Assembly: GCA_963680875.1 (NCBI GenBank)
Contig: OY804589.1
Span: 24,602,353 to 24,666,352, forward strand
Length of the DNA: 64,000 nt
Direction of reading: 5' to 3'
DNA from: Bathymodiolus brooksi
Taxonomy: Eukaryota; Mollusca; Bivalvia; Mytilida; Modiolidae
Part shown: positions 1 to 64,000 of the stretch, in pieces
How the letters are laid out: each line of letters opens with the position of its first letter
Position numbering within the stretch: the first letter of the stretch is position 1
Notes under the pieces: generated by a model
What the model was told of the DNA's origin: nothing
Databases searched by the model: none
What the model saw: only the letters and a program-made list of their open reading frames with translations
Made by a program: the position numbers and the translations under genes

Positions 1-40
1 ATCCTGAATATGACTGAAATATTGCTTGCTGGACCTTAAG

Positions 41-75
<35 letters not shown>
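1..75 (+). mobile_element. 3' end of a SINE with an (AATC)n tail
   Basis: The window opens with ATGACTGAAATATTGCTTGC, then GGACCTTAAG and about ten AATC units. The block matches the 3' part of the SINEs found elsewhere in this window (GCTGAAAWATTG followed by GGCRTTAAAC), but the simple tail differs. The head lies outside the window. Read as a retroposed SINE 3' end. Confidence 0.6.
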
Positions 76-76
<1 letters not shown>

Positions 77-544
77 TCGCACACATTATTGTATCCAGCT
101 CTATTGGTGTGTCGACATTGCTTTTTAACATAAATATTCCATGATAAAGGGCGGGGGACACTGGTACGCTCTCCTTTTGACTTTTCCTTTTTTTTTGTAT
201 TTCTTTTTTTGTGTATTCATTTATTTCATCTTTCTTTTTAATAGTGACTTTTCTTGGCTGGACTCGGCTACACGCTACTTAAATAAAGCCTGAAGTAGTC
301 GCTACTAAAAAATATACGGGATACTTACACTACCGGTTCATCACGATTGGATTCAGGTCTTTATGGAGCCCGCGTTGTTCATATATGTGGGTTTTTTAGC
401 TCTTGTGTGGCCCTGCCAATTGTTTGTCCGTCTATGATATCGTGTTTCCGATGTTCTGGACCTTTCTTTGGTGAGTAAACGGTTCGGTTTCTGGTCCCAT
501 ATTACACATGTTATAGTGTTAACTTTCAAAGAAATATAGCATTT

Positions 545-626
545 GTCGGACTATCGGACTGTCGGACTATCGGACCGTCGGACTATCGGACTGTCGGACT
601 ATCGGACTGTCGGATTATATGTCGGA
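545..626. repeat. 16-bp minisatellite (GTCGGACTATCGGACT)
   Basis: About five units of a 16-bp repeat, itself two 8-mers that differ at one or two bases (CGGACTGT and CGGACTAT). The small open frame across it, with repeated Tyr-Arg-Thr-Val-Gly-Leu, is a product of the repeat and not a gene. Confidence 0.85.
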
Positions 627-2866
627 CCCCGATATTTCAGTATCAATCATAATTATTCACATTCAGCATACATGTTTATCATCCTTAAATCAATCATAAA
701 CATGGATATATGGTACATCTATAGGTTTTGATATTTGTAATTTCGCATGAAAAATCCCATCATCCTAAATATTCGTTCGCACTCACTCCTTTAGGCAAAA
801 TACTCTTCAAAACATAGTTCGTAAGTTAAGTTTGCAAATATACCATTCATTAATACAAGAATGGTGGATTCTGTAACGTAACTTGATGAACATTTAACAA
901 AAACAGCATAGTTCAAAGACAATGATTTAAAATAATGAAAATTTAAATGATTCACCCCTTTTTATTAGCGGTTTTGTTTGCCAATTTCGTTCCGGTTTAA
1001 AAAGCACAAACATCACGACCTCGATTATGACGTTAAAATAAGATAGTCCCAGGAGCGGTAATCAAGAATTGTGTCGAGTGCATTTATGTAGGATCATGTT
1101 TGTTGATATTGCTTACACGAAAGTTCCTAATTTGATTTACGTTTTAAAAAAAATGAAATGTTAACTAGCTAATGGTGTTGATGAATTTTATTTACTTTTG
1201 TCTGACATCTTCACAGAAATTATCGTTTAAATGTTGGGAGAATTTGGTGTTAACTCCTGCTGACTGTTGATTAGTCCTGCTCAGCTCACGTGAACTTTGA
1301 TACAAGTTTTGCTTATGAAGTCAGCAGGTAGGTATAGCAAGACTGGTATAGCGAGAGGTAAGGATGATAACAATAAAAACGAATCTAAGCGATGTTTTCT
1401 TTCAACTGGCTAGCATGCACAAAATATGTTTTTTTTATTCCCATCTGGTAATCTTTTTCCCTACCGTACATATACATAAGGACACACACAAAAACATAAT
1501 CTTACCATGCTTTTTTTCCATTTTTTCCCATTGGCATTGCATTTAATCTCATCATTAGATGTAATTTTAATGGTGTGTCTAAAGTTTACTCTCTTTTAAT
1601 AGGGATGGGATGACTATATATTTTTTTTATGAAACTGAAATGTGTCGAAACTAGAGGCTCACATGATCCTGTGTGAAAACAACAATAGACTGAATGGTTC
1701 AGCATTTTACGTTTCCACAAGAACAAGATTAAAGTCATCTATTAAGCTAAGCTATCAATATTAAAAGGCTGTATGACAAGAAATATTATAATTTTGGAAC
1801 CATAATTTACACCTTTAACATTATCATAAAGAGCAACAAAATTTGCTTCTCTAACCATTTATTGGACTAATTTCTATTCCCTGGGCAATATCAACCCCAA
1901 AAAATCTCATAAGGTATGTGGCTGACTCATATTTGCACGTATAAGTGTGCAAATGCAAAGGTACCCCCTTAAAGATTTATAATGAAAATATCTTCATTTA
2001 CAGCTGTTGAGTTCAGATTGTGTAATATACCACAACTTACGTATTCCCTTATTTTTTACAGTTATTAAGCTAATTTCTAACATAATAAGCAATTTTAACA
2101 CATACAAATGTATGTATATGCCGCAGCTGTATATTTAATATCTAAATACCGTATGAAATGTTTGCATTTAATCCCATCACCCCTTGTCTTATAAAATGAG
2201 TTCACAGCATTCTAAACTTAATTTATGATTTAACCCCATAAATTATGCAGTTTAAGACATGAAATAAGTTTTTGTATCTAGATCTTCAGTTGAAATTCCT
2301 TCTAATTGCATCAGATTTTCAAAAATATGATTGATTGATTGATATTCAAGTCCTAGAATTTCTTATGGTGCACAACTGTAATTTTCCCCAGAACACAATA
2401 AAAATATTTCACTGTTCAAGTAAGCCAAATGTTCAAATGTACTATTACAACCAAACAATACTCTAAAACATTCAATCCAAGCTGAAAATTTGAAAATTTA
2501 ACAGAAAATGCTAAGCAGTCAATATAATTTTCCTGAGATCACTTAAATTACCACGTTTTTCCTACATAATTTTCAATTAAAACTGCTTTCTTTAGCCTTA
2601 TATTGTTTTATAAGTACACTTTGAGGAAAAATTTGTAGGATTGATAAAAATCCAATAATGATATCATAATATTCTATATTTGACTTCGACAAACTGGCGC
2701 ATTCAGTATTTCTCACAATACTACAAAGCGAAAGGAACTTTTTTCTTTAAAAGGGACTACTTTTGTATGTTCTAAAATGTGATTGGTGAATTAGTGGTTT
2801 AACACCATAAGATATTTGTTGGTATATCTCAAACTTATTAATATTGGTTGGTGCATTTCTACTTAC
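627..2866. other. AT-rich noncoding stretch, no gene seen
   Basis: No exon-like frame with splice sites and no clear repeat copy was found on either strand. It lies downstream of exon 2 of the minus-strand coiled-coil gene, so it is probably that gene's intron 2 or part of it. A GATTGATTGATT run at about 2328-2342 may be a decayed SINE tail. Confidence 0.4.
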
Positions 2867-3867
2867 TCCTTTGATCTGACCCATTTGCTGTTTGTGTTCA
2901 TCTCTAAGGTCCTGCATTTGTTTTGTCATATCCTCTATCATTGACATACACTGGGGAAAAAAATGTATGCAAAATAAAAATTTCCATTGACAAATATTTA
3001 AATTGTGAACATATTGTTTCTTAGTATTGTCAACAAAGTTAACTCTAGACTGAAATTTGTCTATAGAAATGCAAAGTGTTTGGACAAAGTGTGTTGAAAT
3101 GGACCCCATTGGAAATAAGCATTCGGCCTTTATGGGTTATCCAAGGAAGTCATGCACTGTTCTTAAATCTAATTATTTTTATTTAATGTAATGTTTTTGT
3201 GATGTTATTTGTTTAAATGTACTACGACTATGTGCTTGATGTTTGCCTAAATAAAATTGAATGAATGAATGAATGAATGAATGAACCATAGATAGAGGGT
3301 TGTTCCCGTTACACAACAAATACATGCAACTTATGTATAAGACTCAACCCAATCAATGTATAAATGTCTTTGATTAACACAAGGATTTATATATATATTA
3401 CTATATTAGTCTATAAATCCTTGGTTAACACCAAGCTTAACTATATCTGTGAATAATCAAACATGTCCTATGTAAATGTGTGGGAATGATTCAAGGATTA
3501 ACCATACCTTAGCAATTCCATTCTCATTGGTTTCCACTCGACTCACGAGTTGCATTTCTCCTATTGGTTTTTCCTCGTATTGAGTTCTTGTCTTTTCGAA
3601 AAGATGCTTGTTAGATGGAACTGATGCAATGTTTTCTAGTTGCTCTTGTATTTCTGCAACTTTGACTTCTAGATGATAGGGTGTTATTTCTTTAGTATTT
3701 GGTGTAGACATGGAAGAGCACCTCTCACTGAGATCATCGTCTACCTCTTCTAAATCCGACTCCATTAGTATATCTACATTCTCTACCCGTTCCAGTTTCT
3801 CATGCATCACGGGTAGTCCTACTGGTTCTGGTTCGACCTCAACCGTTTTACAAAGATTAAACGGCAT
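2867..3867 (-). CDS. 5' part of an unidentified acidic/coiled-coil protein gene (two exons)
   Basis: Exon 1 is 3508-3867, starting at the ATG at 3867: 120 codons ending at an AAG|GTATGG donor. Exon 2 is 2867-2950, after a CCCCAG acceptor: 28 codons ending at a GGA|GTAAGT donor. Both junctions are phase 0 and the joined frame is open for 148 residues. Residues about 30-48 are very acidic (ESDLEEVDDDLSE). Residues about 65-85 (HLEVKVAEIQEQLENI) and all of exon 2 (MIEDMTKQMQDLRDEHKQQM) look like coiled coil. No signal peptide or membrane segment is seen. I do not recognise the family. Further exons should lie below 2867 or off the window, and none was found. Typical splice sites and phase agreement across a 557-bp intron argue for a real gene; function is unknown. 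Confidence 0.65.
3125..3288 (+). mobile_element. LINE-like 3' end with an (ATGA)n tail
   Basis: An AT-rich segment ends in CTAAATAAAATTGAATGAATG and a run of ATGA units. A polyadenylation-like signal followed by a short tandem tail is typical of 5'-truncated non-LTR retrotransposons. It lies in intron 1 of the coiled-coil gene, in the opposite orientation. No coding part is present, so the family is not assigned. Confidence 0.5.
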
Positions 3868-4059
3868 CTTTATTGTTGTTTTTGCTTACTGACACTTGAC
3901 AAAAATTACATACGCATGAACTTTACAACTATGAAATTTTTCGGTGGGTATTCCGCGCTGTCTTTTCGTCTAGCCTCCACAATGAATCTCTGCAACCAAT
4001 AGTTCATGACATCCGCGTTCATTTCATGCAGAGTTACTGTAAAGAATGAGTACCCCCGA

Positions 4060-4225
4060 AGAAAACCACTGACATTCGCAAGTCACTGACAAACTTTATC
4101 ACATAATGTTGTATCAAGTACACATCGCCAGGAGCGAAATTTGAACTTACAACTTTAGTGGTGATAGGCACTGATTGCATAGGTAGTTGTAAATTCAACT
4201 ACCATACGATCACGACCACGACGGC
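4060..4225 (-). mobile_element. SINE-B copy, truncated at its 3' end
   Basis: Matches the head half of the SINE-B family: AAGTCACTGACAAACTTTATC, then TTAGTGGTGATAGGCACTG and CTACCATACGATCACGACCA. On the minus strand these read as tRNA-like head, B-box-like region, body. It lies about 200-360 bp upstream of the ATG of the minus-strand coiled-coil gene, so it sits in that gene's promoter side. Confidence 0.75.
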
Positions 4226-4872
4226 ATGCAGATGTGTTTGAATAAGACTTTGAAAATTCTGATTGGTTGATCTTCAGGTATTTCTTTGCAGGAACCAATG
4301 AAGGGATTGAAATGAAGCTTTACATATACATTTGTATTTTTCTATCAAGGTCCTCAAAAAAGGTTTGGTGGCAACACAATATTCAAAAAGGCTGACGCCG
4401 GAAGAGGTAAAATTCTTTACTAAAATCTTATGTGAACCAGGAGAACCTCTTAGTTCAAATTTATCATGGTTTCAGACATCAGGTTCCTTGATGATTTTTG
4501 CACGATTATGATTAGAATACAATTTGGAATTATTGAATAAAAAATGTTTTTATTAAAAAAATCCAAAATTACTGCTTGCCGTATTTTAGCTGGGGAACGT
4601 ACCTCTAAATGGTCCTTATTTTTATTTTGGCACTATGGTCCGCAAAAACAATGTATCATTTAGAGTTACTGTTCCACAGCTAGGCTTATTCGTAATCAAT
4701 GAAAGTATGTATACTGCTAGGTGATGGGGCTTTTTTAAATATTTTCATTTTCATAAATTTATGTTTTTCATTTGCTTACTCTTGTTTAGTTTTTGTTTTA
4801 CCGGTACATTTTGCTTTGCAGCTAGCACAATCCAGTTTTATGTTTGGATCATATATACATACCTCAGGGGTT

Positions 4873-5083
4873 CGTTGTTGAACTTATGATTAGCCCTAAT
4901 TACATTTTTAATTCCTAATCACATAATTAGCTAATACACTGATTAAATATGATTAGTTTATACATTAATTAAAAACAGTTCTGCAACATAATTTAATCAT
5001 TGCATTAACTAGGTATGTGATTAGGAATTAAAAATGTAATTAGGGCTAATCATATGATTAGTTTAATCACAAGTTCAACAACG
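4873..5083. mobile_element. MITE-like element with long inverted termini
   Basis: The outer arms CGTTGTTGAACTT (4873-4885) and AAGTTCAACAACG (5071-5083) are exact inverted repeats. Inside them, ATGATTAGCCCTAATTACAT and its continuation to about 4924 is repeated inverted at about 5015-5053. The right arm carries about 17 extra bases between its inner and outer parts. There is no coding content. Reads as a non-autonomous DNA transposon or folded palindrome. Confidence 0.75.
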
Positions 5084-5086
5084 GAT

Positions 5087-5365
5087 AATAGCTGCATGTG
5101 TTACCATGACAATAGCTGCATGTGTTACCAGGACAATAGCTGCATGTGTTACCAGGACAATAGCTGCATGTGTTACCATGACAATAGCTCCATGTGCTAC
5201 CATGACAAAAGCTCCAAGTGCTATCATGACTAAAGCTCCATGTGTTACCATGACAATAGCTCCAAGTGCTACCATGACAAAAACTCCATGTGTTACCATG
5301 ACAATAGCTCCAAGTGCTACCATGACAATAGCTCCATGTGTTACCATGACAATAGCTCCATGTGT
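5087..5365. repeat. 24-bp minisatellite, about 12 copies
   Basis: Units follow AATAGCTSCATGTGTTACCATG plus AC. Variants alternate between CCATGTGTTACC and CCAAGTGCTACC, which suggests a 48-bp dimer in the middle of the array. Because 24 is a multiple of three, long open frames appear on both strands; their residue repeats (TWSYCHGN or IAPSATMT) are not evidence of a protein. It directly abuts the right end of the inverted-repeat element at 4873-5083. Confidence 0.9.
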
Positions 5366-5470
5366 ATGATAATTGCTTTAATTTCATTTGCAATTACATT
5401 TATATGGTCCTGCTGTCAATAAAAGTCATAAGAAATAAGAAATTTTTATTCAAACCTAATTAACAGTCTG

Positions 5471-5669
5471 ATGAAGATACCAGCATAAATGAACCCTGAT
5501 GAAAATACCAGCATGAATCAACCACTTTGAAGTGAGGATGCCAGCATGAATCAAACCACTTTGAAGTGAGGATACCAGCATGAATCAACCACTTTGAAGT
5601 GAGGATACCAGCATGAATCAAACCACTTGGAAGTGAGGATACCAGCATGAATCAACCACTTTGAAGTTT
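5471..5669. repeat. 33/34-bp minisatellite, about 6 copies
   Basis: Units read CAGCATGAATCAACCACTTT then GAAGTGAGGATAC. Copies with CAACC and with CAAACC alternate, giving a 67-bp dimer. The two left-most units are degenerate (CATAAATGAACCC). Confidence 0.85.
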
Positions 5670-5789
5670 AAAGCTGAAACTTGGCATAGGATAGATGATA
5701 TAATGAAGGTAGATTTGGCAAACAAATGATATCTGTTATTCTATTTAATTATAGGTTTTAATACTGAATACTTTAAATACAATACTCTA

Positions 5790-6024
5790 GTTGGATTTTT
5801 AAAGTGCTAGCTCACTGAAACAACAGTCTGCGGATAGACATGTTGCCCCACATTATCCTGATGCCGAGCCAACCATGTCTTTGCTCTTTCTCCGTAATGC
5901 TGTATGCTTAGCGGAGAAATAACAAATACTAATATTAGAGTCTTTGTATGACCCAACCAGGACTCGAATCCACAATCTTCCACACTCGAGCCGAGCACGC
6001 AAACCATTACACCACCGATGTGGT
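5790..6024 (-). mobile_element. SINE-A copy with tRNA-like head, 3' truncated
   Basis: Read on the minus strand it begins CATCGGTGGTGTAATGGTTT, followed by a GATTCGAGTCCTGG-like B box and the shared body (GCACTTTAAAAATCCAACTA side). A tRNA-like A box and B box about 40 bp apart mark a Pol III SINE head. The ACTC tail is absent. Confidence 0.8.
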
Positions 6025-6639
6025 TCTCTGTATAATATTATCATTTCTTAAATGTAAGATATTCATTTAAATCATTAGCAATTTTACTTATAAAAATCAT
6101 TCGAGGCATCCAATATACAAAATTAACACAATCACACATACATGTACATAAATCAAATTATGCACTAAATAATTACAACCATACAAATCATTTACTTCCT
6201 GGATTGGATTACAATTCTATATATAGATTACTATTATATATATAAAATACAATTCTATATATAGATATTATGCAGTAAAATAACAATAAAAATATATGAA
6301 AATTGACATGAAAATATAATTTGCATTTTAAATGATAATGAATCAATCAAAAGAATCCCATGTATGTTATTCTATTTAAATCTTATAAGGTTGTTTGTGT
6401 TTATTTTTACTTTAAATGGTTTATTGAAATCATAAAGTAAGGTTCTGTTTATTTTTAGATTGAAGGGTTTATTAAAATCAAAACAAAAAGTGGAAAATAT
6501 ATGTATAAGATTATGTACTGTTTGGTTTATGATTATTATTTAGAATTATGGATTTTTATTTATGTTATTGAATGTGAAATTGTATATGATTTGTGCTCCA
6601 GAATTTACAAAATTAAGATCAATATTGCAACTTGAAACC

Positions 6640-6765
6640 AAGTTTGGTCAAAATCCATTGAAGGATGTTGATTCTAGAGTGTTCACCAGGATGTTACGGA
6701 AGGACGGACGGTAACGTTACTATATCCCTTTGCAACTTCGTTGGCGTGGGGATAATAAAAAATAG
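6640..6765 (+). mobile_element. Terminal part of a GACGG-type bivalve dispersed repeat
   Basis: Contains GGACGGACGGTAACGTTACT, then CCCTTTGCAACTTCGTTGGC and GTGGGGATAATAA. The same GGGGATAATAA terminus follows a GACGG run at 8242-8305. From memory, such ends are common in bivalve genomes. No coding content. Confidence 0.55.
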
Positions 6766-6928
6766 GTATCTAATTTAGTGTACACAATTCTGCAATATAT
6801 CAATAGCAGTCAATAAATAAACAAAGACACAGGGTAGAATCTAAAACAATGCTCAAAATTGTAACTAAATGATTTTTTTCTATAACTTGTCTGTGAGGTT
6901 TAATTTATATTGTACATTTAAGCTTGCT

Positions 6929-7176
6929 AGGGTTAGGATTATGGTGTTCAATGTCACTTTCAACAATATTTCAGTTATATCGTGGTGGACCACAGAGTAC
7001 CCAGAAAAAGCCACTGACCTGCCGCAAGTCACTGACAAACTTTATCACATAATGTTGTATCGAGTACACCTTGCAATGAGCGAGATAATGGAACTCACAG
7101 CATTAGTGGTGATAAGCACTGATTGCATAGGTAGTTGTAAATCCAACTACCTTACGATCACGACCACGAAGGCCCC
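6929..7176 (-). mobile_element. SINE-B copy
   Basis: Near full length. It begins (3' tail side) with CTAGGGTTAGGATTATGGTG and ends at the head CTACCTTACGATCACGACCA plus GGCCCC. The open frame across it carries stops in other copies and is not coding. Confidence 0.8.
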
Positions 7177-7823
7177 TTAGAGATCTTTTGGCTAGGCGAG
7201 CTAATAATATACAATGCGAATTATTTTCTGCACCATAAAGTCTACATGTCAAAATTGGATTATTCTACATAGGCTAAAAATAGCTATAATATGTTAGTAA
7301 ATAAAAAAAATCTCCACTTAGAATTTTGTGCATGTTCCTATATAAATGAAGTAAAACCTGCATATAAAGGGCACTTATTGACGGAACCTGAAAATGTGCT
7401 CTTCATATACATGTTCAAATTATATGGATTTCATAATGGATTAAATGAAACTGCCGTTAATAAACAGCGATTGTTTTAAATTCCGGTTTTGAATGTAGTT
7501 CGTTTGATTCCGAGACGAGGATTAAATGTGAAAGAAATCGGCCAACAAACAGTTAGTGACAGCCAAGGTTCGTTCACATGATAAGATTTTAATTCATACT
7601 TGGAATATTAAGCACTATAGTTAAATAAATGTTATAAGATCATTGACAAAAAAGGAGAAAACAAATTAATTATTATCAGATTATTACAAAATTTAAAGTT
7701 TTTCTTTCACTTTTAATCTCAGTATTTCATAGTCATCTATGTAATAAAAGAACCGCCTAATCCCCCCGCACTTGCATAATATTTAGTTTTATATATTTAT
7801 AGAAAGCAGCCTTGCAGTCTTAA

Positions 7824-8305
7824 GATAATGATAATTACAAGCCACATGCAAAAAATTATTCAAATTTATCCATGTTTACTAAAGTTATCGCGTAAACAAG
7901 ACACAATTCTCAAAATCAGTGATTTTTCAACCAAAAACTAACATTTTCCCCCAAAACCCTTGCTTCAAATATTTCCATCCATCCACGATAATGATAATTA
8001 CAAGCCACATGCAAAACATTATTCAAATCCATCCATGTTTACTGAAGTTATCCCGTAAACAAAACACAATTCTTAAAATTGGTGATTTTTCAACAAAAAA
8101 CTAAGATTTCCCCCCAAAACCCTTGCTTCAAATATTTCCATGTATGAACCCATCCAAGATGATGATAATTACATGCCACATGCAAAACATTATTCAAATC
8201 CATCCATGTTTACTCAAGTTATCGCATAAACAAGAAAGTGTGACGGACGGACGGACAGACAGCCGCTATTATTATATCTCTCAACGCTATCGCAAGGGGA
8301 TAATA
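7824..8305 (+). mobile_element. Element with three about 165-bp internal repeats and a GGGGATAATAA end
   Basis: GATAATGATAATTACAAGCC recurs at 7824, 7987 and (as GATGATGATAATTACATGCC) 8158, so the unit is 163-171 bp. The third unit runs into GACGGACGGACGGACAGACA and then ATCGCAAGGGGATAATAA. A core-repeat array next to a fixed terminus resembles the pearl/Helitron-like non-autonomous elements of bivalves. No protein is encoded. Confidence 0.65.
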
Positions 8306-8635
8306 ATTTGCAATAGACACATACATTATTACTGATACATGTATCATAAAAAATATATATAAACATGGAATGTCATGTAAAATATTATCAGATCCATTTA
8401 ATTGAACCAGATTCAAGGAAAAGGCACCATTTTATTTTATCTCCTGATTCCTGGAAATTAAATCATCTTCCGTCTTCATGGAAAATAAAATCTCAAGAAC
8501 CTGGAAAGAAATTAATGTGAAATCATAAATTTTATAATTGTTTGGATATCAGTTGTTTATTGATCAATACACTCTCGAGTAATACACATTTAGAAGTGTT
8601 GTATTTTAGTCCGTCAGAAATTGGATTGTGTAGAG

Positions 8636-8852
8636 GTTTGGGTTAGGACCACATTCAACAATATTTTAGCTATATCGAATCTGCCAGTTTTAGTGGTGGA
8701 GTACTCTAAGAAAACCACTGGCCTGCCGCAAGTCACTGACAAACTTTATCACATGTTGTATCGTCTGAGGGGATTCAAATTCACAACTTTAGTGGTGATA
8801 GGCACTGATTGCATAGGTAGTTGTAAATCCAATAAATTACCATACGATCACT
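8636..8852 (-). mobile_element. SINE-B copy
   Basis: GGGTTAGGACCACATTCAAC (tail side) to AAATTACCATACGATCAC (head side). It has an internal deletion relative to the 6929 copy, in the GTTGTATCG-GAGTACACC region. Confidence 0.75.
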
Positions 8853-8857
8853 AAATT

Positions 8858-9085
8858 GGAAGTGTGTGATTGTTGTTTAACATCAAATCAGCAAATGGCG
8901 AGAACAATGTACATTCGATCAGATGATGATGATGTCTATTTTGAACTAGACCAACACGCTTAGCTGGATTTTTATAGTGCTAGCTCACTGAAACACAGTC
9001 CGCGGATAGACATGTCACCTCACATGGACACATTATCATGATTCTGAACCAACCAGTATTTACTCTTTCTCCTTCTTTCTTGTGT
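8858..9085 (-). mobile_element. SINE-A copy, head missing
   Basis: Tail side GTGTGTGATTGTTGTTTAAC, then the AGATGATGATGATGTC segment and TAGTGCTAGCTCACTGAAAC, ending near CTCTTTCTCC. The tRNA-like head is lost. A second copy follows at 9146. Confidence 0.7.
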
Positions 9086-9145
9086 AATAAACATTGCTGT
9101 ATTTTGGTTTCATCAGGAATCAGATTGTATAGTGTATAACTTTGG

Positions 9146-9440
9146 AAGTGTGTGATTGTTGTTTAACATCAAATTAGCAGGGAGTGAGAATAAATTACAT
9201 TTGATGAGATCATGATGATGTCTGCTTTGTACTAGACCAACAGGCTTAGTTGGAATTTTATAGTGCTAGCTCACTGAAACAAAAGTCCGTGGGTAGACAT
9301 GTCGCTCCACTCGGACACATTATCCTGATTCTATTCCAACCAGTCGATGCTCTGACACCTAATTTTTGCATGCTATGCGAAGAATCGGCAAATACAAATG
9401 TCAAACCCACGAGCTACAGCTATTGAGGTGCATCTACAAA
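9146..9440 (-). mobile_element. SINE-A copy
   Basis: The same order of blocks as at 8858 but extending further to the head, with a degenerate B box (AAACCCACGAGC region). The two copies share GTGTGTGATTGTTGTTTAAC and the unusual AACATCAAATYAGCA, so they may stem from a local duplication. Confidence 0.7.
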
Positions 9441-9819
9441 TTACAATTATGCATCATCCCAAATGCAATCGGAGTACTAATGTTTTAAAGTTTTCCAAAA
9501 TCTTTAACTTTCAATCCAAGGGTTAATATCCCATTGATCCGAATTTGATTTTACAAATTACAATGATGTTTCATGAGAACTAATAATATATTTCTATTGA
9601 TGCCTCTTAATGAGAGAAGGCATCAATTTTACATTCAAATTGCTTCAGTGATTTTTTTTATAATCCTATATATGTTAAGCTATGTCCAATAGTGGCTGCC
9701 AACTTACATTTCAGATCACGACTAAAAATACAAAAACTGGTTAAAAAAAACCATACAATTAAAAGTTGCTTTTGACGAAAAAACATATCTCCCCACCCCA
9801 CCCCTACACACACACTGAA

Positions 9820-9980
9820 GAAATAATTCTAAACCAAAAAGGGCAATAACTCCTTCAAAAATGGTCCGAGATTCTTATTAAGGAATTCCTTTATAAATGT
9901 AGGAGATGTTGCATGTACACACTTTTGTGACGGACATACTTATGGGCAGGATGAAAACAATATGTCTTACCCAGAAGGAT
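9820..9980. repeat. Fragment of a dispersed GGGCAATAACTCC repeat
   Basis: AAAGGGCAATAACTCCTTCA and, further on, TTTGTGACGGACATACTTAT. A related AAAAAGGGAAATAACTCTTG occurs at about 11549. I recognise this motif as widespread in bivalve DNA; boundaries are uncertain. Confidence 0.35.
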
Positions 9981-10021
9981 GAAGATTTAACAATTATTCA
10001 TATATAGTGGAAGTTCAGTTA

Positions 10022-10185
10022 GTTCTGTGGTTTGTGGTGTTGTATGCCACTTTCAACAACATTTCAGTTATATCGTGGCAGCCTGTTTTATTGGTGGAGG
10101 AATCTGGAGTACCCAGAGAAAACCACTGATCTGCCGTAAGTCACTGATTGCATAGGTAAATCCAACTACCATACAATCATGACCT
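10022..10185 (-). mobile_element. SINE-B copy with internal deletion
   Basis: The tail side (GTGGTGTTGTATGCCACTTT) and body (CCCAGAGAAAACCACTGATC) jump directly to the head side (TTGCATAGGTAAATCCAACT), so the middle and the B-box region are missing. It lies just downstream of the stop codon of the galactosyltransferase gene. Confidence 0.75.
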
Positions 10186-10188
10186 TGC

Positions 10189-10194
10189 TTTATT
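10189..10194 (-). other. Possible polyadenylation signal of the galactosyltransferase gene
   Basis: AATAAA on the minus strand about 114 bp beyond the TAA at 10308-10310. It is the first such hexamer seen downstream. In such AT-rich DNA a chance match is quite possible. Confidence 0.3.
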
Positions 10195-10307
10195 TAAAGA
10201 CAACTTTTTTACATATTGCATTACACTATGGTAGTGCTTTGGCCAGGTAAATTAAAAATACAGAACGTGTGGGTGGGTAATCTCAAAAGTGTAAAATATC
10301 AGAAAAT

Positions 10308-13300
10308 TTACCAGAATGTAGATTCGTGCGTTATGTCGTCTGCAAGGATAACCATGTGACCCATCGATGGCCCTAAATCAACGGTTATATTTGTATATAG
10401 TAGTTCATCATGTTTACTTATAACTGAATAATTCATTGTATTGGGAGTATTCAGTCCATCATTTAGCCATCGCCCTCGCCAGCCAAGAAAGGATCCGTAA
10501 CTGTAAAAAATATATATAAGAAATTCAGAAAAACATTAATAAGTATTGGATTATGAAAATAAAGTTTAAACAGTGATGGTTGCAGTGGCATAGCTAGAGT
10601 GTGTGCTGCCCAGGACAAAAAAAATACAACATATTGACAGTGACTCCCTCTTATATTATAAGTTATCTACGTTCCTATCCGTAGATATGGAGATTTTAAC
10701 ACCCTGAAGTACCCAAGTACATCCTGAAGGGTATACAGGCTACTGAAGGGTGTTAAAATCTCCATATCTATGGATAGGAATGCAGATAACAAACTTATCC
10801 CCGGTTATAGTCAAAAATAAGACATTTTGAACCCCGGCGGTCCACGTAAAAGTGACGTTTTCTTTGTTTTTGGAAAGAATAAGTAAAAGATATGAAAATT
10901 TCGAGTGCTTTTTACCCGGTGTAGTACAGTTGATCAAACTAACAGCTTTAGATTCAATATATAGCCAAAATTAAATAAATTTGATTCTGGAGTGCAACGT
11001 CGCAAGCTTTAACGTCATATCCCCATTTTGAAAATTATAATAACATTTGATTGGTTAAATGGCTAGTTACACCCGGTAATATGGCCTAGCAACACCTGGG
11101 AATGTGGGTTTTTTATACCCGGGATTTTAACCAATCAAAAGTTGTTATAATTTTCAAACCAGGAATAAATATATATATAACAACAGTTGCCATCAAGTTA
11201 GCAGTCATAATGTACCAAATACTGTATACCGAAAACCATGTTAAATATTATTTATAAAATTAATGACTTCTTTATTATGCATTTGTGAATAGTGTCCTGA
11301 CGTTAAAACCACATTTATTTCAATACAGCCTATGCACACTTATCCAGCAGACACAAAAGTGCAACCCCCATAAAAGTGATGGCCGGGACGAACCCTCCTC
11401 CTCCCCTACTAGCTATGCAACTGGATGGTTGTCTATTCCACAAATATCAACAACACGAACAACATCCTCTAACCTCAAACCATTGAATACCAAAAAAGAC
11501 CACAATAGATGGCTTTGGAAATCGGCTAAATTTGATCTTTGTAACTATGGAAAAAGGGAAATAACTCTTGCAAAAAAAGAAAACATTCTGACTGAAGGTT
11601 AAAGCAACATACAATTTCATTTTTTGAGAACCATGGCAACAATCATACATTTACACATACAGTCAATGCAAGTCATCATTAAAGTTGCAAGTTTGAGATG
11701 TAACATTTTCATCGTATATGTGGTTTCTGACTCTGAGAAGAAAAGATTTGAAATTTCAGATAATCAGAAAGCTTGATGACCTTAGCAGACATTTTGAACT
11801 TCTAAATGGAACAAAATTCATATATAACGTTGAAGACCTATAAGTAACATTTCTGTCAAGTTTGGTGACATTTGGTTCAGTTGTTTGTGAGGAAATAACA
11901 AAATGTGAAAAGCTTACAGACGACAGACCATGACGGATGAAAAGTGATGAAAATACCTCACTTGGTGCATTGGTCAAGAGGGGCTAAGAACAAAAAGCAA
12001 CATTTCAGTACAAAGAAATCTTAGGTTTTTAATGGGGTTAGTGTATGTCCATCTTTAGATTTCTGTGTAATGCTTTGTAGATAGCTGTTTGTCCTTTGAC
12101 CTTTTTCTTTTAGCCATTGCATTGTCCGTCCTTCTTTGATTTACGGATTCTGATTACCATTTGGTATCTTCAAACTCTTCTTGTAGGATTAGTGATATAA
12201 GCTCAGCACATGATTTCTGTATGATGAAAGCAAAATATTTCTCAACGGAGGGGTCGAAAATATTATATCATACTCAACATGTAACATACTGTATTAAAAT
12301 GAAGGGTTTATCTAGAATTATTTTATATGAAAATGGGATTAAATACCTACGATCACAATCTTAGATATGTTTGTATTACAAGAGTTTCTATGACAACATA
12401 AAATAAACTATGAAATATACCCATGTTCAGCTCTGGTTTCTTTTTTATGTCTAACCATTTTAAATCTCCCAATATACTCTGGAGGTCTTGTTAAAAATAT
12501 ACCGGATGATTGCAATCTGAAATTATGAAACCAGATTCAAGCAAAAATAACAAGGATTAGTGTGACTAAAGTTCAAATAATGAAATAAAAAAAAAATCCA
12601 ATCTTGAATAATGTTAGTGACATAACACAAATTATGACAAGTTTATTCCTCTACTTGTAATATTTAAGTAAACCGTAGCATACACATTTGCGATGTTCCA
12701 GTTTGGCATGGTCAAACTCATGATTTTATCATTGACAGGATCATTTATTGAGTTTAATTGTTCAAGGTATCGGTGTTCGAGTGAAAGGGTTTTTCTTACT
12801 TTGAAAATTGACACTTTCAAACTAAAGGCTCCCAGTAGCCTGTAATCGCTCACCTGGCTCAAAGTTGGCCCCAAAAAAGAAAAGCCAAAATTATTGCTAA
12901 GTATATGGAAGATTCTGTAGTCAAATCCGTTGAGATACTACTGAAAGATAATTTAAAAAGGAATCTAAAGAAAAAACAGACAAAAAATAAACGTTCTATA
13001 CCCCAAAGTTAGAGGAGATAATTTTTAAGTGATTTTTTGCCAAATTTTCTATTTTTAATAACGGTGGCCATCTTGGTTAGTGGCCGGGGTTGTCGGACAC
13101 AATTCTCAAAGAGGACCATCTGAAGAACATTCCATCATAGTTTGGGCCCAATTGGCCCAGCAGTTTCAGAGAAGATAATTTGTAAGTGATTTTTTGCCGA
13201 ATTTTCTATTTTTAGTAATGGCAGCCATCTTGGTTGGCGGGGGACATTGTCAGAAACAATTCTGAAAGGGGACCACCCAAGGACCATTCCGCCAAAGTTT

Positions 13301-16300
13301 GGTTCAAATTGGCCCAGTGGTTTTAGAGGAGTTGATTAAAATGTAAAAAGCTAACGACAGACGGACGCCGGACGCCCAGTGGTAGCAATAGCTCACCTGA
13401 CCCTTTGGGTCACGTGAGCTAATTAGTTTGAGTCATCCATGGTGTTCAACCTAGCAAAGTTTGACTGTACATTTTGTATATATATAGCTCACTGAAACAA
13501 CAGTCCGCGGGTAGACATGTTGCTCCACTCTAACACATTATCCTGAATCTAAGTTAACCAGTCATTGCTCTTACTCCTTAATGCTACGTGCTTAGCGGAG
13601 AAGCAACAAATGTTCTAGTCTTTGGTTTGACCAAACAGCAGCTCGAATACACATGGTACTGCACTTGAGGCAAGCATGCAAACAATTACACCATCGATGC
13701 AGTTGAATAACCAAAGAATATGACAGAGTGTACTCTGTATAATGTTATTTGTCTTTCCTATGCTTTACGTTAAGGGGGAAACGATTCACCGTATGTACCG
13801 AAATCGTGATTATTTTGGGGACGGTTCGGTTCACGATACGTGGAGGACGCTTACGATACAAACGATATGATGCTCATTTTTTGAAAAAAAGTAGTGTTGA
13901 ACTTCCGTTTTCTTCTTTTGGTGATCATTTAATTAATATTTTGAGAAAAGTGAATCGATTAATTTACGCTTTTAAAATTAATTAATCAAATATTTATAAT
14001 TTCCGCTAGTACGTAAGCGACCTCATATTAAAAAAAAACATGGTAGCGCCCATGTCGACCAGCATGGACTGCAAGTAATAGTTACAGTTTCCTATAAAAC
14101 GTATCATAATACATATCAAATATCACGATACGTATCGCTTGTGGAAAAAGTGTATCGTTACACCCTTACTTTACACAAGTGCTAAAGACTGATTTAAACT
14201 TGAATGAGTTATTATTAGTACCACTCTGTATTATACATGTACTACACTGGTCCATATGCTATACGAAAGATATATGGGGTCAAACACTGGGAGAAGTGCA
14301 TGATTACAAAATCTTATCCAGGAGTGTGTTAGATTTTACAATCTTGCACCTTTCAGTGTTCGGACTCTTTTTTTCCCCATCCCTTTCTAACATGTCAATG
14401 TTTGTTTACTTTTTGCAGATATATTTTTTAATTACCTCCCTTTGACCAAATTCTATAGTAGTTTTGGAAAATTTTAAATGTGGGTCAAATAAATTTTTAT
14501 AGGTATTAATCGCTGTTATAGTACTAGCATTTATGGATATGGTGTATATATTTGATCATGAAATACATCTAAAATACCATCAAATCTACTTCAGAAATGG
14601 TAAGAAAAAATTGTGGGAAAACACTCGTGTAGCTCGTCTTACCCAGGAGCCTGTGTAAGATAGAAAAATCTTTTCCACATAAATCAACAGACTACTTTAT
14701 GCATGGGGTGAGAAAAATATATACACAGTAAATACAAACGTACCTGGCAGAAAAATCATCGTCTTCATTACCCCATCCCCAGTATGAGTTGGCATAGCCA
14801 TTTATCTTCATGAAAGTTTCCTTCTTTGTAGCTACCACTCCTCCAGCATAATTATAATACATTACACTGTGAAAACAAACAAATAGAGTTGCCTACTTAC
14901 ATGAAAGGACTTAAAAATAAACAATATTCCATCAAACTTCTTCACTTAGAGTGAGTGAGTGTTTGTTGTTTAACGCTAACTCAGCAATTTTTCAGCAATA
15001 TCATGACGAGAACAAGTTAATTTTCAATGAGATGATGATGAGGTCCACTTTGTACTGCACCAACACAGGTAGACATGTCACCCCACTCAGACACATTAGC
15101 AGAGAAGCAACAAATACCAATTTTATAGTTTTTTGTTCTTCACTTTGAATGCAACAATTAAATTGATTCCTTTTCATTATTAATGCTTCATCTCCATTTC
15201 TCATAGGGAAAGTTTTGTGTATTGTTGCAGGTGACCAAACATCTGCTGATATTTCACAGCAGAATTAAATTCTTGCCATGAGTAACACATGAATTTATCA
15301 ATTGTATGCTCAATAGAATTTCCTGACATGTTCACATGGCAACAAATGGAGAAATAAAATTTTTTGGTGAAATTTTAATGAAGTCTCCTTAACTACAGTA
15401 TGCAGCATCTTGTGAGTGAGTGATTGTTGTTTAATGCCAACTCAGCAATTTTTCATCTATATCAAGTTAATTTTTAATGAGATGATGACCCCTAACCCCT
15501 AACCCTTATATTGTTTTTTGTCTAATTTTTCTTCCACTTACTGGTATCTCATTTCATCAATAGCAGACGACAGCTGTCTGACATTATTATCACAGAAGTA
15601 GAGATTTTTATCATTTTCTGGCAGAAGATCAGCATCGTGGAACACAAAACAATCAAAGTTGTCATATTTCAAAGCTTCAGTAAATCCAACATTCATTAGT
15701 TTTCCTCTGTTAAATTGGTCGTTTCCAGACTGCAGAAAAAAAATATATAAATAAAAGTGAAATTACCATAATTTTTATTTTTATTTTGGGGGAGTCATGG
15801 TTATGGTGATTAATGTCACTTTCGACAATATTTCAGTTATTATAAAATCAATGCAGTCAGTTGGTGGAGGAAACCTGAGTACCCGGAGAAACCCACCGAC
15901 ATTCCGTATGTCACTGACAAACTTTATCACATATAATGTTGTATCGAGTACATCACACCATGAATGGGGTTCGAACTCACAACTTTAGAGGTGATAGGTT
16001 CTGATTACACAGGTAGTTATAAATCCATCTACCATACGATAAAGACCATGACACCCCCTTTTTTTAATTTTCATATTTAATATATTTAATTGAGGAGGAA
16101 ATATTAATGCAATTTTACTAAAATATGTCAAACTTTCTTTTTATCACTACTGTTAGCGTAATATATTACCTTAAATTTTTGTTGTGATTCGTAAAACCTG
16201 TTGCAATTACAACATAATAAATATGTCTTAAAAATAAGCATGATTTTTGTACAATGTACTGTGTTGTAGAAGACTTTTTATTAAAGATTGTAAGAAACAG

Positions 16301-19300
16301 CTTGCTTCAATAAATAACAAAATTACAAAAGAAAACCAGATTGTGTAGGTGCATTTTTGATGAGTCCACCTTGTTATACCAAACCGAACTATTCATCGAT
16401 GGCCTTAAATGGAAGCGAAAAAACAAAAACAACTGTGTTTCCGCTAATACTACCAACCCTAATTTTTAATACCTACCCTAAAGTTTTTATTGCCATTTTT
16501 GGTTAAGCATTGTTAAAGTAAGTTTCTTATATCTTGAATTAAATAATAAAATAATATAATTATCCCTTGATTGCCCCTTTTGATATTTTCTGTCAACAGG
16601 AAGTGAACTGGATGTGCAATTAGGTTCCCAATGCTCAACAGGTAACATGTGGAAGAGGTACCAGAAAAAGCTATATTTCGGTCAGTGACAGTACATTGTA
16701 TTTAACACAAATTTATACAGTCATTGCAATTTGCTTGCTCAAATAGAACAAGTGCGATAATACTCAATTAGAGGACTGCACTGTATTGGAAGAAGATGAT
16801 AAATTGCAATAATGGAGCACCATCAACAAACCTGTTCTACAAGAAATATTCTGTATTCTATCTGTTGTTTATATAACATAGGGTGAAGTCTGTTTAATAA
16901 AATCTTCAAGTGATGCATTCTATCTCTGTATGGAACAATGATAGCCACTTTCTGGTAAGACTTGCAATCTTTGGGACTAGAGTGACCTCCCCTTTTCACA
17001 AACAAATATTTGTGTGCCATATGGTCCATATCAAATGCATTGACGATGTCTATATTTATTACATCTGTAAAATGAGAATTAAAACACTGTAATAAAAATG
17101 TAGATATCTAATTTAGTACGCAAGACACTTTTCTAGAATAACCTTTATCAGGTATGATCAAAGCCAAATACATGTATTTGAAGAATTAAGTAAAGAATGA
17201 CAATTTATTATGAGCATTGAAGTTGAACTGTGGTAGGTTTATTGATATATAATGCCACTCTCAACTCCATCGGTGGTGTAATGGTCAGCGTTCACAACTC
17301 CAATGCGGTAGATCGTGGGTTCAAGCCATAATCTGGTCAAACCAATAGCTGTAAAATTGGTAATTGTTGCTTGCTTCTCCGCTAGAGCACGCAGCATTAA
17401 GAAGAAAGAGCAAATACTGGTTGGCTCAGAATCAGAATAATGTGTCATAGTGGGGCGAAATGTTTATCCGCGGACTGTTGTTTTAGTGAGCTAGCACTAT
17501 AAAAATCCAACTAAGCATGTTGGTCTAGTACAAAGCGTATCTCATCATCACATCATTGAAAATTAACTTGTTCTCGCCATGATATAGTTGAAAAATAGCT
17601 GCATTGGTGTTAGACAACAATCACTCACTCAACAAAATTTAATTTGAATTGTGGTAGACAGCTTGATTGAGACGAGTGATTGTTGTTTAATGCCAAGTGA
17701 GCAATTTTTCAGCTATTTATACACCAAGCAAACTTTTACCAGACATGACTATAAGTAACACAGCAGATGTTTTATAAGAAACAGGAACTGTTTACACTTT
17801 TGGTGGAGTCCGTTTTTATCTTTCTGTGTCACGTTTTTTGGGGGGGGTTTTTTTGTCTTTGTCCTGTGTCTTGTGCCCAATGTTGCTTGTGTCTCTGTAT
17901 TGTCCATTCTTGATTGCCCATTCGGTTTTTTCTAATGTTTATTTATCATAATACCAAAACTCTGCATGAAAGGTCATGACATTTCAAATTAATTTTCTAT
18001 ATTTAGATCTAGAATTGTCCAATAAATGACATTCATTAAATTATTTAGGAACTGTATATTTAAACATTAATATAGCTTTAATAAATTACATTATTTAGGA
18101 ACTGTATATTTAAACATTAATTTAGCTTTAATAAATTACATTATTTAGGAACTGTATATTTAAACATTAATATAGCTTTAATAAATTACATTATTTAGGA
18201 ACTGTATATTTAAACATTAATATAGCTTTAATAAATTACATTATTTAGGAACTGTATATTTAAACATTAATATAGCTTTAATAAATTACATTATTTAGGA
18301 ACTGTATATTTAAACATTAATATAGCTTTAATAAATTACATTATTTAGGAACTGTATATTTAAACATTAATATAGCTTTAATAAATTACATTATTTAGGA
18401 ACTGTATATTTAAACATTAATATAGCTTTAATAAATTACATTATTTAGGAATTGTATATTTAAACATTAATATAGCTTTAATAAATTACATTATTTAGGA
18501 ACTGTATATTTAAACATTAATATAGCTTTAATAAATTACATTATTTAGGAATTGTATATTTAAACATTAATATAGCTTTAATAAATTACATTATTTAGGA
18601 ACTGTATATTTAAACATTAATATAGCTTTAATAAATTACATTATTTAGGAATTGTATATTTAAACATTAATATAGCTTTAATAAATTACATTATTTAGGA
18701 ACTGTATATTTAAACATTAATATAGCTTTAATAAATTACATTATTTAGGAACTGTATATTTAAACATTAATATAGCTTTAATAAATTACATTATTTAGGA
18801 ACTGTATATTTAAACATTAATATAGCTTTAATAAATTACATTATTTAGGAATTGTATATTTAAACATTAATATAGCTTTAATAAATTACATTATTTAGGA
18901 ACTGTATATTTAAACATTAATATAGCTTTAATAAATTACATTATTTAGGAACTGTATATTTAAACATTAATATAGCTTTAATAAATTACATTATTTAGGA
19001 ACTGTATATTTAAACATTAATATAGCTTTAATAAATTACATTATTTAGGAACTGTATATTTAAACATTAATATAGCTTTAATAAATTACATTATTTAGGA
19101 ACTGTATATTTAAACATTAATATAGCTTTAATAAATTACATTATTTAGGAACTGTATATTTAAACATTAATATAGCTTTAATAAATTACATTATTTAGGA
19201 ACTGTATATTTAAACATTAATATAGCTTTAATAAATTACATTATTTAGGAACTGTATATTTAAACATTAATATAGCTTTAATAAATTACATTATTTAGGA

Positions 19301-20592
19301 ACTGTATATTTAAACATTAATATAGCTTTAATAAATTACATTATTTAGGAACTGTATATTTAAACATTAATATAGCTTTAATAAATTACATTATTTAGGA
19401 ACTGTATATTTAAACATTAATATAGCTTTAATAAATTACATTATTTAGGAATTGTATATTTAAACATTAATATAGCTTTAATAAATTACATTATTTAGGA
19501 ACTGTATATTTAAACATTAATATAGCTTTAATAAATTACATTATTTAGGAACTGTATATTTAAACATTAATATAGCTTTAATAAATTACATTATTTAGGA
19601 ACTGTATATTTAAACATTAATATAGCTTTAATAAATTACATTATTTAGGAATTGTATATTTAAACATTAATATAGCTTTAATAAATTACATTATTTAGGA
19701 ACTGTATATTTAAACATTAATATAGCTTTAATAAATTACATTATTTAGGAACTGTATATTTAAACATTAATATAGCTTTAATAAATTACATTATTTAGGA
19801 ACTGTATATTTAAACATTAATATAGCTTTAATAAATTACATTATTTAGGAACTGTATATTTAAACATTAATATAGCTTTAATAAATTACATTATTTAGGA
19901 ACTGTATATTTAAACATTAATATAGCTTTAATAAATTACATTATTTAGGAACTGTATATTTAAACATTAATATAGCTTTAATAAATTACATTATTTAGGA
20001 ACTGTATATTTAAACATTAATATAGCTTTAATAAATTACATTATTTAGGAACTGTATATTTAAACATTAATATAGCTTTAATAAATTACATTATTTAGGA
20101 ACTGTATATTTAAACATTAATATAGCTTTAATAAATTACATTATTTAGGAACTGTATATTTAAACATTAATATAGCTTTAATAAATTACATTATTTAGGA
20201 ATTGTATATTTAAACATTAATATAGCTTTAATAAATTACATTATTTAGGAACTGTATATTTAAACATTAATATAGCTTTAATAAATTACATTATTTAGGA
20301 ATTGTAATATATGTAATAAACCAAGTCAGATTTAATTAAAACTTGATGGGAATAAGCATTTTTAATTATGCAAGGTTGATATATGTTAGTTAATGTCCTC
20401 ACCTAAGTCTGATATCTTTGGTTTACATACATCTACAACATCTGAGGCAGACAAATGTTTGAAGTCTAGTAGAGTCTTTGGATGTGTGAAGATACAGTGG
20501 TCTCGATAGTTGAACAGAGAGAAAAAGACAACGAAAAAATAAATCGTAGAAACAGCAAAGAAACCATACTTCTTCAGCGAACTAAGAAACAT
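10308..20592 (-). CDS. B4GALT-like: Beta-1,4-galactosyltransferase family enzyme, six exons, complete
   Basis: Golgi type II membrane glycosyltransferase (GT7 family) expected to transfer galactose, or possibly GalNAc, from the UDP-sugar to terminal GlcNAc. Exons on the minus strand: 20592-20403, 17064-16832, 15729-15542, 14866-14744, 12516-12421, 10500-10308 (stop TAA 10310-10308). All have AG/GT borders and matching phases, giving 1023 nt and 340 residues. Residues about 11-27 form the membrane anchor. Motifs: VAIIVPYRDR 103-112, FNRGK 147-151, DAD 173-175 (usually DVD), WGWGNEDDD 233-241. Compared with bovine beta4GalT1, the metal ligands D254/M344/H347 fall on D175/M265/H268. E317/D318 fall on E238/D239 and Y289 falls on Y210, all at identical spacing. 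The Tyr favours UDP-Gal over UDP-GalNAc. The C-terminus runs about 20 residues past the usual LYTxITVDIG end. An in-frame TGA upstream with no intervening ATG supports the start. The introns hold SINEs and, in intron 1, a 2.3-kb satellite. Confidence 0.95.
10662..10790. repeat. Inverted repeat (43-bp arms) downstream of exon 6 acceptor
   Basis: Arms 10662-10704 and 10748-10790 are inverted copies with about three mismatches (core TAGATATGGAGATTTTAACA). The loop contains CCTGAAG-type direct repeats. Probably a palindromic MITE or remnant inside intron 5 of the galactosyltransferase. Confidence 0.75.
11027..11158. repeat. Inverted repeat (33-bp arms), palindromic element
   Basis: Arms 11027-11059 and 11126-11158 match inverted with two mismatches (TTTGAAAATTATAA ... 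TTGATTGGTTAAA). Nested inside are CACCCGGTAATATGGC and ATACCCGGG. Lies in intron 5 of the galactosyltransferase. No coding capacity. Confidence 0.75.
12037..12190. repeat. Dispersed repeat, copy 1 (TTTGTCC...TTTGGTATCTTC)
   Basis: Shares TGTAGATAGCTGTTTGTCC, GCCATTGCATTGTCCGTCC, ACGGATTCTGATTACC and TTTGGTATCT in the same order with 25890-26003. A poorer relative may lie at 17800-17940. Resembles a dispersed repeat I associate with mytilid mussels; family not assigned. Confidence 0.5.
13011..13421 (-). mobile_element. Hairpin-ended element with two 157-bp internal repeats (seed family of the 332-bp satellite)
   Basis: Repeats start AGAGGAGATAATTTTTAAGT at 13011 and AGAGAAGATAATTTGTAAGT at 13168, with a third start AGAGGAGTT at 13325. 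They run into GACAGACGGACGCCGGACGC and a hairpin 13389-13421 (TAGCTCACCTGACCC, TTT, then the inverse with one mismatch). On the minus strand the order is hairpin, GGCGTCCG, then repeats with CACTGGGCC..GAACCAAACTT..GGTCCTTGG..CAAGATGGC. The array at 43392 onward has the same order and motifs. Similar to pearl/Helitron-like non-autonomous elements of bivalves. Confidence 0.75.
13479..13705 (-). mobile_element. SINE-A copy, tail missing
   Basis: From ATAGCTCACTGAAACAACAG through TTAGCGGAGAAGCAACAAAT to the tRNA-like head (GCAAACAATTACACCATCGA). The 3' tail is truncated. Confidence 0.75.
14948..15120 (-). mobile_element. SINE-A copy, head missing
   Basis: Begins GAGTGAGTGAGTGTTTGTTG, then GCTAACTCAGCAATTTTTCA and GACGAGAACAAGTTAATTTT; ends AGCAGAGAAGCAACAAATAC. 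The tail lies on the low-coordinate side, so the element reads on the minus strand. Located in intron 3 of the galactosyltransferase. Confidence 0.75.
15410..15490 (-). mobile_element. SINE-A 3' fragment
   Basis: GTGAGTGAGTGATTGTTGTT, then ACTCAGCAATTTTTC and ATGAGATGATGACC. Only the 3' domain remains. It ends at the C-rich CCCCTAACCCCTAACCC motif. Confidence 0.65.
15786..16053 (-). mobile_element. SINE-B copy, near full length
   Basis: Tail side GGGGAGTCATGGTTATGGTG through GGAGGAAACCTGAGTACCCG and GGGGTTCGAACTCACAAC (inverse B box) to the head at CATACGATAAAGACCATGAC. Lies in intron 2 of the galactosyltransferase. Confidence 0.8.
16437..16492. repeat. Dispersed repeat fragment, copy 1 (ACTACCAACCCTAATT)
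   Basis: GTTTCCGCTAATACTACCAA, then CCCTAA and CCTACCCTAAAGTTTTTATT. A second copy is at 32542-32601 with about ten differences. The family is unknown. Confidence 0.5.
17250..17637 (+). mobile_element. SINE-A, full-length copy
   Basis: Starts TCCATCGGTGGTGTAATGGT (A-box region), with GTGGGTTCAAGCC as B box about 40 bp on. The body follows (GCACGCAGCATTAAGAAGAA, TTAGTGAGCTAGCACTATAA, AAAATTAACTTGTTCTCGCC). The 3' domain ATGATATAGTTGAAAAATAG leads to GTTAGACAACAATCACTCAC. At about 380 bp it serves as the reference copy for the family. It is a tRNA-derived Pol III retroposon and not a functional tRNA. It lies in intron 1 of the galactosyltransferase, antisense. Confidence 0.85.
17672..17716 (-). 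mobile_element. SINE-A 3' fragment
   Basis: GACGAGTGATTGTTGTTTAATG, then AGTGAGCAATTTTTCAGCTA. A short 3'-end piece only. Confidence 0.55.
18041..20305. repeat. 50-bp satellite, about 45 head-to-tail copies
   Basis: The unit is TTATTTAGGAACTGTATATT, TAAACATTAATATAGCTTTA, ATAAATTACA. Copies are almost identical over 2265 bp. The chief variant is ACTGT to ATTGT, seen in units beginning near 18441, 18541, 18641, 18841, 19441, 19641, 20191 and 20291. The second unit has AATTTAGC for AATATAGC. The array lies wholly inside intron 1 of the galactosyltransferase, 98 bp from the exon 1 donor. It is over 80% A+T. No open frame or known element head is recognised in the unit. Confidence 0.98.
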
Positions 20593-22005
20593 TCTGGTTC
20601 CGTTTAATACAGCTACAAGTTGATAGAATTGTATTTCAAATCTGTATGGTCATTCAGTATTGTTGCCGTAACTATGGTTACCTGAAAATATTGAATAAAT
20701 TCTTAAGCAATATAAAATGTTATAATATAGCATCAAATATTTCATGTCGATTTCTTTGTAAAATAAAAATACATTATTTGCCGATATTTTTACCGGTCTT
20801 CCCTTATAAATATACCTAAAAAGTAGAGCATTTCTGTTTAAAAATATTGCATCTTCACCTATATTGCATTCCACTTTCTCCTTAAAGTTTGGTACGCACC
20901 AGAGAGATTCTGAGTAAAACGATATTTGCATGCAAGCAGACAAGAAATAAACAAGATGGCAGAAATATATTGAATACATGCAGCAAAAAAATATGATGAA
21001 ATGTAATTGTCACAGACAGAAATATTTGTTACTATGTTATAAAAGGGTAATGCACTAACATTGAGGAATATTGCCCTCAATATCATGCAATAATCCTATA
21101 TCATAAAATGATCATATATAACTGACTGATCATCATATTTTATTTAATATCAAGTGGGCAATACACAAGCTTAACTGTGGAACGGTAACTCTTAACAGCC
21201 TTTTTACTATATTTACTGTTTTTACAGTCAAAATAACAGACTGTTATAATTAAGAGCTACAACTTGGTAACTATCTTCCAGTTGAATTCACAAGATAAAC
21301 CACAACATCCAAAAAAAAAGAAAGATGGCCTGTGGTGGGCTCATGGATGTGTGTTCTGATAGTCAAAAGTAAAGGGGAGATAACAAATTAGATCATAGTT
21401 TTGTAATTTGTTGGTCGTGTGGATCTGCCAGGTAAAAGATGTCTTTTATGTGCAAACTAAAATAAACCTAGAATTCTTCATACATGAGGCATTCATTTAC
21501 ATCTTCTCCTAACGAGGAGTTGTGTCTCTGATGCTTCCTGTACAACTGGTGGAAACTGTGCATGCTTTAGGAGTTGTACGTATATCCAGCAACAGAGATT
21601 AGAGGTTCCACATGCATACAACATATGGCTGCCTCTGGGTTTAGAATGATCAGTGACCAAAGTCTCCATTTTGTTTGTGTATAGTACAAATAGACACCCT
21701 TAAAAAGTCCCTTACTAATGACCCTTGTAATAATAACTGATTGCAATAAAATAATAGGAATTTTCTGATTTCTTAGGTATATGAAAAAAAATGTAATACT
21801 ATTTAGCCAGAATGGTTACATTTTCAGGAAAAAAAACAATGCCGCTATTTTTCAAAATTACTGAGATAATTTCAACAAGTCTGCAAAAACTTAAAAGACT
21901 TGCAAAAATAATGGATTTTCTTCTATGCTACACATGCAGCTTTGAGGAGTAAGAGCAAAGGCTGAATGGCTTGCAATCATGATAATGGCTTAGTTTGATT
22001 AAATT
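20593..22005. other. Upstream region of the galactosyltransferase, no gene seen
   Basis: Holds the 5' flank or 5' UTR of the minus-strand gene. Open frames of 75-109 codons here show no family motifs, splice support or repeat support. No TATA or CpG-rich promoter was convincing by eye. Confidence 0.4.
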
Positions 22006-22009
22006 ATGG

Positions 22010-22132
22010 TCTTTAACCCCACTTTCAACAATTATTTCAGGTTTCAAACACAAGTTTTAGTGGTGATAATAGGCACTGACTGCACATGTAGTTGTAAATC
22101 CAACTACCATACGATCACAACCATGATGGCCC
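22010..22132 (-). mobile_element. SINE-B copy with internal deletion
   Basis: CTTTAACCCCACTTTCAACA jumps to ACACAAGTTTTAGTGGTGAT and ends CTACCATACGATCACAACCA. Tail and head ends are present and about half of the body is lost. Confidence 0.7.
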
Positions 22133-22449
22133 CTTCAAGATAAGGTGTCATCGGAGTGCAGGGACAATTAAAATACAAATGTCACTATTTTCTAGCTTAT
22201 AAATTTGACAAATTTCAGCAGACTTACAATATCATATTATAAATTATGAAAAGTATTTACCTAAAGTCTGAAAAATATGATGTACATCTACATGTATCAC
22301 TTACATGGTGTTCTGCCTACATTTTCTGTGCAGAATCAAGTCTGTATAATCAACAATGATGTTACTATCTTGTTTATAAACCTGCAATTAACAACCATGT
22401 ATTGAGATCAATCATTTCATTAAATTAACATTGGTAAATATTTCAGGGT

Positions 22450-22706
22450 TGTGTTATGGTATTTAATGCCACTTTCAACAATATTTCAGCTATATTGTGG
22501 CGGTCAGTTTTATTTGTGGAGGAAACCGGAGTACCCAGAGTGAACCACCTACCTGTCGCAAGTCACAGACAAACTTTTTTGCATAATGTTATATCGAGTA
22601 CACCTTGCCATCAGCAGGATTCAAACTCCTAGCTTTAATGATTATAGGCACTGATTGCACAGGTAGTTGTAAATCCAACCACCATACAATCACGACCACA
22701 ACGGCC
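22450..22706 (-). mobile_element. SINE-B copy
   Basis: GTGTTATGGTATTTAATGCC to CCACCATACAATCACGACCA plus ACAACGGCC. Near full length, with GGAGGAAACCGGAGTACCCA and GGATTCAAACTCC (inverse B box). Confidence 0.8.
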
Positions 22707-22736
22707 CAGGTAAATATTTCAGATATTAACACCTGA

Positions 22737-22810
22737 CCTGTTTTTGTACCCCACAGTACGTACTTCCTACCTACTTTAAAAAAAAAATTAAATTAAGATA
22801 TAAGTGATGG
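22737..22810 (+). repeat. Direct repeat, left copy (partner at 23081)
   Basis: CCTGTTTTTGTACCCCACAG, TACGTACTTCCTACCTACTT, an A run, and GATATAAGTGATGG. The partner 23081-23154 is nearly identical, offset by 344 bp. Each copy follows or precedes a SINE-B insertion. Confidence 0.85.
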
Positions 22811-23080
22811 TACCGGAGACATTTTTACGGTCAAATTATGACGCCGCGATATATATTCGTAGACAACGTCGTGTTCAAACGCTTGCATTTTCATTTAAAA
22901 TTTCACGATGACACTAAAGTTATATCAAATTAAAGAGCAGAAAACGATCTTTCTAACGAGGTAGGTTTCGTCAGAAAAGCCACATGATTAAAACAAGAAA
23001 ACAGGTTAAAACACAAGGTTAAATCGGCAAAATACTGTTACGTCCACAATGACGTTGTATTAGTGATGCACCAGGTTACA

Positions 23081-23154
23081 CCTGTTTTTGTACCCCACAG
23101 TACGTACTTCCTACCTACTTTAAAAAAAAAATTAAATTATGATATAAGTGATGG
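23081..23154 (+). repeat. Direct repeat, right copy (partner at 22737)
   Basis: Same sequence as 22737-22810 with one substitution (AAATTATGA for AAATTAAGA). Such a long, nearly exact repeat around a 270-bp unique segment suggests a recent local duplication or element termini. Confidence 0.85.
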
Positions 23155-23157
23155 TTT

Positions 23158-23428
23158 TGTGTTTATGGTGTTTAATGCCACTTTCAACAATATTAAAGCT
23201 ATATTGTGGCAGTCAGTTTTATTGGTGGAGGAAACCAGAGTACCCAGAGAAAATCACCGAACTGTAGCAAGTCACTGACAAACTTTATTACATAATGTTG
23301 TATCAAGTACACCTCACCATGAACAGGGTTTGAACTCACAACTTTATTGGTGATAGCCATTGATTATTGCATAGGTAGTTATAAATCCAACTACCATACG
23401 TCATACGATTACGACCATGCTGGCCCTA
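23158..23428 (-). mobile_element. SINE-B copy
   Basis: GTGTTTATGGTGTTTAATGC through GGAGGAAACCAGAGTACCCA to CTACCATACGTCATACGATT, where a short CATACG duplication is seen in the head. Confidence 0.8.
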
Positions 23429-23853
23429 AGATATAATTGACAATGAAGAAATGATATGCAAGTACATAAAAATGTAACTTACACAGTTGAGGATGAGTAA
23501 CATTTTCAACTAACATGTGCTCTTTATAAATATACAAGTATATTCATAACACCTATTATTTAATACTTATAAAAATTGGTATCCCCTGAGCTCAAATTTA
23601 CTCTTCTTTTAGATAACGCCAGTTTCCATATTCATTGATGAAAGATGATATGTGACCCCAAGAAAAAGGTCTGTTGTATTGTTGAGGTTCAGCAAAGGTA
23701 GGGGTTTTATACATCATTTTGTAGATAAATTATCGTAGTTTCAGATAATGTAGGCCATTCCTCCATGCTGGAGTCTGTCGAGTTGAAAAAGCGCGAAAAT
23801 AACGATGACCTAGATTTTTTACAAATGAACGGTTACGTACCTTGTGGTATTAT

Positions 23854-23990
23854 TAGTATCTGGGTATATTTTTTTTACCAGAAACAAGTGCCTGTGTCTG
23901 GAACACTGAAGTGAAACATGTTCCAGATTCACCTAAAAGAAATGCACCACAGGCACTTATTTCTGGTAAAAAAAATATACCTAGATACTA
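23854..23990. mobile_element. Palindromic element with 43-bp inverted termini
   Basis: Left arm 23854-23896 (TAGTATCTGGGTATATTTTT to AGTGCCTGTG) and right arm 23948-23990 are inverted copies with two mismatches, leaving a 51-bp loop. It ends exactly where the LINE-type tail TAAGATAAGATACTTTATTG starts. Probably a MITE or foldback element. Confidence 0.8.
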
Positions 23991-24330
23991 TAAGATAAGA
24001 TACTTTATTGTCCAATCAAGGTCCCAGCAAGGGGCAGAGTCATTAGTGATTTATATTACACAAAAAAACAATAAACATTCTAATACATAAATGTAATAAA
24101 CAGTATACAAACAAGCAATTTGCAGAATTTAGATTGGTACATAAGTACTAAACATATCTATGTCTCTGATGAGTATAATATTTGGAAGAGTCCACTGGGC
24201 AATTACAAAAAAATAAAAATAAAAAAATATATATCATTTGTTGATATTTAATAAGTTATTAACTTCTTCTGAACACCGAAAAAGGCGAAATAGAAATAAA
24301 CCCTTTTATATTTACAAGGGGCTAATTCAA
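23991..24330 (-). mobile_element. LINE-like 3' end (minus strand) with TATCT tail
   Basis: On the minus strand the segment ends CCTTGATTGGACAATAAAGT followed by ATCTTATCTTA, a polyadenylation-like signal with a short tandem tail. It may extend up to about 24660, but the open frames there show no reverse-transcriptase motif. Confidence 0.5.
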
Positions 24331-24945
24331 TGACAGAAGGCAGATCCAGCGTCCTCTCCATGACCAATGACAATGTACATGCATGAGAGCAATGCCATTC
24401 GTTTTTTAATAGTTGCCCAGCGATCTTCGAGGTGCCCCTATACCTTATTATTGATAGAACTTCCGACTCCTGTGGACATAGGTATATTTATTTTTTTTCT
24501 GGAAAACGTATACACAATCATTGAATCAATTTTAGAACATGACAAATTATCAGCATTTCCAATAGACTGGTTCGCTGTTGTCATAGCGTAGATCCGCATA
24601 CTCAATGTAAGATACAATTCTGAAGAAGTGGGAACCAGTAAAATGCTCATACGAAAGATAACTCTGTTTTGGGACAGTCTAAAATAAGTATTGTAATAAA
24701 ATGGGGGGGGGGGGGCACACCATCAGGATAATTCTAAATCCAATGTGTGAATCGTAGAAAGAGATGCCAATTCGATTCCCCTAACGCTTTCGAGATGATC
24801 CGGCCTTACGAAAATCCGGTCTTAAACAAATGCGGCCTTAGTTGATACTGCCTTGGTTAATGCGACCTCAGTTAAGAATGATGTGTATCTATGGATATAT
24901 ACGATACATACGATAAAACGACACATTGTGATGATTTGAGTAAAT

Positions 24946-24977
24946 AATTAATTAATTAATTAATTAATTAATTAATT
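24946..24977. repeat. (AATT)n microsatellite
   Basis: Eight uninterrupted AATT units. Confidence 0.9.
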
Positions 24978-25129
24978 TGTCTATCAGGTGCCATATAGCA
25001 TGGTTTTTTTTTTGCATGTATACCAGTTAAACTTGGTTTCATTATATTATACTTTGTGTAATGATTGAATTATTATAATGTGTAAACTTCTTACAGTTTC
25101 GACCTTAAGTATCCTTTTCATATTCTAAT

Positions 25130-25290
25130 AAAGGTAATAACAAAATTACCGAACTCCGAACAATCTTACAAAGGGAAAGTCAAAACTCATAATTATATAA
25201 ACAGACAAAATCAGTCAACAACCGGAAAACTGTGAAAACCGTAATGACCCTGACTTGGTACAGGCATAATATACCCAAATACATGATAGG
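25130..25290. repeat. Dispersed repeat (ACAAAATTACCGAACTCCGA)
   Basis: ACAAAATTACCGAACTCCGA, then AAAGGGAAAGTCAAAACTC and CCTGACTTGGTACAGGCATA. From memory this order of motifs matches a dispersed repeat of mytilid mussels. No internal copy to compare with. Confidence 0.35.
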
Positions 25291-25415
25291 ACAATCTCTT
25301 GGCTTGGTACATGCACTTCAATGAAAAGTGCCCCTTAGCAAAAATCCCAGTTTTATATGTTAAAATAAACCTTCTTACTTATGGTTACTTATGGTGGTTT
25401 TCCGGTACAGGATCC

Positions 25416-25818
25416 CTAGGGCTCCTCTTCACCAGACTCTTGTATTTCTTCTATTTCTCTGTACGTCACACGACTTCCCGATATATCATCTTTGTAGTTT
25501 GCGTAGTACAGTTCTTCGTCTTTCCAAAGTTTTTCCAGTCTGTTTTTAAACAAGTTAATAGATCTATATTTTCACAATATTTTCTGGCAGTTTATTCCAG
25601 TATTTTGATATTCTAATGCTGAAGGAGTTTTTTTCTGATGTTATAGTGTTTGCTCTATTATATACCACTTTCTTGCTATTGGTTCTTGTACTAAATCTTT
25701 GCTCTGTGTCATTCATTAGTTTTATTATTGTACTTGCTTCTGGATCATAATGTCCCTGTATTATTTTGTATACCTCTATCATATCTCCTCTTAGCCGTCT
25801 AGAAGTGTTATGATGCAT
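25416..25818 (-). pseudogene. C-terminal remnant of a non-LTR retrotransposon reverse transcriptase
   Basis: The minus-strand frame contains RRLRGDMIEVYKIIQG, then KNSFSIRISKYWNKLPENIV. This is the familiar C-terminal block of CR1/Jockey-type LINE polymerases (RRLRGDLIEVFKI and FSxRVVxxWNxLP). A +1 frameshift near 25553 separates it from INLFKNRLEKLWKDEELYY, which runs to the stop at 25416-25418. The catalytic fingers and palm are absent: 5'-truncated and broken. Confidence 0.85.
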
Positions 25819-25889
25819 GTCCTCGTACATGTTAAAATGAAATCTAATAACCACTGATATATATACATCGATCTTTAGTTTTATATGCA

Positions 25890-26003
25890 TGTTTTGTAGA
25901 TCGTTGTTTGTCCCTTTTTTTTGCCATTGTGTTGTCTGTTCTTCTTCGATATACGGATTCTGATTAACCCCTTTGGTATCTGCAAAGCGGTCTTCTTTTA
26001 AAT
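25890..26003. repeat. Dispersed repeat, copy 2 (partner at 12037)
   Basis: TGTAGATCGTTGTTTGTCCC, GCCATTGTGTTGTCTGTTCT, ACGGATTCTGATTAACCCC and TTTGGTATCTGC, in the same order as 12037-12190. It lies immediately beyond the 5' side of the LINE remnant at 25416-25818. Confidence 0.5.
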
Positions 26004-26169
26004 AAATCGATATGGAAATTTTTATTTACATAATAATGGAAGTCTATGCTTAAACCCGAGGATTTCTTCTCGGTTTCTTTCGTCAGTATATATTTTAAAA
26101 AAAAACAACGCAGACACTTAACTTGAAAAATATCAAATTATTTGTGGTATTGTAGATTTACTGGGCCAA

Positions 26170-26468
26170 AACAAAGACTGCGAAAATGGTATTTGTTGGT
26201 TCTTCGCTAAGCACACAGCATTAAGAAGATATAACAAAGACTGGTTGGCTCGGAATCGAGATAATGTGTCAGAATTGGCGGCGACATGTCTCCCCCACGA
26301 ACTGTTGTTTCAGTGAGCTAGTACTATGCAAATCCAAACAAGCGTGTTGTAGTCTAGTACAAAGCGGACCTCCGACCTCGTCATCATCTTATTGAACATG
26401 AACTTGTTCTCGCCATGATATAGCTTTAAAATTTCTGAGTTGGCGTTAAACAACAAGTGAGTGATTGC
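26170..26468 (+). mobile_element. SINE-A copy, head missing
   Basis: AAATGGTATTTGTTGGTTCT, GCACACAGCATTAAGAAGAT and TTTCAGTGAGCTAGTACTAT, then GAACTTGTTCTCGCCATGAT, ending GTTAAACAACAAGTGAGTGA. The tRNA-like head is lost. Confidence 0.75.
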
Positions 26469-27020
26469 TGTTTACTTTAAACATATTCTTATCCTTTTGT
26501 CTGAACATATGTTTAAAGAAAACAACAATCACCCAGTTAGCCTAACTATTTTTAAATGAAATAACCGATTTTCATCCAGATATATTATGAACAGGAGATT
26601 GTTATATCTATTTCGGGGGAAAATCTATCTAACTAAAATTTGATCTCATCGATCGGTCGTATTATATTAATTTATCAAAACTTGGGGAAAGGGGAATAAT
26701 TGGAATGGTATTTTTAAGGTAGCCTATTATCATGGCTATCATTTGGAACACCTTTAGCTGTCGATTATCAAAAATTCAGTCCGAACGATTTCACGGTAGC
26801 TCAGATGAGAACGACATCGATTAAAGAGAGCGATCAGAAATAAAAAACGGAAATAAAACCGAGTCTGTTCAGTTAGTGACCTCATTTTATACACGTAAAT
26901 GACTGCCGTAAAACGTTTGTATTGTATGAAATTTTAGTATATATTGAAGAACATTTCGACATTGATTTACCCGCAAAATTTAACTAAAAATCATCAGGGA
27001 AAATAGGCCTAAATCAGTAA

Positions 27021-30000
27021 ATGGCTTGCAATACAGATAAAGAATATGAAGAACTACAGCATCAGCAGGTGTGACAGTGTGACAAGCCTAAGATTACAGG
27101 ATCTATTGTTTTATATGTTATATTTTGACACCTGGAATTTCTGTTTGTGTTTGCAACAATAACAACAACAAAAATTAAACAAAAACAAAAAACATCAACA
27201 AAACAATTAAATGCATTTCCATGTATAATTTTAATAATATTTTAAAAACTCTGTTTTCATTTTGGGACAAAATCTGAATAAAACTGATTCTGAAAAAACT
27301 GATATAATTCATGGACATGGAATAGTTTGTATCCAGTTAAAAGCAGCTTTAACGTGGGATAATATCCCTGTGTCGGTGTGTGACAATAAGTCTGCCAGTC
27401 ATTGGATAAAGTTTGATTATATTTTTCATGTTTGAAAAATAACATTTTTTCTTTATAATTTTGTTCCTCATCCAGGGGCTGCTCTGGCTCCCAAAAAGTA
27501 GGAGCCAGAAAAATCGCCAGGTGCCATTTTCAGGTGCCAGTTTTGAAAGTCAGGAGCCAGTTTAGGAGCCAGCTAAAATTTTTACAAGGAGCCAATTTTT
27601 TCGAACCGAAACAGTGGATGATTGCATGTACCACTACCAGTTTCATGTTCAGTTTCATGTATAAATGGTCCGGATTTGTTTGTACAAATGTTAATGTCTG
27701 TATTGTACTTCTGTTTTTCATTTCGATTTCATCATCAAAAACAAAAAGATTTATATAATTTATTACAATATACTGTATTTTACGGATTATCAGGGATTCA
27801 GCCAGGATTTTGAGACCATTAGTCACTTTTGCAGAACAGATTTTTAATGTCAGAGCTTAATCTTATAATCAGTTACTTTGCCTTATTAGTTAGTAATGGA
27901 GATTGAAAAGCTATGAAAACCTCCTAGGATGGGAACATACTCTGCAAATTAGAAACCAACTGATAAAACATAACATTGCCATGATTTTGATCTAATACCA
28001 CACAAATTGTAATAACCCCCCCCCCTTTTTTTTGAAATATTACTGTGCTTTGATCTAATACGTACCACACAAATTGTAATAAGTTTATAACCCCACCCTT
28101 TTTGAAATGTTACTGTGCTTTGGTCTAATACCACATCATTTGTGTAGTCTTCAGCAGAAAAAATATGTCTCTGCCAATGGTCCAACTTCTACTTCTAGAT
28201 ACTTTGTACAAAATGTAGGTAATGAATAGAACAAACGTCAAAAACTGAACCAAGTTGTAAAATAAATAATTATTTCTCGGATCTCATAATCAAATTGCAA
28301 CAATTGGAATAAAAATACTGACTGGTTATTTTTTTTTCACGTGTCTGTTTGTAAATAATTCTATTAATAGAACGCAATTGCTACCCGGATGCTGATCGAT
28401 AACAAACTTATGCGTATCGATCCTCGTGCAGTGCATTTCAATGGCCTACCTTCGCATATAAAAAAATGACCATATTAAATATGAGAACTGAGATTATATT
28501 TCACAGAAATGAGAATAAATATAGCAAAAGTTCGTTTGGTTAAAAGTATCGGTGGATTACATTGCGAACTCCTGTTGAACTTGATCGCGCCATTTTTATT
28601 TTTTAAGTTTCTTTTATAATAAACCAAAGTTTATGACTTTTCGAGAAAGTCACTTTCAAAATACTTAATAAATACACGTGTACGATAGACAAAAGACTTC
28701 CTAACTCCGAACTCCAGTATAAACATGATATCGACATTTTCATAAATGAAAGTGGCAAAAATAGTTCGTTATGGTGAACATTATCGTGCAACGATTAACG
28801 AATGATGATTACAAAAATATGTCCACTTAAAATACATACTGTGACATTTTGAGTACATGTCAATCATAACTATAAAAAAAATATCATTATCGTTGATTGA
28901 ATTCTTAGTCGGGGTCATTATCTTTAACCAGGTAAATCAAGCCAGGTGTGATCAAAGATTACCCAATAAAAACAAAAATTCTATAATCCGTTGATTGGCT
29001 TGTAACATGTAATAAAATTGTCATTGTAGTGACTAATTAGTTTTAATCAGCAAATGAAGAAGAAGAATGGATTGTTACAGACATTTTTCTACAATTTTTT
29101 TAAAATTCAATAGACGATTTGGGTACGGGAAATACTCGTCACTTGCGAAAATCAATTGTCAATAATTTATTGATTTTTGTTACGGTACACAGGGATTATC
29201 TATAAATTTACACAAGGAAATCTAGGCGCCAAAAAAATCGCCAGCAGCCGATTTCAGTTGCCAGTCAAGAAAAAAAATCGCAAATTGCGACATTGGCGAC
29301 CGACAGCGCGATCCCTGCTCATCTATTCTTGCTCAAACGTGTAAAGTCCCATAGAAAAAAGATCGATAACAAGGACACACTGACCCATATTTGTTTACTA
29401 CCCTTTTTGTAAATGGCATTGTATAGTGTGACATAAGGCCGGTCAGTGGTAAATAAATCACCTGATTTTGTCATAGGCCAACCAAGCTTAAAAAGTAAAC
29501 CAGATTAAGAAAGATTTTTTAAATAGTTTGAAATTGAAGTATTAAAAATTAATTATTTGGTGCAAACATTGAACTTGCTTTCCCATATAATAAGATATTT
29601 AATCCAGTGAATTTAGTGTTTTTTTTTTTATGTCAATGCAATATATTACATGTAGACTGACTACATACTACCATATTTTTGTAAAACAATTAATGACTGA
29701 TTTATGTTTATTTCAATCACGTTTATTATCACAGAATGGTAATATAACAATACAGTTTTGTTGATGCTATTTGTAATAATGACATGTTTTTTCCCCCAGA
29801 TAATCTCATTTATCTGTCTGGTTTAATTTAATCTCTGTTCAATTTATGCTATACATTTTGATTATTTCTGTTAAATTGATTCTTTTTCTATCTTCTCTGT
29901 GAATATCATTGCATTACACCAAGAAGTAAGGGGTATATTTGTTATTAAAGCAGCAGTGGAAATGCAGAATAATCTGCCATTTTGTTACTAATGGAGAGCA

Positions 30001-31213
30001 CTTGTATGTATTTTCCCGGTATAATCAGCCATTTTCTAGAAAATGGTGGAATCTGAATGATCAATCGTCATATTTTCAAAGTATTTTAAAATACAATTTG
30101 CTTGGCCTACATTCCAGAAAAGGTCATGATCTGTGATGACGATTACATCAGCAAACCGGAAAGGTAAAAATGCTTGGGAAATACCATCGCTTAAAACATA
30201 TTTAACAAGCATAATGATCAGGATAAAAAGACATTAAGTAAAAAGGATCTTTTTTACTTGCATAGAATTTATTCAATTCAATCTTATCTGTTTTAATCTC
30301 ATCTTGTAATTTTGAAGTTTAAAAGAATTCCCTCTGTGTTTATATACGCTATGAATATACAGAATGACGTCATCGGTCTTGTGCTGGGCGAGAATTGTAA
30401 ATCAAAACAAATGACCGACTTTATTGCATGGCCGAGCAGATGTCACGACACAATATTTTTGTATCCTGAGTGTTAGACATCGTTAAAATGCAACGAAAAT
30501 AATGTAACCCATGTTAAAACGTTATACAAACTATGGTTTATATGCATATCATATGAATTTTTTCTATTCTATCTTATTTTTTGAAGTGGAAGTCAGTAAT
30601 GGAAATGCAGGTCATAAAAAAATCCACTAATCTTCATGCTTGCTTACTGATATTTTCCTATTTAATCTCGTTTTGATTTCAACGTCATGGTCGTGGTCGT
30701 ATATATGGTAATTGGAATTACAACTACCTGTGCAATCAATGCTTATCAACACTAAAGTCATGAGTTTGAATCCCGCTGATGGAGAGGTGTACTCGATACA
30801 ACACTATATGATAAAGTTTGTCAATGACTTGAGACAGGTTAGCGGTTTTCTCAGTGTACTATGGTTTCCTCCACAAATAATACTGACAGCCAGGATATAA
30901 CTGAAATAATGTTGAAAGTGGCATTAAGCATCATAACCCTAACCCTTACACTATCCAGTATTATAATTGTGAGTCTGTAAGAATAGAAAGCAAACTAATA
31001 TTTAATTTCTGCTTAATACATATATCGTATGTAATATTTTAAATGTCTATTTCAGAGACTGAAAGCTGCCTTACATCACACTACTATGAAACTTTGCCAG
31101 CGACAGTGTTCCGAGCTAGAAGTTGTGTGTACCAAACAGCTAGTGGCATCTATTTCAGAAACAGCATGGAGACAATGTCAGAAGTTTTCTGAAGATATGG
31201 AACTATTTGCAAA
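27021..31213 (+). CDS. CENPS: CENP-S/MHF1 histone-fold protein, first two coding exons (3' part not found)
   Basis: Exon 1 is 27021-27068 (ATG, 16 codons, CAG|GTGTGA donor). Exon 2 is 31056-31213 (TTTCAG acceptor, AA|GTATTT donor, 52 codons plus 2 nt). The phase-0 junction gives ...[16 protein letters not shown]..., close to the human CENP-S start (YQQ-RLKAA). The second helix carries [20 protein letters not shown] and ELFA, matching the family pattern (I/VAAISELTFRQCE.FAKDLEMFA). In known systems CENP-S pairs with CENP-X. The pair binds FANCM in fork and crosslink repair, and joins CENP-T-W at kinetochores. The third helix and C-terminus (family length about 100-140) are missing. Reading on past the donor meets TAA at 31230. 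Either the next exon lies beyond 64000, across both large satellites, or the gene is broken. Confidence 0.85.
27069..30685. other. CENPS intron 1, no further gene seen
   Basis: 3987-bp intron (27069-31055) without convincing exons. 27479-27600 has repeated AGGAGCCAG motifs and 29220-29320 a related GGCGCCAAAAAAATCGCCAG segment. Open frames up to 98 codons show no family motif. A SINE-B lies at its 3' end. Confidence 0.5.
27988..28140. repeat. 62-70-bp tandem repeat, 2.3 copies
   Basis: TTGATCTAATACCACACAAA recurs at 27988, 28050 and (as TTGGTCTAATACCACATCAT) 28120. Units are separated by AACCCC runs and GAAATRTTACTGTGCTTTG. Confidence 0.8.
30687..30960 (+). mobile_element. SINE-B copy, plus orientation
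   Basis: Head ATGGTCGTGGTCGTATATAT, A-box-like TATGGTAATTGG, B-box GAGTTTGAATCCCG, body TTGTCAATGACTTGAGACAG, 3' domain GATATAACTGAAATAATGTT, tail GCATCATAACCCTAACCC. The only SINE-B in the window whose head-to-tail order runs on the plus strand. It is in CENPS intron 1. Confidence 0.85.
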
Positions 31214-33035
31214 GTATTTATTAATGCTTTAATAATTGAGGCCAAGAATACTGTACAGTCAGAGACATGGCATGATAAAACATTGTGATAGACATAGTGG
31301 TGTTCTGATGATCAATTATAGCCGATAATCAGTTGGTTGGTGTCTTAAACCAAGCACTCGAGCCCAAAAATCTATTTCCGAACAATTTTACTTTCACTTT
31401 CACTTTGATTTTCTGGAAATCTTGTTTTAAACGTAATTAAGCAGAAAATAGCAGTTTCATATTTCATCAAATCGTGTTAAATAGTTGGGTTTTTTTATAT
31501 TTGCAAGTTGGGTTTTTTTATATTTGCAAATGAAATTATATTTCTAACGTCCATTAAAAGTATAATAAGTACAGTGAAAACTAAAAAAAATCGTCAAATT
31601 TGTAGATTTCTGACCGAAAGCAAATACACATTCGCGGCTATGACATGGTGCTGCTCGAACTTATACTGACGTAACAATACTGCAGTGATGGGGAAAAAAT
31701 ACAGCCTTCTATCCAAGATTAAGCATTTTAGCCAAAAAATATTTTGCCATTCCAGCATCGTATGTACCCTCATAACGAGTATTTAGTCTTGCGGGTCATT
31801 TAGTGAACAAAAAGAGGGCTCGCCTCAGTCCTTCAAATATTGGCAATATCATTTCATAAATAAAAACATGTAATAATACTGATAGCTACACTATAAGAGT
31901 GTGGAGGACAATGTTCTGTTTTCTGTTCAATCAAATTTATTTATGTTTGTCGTTTGTTGAATTTTTCCCAGAATTTATTAAGTTTGTTCACTGTCTATGG
32001 ATTTATAATCTGATGTGATAAAAAGGAAGTCAGTTGCCACTAATTATTTAAGGTACCATACCTCTGATCAATCTAGTGATGAAACGTAATTCAGGCCTCA
32101 ATAATATAAAAACAATACATTAATATATTCCTTACAAACAACCTTAAAATAAACATGACAAAAAACATACACCACATTACATATAAGAGGTATAATGTAA
32201 AATTTGCATAAAATAGGTCGTTTTCAACAAAACATCCTTTTTTCCAATTATAACCGATAATTAGTTATTCGTGTGAAACCAATGATCGATTATGAAATTC
32301 CTTCTGATTCCCATCACTAGATAGACATATCACTCTCATTTGTGTTACTGATATATCTTTTGCTCAGATGCATTTTGGATGATAACTGGTAACTCTTAAT
32401 GAAAAAAAGAAATTTTGAAGTCTATTAAACAGAGCAAAAGATATTTCCATATCACCAAGATGGGTGATACAGTTACATGTACATGTATCACAGTGATTTA
32501 TCATGCTATGTCTCTGACTGTGCTGTAAGTATGATGCCTTTGTTTCCCTTAACACTACCAACCCTAATTGTTTACTAGTGCCTACTCTAAAGTTGTTATT
32601 GTTTATACATATATTTTGAATAAGATCCTTGTCCTGTAAAACTAAAAAATTATCAGAGATCTATGCAACTCACCTAGACGAGCCCTGGACTCATCATTTT
32701 CATTTGGGACTCACCAAAATTTTCAAATATTAGATTTTTAAAATGGTGGGACTCACCAAAATTTTCAGAAATGTCTTCTAGACTCATTAATATAAATTGC
32801 TAAAAGTATACCTGAGTTTTGCTAACATACCTACCCTATTTCTTTCAAGAATGTTAACAGAAACACCAGTATTTTTATTTTGTCTAATTTATGGAGTTAC
32901 TGTGTTATCTCCCCTTTTTAAATTAATTATTGTTTTGTTTACTGCTGCAACTTTTCATTTTGTTGGTAAATATACCTACCGTATGTGACTAGTATTCCAT
33001 TCCACTATATGGCATTCAATTAAAAAAAAACCATC
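31214..33035. other. Downstream of CENPS exon 2, no gene seen
   Basis: The AG sites I checked (for example at 31972, 32369 and 33590) hit stops or give no histone-fold helix 3. A direct repeat GTTGGGTTTTTTTATATTTG is at 31484-31530. GGGACTCACCAAAATTTTCA is at 32706 and 32748. Confidence 0.4.
32542..32601. repeat. Dispersed repeat fragment, copy 2 (partner at 16437)
   Basis: GTTTCCCTTAACACTACCAA, then CCCTAATTG and CCTACTCTAAAGTTGTTATT, parallel to 16437-16492. Confidence 0.5.
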
Positions 33036-33330
33036 GCCGATCGGTGGTGTAATGGCTAGCATGCTCGCCTGAAGTGTGGTAGACAGTGAGTTCGAACCCC
33101 TATCGAGTCAAACCAAAGACTATGAAATTGGTATTTGTTGCTTATCCGCTAAGCATGCAGCATTAAGGAGACAGTATGATCAGTATGATGTGTCTGAGTG
33201 GGGCAACATGTCTATCCACAGACTTGTTTCGGTGAACTATAAAAATCTAACTAAGTGTTGAAAATTAACTTGTTCTCGCCATGATATAGATGAAAAATTA
33301 AACAACAATCACTCACTCACTCACTCACTT
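33036..33330 (+). mobile_element. SINE-A copy, internally deleted
   Basis: Head CGATCGGTGGTGTAATGGCT, B box GAGTTCGAACCCC, body GCATGCAGCATTAAGGAGAC, 3' domain AACTTGTTCTCGCCATGATA, tail ACAACAATCACTCACTCACT. About 90 bp of the body are missing relative to the 17250 copy. Confidence 0.8.
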
Positions 33331-33683
33331 CATCCACAGTACATGTACTCCATATTGCATCCACACTTTTGTGCTGATAGATGAATTTTCTTTCATACAA
33401 ATGTAAAATAAAAAAATTGTGAATTTATAAAGAGTTATTTCCCTTATACTAGTAACTGCATGCTACAGAACTTGAAGTTTTAAATAATAGACAATGAAAA
33501 ATATATTTTGCAAGAAGATTTAGAAGATTTTTTTTTTTTTTTAAATTGGAAGTATTGGATTATTAATTTTATTGCAGTGAAACGTTAGTTGATACGAGAA
33601 ATCAAATAGTTTGAAAATCATACTGCAGGTATTATCACTGTTTTAGCATTGAAGTAAATGGATATTCACCCAGAAAAATAAAG

Positions 33684-33952
33684 GGTTAGAATTATGGTGG
33701 TTAACACCACTTTCAACAATATTTCAGTTATATCGTAACAGTCAATTTTATTGGTGGAGGAAACAGGAATACCCAGAGAAAACCACAGACCTGCCACAAG
33801 TCACTGACAAACTTTATCACATAATGGTGTATCAAGCACACCTCACCTGAGTGAGATTCGAACTCTCAACATTAGTGGTGATAGGCACTGATTGCATATA
33901 GGTAGTCATAATTGCAACTACCATACAATCATGACCACGACAGCTCCTTGGT
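33684..33952 (-). mobile_element. SINE-B copy with 11-bp target-site duplication
   Basis: Flanked by GAAAAATAAAG at 33673-33683 and again at 33953-33963, an exact 11-bp duplication. This fixes the ends: on the minus strand the head begins CAAGGAGCTGTCGTGGTCAT and the tail ends CATAATTCTAACCC. Long target-site duplications and a tRNA-like head (B box GAGTTCGAATCTC) identify a retroposed SINE rather than a DNA transposon. The adjoining 80-bp satellite starts within its head. Confidence 0.9.
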
Positions 33953-36900
33953 GAAAAATAAAGATTCTTTACCTTCCAAATAGAGTAAAGGTAGCAACTA
34001 CCATACGATCATGACCACGACAGCTCCTTGGTGAAAATAAAGATTCTTTACCTTCCAAATAGAGTAAAGGTAGCAACTACCATACGATCATGACCACGAC
34101 AGCTCCTTGGTGAAAAATAAAGATTCTTTACCTTCCAAATAGAGTAAAGGTAGCAACTACCATACGATCATGACCACGACAGCTCCTTGGTGAAAAATAA
34201 AGATTCTTTACCTTCCAAATAGAGTAAAGGTAGCAACTACCATACGATCATGACCACGACAGCTCCTTGGTGAAAAATAAAGATTCTTTACCTTCCAAAT
34301 AGAGTAAAGGTAGCAACTACCATACGATCATGACCACGACAGCTCCTTGGTGAAAAATAAAGATTCTTTACCTTCCAAACAGGGTAAAGGTAGCAACTAC
34401 CATACGATTATTACCACGACAGCTCCTTGGTGAAAAATAAAGATTCTTTACCTTCCAAATAGAGTAAAGGTAGCAACTACCATACGATCATGACCACGAC
34501 AGCTCCTTGGTGAAAAATAAAGATTCTTTACCTTCCAAATAGAGTAAAGGTAGCAACTACCATACGATCATGACCACGACAGCTCCTTGGTGAAAAATAA
34601 AGATTCTTTACCTTCCAAATAGAGTAAAGGTAGCAACTACCATATGATCATGACCACGACAGCTCCTTGGTGAAAAATAAAGATTCTTTACCTTCCAAAT
34701 AGAGTAAAGGTAGCAACTACCATACGATCATGACCACGACAGCTCCTTGGTGAAAAATAAAGATTCTTTACCTTCCAAATAGAGTAAAGGTAGCAACTAC
34801 CATACGATCATGACCACGACAGCTCCTTGGTGAAAAATAAAGATTCTTTACCTTCCAAATAGAGTAAAGGTAGCAACTACCATACGATCATGACCACGAC
34901 AGCTCCTTGGTGAAAAATAAAGATTCTTTACCTTCCAAATAGAGTAAAGGTAGCAACTACCATACGATCATGACCACGACAGCTCCTTGGTGAAAATAAA
35001 GATTCTTTACCTTCCAAATAGAGTAAAGGTAGCAACTACCATACGATCATGACCACGACAGCTCCTTGGTGAAAAATAAAGATTCTTTACCTTCCAAATG
35101 GAGTAAAGGTAGCAACTACCATACGATCATGACCACGACAGCTCCTTGGTGAAAAATAAAGATTCTTTACCTTCCAAATAGAGTAAAGGTAGCAACTACC
35201 ATACGATCATGACCACGACAGCTCCTTGGTGAAAAAAAAAGATTCTTTACCTTCCAAATAGAGTAAAGGTAGCAACTACCATACGATCATGACCACGACA
35301 GCTCCTTGGTGAAAAATAAAGATTCTTTACCTTCCAAATAGAGTAAAGGTAGCAACTACCATACGATCATGACCACGACAGCTCCTTGGTGAAAAATAAA
35401 GATTCTTTACCTTCCAAATAGAGTAAAGGTAGCAACTACCATACGATCATGACCACGACAGCTCCTTGGTGAAAAATAAAGATTCTTTACCTTCCAAATA
35501 GAGTAAAGGTAGCAACTACCATACGATCATGACCACGACAGCTCCTTGGTGAAAAATAAAGATTCTTTACCTTCCAAATAGAGTAAAGGTAGCAACTACC
35601 ATACGATCATGACCACGACAGCTCCTTGGTGAAAAATAAAGATTCTTTACCTTCCAAATAGAGTAAAGGTAGCAACTACCATACGATCATGACCACGACA
35701 GCTCCTTGGTGAAAAATAAAGATTCTTTACCTTCCAAATAGAGTAAAGGTAGCAACTACCATACGATCATGACCACGACAGCTCCTTGGTGAAAAATAAA
35801 GATTCTTTACCTTCCAAATAGAGTAAAGGTAGCAACTACCATACGATCATGACCACGACAGCTCCTTGGTGAAAAATAAAGATTCTTTACCTTCCAAATA
35901 GAGTAAAGGTAGCAACTACCATACGATCATGACCACGACAGCTCCTTGGTGAAAAATAAAGATTCTTTACCTTCCAAATAGAGTAAAGGTAGCAACTACC
36001 ATACGATCATGACCACGACAGCTCCTTGGTGAAAAATAAAGATTCTTTACCTTCCAAATAGAGTAAAGGTAGCAACTACCATACGATCATGACCACGACA
36101 GCTCCTTGGTGAAAAATAAAGATTCTTTACCTTCCAAATAGAGTAAAGGTAGCAACTACCATACGATCATGACCACGACAGCTCCTTGGTGAAAAATAAA
36201 GATTCTTTACCTTCCAAATAGAGTAAAGGTAGCAACTACCATACGATCATGACCACGACAGCTCCTTGGTGAAAAATAAAGATTCTTTACCTTCCAAATA
36301 GAGTAAAGGTAGCAACTACCATACGATCATGACCACGACAGCTCCTTGGTGTAAAATAAAGATTCTTTACCTTCCAAATAGAGTAAAGGTAGCAACTACC
36401 ATATGATCATGACCACGACAGCTCCTTGGTGAAAAATAAAGATTCTTTACCTTCCAAATAGAGTAAAGGTAGCAACTACCATACGATCATGACCACGACA
36501 GCTCCTTGGTGAAAAATAAAGATTCTTTACCTTCCAAATAGAGTAAAGGTAGCAACTACCATACGATCATGACCACGACAGCTCCTTGGTGAAAAATAAA
36601 GATTCTTTACCTTCCAAATAGAGTAAAGGTAGCAACTACCATACGATCATGACCACGACAGCTCCTTGGTGAAAAATAAAGATTCTTTACCTTCCAAATA
36701 GAGTAAAGGTAGCAACTACCATACGATCATGACCACGACAGCTCCTTGGTGAAAATAAAGATTCTTTACCTTCCAAATAGAGTAAAGGTAGCAACTACCA
36801 TACGATCATGACCACGACAGCTCCTTGGTGAAAAATAAAGATTCTTTACCTTCCAAATGGAGTAAAGGTAGCAACTACCATACGATCATGACCACGACAG

Positions 36901-38949
36901 CTCCTTGGTGAAAAATAAAGATTCTTTACCTTCCAAATAGAGTAAAGGTAGCAACTACCATACGATCATGACCACGACAGCTCCTTGGTGAAAAAAAAAG
37001 ATTCTTTACCTTCCAAATAGAGTAAAGGTAGCAACTACCATACGATCATGACCACGACAGCTCCTTGGTGAAAAATAAAGATTCTTTACCTTCCAAATAG
37101 AGTAAAGGTAGCAACTACCATACGATCATGACCACGACAGCTCCTTGGTGAAAAATAAAGATTCTTTACCTTCCAAATAGAGTAAAGGTAGCAACTACCA
37201 TACGATCATGACCACGACAGCTCCTTGGTGAAAAATAAAGATTCTTTACCTTCCAAATAGAGTAAAGGTAGCAACTACCATACGATCATGACCACGACAG
37301 CTCCTTGGTGAAAAATAAAGATTCTTTACCTTCCAAATAGAGTAAAGGTAGCAACTACCATACGATCATGACCACGACAGCTCCTTGGTGAAAAATAAAG
37401 ATTCTTTACCTTCCAAATAGAGTAAAGGTAGCAACTACCATACGATCATGACCACGACAGCTCCTTGGTGAAAAATAAAGATTCTTTACCTTCCAAATAG
37501 AGTAAAGGTAGCAACTACCATACGATCATGACCACGACAGCTCCTTGGTGAAAAATAAAGATTCTTTACCTTCCAAATAGAGTAAAGGTAGCAACTACCA
37601 TACGATCATGACCACGACAGCTCCTTGGTGAAAAATAAAGATTCTTTACCTTCCAAATAGAGTAAAGGTAGCAACTACCATACGATCATGACCACGACAG
37701 CTCCTTGGTGAAAAATAAAGATTCTTTACCTTCCAAATAGAGTAAAGGTAGCAACTACCATACGATCATGACCACGACAGCTCCTTGGTGAAAAATAAAG
37801 ATTCTTTACCTTCCAAATAGAGTAAAGGTAGCAACTACCATACGATCATGACCACGACAGCTCCTTGGTGAAAAATAAAGATTCTTTACCTTCCAAATAG
37901 AGTAAAGGTAGCAACTACCATACGATCATGACCACGACAGCTCCTTGGTGAAAAATAAAGATTCTTTACCTTCCAAATAGAGTAAAGGTAGCAACTACCA
38001 TACGATCATGACCACGACAGCTCCTTGGTGAAAAATAAAGATTCTTTACCTTCCAAATAGAGTAAAGGTAGCAACTACCATACGATCATGACCACGACAG
38101 CTCCTTGGTGTAAAATAAAGATTCTTTACCTTCCAAATAGAGTAAAGGTAGCAACTACCATACGATCATGACCACGACAGCTCCTTGGTGAAAAATAAAG
38201 ATTCTTTACCTTCCAAATAGAGTAAAGGTAGCAACTACCATACGATCATGACCACGACAGCTCCTTGGTGAAAAATAAAGATTCTTTACCTTCCAAATAG
38301 AGTAAAGGTAGCAACTACCATACGATCATGACCACGACAGCTCCTTGGTGAAAAATAAAGATTCTTTACCTTCCAAATAGAGTAAAGGTAGCAACTACCA
38401 TACGATCATGACCACGACAGCTCCTTGGTGAAAAATAAAGATTCTTTACCTTCCAAATAGAGTAAAGGTAGCAACTACCATACGATCATGACCACGACAG
38501 CTCCTTGGTGAAAAATAAAGATTCTTTACCTTCCAAATAGAGTAAAGGTAGCAACTACCATACGATCATGACCACGACAGCTCCTTGGTGAAAAATAAAG
38601 ATTCTTTACCTTCCAAATAGAGTAAAGGTAGCAACTACCATACGATCATGACCACGACAGCTCCTTGGTGAAAAATAAAGATTCTTTACCTTCCAAATAG
38701 AGTAAAGGTAGCAACTACCATACGATCATGACCACGACAGCTCCTTGGTGAAAAATAAAGATTCTTTACCTTCCAAATAGAGTAAAGGTAGCAACTACCA
38801 TACGATCATGACCACGACAGCTCCTTGGTGAAAAATAAAGATTCTTTACCTTCCAAATAGAGTAAAGGTAGCAACTACCATACGATCATGACCACGACAG
38901 CTCCTTGGTGAAAAAAAAGATTCTTTACCTTCCAAACAGGGTAAAGGTA
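33914..38949. repeat. 80-bp satellite, about 63 copies
   Basis: The unit is GCAACTACCATACGATCATG, ACCACGACAGCTCCTTGGTG, AAAAATAAAGATTCTTTACC, TTCCAAATAGAGTAAAGGTA. Its first 39 bases are the inverse of the SINE-B head, followed by the 11-bp target-site duplication GAAAAATAAAG and 30 bases of downstream flank. Copies are nearly identical; a few are 79 or 81 bp. Copy 6 (about 34314-34393) carries CAAACAGGG, also seen in the last copy, which runs into unique DNA at 38950. A 22-unit block (1759 bp) is duplicated inside. Confidence 0.98.
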
Positions 38950-39203
38950 AAACATATTTAGGATAAAAATACTTTCAACAATTCACACAAGTGATTAAAA
39001 ATGTATAATTCATTAAAAAAAAAAAAAATTACAATTTGAATTTTTGAATGAAATTTTCATGCCTCTTAATTAAATGTTGATACTTGTCAACCAAGGATAA
39101 CATATGAAAGCTTTTCAGCTTAGTTCCAATGGGGTTCATTACAAATAATAGCTTAAGTGGGTATTTAAGGTCATATCAAGAACGAGTCACTTAGAATCAT
39201 TTC
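38950..39203. other. Unique AT-rich spacer
   Basis: Begins AAACATATTTAGGATAAAAA directly after the last satellite unit. No gene or repeat was recognised up to the inverted-repeat element at 39204. Confidence 0.4.
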
Positions 39204-39373
39204 TATACAGTCAAACCTGTCTTAAGTGACCTCCCAAAGGAACAATGAAATAGGGTCACATAAGACAGGTTTAATTGATATGAAATGCACTGTGAAGGGA
39301 AATAAAAATTAAGGTCACATAATACAAGCTTTTGCTTAATAGAGGTGGTCAATAAAGCAGGTTTGACTGTATA
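39204..39373. mobile_element. MITE with CAGTCAAACCTG inverted ends
   Basis: TATACAGTCAAACCTG (39204-39219) and CAGGTTTGACTGTATA (39358-39373) are exact inverse ends around 138 bp with further internal symmetry (TCTTAAGTGACC and GGTCACATAAGACAGG). TATA flanks fit a TA-type target. A widespread non-autonomous DNA transposon pattern in invertebrates. Confidence 0.75.
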
Positions 39374-39532
39374 TGCAAAATTAAAAAGAAATTTCTATAA
39401 ATATGCAGTTTTATTTCCCCCTTTTAGCTACAGTATATTTATAGGTATTATTAATAACCCATAAAGATGAAATATACTGCAAAAAAATTGAATTAAAAAT
39501 ATAAAAGTTCAATTTAGAAATTCACCGTTTTG

Positions 39533-39582
39533 AGGATTAGGGTTATGGTGTTTAATGCCACTTTCAACAATATTTCAGTTAT
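39533..39582 (-). mobile_element. SINE-B 3' fragment
   Basis: GGATTAGGGTTATGGTGTTT, then CCACTTTCAACAATATTTCA and GTTATA. Only the 3' domain and a TAGGGTTA tail remain. Confidence 0.65.
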
Positions 39583-40002
39583 AGCAAGTCCCCGTTTTGA
39601 CCCAACAAAACTAGATATAATATCATGATTGCAGAAAGTCATTTACATAGCATGTCAAGAGGCTTCCAAATGTATGTAAATTTATTCCATAGATTCAATC
39701 TGATATGTTAACTAAAACCTGATGTAAACTAAATGCAAAGCATGTATCAAATCCAGGAATAATTTCCCATGGGAAATATTCCACTTCAACAGATTTCATA
39801 TCTATTATTTGTCATGATGAAGCATGTCATTGACCACAAGGTCAATTGCAGTGGCTGTAACTGGTATAATGTACATTTTTGTAAATGAGTGAACCAGTCG
39901 ATATTGAAATGAAAAAGAACAAAGTTCTTCATCTTGTCATGAGGCACATGAATGGTCAGATTTGGAATATGGCACAGCTGGGATCCACATGACAAGTATA
40001 AG

Positions 40003-40184
40003 TACAGTCAAATCTATATATAAAGGCCACTCATGGGAATATGAAAATGTGGCCTTTATGAGCCGTTACCCTTTATATACTGGTTCAAATTGTACGTGCT
40101 ATTCGTTAATGGGAAAAACGAGACTGTCCTTTATTGACAGTGATTTGTTATATAGGGGTGCCCTTTAATGCAGGTCTGACTGTA
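40003..40184. mobile_element. Second CAGTCAAA-type inverted-end element, diverged
   Basis: TACAGTCAAATCTATATATA at the left and GCAGGTCTGACTGTA at the right, with internal AAAGGCCACTCATGG and TGTGGCCTTTATGAGC. Related to 39204-39373. A degenerate piece may be at about 7352-7460 (AAACCTGCATATAAAGGGCA). Confidence 0.6.
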
Positions 40185-41374
40185 TGTGATTTCTTGAATG
40201 AATACATGAATATGTAAGCAGTGTCACTTCTCTACCATCAGCAAGTTATAAAAGAAAAAAGTCTATACAATTTTGGAATGCATTGTTGAAAGGGTCGTAG
40301 CCAGAATTTGTTTTGTTTGACAGTTTTGATAACTTGCCCCACTGTCCGTTCTACTCCTAAACCTTGTCCCCACATGCACTGTCTGGTCCACTCCTATGCC
40401 TCTAAGCTCTTCTTTTTTTTCAAAGAAAGGACCCATTTTGTATTTGGTACCTTGCAGTAGTTTGATGACTAGCTTTGTTTGTGGGAGAATTTTTTTTTTA
40501 TTGTTCAAGTATTTTCATAAAGCACAAATGTTTGGATGCCTTCAAAAAGTGCCCATACAAACAACGTTATATATCGCCAGAGCTGCCAAGTGTTCTACCA
40601 AGCCTCTTTTTATTAAACTTTTTAAATTTCTATTCTGACACCTTTGATATAACTTTACATCTGATTGACATACAATGACGCTTGCTTCAAACAACATGTA
40701 CAAATGAATTTGTTCCATTTGAAAAAACTAATTATGTTCATGTGTCTTTAACATGGTCGTAATACAAATTCAAAGGGAAGAATCGTAATGTGCCGCTGTT
40801 GATAATTATAGATTTCTAACCTTCAAAGATGGTAATAAATGTATGAAATAAAAGTTAGAATTATCACAGCAGTATCCTCGCATGTCGGGATGGACTCTTA
40901 CTATACTGTTCTATCAGAAATCAGAAATAACAAACAAATTGGAGGATTAAAAATTGTAAATATTGAAATTAAGTTATCACAATTTGCAGATGATATTGCA
41001 ATCTTGCTCGATGGTACAGAATTGTCTTTACAAAAAAGCCTAGAAGAATTGAACAGTTTTTGCTGATCTGTCAGGTTTAAATATTAACTATGCAAAAATA
41101 CAAGTAGTATGGAAAGGTAGTAAAAGATTCAGTGAGGAAAAATTATGTCTTAATTGGGATCTAACATGGGGAAAACATTCTTTCAATTATCTTGGGATTG
41201 ATTTTGATGTAGACCTTTCTAAAATGATTAAAATTAATTTTGAGAAAAAAATCATTGAAATAAAATCCTTAGCTTAAACAATGGAGTAAAAGACAGCTTA
41301 CTCCAATAGGAGGACGAATTACAGTAATACAAACTTTAATTCTACCAAAACTTGTACACTTGTTTACTACCTTA

Positions 41375-41624
41375 TACAGTTGTTAATGCTGGGTCCCTGG
41401 ATCAGTTTAAATAACTGATCCAAGGTCAGAACATCTAAACATCTTAGTTGGCCAGTAAATACCTGTAAATGTGTTAAATTTTTGCACCTGTTTTTGTTAA
41501 TTTTTTATTTCACTGTTATTTTCATGCAATATTTGTAGTTATTTTCCTTTAATGTCTGTTTGCACAGTGCCGATGTGTAGTCATCAGAGTTTTGATGGAT
41601 CGTCATACTATGTAGATGTAGATG
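41375..41624 (+). mobile_element. 250-bp nested insertion with 7-bp target-site duplication
   Basis: TACCTTA occurs at 41368-41374 and again at 41625-41631. Removing the insert and one copy restores the reading of the LINE across the site. The insert contains the palindrome GGATCAGTTTAAATAACTGATCC and ends in TGTAGATGTAGATG, a short tandem tail like that of a truncated retroposon. Confidence 0.75.
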
Positions 41625-42352
41625 TACCTTACCAGACCCTGGTGATAAGATTCTTAAACAATTTAATGACATGCTTTTTCAGTTTGTATGGCAGGGCCCT
41701 ATAGGAAAGATTAAAAAAGAGGTGCTATTCAAAGATTATACAAATGGTGGCCTAAAAATGATCAATCTCACTGCTTTTATTACTTCATTGAAATCAACAT
41801 GGATTCGTAGAGCTATTCATAGTGAAAAAATTAAGTACAATATAGAGTCCAAGCATGTAGATTTAGAATTATTGACTACTGCAGGTGATAAATATATTGA
41901 AATTTCTATTGAAAATTGTAAAAATGAATTCTGGAAAGATGTTCTACATGCATGGCAATAAAAGCCAATATATTTTAAGTAAAACTACCACAGATGACTC
42001 TTGGGGAAAGTTTTTTACACAACCCTATTTGGCATAATAATAAGCTTAAGATAAATCATACATGCTCTTTTCTACAAAGACTGGTATAGAAAGGGTGTCG
42101 GGATAGTAAATGATTTGGTTAAAGAAAATGGAGCATTTTATTCATTTGAGGAATTTGAAAGGAAGTATAATATTAATACAAACTTTTTGAAATACCATGG
42201 ATTCATCTCTTGCTTAAAAAAAATACTCCGAAAAATTCTATAGAGATAATGTTTCAAAAATTGAGTACCCATATATACCGAGGAATAGAGAATTTTTTTT
42301 TTTAAATAAAAAGGGCACCAGAGATACATGTATGTATGCAATATTTATATAA

Positions 42353-42486
42353 TAATGTGGTCTTGTCCAGGTAATATTTTGGCATATTACCTGGACAAGA
42401 CCACATTAATATCATTATTATACTGAGTGTCTAATTGTCCAGGTAATATGCCAAAATATTACCCAGGTAATATGTCAAAATATTAC
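42353..42486. repeat. Three tandem hairpins inside the LINE remnant
   Basis: Hairpin 1 has perfect 25-bp arms (42353-42377 and 42384-42408) with loop TTTGGC. Hairpin 2 (42442-42463) is GGTAATAT, GCCAAA, ATATTACC. Hairpin 3 (42467-42486) is GTAATAT, GTCAAA, ATATTAC. All share the core CCAGGTAATAT and a loop that is TTTGGC or its inverse. Probably another nested insertion. Confidence 0.85.
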
Positions 42487-43391
42487 AGTACCAAATATCA
42501 CTACAGAAACTTCCACGAAGTATAATATTGAGTAATAACCATGTTCAACCTACTAGTAAACAAAAATTAATGACAATGTTTGAGTTGACAGAGAATGATA
42601 TTAAACAAATTTATAAACTTCCTTTCAAAACTACAAACAAATTGTAAATTTTAGTGGTTACAATATAGAATTAACTCAGATTGATTACAAACACCTTTAT
42701 GTATAAGATCAAAATAAAACAAGATCCACGGTGTAGTTTTTGCAAAAAAGAAAAAGAAAATATGATACATTTGTTGTGTGAATGTGAAAATGTCCAGATT
42801 CTACTGGAAATATTAGATAATTGGACACTTAAAAATGGTAATTTTACTTTAAACTATAACAAAAAGACATTCATTTTGGGTTATCACAAGGAAAAAAACT
42901 CATTGATAAGCAACAAAATTTTACCAGCAATTAAATACTATATATACACATGTAGATGTCTTTCAAAAATCCTTGCTTTAACAGCCCTTATATATACTCC
43001 AAGAGCTTTATAGTACAGAACGAATAATGACCATTAAACAAGAAAACCTGGAAGTTTTCAACAATTCATGGAACTGTTGGAGTAATTTATTACAAAATAG
43101 GGACCATTCATAGTGCTTTATGTTCTTTTCTTCTTATTTATTATTGAAAAAACATATGTAGCACTTCAAAAAGTATTATTGCACAATTATAACTCTCTAT
43201 AAGATATATAAAATATTCTATTTAATTTATTCCTTCCCGAATGAAACTAATGCCTGTTCCGACCCACGTTTTTTGTTTTCCCCCTCAATTTGATTAGTTT
43301 TCTTAAGAGAGACATATTGTTTTAGTCTGATTTTTTCTTCTGCTTCCACTTCTGCTTCTTCTCAGGGAAGCTTGTCTGGACCATAACTTTT

Positions 43392-43799
43392 TAGTTCACC
43401 TGGACCAAAGGTCCAGGTGAACTATTGCCATCACTTGGCGTCCGTCGTCTGTCGTCTGTAAACTTTTCACATTTCAAGCTTCTTCTCCGAAACCACTGGG
43501 TCGATTGGAACCAAACTTAGCAGGAATGTTCCTTGGATGGTCCTCTACAAAGTTACTGTTTTTCGTTCCAGTCGGATATTCAATATGGCTGCCAAGGCCA
43601 ATAATATGCTCTGATTGGCTGAAATTTCAAAGATCTTCTTCTCTGAAACTAATGAACTGACTGAACCTAAACTGTACATGAATGATCATTGGAATGTCCT
43701 TTACCAAGTTACTGTTTTTTATGCCGATCGGAAATCCAAGATGGCCGCCATCGCAGGACATAGATTAACATTGGACCCTATGGGAAAATGTTCAAATGC
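43392..43799 (+). mobile_element. Hairpin terminus and first two diverged repeats of the satellite's source element
   Basis: Starts with a perfect 15-bp-arm hairpin 43392-43424 (TAGTTCACCTGGACC, AAA, inverse), then TTGGCGTCCGTCGTCTGTCG and internal repeats starting CTTCTTCTC at 43479 and 43635 (156 and 165 bp). These repeats differ from one another and from the array, as expected for the old edge of an expanded array. Hairpin, GGCGTCCG and repeat motifs match the minus-strand element at 13011-13421. Confidence 0.8.
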
Positions 43800-46700
43800 C
43801 TTCTTCTCAGAAACTACAAATATGATTAAAGCCAAACTGTACATGAATGTTCATTGGATGGTCCTCTACAATCTTAAGGTTTTTTGTTCCGATATGAAAT
43901 TCAAAATGGCGGCTACGGCAGGACTTAGTTTAACATTGGACCCTATGGGGAAAATGTTTCAAAATGCTTCTTCTCTGAAACCACTTGGACAGTTGAAACC
44001 AAACTGCCCAGGAATGATCATTTGAAGGTCCTCTACAAAGTTTCTGTTTTTTATGCCGATCGGAAATCCAAGATGGCCACCACCGCAATACATAGATTAA
44101 CATTGGACCCTATGGGAAAATATTCAAATGCCTTCTTCTCAGAAACTACAAATATGATTAAAGCCAAACTGTACATGAATGTTCATTGGATGGTCCTCTA
44201 CAATCTTAAGGTTTTTTGTTCCGATATGAAATTCAAAATGGCGGCTACGGCAGGACTTAGTTTAACATTGGACCCTATGGGAAAAATGTTTCAAAATGCT
44301 TCTTCTCTGAAACCACTTGGACAGTTGAAACCAAACTGCCCAGGAATGATCATTGGAAGGTCCTCTACAAAGTTTCTGTTTTTTATGCCGATCGGAAATC
44401 CAAGATGGCCGCCACCGCAGGACATAGATTAACATTGGACTCTATGGGAAAATATTCAAATGCCTTCTTCTCAGAAACTACAGATATGATTAAAGCCAAA
44501 CTGTACATGAATGTTCATTAGATGGCCCTCTACAAACTTTAGGTTTTTTGTTCCGGTATGAAATTCAAAATGGCGGCTACGGCAGGACTTAGTTTAACAT
44601 TGGACCCTATGGGAAAAATGTTTCAAAATGCTTCTTCTCTGAAACCACTTGGACAGTTGAAACCAAACTGCCCAGGAATGATCATTGGAAGGTCCTCTAC
44701 AAAGTTTCTGTTTTTTATGCCGATCGGAAATCCAAGATGGCCGCCACCGCAGGACATAGATTAACATTGGACCCTATGGGAAAATATTCAAATGCCTTCT
44801 TCTCAGAAACTACAAATATGATTAAAGCCAAACTGTACATGAATGTTCATTGGATGGTCCTCTACAATCTTAAGGTTTTTTGTTCCGATATGAAATTCAA
44901 AATGGCGGCTACGGCAGGACTTAGTTTAACATTGGACCCTATGGGAAAAATGTTTCAAAATGCTTCTTCTCTGAAACCACTTGGACAGTTGAAACCAAAC
45001 TGCCCAGGAATGATCATTGGAAGGTCCTCTACAAAGTTTCTGTTTTTTATGCCGATCGGAAATCCAAGATGGCCACCACCGCAATACATAGATTAACATT
45101 GGACTCTATGGGAAAATATTCAAATGCCTTCTTCTCAGAAACTACAAATATGATTAAAGCCAAACTGTACATGAATGTTTATTGGATGGTCCTCTACAAT
45201 CTTAAGGTTTTTTGTTCCGATATGAAATTCAAAATGGCGGCTACGGCAGGACTTAGTTTAACATTGGACCCTATGGGAAAAATGTTTCAAAATGCTTCTT
45301 CTCTGAAACCACTTGGACAGTTGAAACCAAACTGCCCAGGAATGATCATTGGAAGGTCCTCTACAAAGTTTCTGTTTTTTATGCCGATCGGAAATCCAAG
45401 ATGGCTGCCACCGCAGGACATAGATTAACATTGGACCCTATGGGAAAATATTCAAATGCCTTCTTCTCAGAAATTACAAATATGATTAAAGCCAAACTGT
45501 ACATGAATGTTCATTGGATGGTCCTCTACAATCTTAAGGTTTTTTGTTCCGATATGAAATTCAAAATGGCGGCTACGGCAGGACTTAGTTTAACATTGGA
45601 CCCTATGGGGAAAATGTTTCAAAATGCTTCTTCTCTGAAACCACTTGGACAGTTGAAACCAAACTGCCCAGGAATGATCATTTGAAGGTCCTCTACAAAG
45701 TTTCTGTTTTTTATGCCGATCGGAAATCCAAGATGGCCACCACCGCAATACATAGATTAACATTGGACCCTATGGGAAAATATTCAAATGCCTTCTTCTC
45801 AGAAACTACAAATATGATTAAAGCCAAACTGTACATGAATGTTCATTGGATGGTCCTCTACAATCTTAAGGTTTTTTGTTCCGATATGAAATTCAAAATG
45901 GCGGCTACGGCAGGACTTAGTTTAACATTGGACCCTATGGGGAAAATGTTTCAAAATGCTTCTTCTCTGAAACCACTTGGACAGTTGAAACCAAACTGCC
46001 CAGGAATGATCATTTGAAGGTCCTCTACAAAGTTTCTGTTTTTTATGCCGATCGGAAATCCAAGATGGCCACCACCGCAATACATAGATTAACATTGGAC
46101 CCTATGGGAAAATATTCAAATGCCTTCTTCTCAGAAACTACAAATATGATTAAAGCCAAACTGTACATGAATGTTCATTGGATGGTCCTCTACAATCTTA
46201 AGGTTTTTTGTTCCGATATGAAATTCAAAATGGCGGCTACGGCAGGACTTAGTTTAACATTGGACCCTATGGGAAAAATGTTTCAAAATGCTTCTTCTCT
46301 GAAACCACTTGGACAGTTGAAACCAAACTGCCCAGGAATGATCATTGGAAGGTCCTCTACAAAGTTTCTGTTTTTTATGCCGATCGGAAATCCAAGATGG
46401 CCGCCACCGCAGGACATAGATTAACATTGGACCCTATGGGAAAATATTCAAATGCCTTCTTCTCAGAAACTACAGATATGATTAAAGCCAAACTGTACAT
46501 GAATGTTCATTAGATGGCCCTCTACAAACTTTAGGTTTTTTGTTCCGGTATGAAATTCAAAATGGCGGCTACGGCAGGACTTAGTTTAACATTGGACCCT
46601 ATGGGAAAAATGTTTCAAAATGCTTCTTCTCTGAAACCACTTGGACAGTTGAAACCAAACTGCCCAGGAATGATCATTGGAAGGTCCTCTACAAAGTTTC

Positions 46701-49700
46701 TGTTTTTTATGCCGATCGGAAATCCAAGATGGCTGCCACCGCAGGACATAGATTAACATTGGACCCTATGGGAAAATATTCAAATGCCTTCTTCTCAGAA
46801 ATTACAAATATGATTAAAGCCAAACTGTACATGAATGTTCATTGGATGGTCCTCTACAATCTTAAGGTTTTTTGTTCCGATATGAAATTCAAAATGGCGG
46901 CTACGGCAGGACTTAGTTTAACATTGGACCCTATGGGGAAAATGTTTCAAAATGCTTCTTCTCTGAAACCACTTGGACAGTTGAAACCAAACTGCCCAGG
47001 AATGATCATTTGAAGGTCCTCTACAAAGTTTCTGTTTTTTATGCCGATCGGAAATCCAAGATGGCCACCACCGCAATACATAGATTAACATTGGACCCTA
47101 TGGGAAAATATTCAAATGCCTTCTTCTCAGAAACTACAAATATGATTAAAGCCAAACTGTACATGAATGTTCATTGGATGGTCCTCTACAATCTTAAGGT
47201 TTTTTGTTCCGATATGAAATTCAAAATGGCGGCTACGGCAGGACTTAGTTTAACATTGGACCCTATGGGAAAAATGTTTCAAAATGCTTCTTCTCTGAAA
47301 CCACTTGGACAGTTGAAACCAAACTGCCCAGGAATGATCATTTGAAGGTCCTCTACAAAGTTTCTGTTTTTTATGCCGATCGGAAATCCAAGATGGCCAC
47401 CACCGCAATACATAGATTAACATTGGACCCTATGGGAAAATATTCAAATGCCTTCTTCTCAGAAACTACAAATATGATTAAAGCCAAACTGTACATGAAT
47501 GTTCATTGGATGGTCCTCTACAATCTTAAGGTTTTTTGTTCCGATATGAAATTCAAAATGGCGGCTACGGCAGGACTTAGTTTAACATTGGACCCTATGG
47601 GGAAAATGTTTCAAAATGCTTCTTCTCTGAAACCACTTGGACAGTTGAAACCAAACTGCCCAGGAATGATCATTTGAAGGTCCTCTACAAAGTTTCTGTT
47701 TTTTATGCCGATCGGAAATCCAAGATGGCCACCACCGCAATACATAGATTAACATTGGACCCTATGGGAAAATATTCAAATGCCTTCTTCTCAGAAACTA
47801 CAAATATGATTAAAGCCAAACTGTACATGAATGTTCATTGGATGGTCCTCTACAATCTTAAGGTTCTTTGTTCCGATATGAAATTCAAAATGGCGGCTAC
47901 GGCAGGACTTAGTTTAACATTGGACCCTATGGGAAAAATGTTTCAAAATGCTTCTTCTCTGAAACCACTTGGACAGTTGAAACCAAACTGCCCAGGAATG
48001 ATCATTGGAAGGTCCTCTACAAAGTTTCTGTTTTTTATGCCGATCGGAAATCCAAGATGGCCGCCACCGCAGGACATAGATTAACATTGGACCCTATGGG
48101 AAAATATTCAAATGCCTTCTTCTCAGAAACTACAGATATGATTAAAGCCAAACTGTACATGAATGTTCATTAGATGGCCCTCTACAAACTTTAGGTTTTT
48201 TGTTCCGGTATGAAATTCAAAATGGCGGCTACGGCAGGACTTAGTTTAACATTGGACCCTATGGGAAAAATGTTTCAAAATGCTTCTTCTCTGAAACCAC
48301 TTGGACAGTTGAAACCAAACTGCCCAGGAATGATCATTGGAAGGTCCTCTACAAAGTTTCTGTTTTTTATGCCGATCGGAAATCCAAGATGGCTGCCACC
48401 GCAGGACATAGATTAACATTGGACCCTATGGGAAAATATTCAAATGCCTTCTTCTCAGAAACTACAAATATGATTAAAGCCAAACTGTACATGAATGTTC
48501 ATTGGATGGTCCTCTACAATCTTAAGGTTTTTTGTTCCGATATGAAATTCAAAATGGCGGCTACGGCAGGACTTAGTTTAACATTGGACCCTATGGGAAA
48601 AATGTTTCAAAATGCTTCTTCTCTGAAACCACTTGGACAGTTGAAACCAAACTGCCCAGGAATGATCATTGGAAGGTCCTCTACAAAGTTTCTGTTTTTT
48701 ATGCCGATCGGAAATCCAAGATGGCCACCACCGCAGTACATAGATTAACATTGGACTCTATGGGAAAATATTCAAATGCCTTCTTCTCAGAAACTACAAA
48801 TATGATTAAAGCCAAACTGTACATGAATGTTCATTGGATGGTCCTCTACAATCTTAAGGTTTTTTGTTCCGATATGAAATTCAAAATGGCGGCTACGGCA
48901 GGACTTAGTTTAACATTGGACCCTATGGGAAAAATGTTTCAAAATGCTTCTTCTCTGAAACCACTTGGACAGTTGAAACCAAACTGCCCAGGAATGATCA
49001 TTGGAAGGTCCTCTACAAAGTTTCTGTTTTTTATGCCGATCGGAAATCCAAGATGGCTGCCACCGCAGGACATAGATTAACATTGGACCCTATGGGAAAA
49101 TATTCAAATGCCTTCTTCTCAGAAATTACAAATATGATTAAAGCCAAACTGTACATGAATGTTCATTGGATGGTCCTCTACAATCTTAAGGTTTTTTGTT
49201 CCGATATGAAATTCAAAATGGCGGCTACGGCAGGACTTAGTTTAACATTGGACCCTATGGGGAAAATGTTTCAAAATGCTTCTTCTCTGAAACCACTTGG
49301 ACAGTTGAAACCAAACTGCCCAGGAATGATCATTTGAAGGTCCTCTACAAAGTTTCTGTTTTTTATGCCGATCGGAAATCCAAGATGGCCACCACCGCAA
49401 TACATAGATTAACATTGGACCCTATGGGAAAATATTCAAATGCCTTCTTCTCAGAAACTACAAATATGATTAAAGCCAAACTGTACATGAATGTTCATTG
49501 GATGGTCCTCTACAATCTTAAGGTTTTTTGTTCCGATATGAAATTCAAAATGGCGGCTACGGCAGGACTTAGTTTAACATTGGACCCTATGGGAAAAATG
49601 TTTCAAAATGCTTCTTCTCTGAAACCACTTGGACAGTTGAAACCAAACTGCCCAGGAATGATCATTGGAAGGTCCTCTACAAAGTTTCTGTTTTTTATGC

Positions 49701-52700
49701 CGATCGGAAATCCAAGATGGCCGCCACCGCAGGACATAGATTAACATTGGACCCTATGGGAAAATATTCAAATGCCTTCTTCTCAGAAACTACAGATATG
49801 ATTAAAGCCAAACTGTACATGAATGTTCATTAGATGGCCCTCTACAAACTTTAGGTTTTTTGTTCCGGTATGAAATTCAAAATGGCGGCTACGGCAGGAC
49901 TTAGTTTAACATTGGACCCTATGGGAAAAATGTTTCAAAATGCTTCTTCTCTGAAACCACTTGGACAGTTGAAACCAAACTGCCCAGGAATGATCATTGG
50001 AAGGTCCTCTACAAAGTCTCTGTTTTTTATGCCGATCGGAAATCCAAGATGGCCGCCACCGCAGGACATAGATTAACATTGGACCCTATGGGAAAATATT
50101 CAAATGCCTTCTTCTCAGAAACTACAAATATGATTAAAGCCAAACTGTACATGAATGTTCATTGGATGGTCCTCTACAATCTTAAGGTTTTTTGTTCCGA
50201 TATGAAATTCAAAATGGCGGCTACGGCAGGACTTAGTTTAACATTGGACCCTATGGGAAAAATGTTTCAAAATGCTTCTTCTCTGAAACCACTTGGACAG
50301 TTGAAACCAAACTGCCCAGGAATGATCATTGGAAGGTCCTCTACAAAGTTTCTGTTTTTTATGCCGATCGGAAATCCAAGATGGCCGCCACCGCAGTACA
50401 TAGATTAACATTGGACTCTATGGGAAAATATTCAAATGCCTTCTTCTCAGAAACTACAAATATGATTAAAGCCAAACTGTACATGAATGTTCATTGGATG
50501 GTCCTCTACAATCTTAAGGTTTTTTGTTCCGATATGAAATTCAAAATGGCGGCTACGGCAAGACTTAGTTTAACATTGGACCCTATGGGAAAAATGTTTC
50601 AAAATGCTTCTTCTCTGAAACCACTTGGACAGTTGAAACCAAACTGCCCAGGAATGATCATTTGAAGGTCCTCTACAAAGTTTCTGTTTTTTATGCCGAT
50701 CGGAAATCCAAGATGGCCACCACCGCAATACATAGATTAACATTGGACCCTATGGGAAAATATTCAAATGCCTTCTTCTCAGAAACTACAAATATGATTA
50801 AAGCCAAACTGTACATGAATGTTCATTGGATGGTCCTCTACAATCTTAAGGTTTTTTGTTCCGATATGAAATTCAAAATGGCGGCTACGGCAGGACTTAG
50901 TTTAACATTGGACCCTATGGGAAAAATGTTTCAAAATGCTTCTTCTCTGAAACCACTTGGACAGTTGAAACCAAACTGCCCAGGAATGATCATTGGAAGG
51001 TCCTCTACAAAGTTTCTGTTTTTTATGCCGATCGGAAATCCAAGATGGCCGCCACCGCAGGACATAGATTAACATTGGACCCTATGGGAAAATATTCAAA
51101 TGCCTTCTTCTCAGAAACTACAAATATGATTAAAGCCAAACTGTACATGAATGTTCATTAGATGGCCCTCTACAAACTTTAGGTTTTTTGTTCCGGTATG
51201 AAATTCAAAATGGCGGCTACGGCAGGACTTAGTTTAACATTGGACCCTATGGGGAAAATGTTTCAAAATGCTTCTTCTCTGAAACCACTTGGACAGTTGA
51301 AACCAAACTGCCCAGGAATGATCATTGGAAGGTCCTCTACAAAGTTTCTGTTTTTTATGCCGATCGGAAATCCAAGATGGCCGCCACCGCAGGACATAGA
51401 TTAACATTGGACCCTATGGGAAAATATTCAAATGCCTTCTTCTCAGAAACTACAAATATGATTAAAGCCAAACTGTACATGAATGTTCATTGGATGGTCC
51501 TCTACAATCTTAAGGTTTTTTGTTCCGATATGAAATTCAAAATGGCGGCTACGGCAGGACTTAGTTTAACATTGGACCCTATGGGAAAAATGTTTCAAAA
51601 TGCTTCTTCTCTGAAACCACTTGGACAGTTGAAACCAAACTGCCCAGGAATTATCATTGGAAGGTCCTCTACAAAATTTATGTTTTTTATGCCGATCGGA
51701 AATCCAAGATGGCCGCCACCGCAGTACATAGATTAACATTGGACTCTATGGGAAAATATTCAAATGCCTTCTTCTCAGAAACTACAAATATGATTAAAGC
51801 CAAACTGTACATGAATGTTCATTGGATGGTCCTCTACAATCTTAAGGTTTTTTGTTCCGATATGAAATTCAAAATGGCGGCTACGGCAGGACTTAGTTTA
51901 ACATTGGACCCTATGGGAAAAATGTTTCAAAATGCTTCTTCTCTGAAACCACTTGGACAGTTGAAACCAAACTGCCCAGGAATGATCATTGGAAGGTCCT
52001 CTACAAAGTTTCTGTTTTTTATGCCAATCGGAAATCCAAGATGGCCGCCACCGCAGGCCATAGATTAACATTGGACCCTATGGGAAAATATTCAAATGCC
52101 TTCTTCTCAGAAACTACAAATATGATTAAAGCTAAACTGTACATGAATGTTCATTGGATGGTCCTCTACAATCTTAAGGTTTTTTGTTCCGATATGAAAT
52201 TCAAAATGGCGGCTACGGCAGGACTTAGTTTAACATTGGACCCTATGGGAAAAATGTTTCAAAATGCTTCTTCTCTGAAACCACTTGGACAGTTGAAACC
52301 AAACTGCCCAGGAATGATCATTTGAAGGTCCTCTACAAAGTTTCTGTTTTTTATGCCGATCGGAAATCCAAGATGGCCACCACCGCAGGACATAGATTAA
52401 CATTGGACCCTATGGGAAAATATTCAAATGCCTTCTTCTCAGAAACTACAAATATGATTAAAGCCAAACTGTACATGAATGTTCATTAGATGGCCCTCTA
52501 CAAACTTTAGGTTTTTTGTTCCGGTATGAAATTCAAAATGGCGGCTACGGCAGGACTTAGTTTAACATTGGACCCTATGGGAAAAATGTTTCAAAATGCT
52601 TCTTCTCTGAAACCACTTGGACAGTTGAAACCAAACTGCCCAGGAATGATCATTGGAAGGTCCTCTACAAAGTTTCTGTTTTTTATGCCGATCGGAAATC

Positions 52701-55700
52701 CAAGATGGCCACCACCGCAGGCCATAGATTAACATTGGACCCTATGGAAAAATATTCAAATGCCTTCTTCTCAGAAACTACATATATGATTAAAGCCAAA
52801 CTGTACATGAATGTTCATTGGATGGTCCTCTACAATCTTAAGGTTTTTTGTTCCGATATGAAATTCAAAATGGCGGCTACGGCAGGACTTAGTTTAACAT
52901 TGGACCCTATGGGAAAAATGTTTCAAAATGCTTCTTCTCTGAAACCACTTGGACAGTTGAAACCAAACTGCCCAGGAATGATCATTGGAAGGTCCTCTAC
53001 AAAGTTTCTGTTTTTTATGCCGATCGGAAATCCAAGATGGCCACCACCGCAGGCCATAGATTAACATTGGACCCTATGGAAAAATATTCAAATGCCTTCT
53101 TCTCAGAAACTACATATATGATTAAAGCTAAACTGTACATGAATGTTCATTGGATGGTCCTCTACAATCTTAAGGTTTTTTGTTCCGATATGAAATTCAA
53201 AATGGCGGCTACGGTAGGACTTAGTTTAACATTGGACCCTATGGGAAAAATGTTTCAAAATGCTTCTTCTCTGAAACCACTTGGACAGTTGAAACCAAAC
53301 TGCCCAGGAATGATCATTGGAAGGTCCTCTACAAAGTTTCTGTTTTTTATGCCGATCGGAAATCCAAGATGGCCACCACCGCAGGACATAGATTAACATT
53401 GGACCCTATGGGAAAATATTCAAATGCCTTCTTCTCAGAAACTACAAATATGATTAAAGCCAAACTGTACATGAATGTTCATTGGATGGTCCTCTACAAT
53501 CTTAAGGTTTTTTGTTCCGATATGAAATTCAAAATGGCGGCTACGGCAGGACTTAGTTTAACATTGGACCCTATGGGAAAAATGTTTCAAAATGCTTCTT
53601 CTCTGAAACCACTTGGACAGTTGAAACCAAACTGCCCAGGAATGATCATTGGAAGGTCCTCTACAAAGTTTCTGTTTTTTATGCCGATCGGAAATCCAAG
53701 ATGGCTGCCACCGCAGGACATAGATTAACATTGGACCCTATGGGAAAATATTCAAATGCCTTCTTCTCAGAAACTACAAATATGATTAAAGCCAAACTGT
53801 ACATGAATGTTCATTGGATGGTCCTCTACAATCTTAAGGTTTTTTGTTCCGATATGAAATTCAAAATGGCGGCTACGGCAGGACTTAGTTTAACATTGGA
53901 CCCTATGGGAAAAATGTTTCAAAATGCTTCTTCTCTGAAACCACTTGGACAGTTGAAACCAAACTGCCCAGGAATGATCATTGGAAGGTCCTCTACAAAA
54001 TTTATGTTTTTTATGCCGATCGGAAATCCAAGATGGCCGCCACCGCAGGCCATAGATTAACATTGGACCCTATGGGAAAATATTCAAATGCCTTCTTCTC
54101 AGAAACTACAAATATGATTAAAGCCAAACTGTACATGAATGTTCATTGGATGGTCCTCTACAATCTTAAGGTTTTTTGTTCCGATATGAAATTCAAAATG
54201 GCGGCTACGGCAGGACTTAGTTTAACATTGGACCCTATGGGAAAAATGTTTCAAAATGCTTCTTCTCTGAAACCACTTGGACAGTTGAAACCAAACTGCC
54301 CAGGAATGATCATTGGAAGGTCCTCTACAAAGTTTCTGTTATTTATGCCGATCGGAAATCCAAGATGGCCACCACCGCAGGCCATAGATTAACATTGGAC
54401 CCTATGGAAAAATATTCAAATGCCTTCTTCTCAGAAACTACATATATGATTAAAGCTAAACTGTACATGAATGTTCATTGGATGGTCCTCTACAATCTTA
54501 AGGTTTTTTGTTCCGATATGAAATTCAAAATGGCGGCTACGGCAGGACTTAGTTTAACATTGGACCCTATGGGAAAAATGTTTCAAAATGCTTCTTCTCT
54601 GAAACCACTTGGACAGTTGAAACCAAACTGCCCAGGAATGATCATTGGAAGGTCCTCTACAAAGTTTCTGTTTTTTATGCCGATCGGAAATCCAAGATGG
54701 CCACCACCGCAATACATAGATTAACATTGGACCCTATGGGAAAATATTCAAATGCCTTCTTCTCAGAAACTACAAATATGATTAAAGCAAAACTGTACAT
54801 GAATGTTCATTGAATAGTCCTCTACAAACTTTACGTTTTTTATTCCGATATGAAATTCAAAATGGCGGCTACGGCAGGACTTAGTTTAACATTGGACCCT
54901 ATGGGAATAATGTTTCAAAATGCTTCTTCTCTGAAACCACTTGGACAGTTGAAACCAAACTGCCCAGGAATGATCATTGGAAGGTCCTCTACAAAGTGTC
55001 TGTTTTTTATGCCGATCGGAAATCCAAGATGGCCGCCACCGCAGGACATAGATTAACATTGAACCCTATGGGAAAATATTCAAATGCCTTCTTCTCAGAA
55101 ACTACAAATATGATTAAAGCCAAACTGTACATGAATGTTCATTGGATGGTCCTCTACAATCTTAAGGTTTTTTGTTCCGATATGAAATTCAAAATGGCGG
55201 CTACGGCAGGACTTAGTTTAACATTGGACCCTATGGGAAAAATGTTTCAAAATGCTTCTTCTCTGAAACCACTTGGACAGTTGAAACCAAACTGCCCAGG
55301 AATGATCATTGGAAGGTCCTCTACAAAGTTTCTGTTTTTTATGCCGATCGGAAATCCAAGATGGCCGCCACCTCAGTACATAGATTAACATTGGACTCTA
55401 TGGGAAAATATTCAAATGCCTTCTTCTCAGAAACTACAAATATGATTAAAGCCAAACTGTACATGAATGTTCATTGGATGGTCCTCTACAATCTTAAGGT
55501 TTTTTGTTCCGATATGAAATTCAAAATGGCGGCTACGGCAGGACTTAGTTTAACATTGGACCCTATGGGAAAAATGTTTCAAAATGCTTCTTCTCTGAAA
55601 CCACTTGGACAGTTGAAACCAAACTGCCCAGGAATGATCATTTGAAGGTCCTCTACAAAGTTTCTGTTTTTTATGCCGATCGGAAATCCAAGATGGCCAC

Positions 55701-58700
55701 CACCGCAATACATAGATTAACATTGGACCCTATGGGAAAATATTCAAATGCCTTCTTCTCAGAAACTACAAATATGATTAAAGCCAAACTGTACATGAAT
55801 GTTCATTGGATGGTCCTCTACAATCTTAAGGTTTTTTGTTCCGATATGAAATTCAAAATGGCGGCTACGGCAGGACTTAGTTTAACATTGGACCCTATGG
55901 GAAAAATGTTTCAAAATGCTTCTTCTCTGAAACCACTTGGACAGTTGAAACCAAACTGCCCAGGAATGATCATTGGAAGGTCCTCTACAAAGTTTCTGTT
56001 TTTTATGCCGATCGGAAATCCAAGATGGCCGCCACCGCAGGACATAGATTAACATTGGACCCTATGGGAAAATATTCAAATGCCTTCTTCTCAGAAACTA
56101 CAAATATGATTAAAGCCAAACTGTACATGAATGTTCATTAGATGGCCCTCTACAAACTTAAGGTTTTTTGTTCCGGTATGAAATTCAAAATGGCGGCTAC
56201 GGCAGGACTTAGTTTAACATTGGACCCTATGGGGAAAATGTTTCAAAATGCTTCTTCTCTGAAACCACTTGGACAGTTGAAACCAAACTGCCCAGGAATG
56301 ATCATTGGAAGGTCCTCTACAAAGTTTCTGTTTTTTATGCCGATCGGAAATCCAAGATGGCCGCCACCGCAGGACATAGATTAACATTGGACCCTATGGG
56401 AAAATATTCAAATGCCTTCTTCTCAGAAACTACAGATATGATTAAAGCCAAACTGTACATGAATGTTCATTGGATGGTCCTCTACAATCTTAAGGTTTTT
56501 TGTTCCGATATGAAATTCAAAATGGCGGCTACGGCAGGACTTAGTTTAACATTGGACCCTATGGGAAAAATGTTTCAAAATGCTTCTTCTCTGAAACCAC
56601 TTGGACAGTTGAAACCAAACTGCCCAGGAATGATCATTGGAAGGTCCTCTACAAAGTTTATGTTTTTTATGCCGATCGGAAATCCAAGATGGCCGCCACC
56701 GCAGTACATAGATTAACATTGGACTCTATGGGAAAATATTCAAATGCCTTCTTCTCAGAAACTACAAATATGATTAAAGCCAAACTGTACATGAATGTTC
56801 ATTGGATGGTCCTCTACAATCTTAAGGTTTTTTGTTCCGATATGAAATTCAAAATGGCGGCTACGGCAGGACTTAGTTTAACATTGGACCCTATGGGAAA
56901 AATGTTTCAAAATGCTTCTTCTCTGAAACCACTTGGACAGTTGAAACCAAACTGCCCAGGAATGATCATTGGAAGGTCCTCTACAAAGTTTCTGTTTTTT
57001 ATGCCAATCGGAAATCCAAGATGGCCACCACCGCAGGCCATAGATTAAAATTGGACCCTATGGGAAAATATTCAAATGCCTTCTTCTCAGAAACTACAAA
57101 TATGATTAAAGCTAAACTGTACATGAATGTTCATTGGATGGTCCTCTACAATCTTAAGGTTTTTTGTTCCGATATGAAATTCAAAATGGCAGCTACGGCA
57201 GGACTTAGTTTAACATTGGACCCTATGGGAAAAATGTTTCAAAATGCTTCTTCTCTGAAACCACTTGGACAGTTGAAATCAAACTGCCCAGGAATGATCA
57301 CTGGAAGGTCCTCTACAAAGTTTCTGTTTTTTATGCCGATTGGAAATCCAAGATGGCTGCCACCGCAGGACATAGATTAACATTGAACCCTATGGGAAAA
57401 TATTCAAATGCCTTCTTCTCAGAAACTACAAATATGATTAAAGCCAAACTGTACATGAATGTTCATTGGATGGTCCTCTACAATCTTAAGGTTTTTTGTT
57501 CCGATATGAAATTCAAAATGGCGGCTACGGCAGGACTTAGTTTAACATTGGACCCTATGGGAAAAATGTTTCAAAATGCTTCTTCTCTGAAACCACTTGG
57601 ACAGTTGAAACCAAACTGCCCAGGAATGATCATTGGAAGGTCCTCTACAAAGTTTCTGTTTTTTATGCCGATCGGAAATCCAAGATGGCCACCACCGCAG
57701 GACATAGATTAACATTGGACCCTATGGGAAAATATTCAAATGCCTTCTTCTCAGAAACTACAAATATGATTAAAGCCAAACTGTACATGAATGTTCATTA
57801 GATGGCCCTCTACAAACTTTAGGTTTTTTGTTCCGGTATGAAATTCAAAATGGCGGCTACGGCAGGACTTAGTTTAACATTGGACCCTATGGGAAAAATG
57901 TTTCAAAATGCTTCTTCTCTGAAACCACTTGGACAGTTGAAACCAAACTGCCCAGGAATGATCATTGGAAGGTCCTCTACAAAGTTTCTGTTTTTTATGC
58001 CGATCGGAAATCCAAGATGGCCACCACCGCAGGCCATAGATTAACATTGGACCCTATGGAAAAATATTCAAATGCCTTCTTCTCAGAAACTACATATATG
58101 ATTAAAGCCAAACTGTACATGAATGTTCATTGGATGGTCCTCTACAATCTTAAGGTTTTTTGTTCCGATATGAAATTCAAAATGGCGGCTACGGCAGGAC
58201 TTAGTTTAACATTGGACCCTATGGGAAAAATGTTTCAAAATGCTTCTTCTCTGAAACCACTTGGACAGTTGAAACCAAACTGCCCAGGAATGATCATTGG
58301 AAGGTCCTCTACAAAGTTTCTGTTTTTTATGCCGATCGGAAATCCAAGATGACTGCCACCGCAGGACATAGATTAACATTGGACCCTATGGGAAAATATT
58401 CAAATGCCTTCTTCTCAGAAACTACAAATATGATTAAAGCCAAACTGTACATGAATGTTCATTGGATGGTCCTCTACAATCTTAAGGTTTTTTGTTCTGA
58501 TATGAAATTCAAAATGGCGGCTACGGCAGGACTTAGTTTAACATTGGACCCTATGGGAAAAATGTTTCAAAATGCTTCTTCTCTGAAACCACTTGGACAG
58601 TTGAAACCAAACTGCCCAGGAATGATCATTGGAAGGTCCTCTACAAAGTTTCTGTTTTTTATGCCGATCAGAAATCCAAGATGGCCACCACCGCAGGCCA

Positions 58701-61700
58701 TAGATTAACATTGGACCCTATGGAAAAATATTCAAATGCCTTCTTCTCAGAAACTACATATATGATTAAAGCTAAACTGTACATGAATGTTCATTGGATG
58801 GTCCTCTACAATCTTAAGGTTTTTTGTTCCGATATGAAATTCAAAATGGCGGCTACGGCAGGACTTAGTTTAACATTGGACCCTATGGGAAAAATGTTTC
58901 AAAATGCTTCTTCTCTGAAACCACTTGGACAGTTGAAACCAAACTGCCCAGGAATGATCATTGGAAGGTCCTCTACAAAGTTTCTGTTTTTTATGCCGAT
59001 CGGAAATCCAAGATGGCCGCCACCGCAGGACATAGATTAACATTGGACCCTATGGGAAAATATTCAAATGCCTTCTTCTCAGAAACTACAAATATGATTA
59101 AAGCCAAACTGTACATGAATGTTCATTGGATGGTCCTCTACAATCTTAAGGTTTTTTGTTCCGATATGAAATTCAAAATGGCGGCTACGGCAGGACTTAG
59201 TTTAACATTGGACCCTATGGGAAAAATGTTTCAAAATGCTTCTTCTCTGAAACCACTTGGACAGTTGAAACCAAACTGCCCAGGAATGATCATTGGAAGG
59301 TCCTCTACAAAGTTTCTGTTTTTTATGCCGATCGGAAATCCAAGATGGCCGCCACCGCAGGCCATAGATTAACATTGGACCCTATGGGAAAATATTCAAA
59401 TGCCTTCTTCTCAGAAACTACAAATATGATTAAAGCCAAACTGTACATGAATGTTCATTGGATGGTCCTCTACAATCTTAAGGTTTTTTGTTCCGATATG
59501 AAATTCAAAATGGCGGCTACGGCAGGACTTAGTTTAACATTGGACCCTATGGGAAAAATGCTTCTTCTCTGAAACCACTTGGACAGTTGAAACCAAACTG
59601 CCCAGGAATGATCATTGGAAGGTCCTCTACAAAGTTTCTGTTTTTTATGCCGATCGGAAATCCAAGATGGCTGCCACCGCAGGACATAGATTAACATTGG
59701 ACCCTATGGGAAAATATTCAAATGCCTTCTTCTCAGAAATTACAAATATGATTAAAGCCAAACTGTACATGAATGTTCATTGGATGGTCCTCTACAATCT
59801 TAAGGTTTTTTGTTCCGATATGAAATTCAAAATGGCGGCTACGGCAGGACTTAGTTTAACATTGGACCCTATGGGAAAAATGTTTCAAAATGCTTCTTCT
59901 CTGAAACCATTTGGACAGTTGAAACCAAACTGCCCAGGAATGATCATTGGAAGGTCCTCTACAAAGTTTCTGTTTTTTTATGCCGATCGAAAATTCAAGA
60001 TGGCCGCCACCGCAGGACATAGATTAACATTGGACCCTATGGGAAAATGTTCAAATGCCTTCTTCTCAGAAACTACAAATATGATTAAAGCAAAACTGTA
60101 CATGAATGTTCATTGAATGGTCCTCTACAAACTTTACGTTTTTTATTCCGATATGAAATTCAAAATGGCGGCTACGGCAGGACTTAGTTTAACATTGGAC
60201 CCTATGGGAAAAATGTTTCAAAACGCTTCTTCTCTGAAACCACTTGGATAATTGAAACCAAACTGACCAGGAATGATCATTGGAAGGTCCTCTACAAAGT
60301 TTCTGTTTTTTATGCCGATTGGAAATCCAAGATGGCCGCCACCGCAAGCCATAGATTAACATTGGACCCTATGGGAAAATATTCAAATGCCTTCTTCTCA
60401 GAAACTACAAATATGATTAAAGCCAAACTGTACATGAATGTTCATTGGATGGTCCTCTACAATCTTAAGGTTTTTTGTTCCGATATGAAATTCAAAATGG
60501 CGGCTACGGCAGGACTTAGTTTAACATTGGACCCTATGGGAAAAATGTTTCAAAATGCTTCTTCTCTGAAACCACTTGGACAGTTGAAACCAAACTGCCC
60601 AGGAATGATCATTGGAAGGTCCTCTACAAAGTTTCTGTTTTTTATGCCGATCGGAAATCCAAGATGGCTGCCACCGCAGGACATAGATTAACATTGGACC
60701 CTATGGGGAAATATTCAAATGCCTTCTTCTCAGAAACTACAAATATGATTAAAGCCAAACTGTACATGAATGTTCATTGGATGGTCCTCTACAATATTAA
60801 GGTTTTTTGTTCCGATATGAAATTCAAAATGGCGGCTACGGCAGGACTTAGTTTAACATTGGACCCTATGGGAATAATGTTTCAAAATGCTTCTTCTCTG
60901 AAACCACTTGGACAGTTGAAACCAAACTGCCCAGGAATGATCATTGGAAGGTCCTCTACAAAGTTTCTGTTTTTTATGCCGATCGGAAATCCAAGATGGC
61001 TGCCACCGCAGGACATAGATTAACATTGGACCCTATGGGGAAATATTCAAATGCCTTCTTCTCAGAAACTACAAATATGATTAAAGCCAAACTGTACATG
61101 AATGTTCATTGGATGGTCCTCTACAATCTTAAGGTTTTTTGTTCCGATATGAAATTCAAAATGGCGGCTACGGCAGGACTTAGTTTAACATTGGACCCTA
61201 TGGGAAAAATGTTTCAAAATGCTTCTTCTCTGAAACCACTTGGACAGTTGAAACCAAACTGCCCAGGAATGATCATTGGAAGGTCCTCTACAAAGTTTCT
61301 GTTTTTTATGCCGATCGGAAATCCAAGATGACTGCCACCGCAGGACATAGATTAACATTGGACCCTATGGGAAAATATTCAAATGCCTTCTTCTCAGAAA
61401 CTACAAATATGATTAAAGCCAAACTGTACATGAATGTTCATTGGATGGTCCTCTACAATCTTAAGGTTTTTTGTTCTGATATGAAATTCAAAATGGCGGC
61501 TACGGCAGGACTTAGTTTAACATTGGACCCTATGGGAAAAATGTTTCAAAATGCTTCTTCTCTGAAACCACTTGGACAGTTGAAACCAAACTGCCCAGGA
61601 ATGATCATTGGAAGGTCCTCTACAAAGTTTCTGTTTTTTATGCCGATCAGAAATCCAAGATGGCCACCACCGCAGGCCATAGATTAACATTGGACCCTAT

Positions 61701-64000
61701 GGAAAAATATTCAAATGCCTTCTTCTCAGAAACTACATATATGATTAAAGCTAAACTGTACATGAATGTTCATTGGATGGTCCTCTACAATCTTAAGGTT
61801 TTTTGTTCCGATATGAAATTCAAAATGGCGGCTACGGCAGGACTTAGTTTAACATTGGACCCTATGGGAAAAATGTTTCAAAATGCTTCTTCTCTGAAAC
61901 CACTTGGACAGTTGAAACCAAACTGCCCAGGAATGATCATTGGAAGGTCCTCTACAAAGTTTCTGTTTTTTATGCCGATCGGAAATCCAAGATGGCCGCC
62001 ACCGCAGGACATAGATTAACATTGGACCCTATGGGAAAATATTCAAATGCCTTCTTCTCAGAAACTACAAATATGATTAAAGCCAAACTGTACATGAATG
62101 TTCATTGGATGGTCCTCTACAATCTTAAGGTTTTTTGTTCCGATATGAAATTCAAAATGGCGGCTACGGCAGGACTTAGTTTAACATTGGACCCTATGGG
62201 AAAAATGTTTCAAAATGCTTCTTCTCTGAAACCACTTGGACAGTTGAAACCAAACTGCCCAGGAATGATCATTGGAAGGTCCTCTACAAAGTTTCTGTTT
62301 TTTATGCCGATCGGAAATCCAAGATGGCCGCCACCGCAGGCCATAGATTAACATTGGACCCTATGGGAAAATATTCAAATGCCTTCTTCTCAGAAACTAC
62401 AAATATGATTAAAGCCAAACTGTACATGAATGTTCATTGGATGGTCCTCTACAATCTTAAGGTTTTTTGTTCCGATATGAAATTCAAAATGGCGGCTACG
62501 GCAGGACTTAGTTTAACATTGGACCCTATGGGAAAAATGCTTCTTCTCTGAAACCACTTGGACAGTTGAAACCAAACTGCCCAGGAATGATCATTGGAAG
62601 GTCCTCTACAAAGTTTCTGTTTTTTATGCCGATCGGAAATCCAAGATGGCTGCCACCGCAGGACATAGATTAACATTGGACCCTATGGGAAAATATTCAA
62701 ATGCCTTCTTCTCAGAAATTACAAATATGATTAAAGCCAAACTGTACATGAATGTTCATTGGATGGTCCTCTACAATCTTAAGGTTTTTTGTTCCGATAT
62801 GAAATTCAAAATGGCGGCTACGGCAGGACTTAGTTTAACATTGGACCCTATGGGAAAAATGTTTCAAAATGCTTCTTCTCTGAAACCATTTGGACAGTTG
62901 AAACCAAACTGCCCAGGAATGATCATTGGAAGGTCCTCTACAAAGTTTCTGTTTTTTTATGCCGATCGAAAATTCAAGATGGCCGCCACCGCAGGACATA
63001 GATTAACATTGGACCCTATGGGAAAATGTTCAAATGCCTTCTTCTCAGAAACTACAAATATGATTAAAGCAAAACTGTACATGAATGTTCATTGAATGGT
63101 CCTCTACAAACTTTACGTTTTTTATTCCGATATGAAATTCAAAATGGCGGCTACGGCAGGACTTAGTTTAACATTGGACCCTATGGGAAAAATGTTTCAA
63201 AACGCTTCTTCTCTGAAACCACTTGGATAATTGAAACCAAACTGACCAGGAATGATCATTGGAAGGTCCTCTACAAAGTTTCTGTTTTTTATGCCGATTG
63301 GAAATCCAAGATGGCCGCCACCGCAAGCCATAGATTAACATTGGACCCTATGGGAAAATATTCAAATGCCTTCTTCTCAGAAACTACAAATATGATTAAA
63401 GCCAAACTGTACATGAATGTTCATTGGATGGTCCTCTACAATCTTAAGGTTTTTTGTTCCGATATGAAATTCAAAATGGCGGCTACGGCAGGACTTAGTT
63501 TAACATTGGACCCTATGGGAAAAATGTTTCAAAATGCTTCTTCTCTGAAACCACTTGGACAGTTGAAACCAAACTGCCCAGGAATGATCATTGGAAGGTC
63601 CTCTACAAAGTTTCTGTTTTTTATGCCGATCGGAAATCCAAGATGGCTGCCACCGCAGGACATAGATTAACATTGGACCCTATGGGGAAATATTCAAATG
63701 CCTTCTTCTCAGAAACTACAAATATGATTAAAGCCAAACTGTACATGAATGTTCATTGGATGGTCCTCTACAATATTAAGGTTTTTTGTTCCGATATGAA
63801 ATTCAAAATGGCGGCTACGGCAGGACTTAGTTTAACATTGGACCCTATGGGAATAATGTTTCAAAATGCTTCTTCTCTGAAACCACTTGGACAGTTGAAA
63901 CCAAACTGCCCAGGAATGATCATTGGAAGGTCCTCTACAAAGTTTCTGTTTTTTATGCCGATCGGAAATCCAAGATGGCTGCCACCGCAGGACATAGATT
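43800..64000 (+). repeat. 332-bp dimeric satellite, about 61 dimers, running off the window
   Basis: Each dimer is a 167-bp A monomer (CTTCTTCTCAGAAACTACAA ... TTTGTTCCGATATGAAATTC) and a 165-bp B monomer (CTTCTTCTCTGAAACCACTT ... TTTATGCCGATCGGAAATCC). A and B share blocks (CTTCTTCTC, GGTCCTCTACAA, AACATTGGACCCTATGGGAA), roughly three quarters of positions by eye, while dimers are nearly identical to each other. Variant units recur: CATTAGATGGCCCTC with TTCCGGTATG near 44518, 46510, 48170, 49830, 51158, 52486, 56138 and 57798, spaced by 4 to 11 dimers. Because 332 is not a multiple of three and the unit has fixed stops (GACATAGATTAA), the serial 94-149-residue frames are not genes. Confidence 0.98.
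58340..64000 (+). repeat. 2979-bp higher-order duplication within the 332-bp satellite
   Basis: Diagnostic changes at 58349 (AAGATGACTGCC), about 59560 (10-bp deletion before CTTCTTCTCTG), about 59978 (extra T in TTTTTTTATGCC), 60711 (TATGGGGAAATATTC), 60793 (AATATTAAGG) and 60871 (GGAATAATG) all recur exactly 2979 bp later. 2979 equals nine 332-bp dimers minus 10 plus 1. The second copy is cut by the window end. Confidence 0.95.

Follow-up and report, generated by a model that had tools for sequence, protein, structure and literature searches.

The long tandem array in the window (the whole stretch of Bathymodiolus brooksi DNA analysed, 64,000 nucleotides) very probably lies within a single copy of a non-autonomous Helentron (HINE) of high copy number, in which a dimeric 332-bp satellite forms the central tandem repeats. 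Both ends of this element were found, 23,475 bp apart with 141 repeats, and between the short ends it consists of repeats throughout (Table 1). A tandem array of more than 20 kb that is a satellite to a repeat finder can be the interior of a single transposon copy. This Helitron-type element is very abundant in the genome, and its copies differ in the number of the paired repeat.

Table 1. Features of the window copy and of a related short element, in window numbering.
Feature	Position	Strand	Remark
Target T run, AACTTTTT followed by AGTTC, immediately left of the element	43388..43392	+	TT before left end in 15/15 copies
Left (5') terminus: subterminal inverted repeat GTTCACCTGG and its complement, hairpin-folding	43393..43423	+	
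GGCGTCCG / GTC-rich microsatellite-like segment	43437..43459	+	Longer in copy E2
Edge repeat L1, 156 bp	43469..43624	+	About 75% identical to core A
Edge repeat L2, 165 bp	43625..43789	+	About 84% identical to core A
Core (B-A)n dimer array, period 332	43790..64000	+	Reaches 66,505 (locus L009)
Eight-dimer block, first copy	58398..61044	+	Eight of eight dimers exact repeats
Eight-dimer block, second copy	61377..64000	+	Extends 23 bases beyond the window
Right edge repeats R1 and R2	R1 from 66,506; R2 from 66,664	+	Beyond the window
3' terminus CCAGGTGAACGATACAGGCTCTTGAGAGCCTCTGG	Last base 66,867	+	Beyond the window
Sister-family short HINE, both ends, 599 bp, two core repeats	12822..13420	-	Both repeats outside the A/B clade
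Ends of the element: AGTTCACC and CCTCTGG			

Tandem Repeats Finder reported a period of 332 with 97% matches and 61.4 copies over 43,625-64,000, whereas a period of 165 reached only 76%, which confirms the dimeric satellite of more than 20 kb that had been proposed from the letters alone (the sequence-only reading). The core monomers are 165 and 167 bp long in nearly all cases, in agreement with the 165-167 bp given there. The A and B monomers are diverged paralogues, 78% identical, and the view that the pair was amplified as a unit of 332 bp is supported. Pearl elements of bivalves have core repeats of about 160 bp, close in length to those of the window copy, as the sequence-only reading noted. 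The order described for the left edge, with the hairpin, GGCGTCCG, two diverged single repeats, and then A-B dimers, was found as such from 43,393 onward, and the alternation of B and A after L2 is unbroken in this copy. The right-hand edge, which had been expected in the following sequence, is indeed there: the B-A array overruns the window by 2.5 kb and is followed by two diverged repeats and the fixed right terminus.

Both termini have the features of HINEs. The subterminal inverted repeats, GTTCACCTGG at the left end and CCAGGTGAAC at the right, agree in 10 of 10 bases in the window copy. The 5' hairpin has a 14-bp stem inside the element, or 15 bp if the flanking T-A pair is counted, and its DNA fold of -16.4 kcal/mol (z -7.5) was equalled by none of 200 shuffles. 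The GTC-rich microsatellite after the left terminus and the central tandem repeats, both of which characterize HINEs, are present. At the 3' end, the palindrome AGGCTCTTGAGAGCCT forms a 6-bp stem in the DNA fold; the whole 71-base stretch has a z of -2.6, and 5 of 200 shuffles equalled it. All 15 copies with a matched left end have TT directly in front of it, and at the right end a T immediately follows GG in 9 of 10 copies (L015 has one extra G). Comparison within the sampled loci gave empty sites with joined flanks for two of nine copies (E2 and L016), with junctions that differ in the number of Ts. The element is inserted between Ts at TT without target duplication.

Copies of the element are dispersed, with a constant outer layout and a variable dimer number in those that were read. 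In the 2.0-Gb genome, a left-end 51-mer matched 3,430 places and a right subterminal 28-mer 4,638, both counts being lower bounds on the ends, and a B-unit 44-mer matched 69,936 places (about 1.2%), with no match for any of the reversed-pattern controls. These counts of ends and B units imply thousands of elements with arrays, and such a family, whose many copies are bounded by ends and vary greatly in length, is a large natural experiment on the growth and shrinkage of satellite arrays. On C1 (6.4-46.0 Mb), 27 exact left ends were matched, and for 22 of them an exact right end lies no more than 40 kb away, with spans of about 1.95-17.0 kb and a median of 4.1 kb. When the 909-bp left edge was used as the query, the best 40 of 2,162 candidates, a ranked list biased to the best, comprised the window itself and 39 places that match the whole edge at 98-100%. 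Each of the 16 copies read (L017 is the same place as L016 and is not counted) starts with L1 L2 (BA)n, where n varies, and the 10 copies that were followed to a matched right end all close with A' R. The right end of L026 gave no match, and L021 and L027 contain out-of-register or truncated units.

Between loci, the edge repeats L1, L2, R1, and R2 are 98.4-99.0% identical, compared to 96.3% for core A and 97.1% for core B, the values for L1 and L2 being biased upward as 13 of the 16 copies came from loci ranked by their match to the window-copy left edge. The unranked copy L020b has edges of 98.0-99.1%, and the unranked copy E2 has 97.0% for L1, 96.5% for L2, 98.6% for R1, and 98.0% for R2; the left edges of E2 are near the overall core level, yet above the core of E2 itself (95.3-95.6%). 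With CpG sites masked, edges differ by 0.9-1.3% between elements, and dimers within one array differ by 2.2-2.6%. In the tree described below, edge repeats from different loci cluster by their position in the element. As they vary less from locus to locus than the core does and group by element position, the edge repeats are, as judged by these comparisons, fixed parts of the transposon and not old satellite left at the margin. This is the opposite of the edge-to-core gradient that the sequence-only reading had likened to alpha-satellite layering, and it cautions against reading diverged edge repeats as layers of old satellite until the two ends have been compared between loci. The related comparison with centromeres finds no support either, as the best-matching copies (the best 40 of 2,162) are spread over 14 different contigs. 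It is very improbable that an old element seeded a classical satellite of centromeric or heterochromatic type at this locus, with a gradient of age between edge and core like that of primate alpha satellite. In favour of that view are the length and homogeneity of the dimer array, the divergence of its edge repeats, and the local block duplication, which satellites show too. Not only are the edges the better conserved part, but fixed termini also bound the array on both sides, end matches occur in thousands, and the B units (15.1 per right end, 20.4 per left end) only moderately exceed the approximately 13 dimers of an average element, a figure calculated by hand from the 22 C1 pairs with their mean of about 5.1 kb. 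As this excess is modest and the end counts are lower bounds, a large separate satellite block is not needed, though one may exist. With thousands of elements that have arrays, the alternative of array first or element first is a false choice at this locus.

The monomer set comprised 674 repeats, of which 3 outside 130-185 bp were not aligned and 5 more, cut by the ends of the stretches, were excluded from the class counts. The tree was made with 44 randomly picked monomers of the 666 classed ones and 23 related sister repeats from outside the copies of the family. None of these 23 was placed inside the clade of A, B, L2, and R, which supports the earlier proposal that the array repeats are the core repeats of a hairpin-ended element; the nesting of dispersed-element monomers in the A and B clades, which had been named as evidence against it, was seen for 0 of 23. 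Five of the 23 adjoin L1 instead of grouping with the other 18.

Arrays share variants: 11 of 14 common variants of A and 9 of 10 of B segregate in half or more of them. A scan restricted to even lags found exact blocks of at least five monomers in 6 of 16 arrays, the longest of which comprised 17 monomers (lag 18, window copy) and 14 monomers (lag 14, L024). In L024, they are located near the 5' side, and in the window copy towards the 3' side, where five dimers of the second eight-dimer block recur a third time at 64,356-66,006. These exact block duplications show that local growth also occurs, and the recent duplication of multi-dimer blocks towards the 3' side, at distances of nine and six dimers, accounts for some of the length of the window copy. 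Out-of-register core junctions were rare (3 of 596 classed). Dimers of one array are further apart than the edges of different elements, and most of the common variants segregate in many arrays; an array is therefore probably moved as such. Exact dimer types are common to different elements in 7 of 245 cases, and dimer position is conserved slightly, at the first dimers and the last, so that the data do not directly show entire arrays being passed on in order; a search for whole ordered arrays common to several loci gave as its best run two dimers in the neighbours L020 and L020b. We propose that the Rep-helicase of an autonomous Helentron would use the T-flanked ends to copy the element by rolling-circle replication and would thereby carry the existing array to a new site, after which in-register unequal exchange or replication slippage between the approximately 97% identical dimers could lengthen or shorten each array.

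It could be argued that each element landed with few dimers and that every array was amplified alone at its own locus after insertion, as the nearest neighbour of a core monomer is in its own array in 56% (A) and 46% (B) of the cases versus the 9-10% expected, exact block duplications vary by locus, element sizes range widely, and exact dimer types are rarely common to elements. We nevertheless regard this as unlikely: the dimer divergence within arrays is about twice the edge divergence between elements, most common variants segregate in half or more of the arrays, and no dimer-free copy was among the 16, though most of these were ranked by a dimer-containing query. Rolling-circle replication, the mechanism given for the group, might also re-copy or slip in the array during transposition, so that the dimer number would already have changed when a new copy inserts. 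In the part available, the oyster satellitome paper discusses rolling-circle replication as a source of tandem arrays with reference to plant Helitrons (PMC8268682). Amplification during transposition is possible but doubtful, as nothing in our data distinguishes it from unequal exchange after insertion and the exact blocks lie at the 5' side (L024) as well as at the 3' side (window copy). Beyond our preferred reading of a HINE that carries its array along, we tentatively consider that the rolling-circle transposon may be a satellite-making machine, which moves ready-made arrays (some of more than 100 repeats) and alters their length while replicating; the satellite family, about 1% of the genome, would then be only transposon cargo and never a separate compartment.

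A Helitron_like_N search of the genome gave 119 Rep matches, and Rep-PIF1 helicase frames do occur in B. brooksi; the endonuclease match of 20.2 bits is under the Pfam cut-off of 24.5. Whereas autonomous partners have been identified for DINE-1 / HINE elements, according to the accessible part of Thomas et al. (2014; PMC4067079), no autonomous element with the ends of our family was found in three of the 119 Rep loci examined at length. These were L041 and L042, two loci of 10 kb, and a third of which the flanks were read (L043, L044). A HINE-like left end lies in L041, 1.66 kb ahead of the Rep-helicase frame; since the other Rep loci cease to resemble L041 where this frame starts, that end is as likely to belong to a neighbouring HINE. 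In L042, a left end of the window-copy family points away from the gene. The longest-frame comparison covers nine loci, with the minus-strand loci L029, L031, and L035 left out.

This kind of element is already known from oysters, and the window copy is an unusually long, dimeric member. As described in the accessible sections of Vojvoda Zeljko et al. (2020; PMC7492417), Cg_HINE of Crassostrea gigas likewise has two flanking modules with subterminal inverted repeats, a GTC-type microsatellite in several elements, a 3' palindrome, central repeats of mostly 140-180 bp, a TT insertion preference without target duplication, and genome-wide dispersal. According to the same sections, however, its longest array has 29.3 monomers, with a mean of 3.62 over 13 clusters, compared to 141 in the window copy, whose repeat unit, unlike that of Cg_HINE, is a dimer of two diverged monomers. 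The DINE-1 / HINE elements of Drosophila and mites also share, in the excerpts of PMC4067079, subTIRs, an inverted repeat beside the 5' subTIR, a microsatellite, central repeats, a 3' stem-loop, and the TT target. The available portions of PMC11136912 and PMC12818792 contain nothing on long element-bound arrays. CgiSat01 (Cg170/HindIII) of C. gigas is, in the part of PMC8268682 mentioned above, similarly a Helitron-associated satellite of 164-166 bp that is scattered over the genome in arrays of highly variable length; by description, it is set apart by its longest element-associated array of 89 monomers and its longest standalone array of 232, as opposed to the element-bounded dimeric array of 141 repeats found here.

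The window's copy of the element begins at 43,393 with a terminal hairpin, followed by the GGCGTCCG segment and two diverged single repeats (L1 and L2), as the sequence-only reading had described its left edge. The dimer array was likewise borne out (period 332, 97% matches), and past the two left repeats come strictly alternating B and A monomers with 78% identity between them. The right-hand edge, sought in the next sequence, was found outside the window, where the dimers reach 66,505 (window numbering) and give way to two further diverged repeats, R1 and R2. The element, 23,475 bp with 141 repeats in all, closes at a terminus where an inverted repeat is accompanied by a palindrome. These parts match the description of HINEs (non-autonomous Helentrons) in the excerpts of PMC4067079 and PMC7492417, which list subterminal inverted repeats (subTIRs), an inverted repeat beside the 5' subTIR, a microsatellite, central repeats and a 3' palindrome, and give the target as T-rich and not duplicated.

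Features of the window, its surroundings and other retrieved stretches (window numbering unless a contig or stretch is named)
Feature	Coordinates	Strand	Details
Window	C18:24,602,353-24,666,352	forward	
Sister-family HINE	12822-13420	-	599 bp, both ends present, two core repeats
AT-rich 50-bp tandem array	18035-20306		45 copies, 99% matches; short flanking stretches that were inspected showed no HINE end
80-bp tandem array	33914-38949		63 copies, 99% matches
Exact eight-dimer block, window's copy	58,398-61,044 and 61,377-64,023		two occurrences
Five dimers of that block, window's copy	64,356-66,006		third occurrence
Second copy of the same family (L010/L011)	77,863-86,121		8,259 bp, 11 kb downstream of the window's copy
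Two element copies	L020:5914-9982		0.8 kb apart, identical right flank
Two sister HINE ends	L044:5764-5840		abut head to tail, TT alone between
Rep-helicase frame end and following stretch	L041:7032-8325 and 8816-10000		tandem duplicate in a Helentron copy

TT directly precedes the left end in every one of the 15 copies where that end was matched; at the right end GG is followed at once by T in 9 of 10. As the second copy lies inside a minisatellite with the unit TATATTGGAGTTATCTCCCTTTTT, its empty target is readable from the neighbouring units, which offer many paralogous empty sites; joining its flanks restores a normal minisatellite repeat, apart from a different number of Ts where they meet and mismatches scattered over the remainder. 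Paralogous empty sites were also found for a copy on contig C1 (L016), within a repeat family found beside the window's copy as well. Among the retrieved loci, to which this comparison was limited, two of nine joined flank pairs had an empty site. The two copies in L020 have the same right flank, so one of them may belong to a locally duplicated segment.

The comparison covered 16 copies: that of the window, the one downstream of it, and 14 more on 13 stretches retrieved from the best-ranked matches. All 16 start with L1, L2, and then B-A. Where a matched right end was reached, in 10 of them, an A-like repeat and R come last. Another five extend beyond the retrieved stretch before their right end, and the right end looked for in L026 was not matched; out-of-register or truncated units occur in L021 and L027, and the search pattern missed the left hairpin of the first copy in L020.

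The view that the window's array is layered by age from edge to core, in the manner of alpha-satellites, is contradicted by this comparison, as the edges are more alike between loci (L1 98.9%, L2 98.4%, R1 98.6%, R2 99.0%; L1 and L2 biased upward by the ranked sampling) than the core (A 96.3%, B 97.1%). Inside one copy, identity to A falls to 75% for L1 and 84% for L2. Two unranked copies served as a partial control for the ranking bias. The edges of the second copy in L020 reach 98.0-99.1%, and those of the neighbour downstream of the window's copy reach 97.0% (L1), 96.5% (L2), 98.6% (R1) and 98.0% (R2); its left-edge values come close to those of cores in general, yet exceed its own core (A 95.3%, B 95.6%). 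The diverged margins are inherited, fixed parts of the element. In a tree of 67 repeats, 23 of them from related elements (window, next 60 kb, L041, and L044), core B, R1, and R2 formed well-supported groups and L1 (85/93) and L2 (91/85) weaker ones, with R1 nested among core A; A, B, L2, and R share a clade (97/95) that excludes L1. In keeping with the proposal that the array grew from the repeats of a hairpin-ended element, none of the 23 related repeats fell inside this clade, and five adjoined L1.

With CpG sites masked, edges diverge by 0.9-1.3% between elements, and dimers by 2.2-2.6% within one array and 2.9-3.1% between arrays; among the common variable sites, polymorphism extends to at least half of the arrays at 11 of 14 (A) and 9 of 10 (B). 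Because dimers within an array diverge more than edges and variants are common to many arrays, the simplest reading is that the spreading elements already carried long, varied arrays of many dimers. Transport of the whole array with the element has against it that just 7 of 245 exact dimer types are common to several elements and that dimer position is slightly conserved, at the outermost dimers only. Arrays also grow locally, as the nearest neighbour of a core monomer lies in the same array far above expectation and exact blocks are repeated, those of at least five monomers occurring in 6 of 16 arrays. Where classed core monomers adjoin, the B-A register is broken at 3 of 596 junctions, as expected for exchange guided by 97% versus 76% similarity.

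Genome-wide (2.0 Gb, 136 contigs), the left 51-mer and the right subterminal 28-mer gave 3,430 and 4,638 matches (at most 2 mismatches), and the B-unit 44-mer 69,936 (at most 3 mismatches); reversed-pattern controls gave 0. At 332 bp each, the B units amount to ~23 Mb (~1.2% of the assembly), with 15 units per right end and 20 per left end. On C1, an exact right end lies within 40 kb of an exact left end in 22 of 27 cases, and the partners of the unpaired ends may be mutated. The 22 pairs span about 1.95-17.0 kb (median 4.1 kb), of which the longest could have skipped an intervening end. The window's copy, at 23.5 kb, exceeds them all, in an assembly that may have collapsed or omitted larger arrays.

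An enzyme source for the element in this genome is plausible, as Rep-helicase frames are present, and the frame after one of them matches an endonuclease weakly, under the Pfam cut-off; a gene-bearing element with these ends was not found in the 3 of 119 Rep loci read at length. In the portions of the oyster studies considered, HINE arrays are short, the longest in PMC7492417 having 29.3 monomers, and CgiSat01 (PMC8268682) reaches up to 89 monomers when associated with an element and 232 in a standalone array, whereas the window's copy has 141 between two ends.
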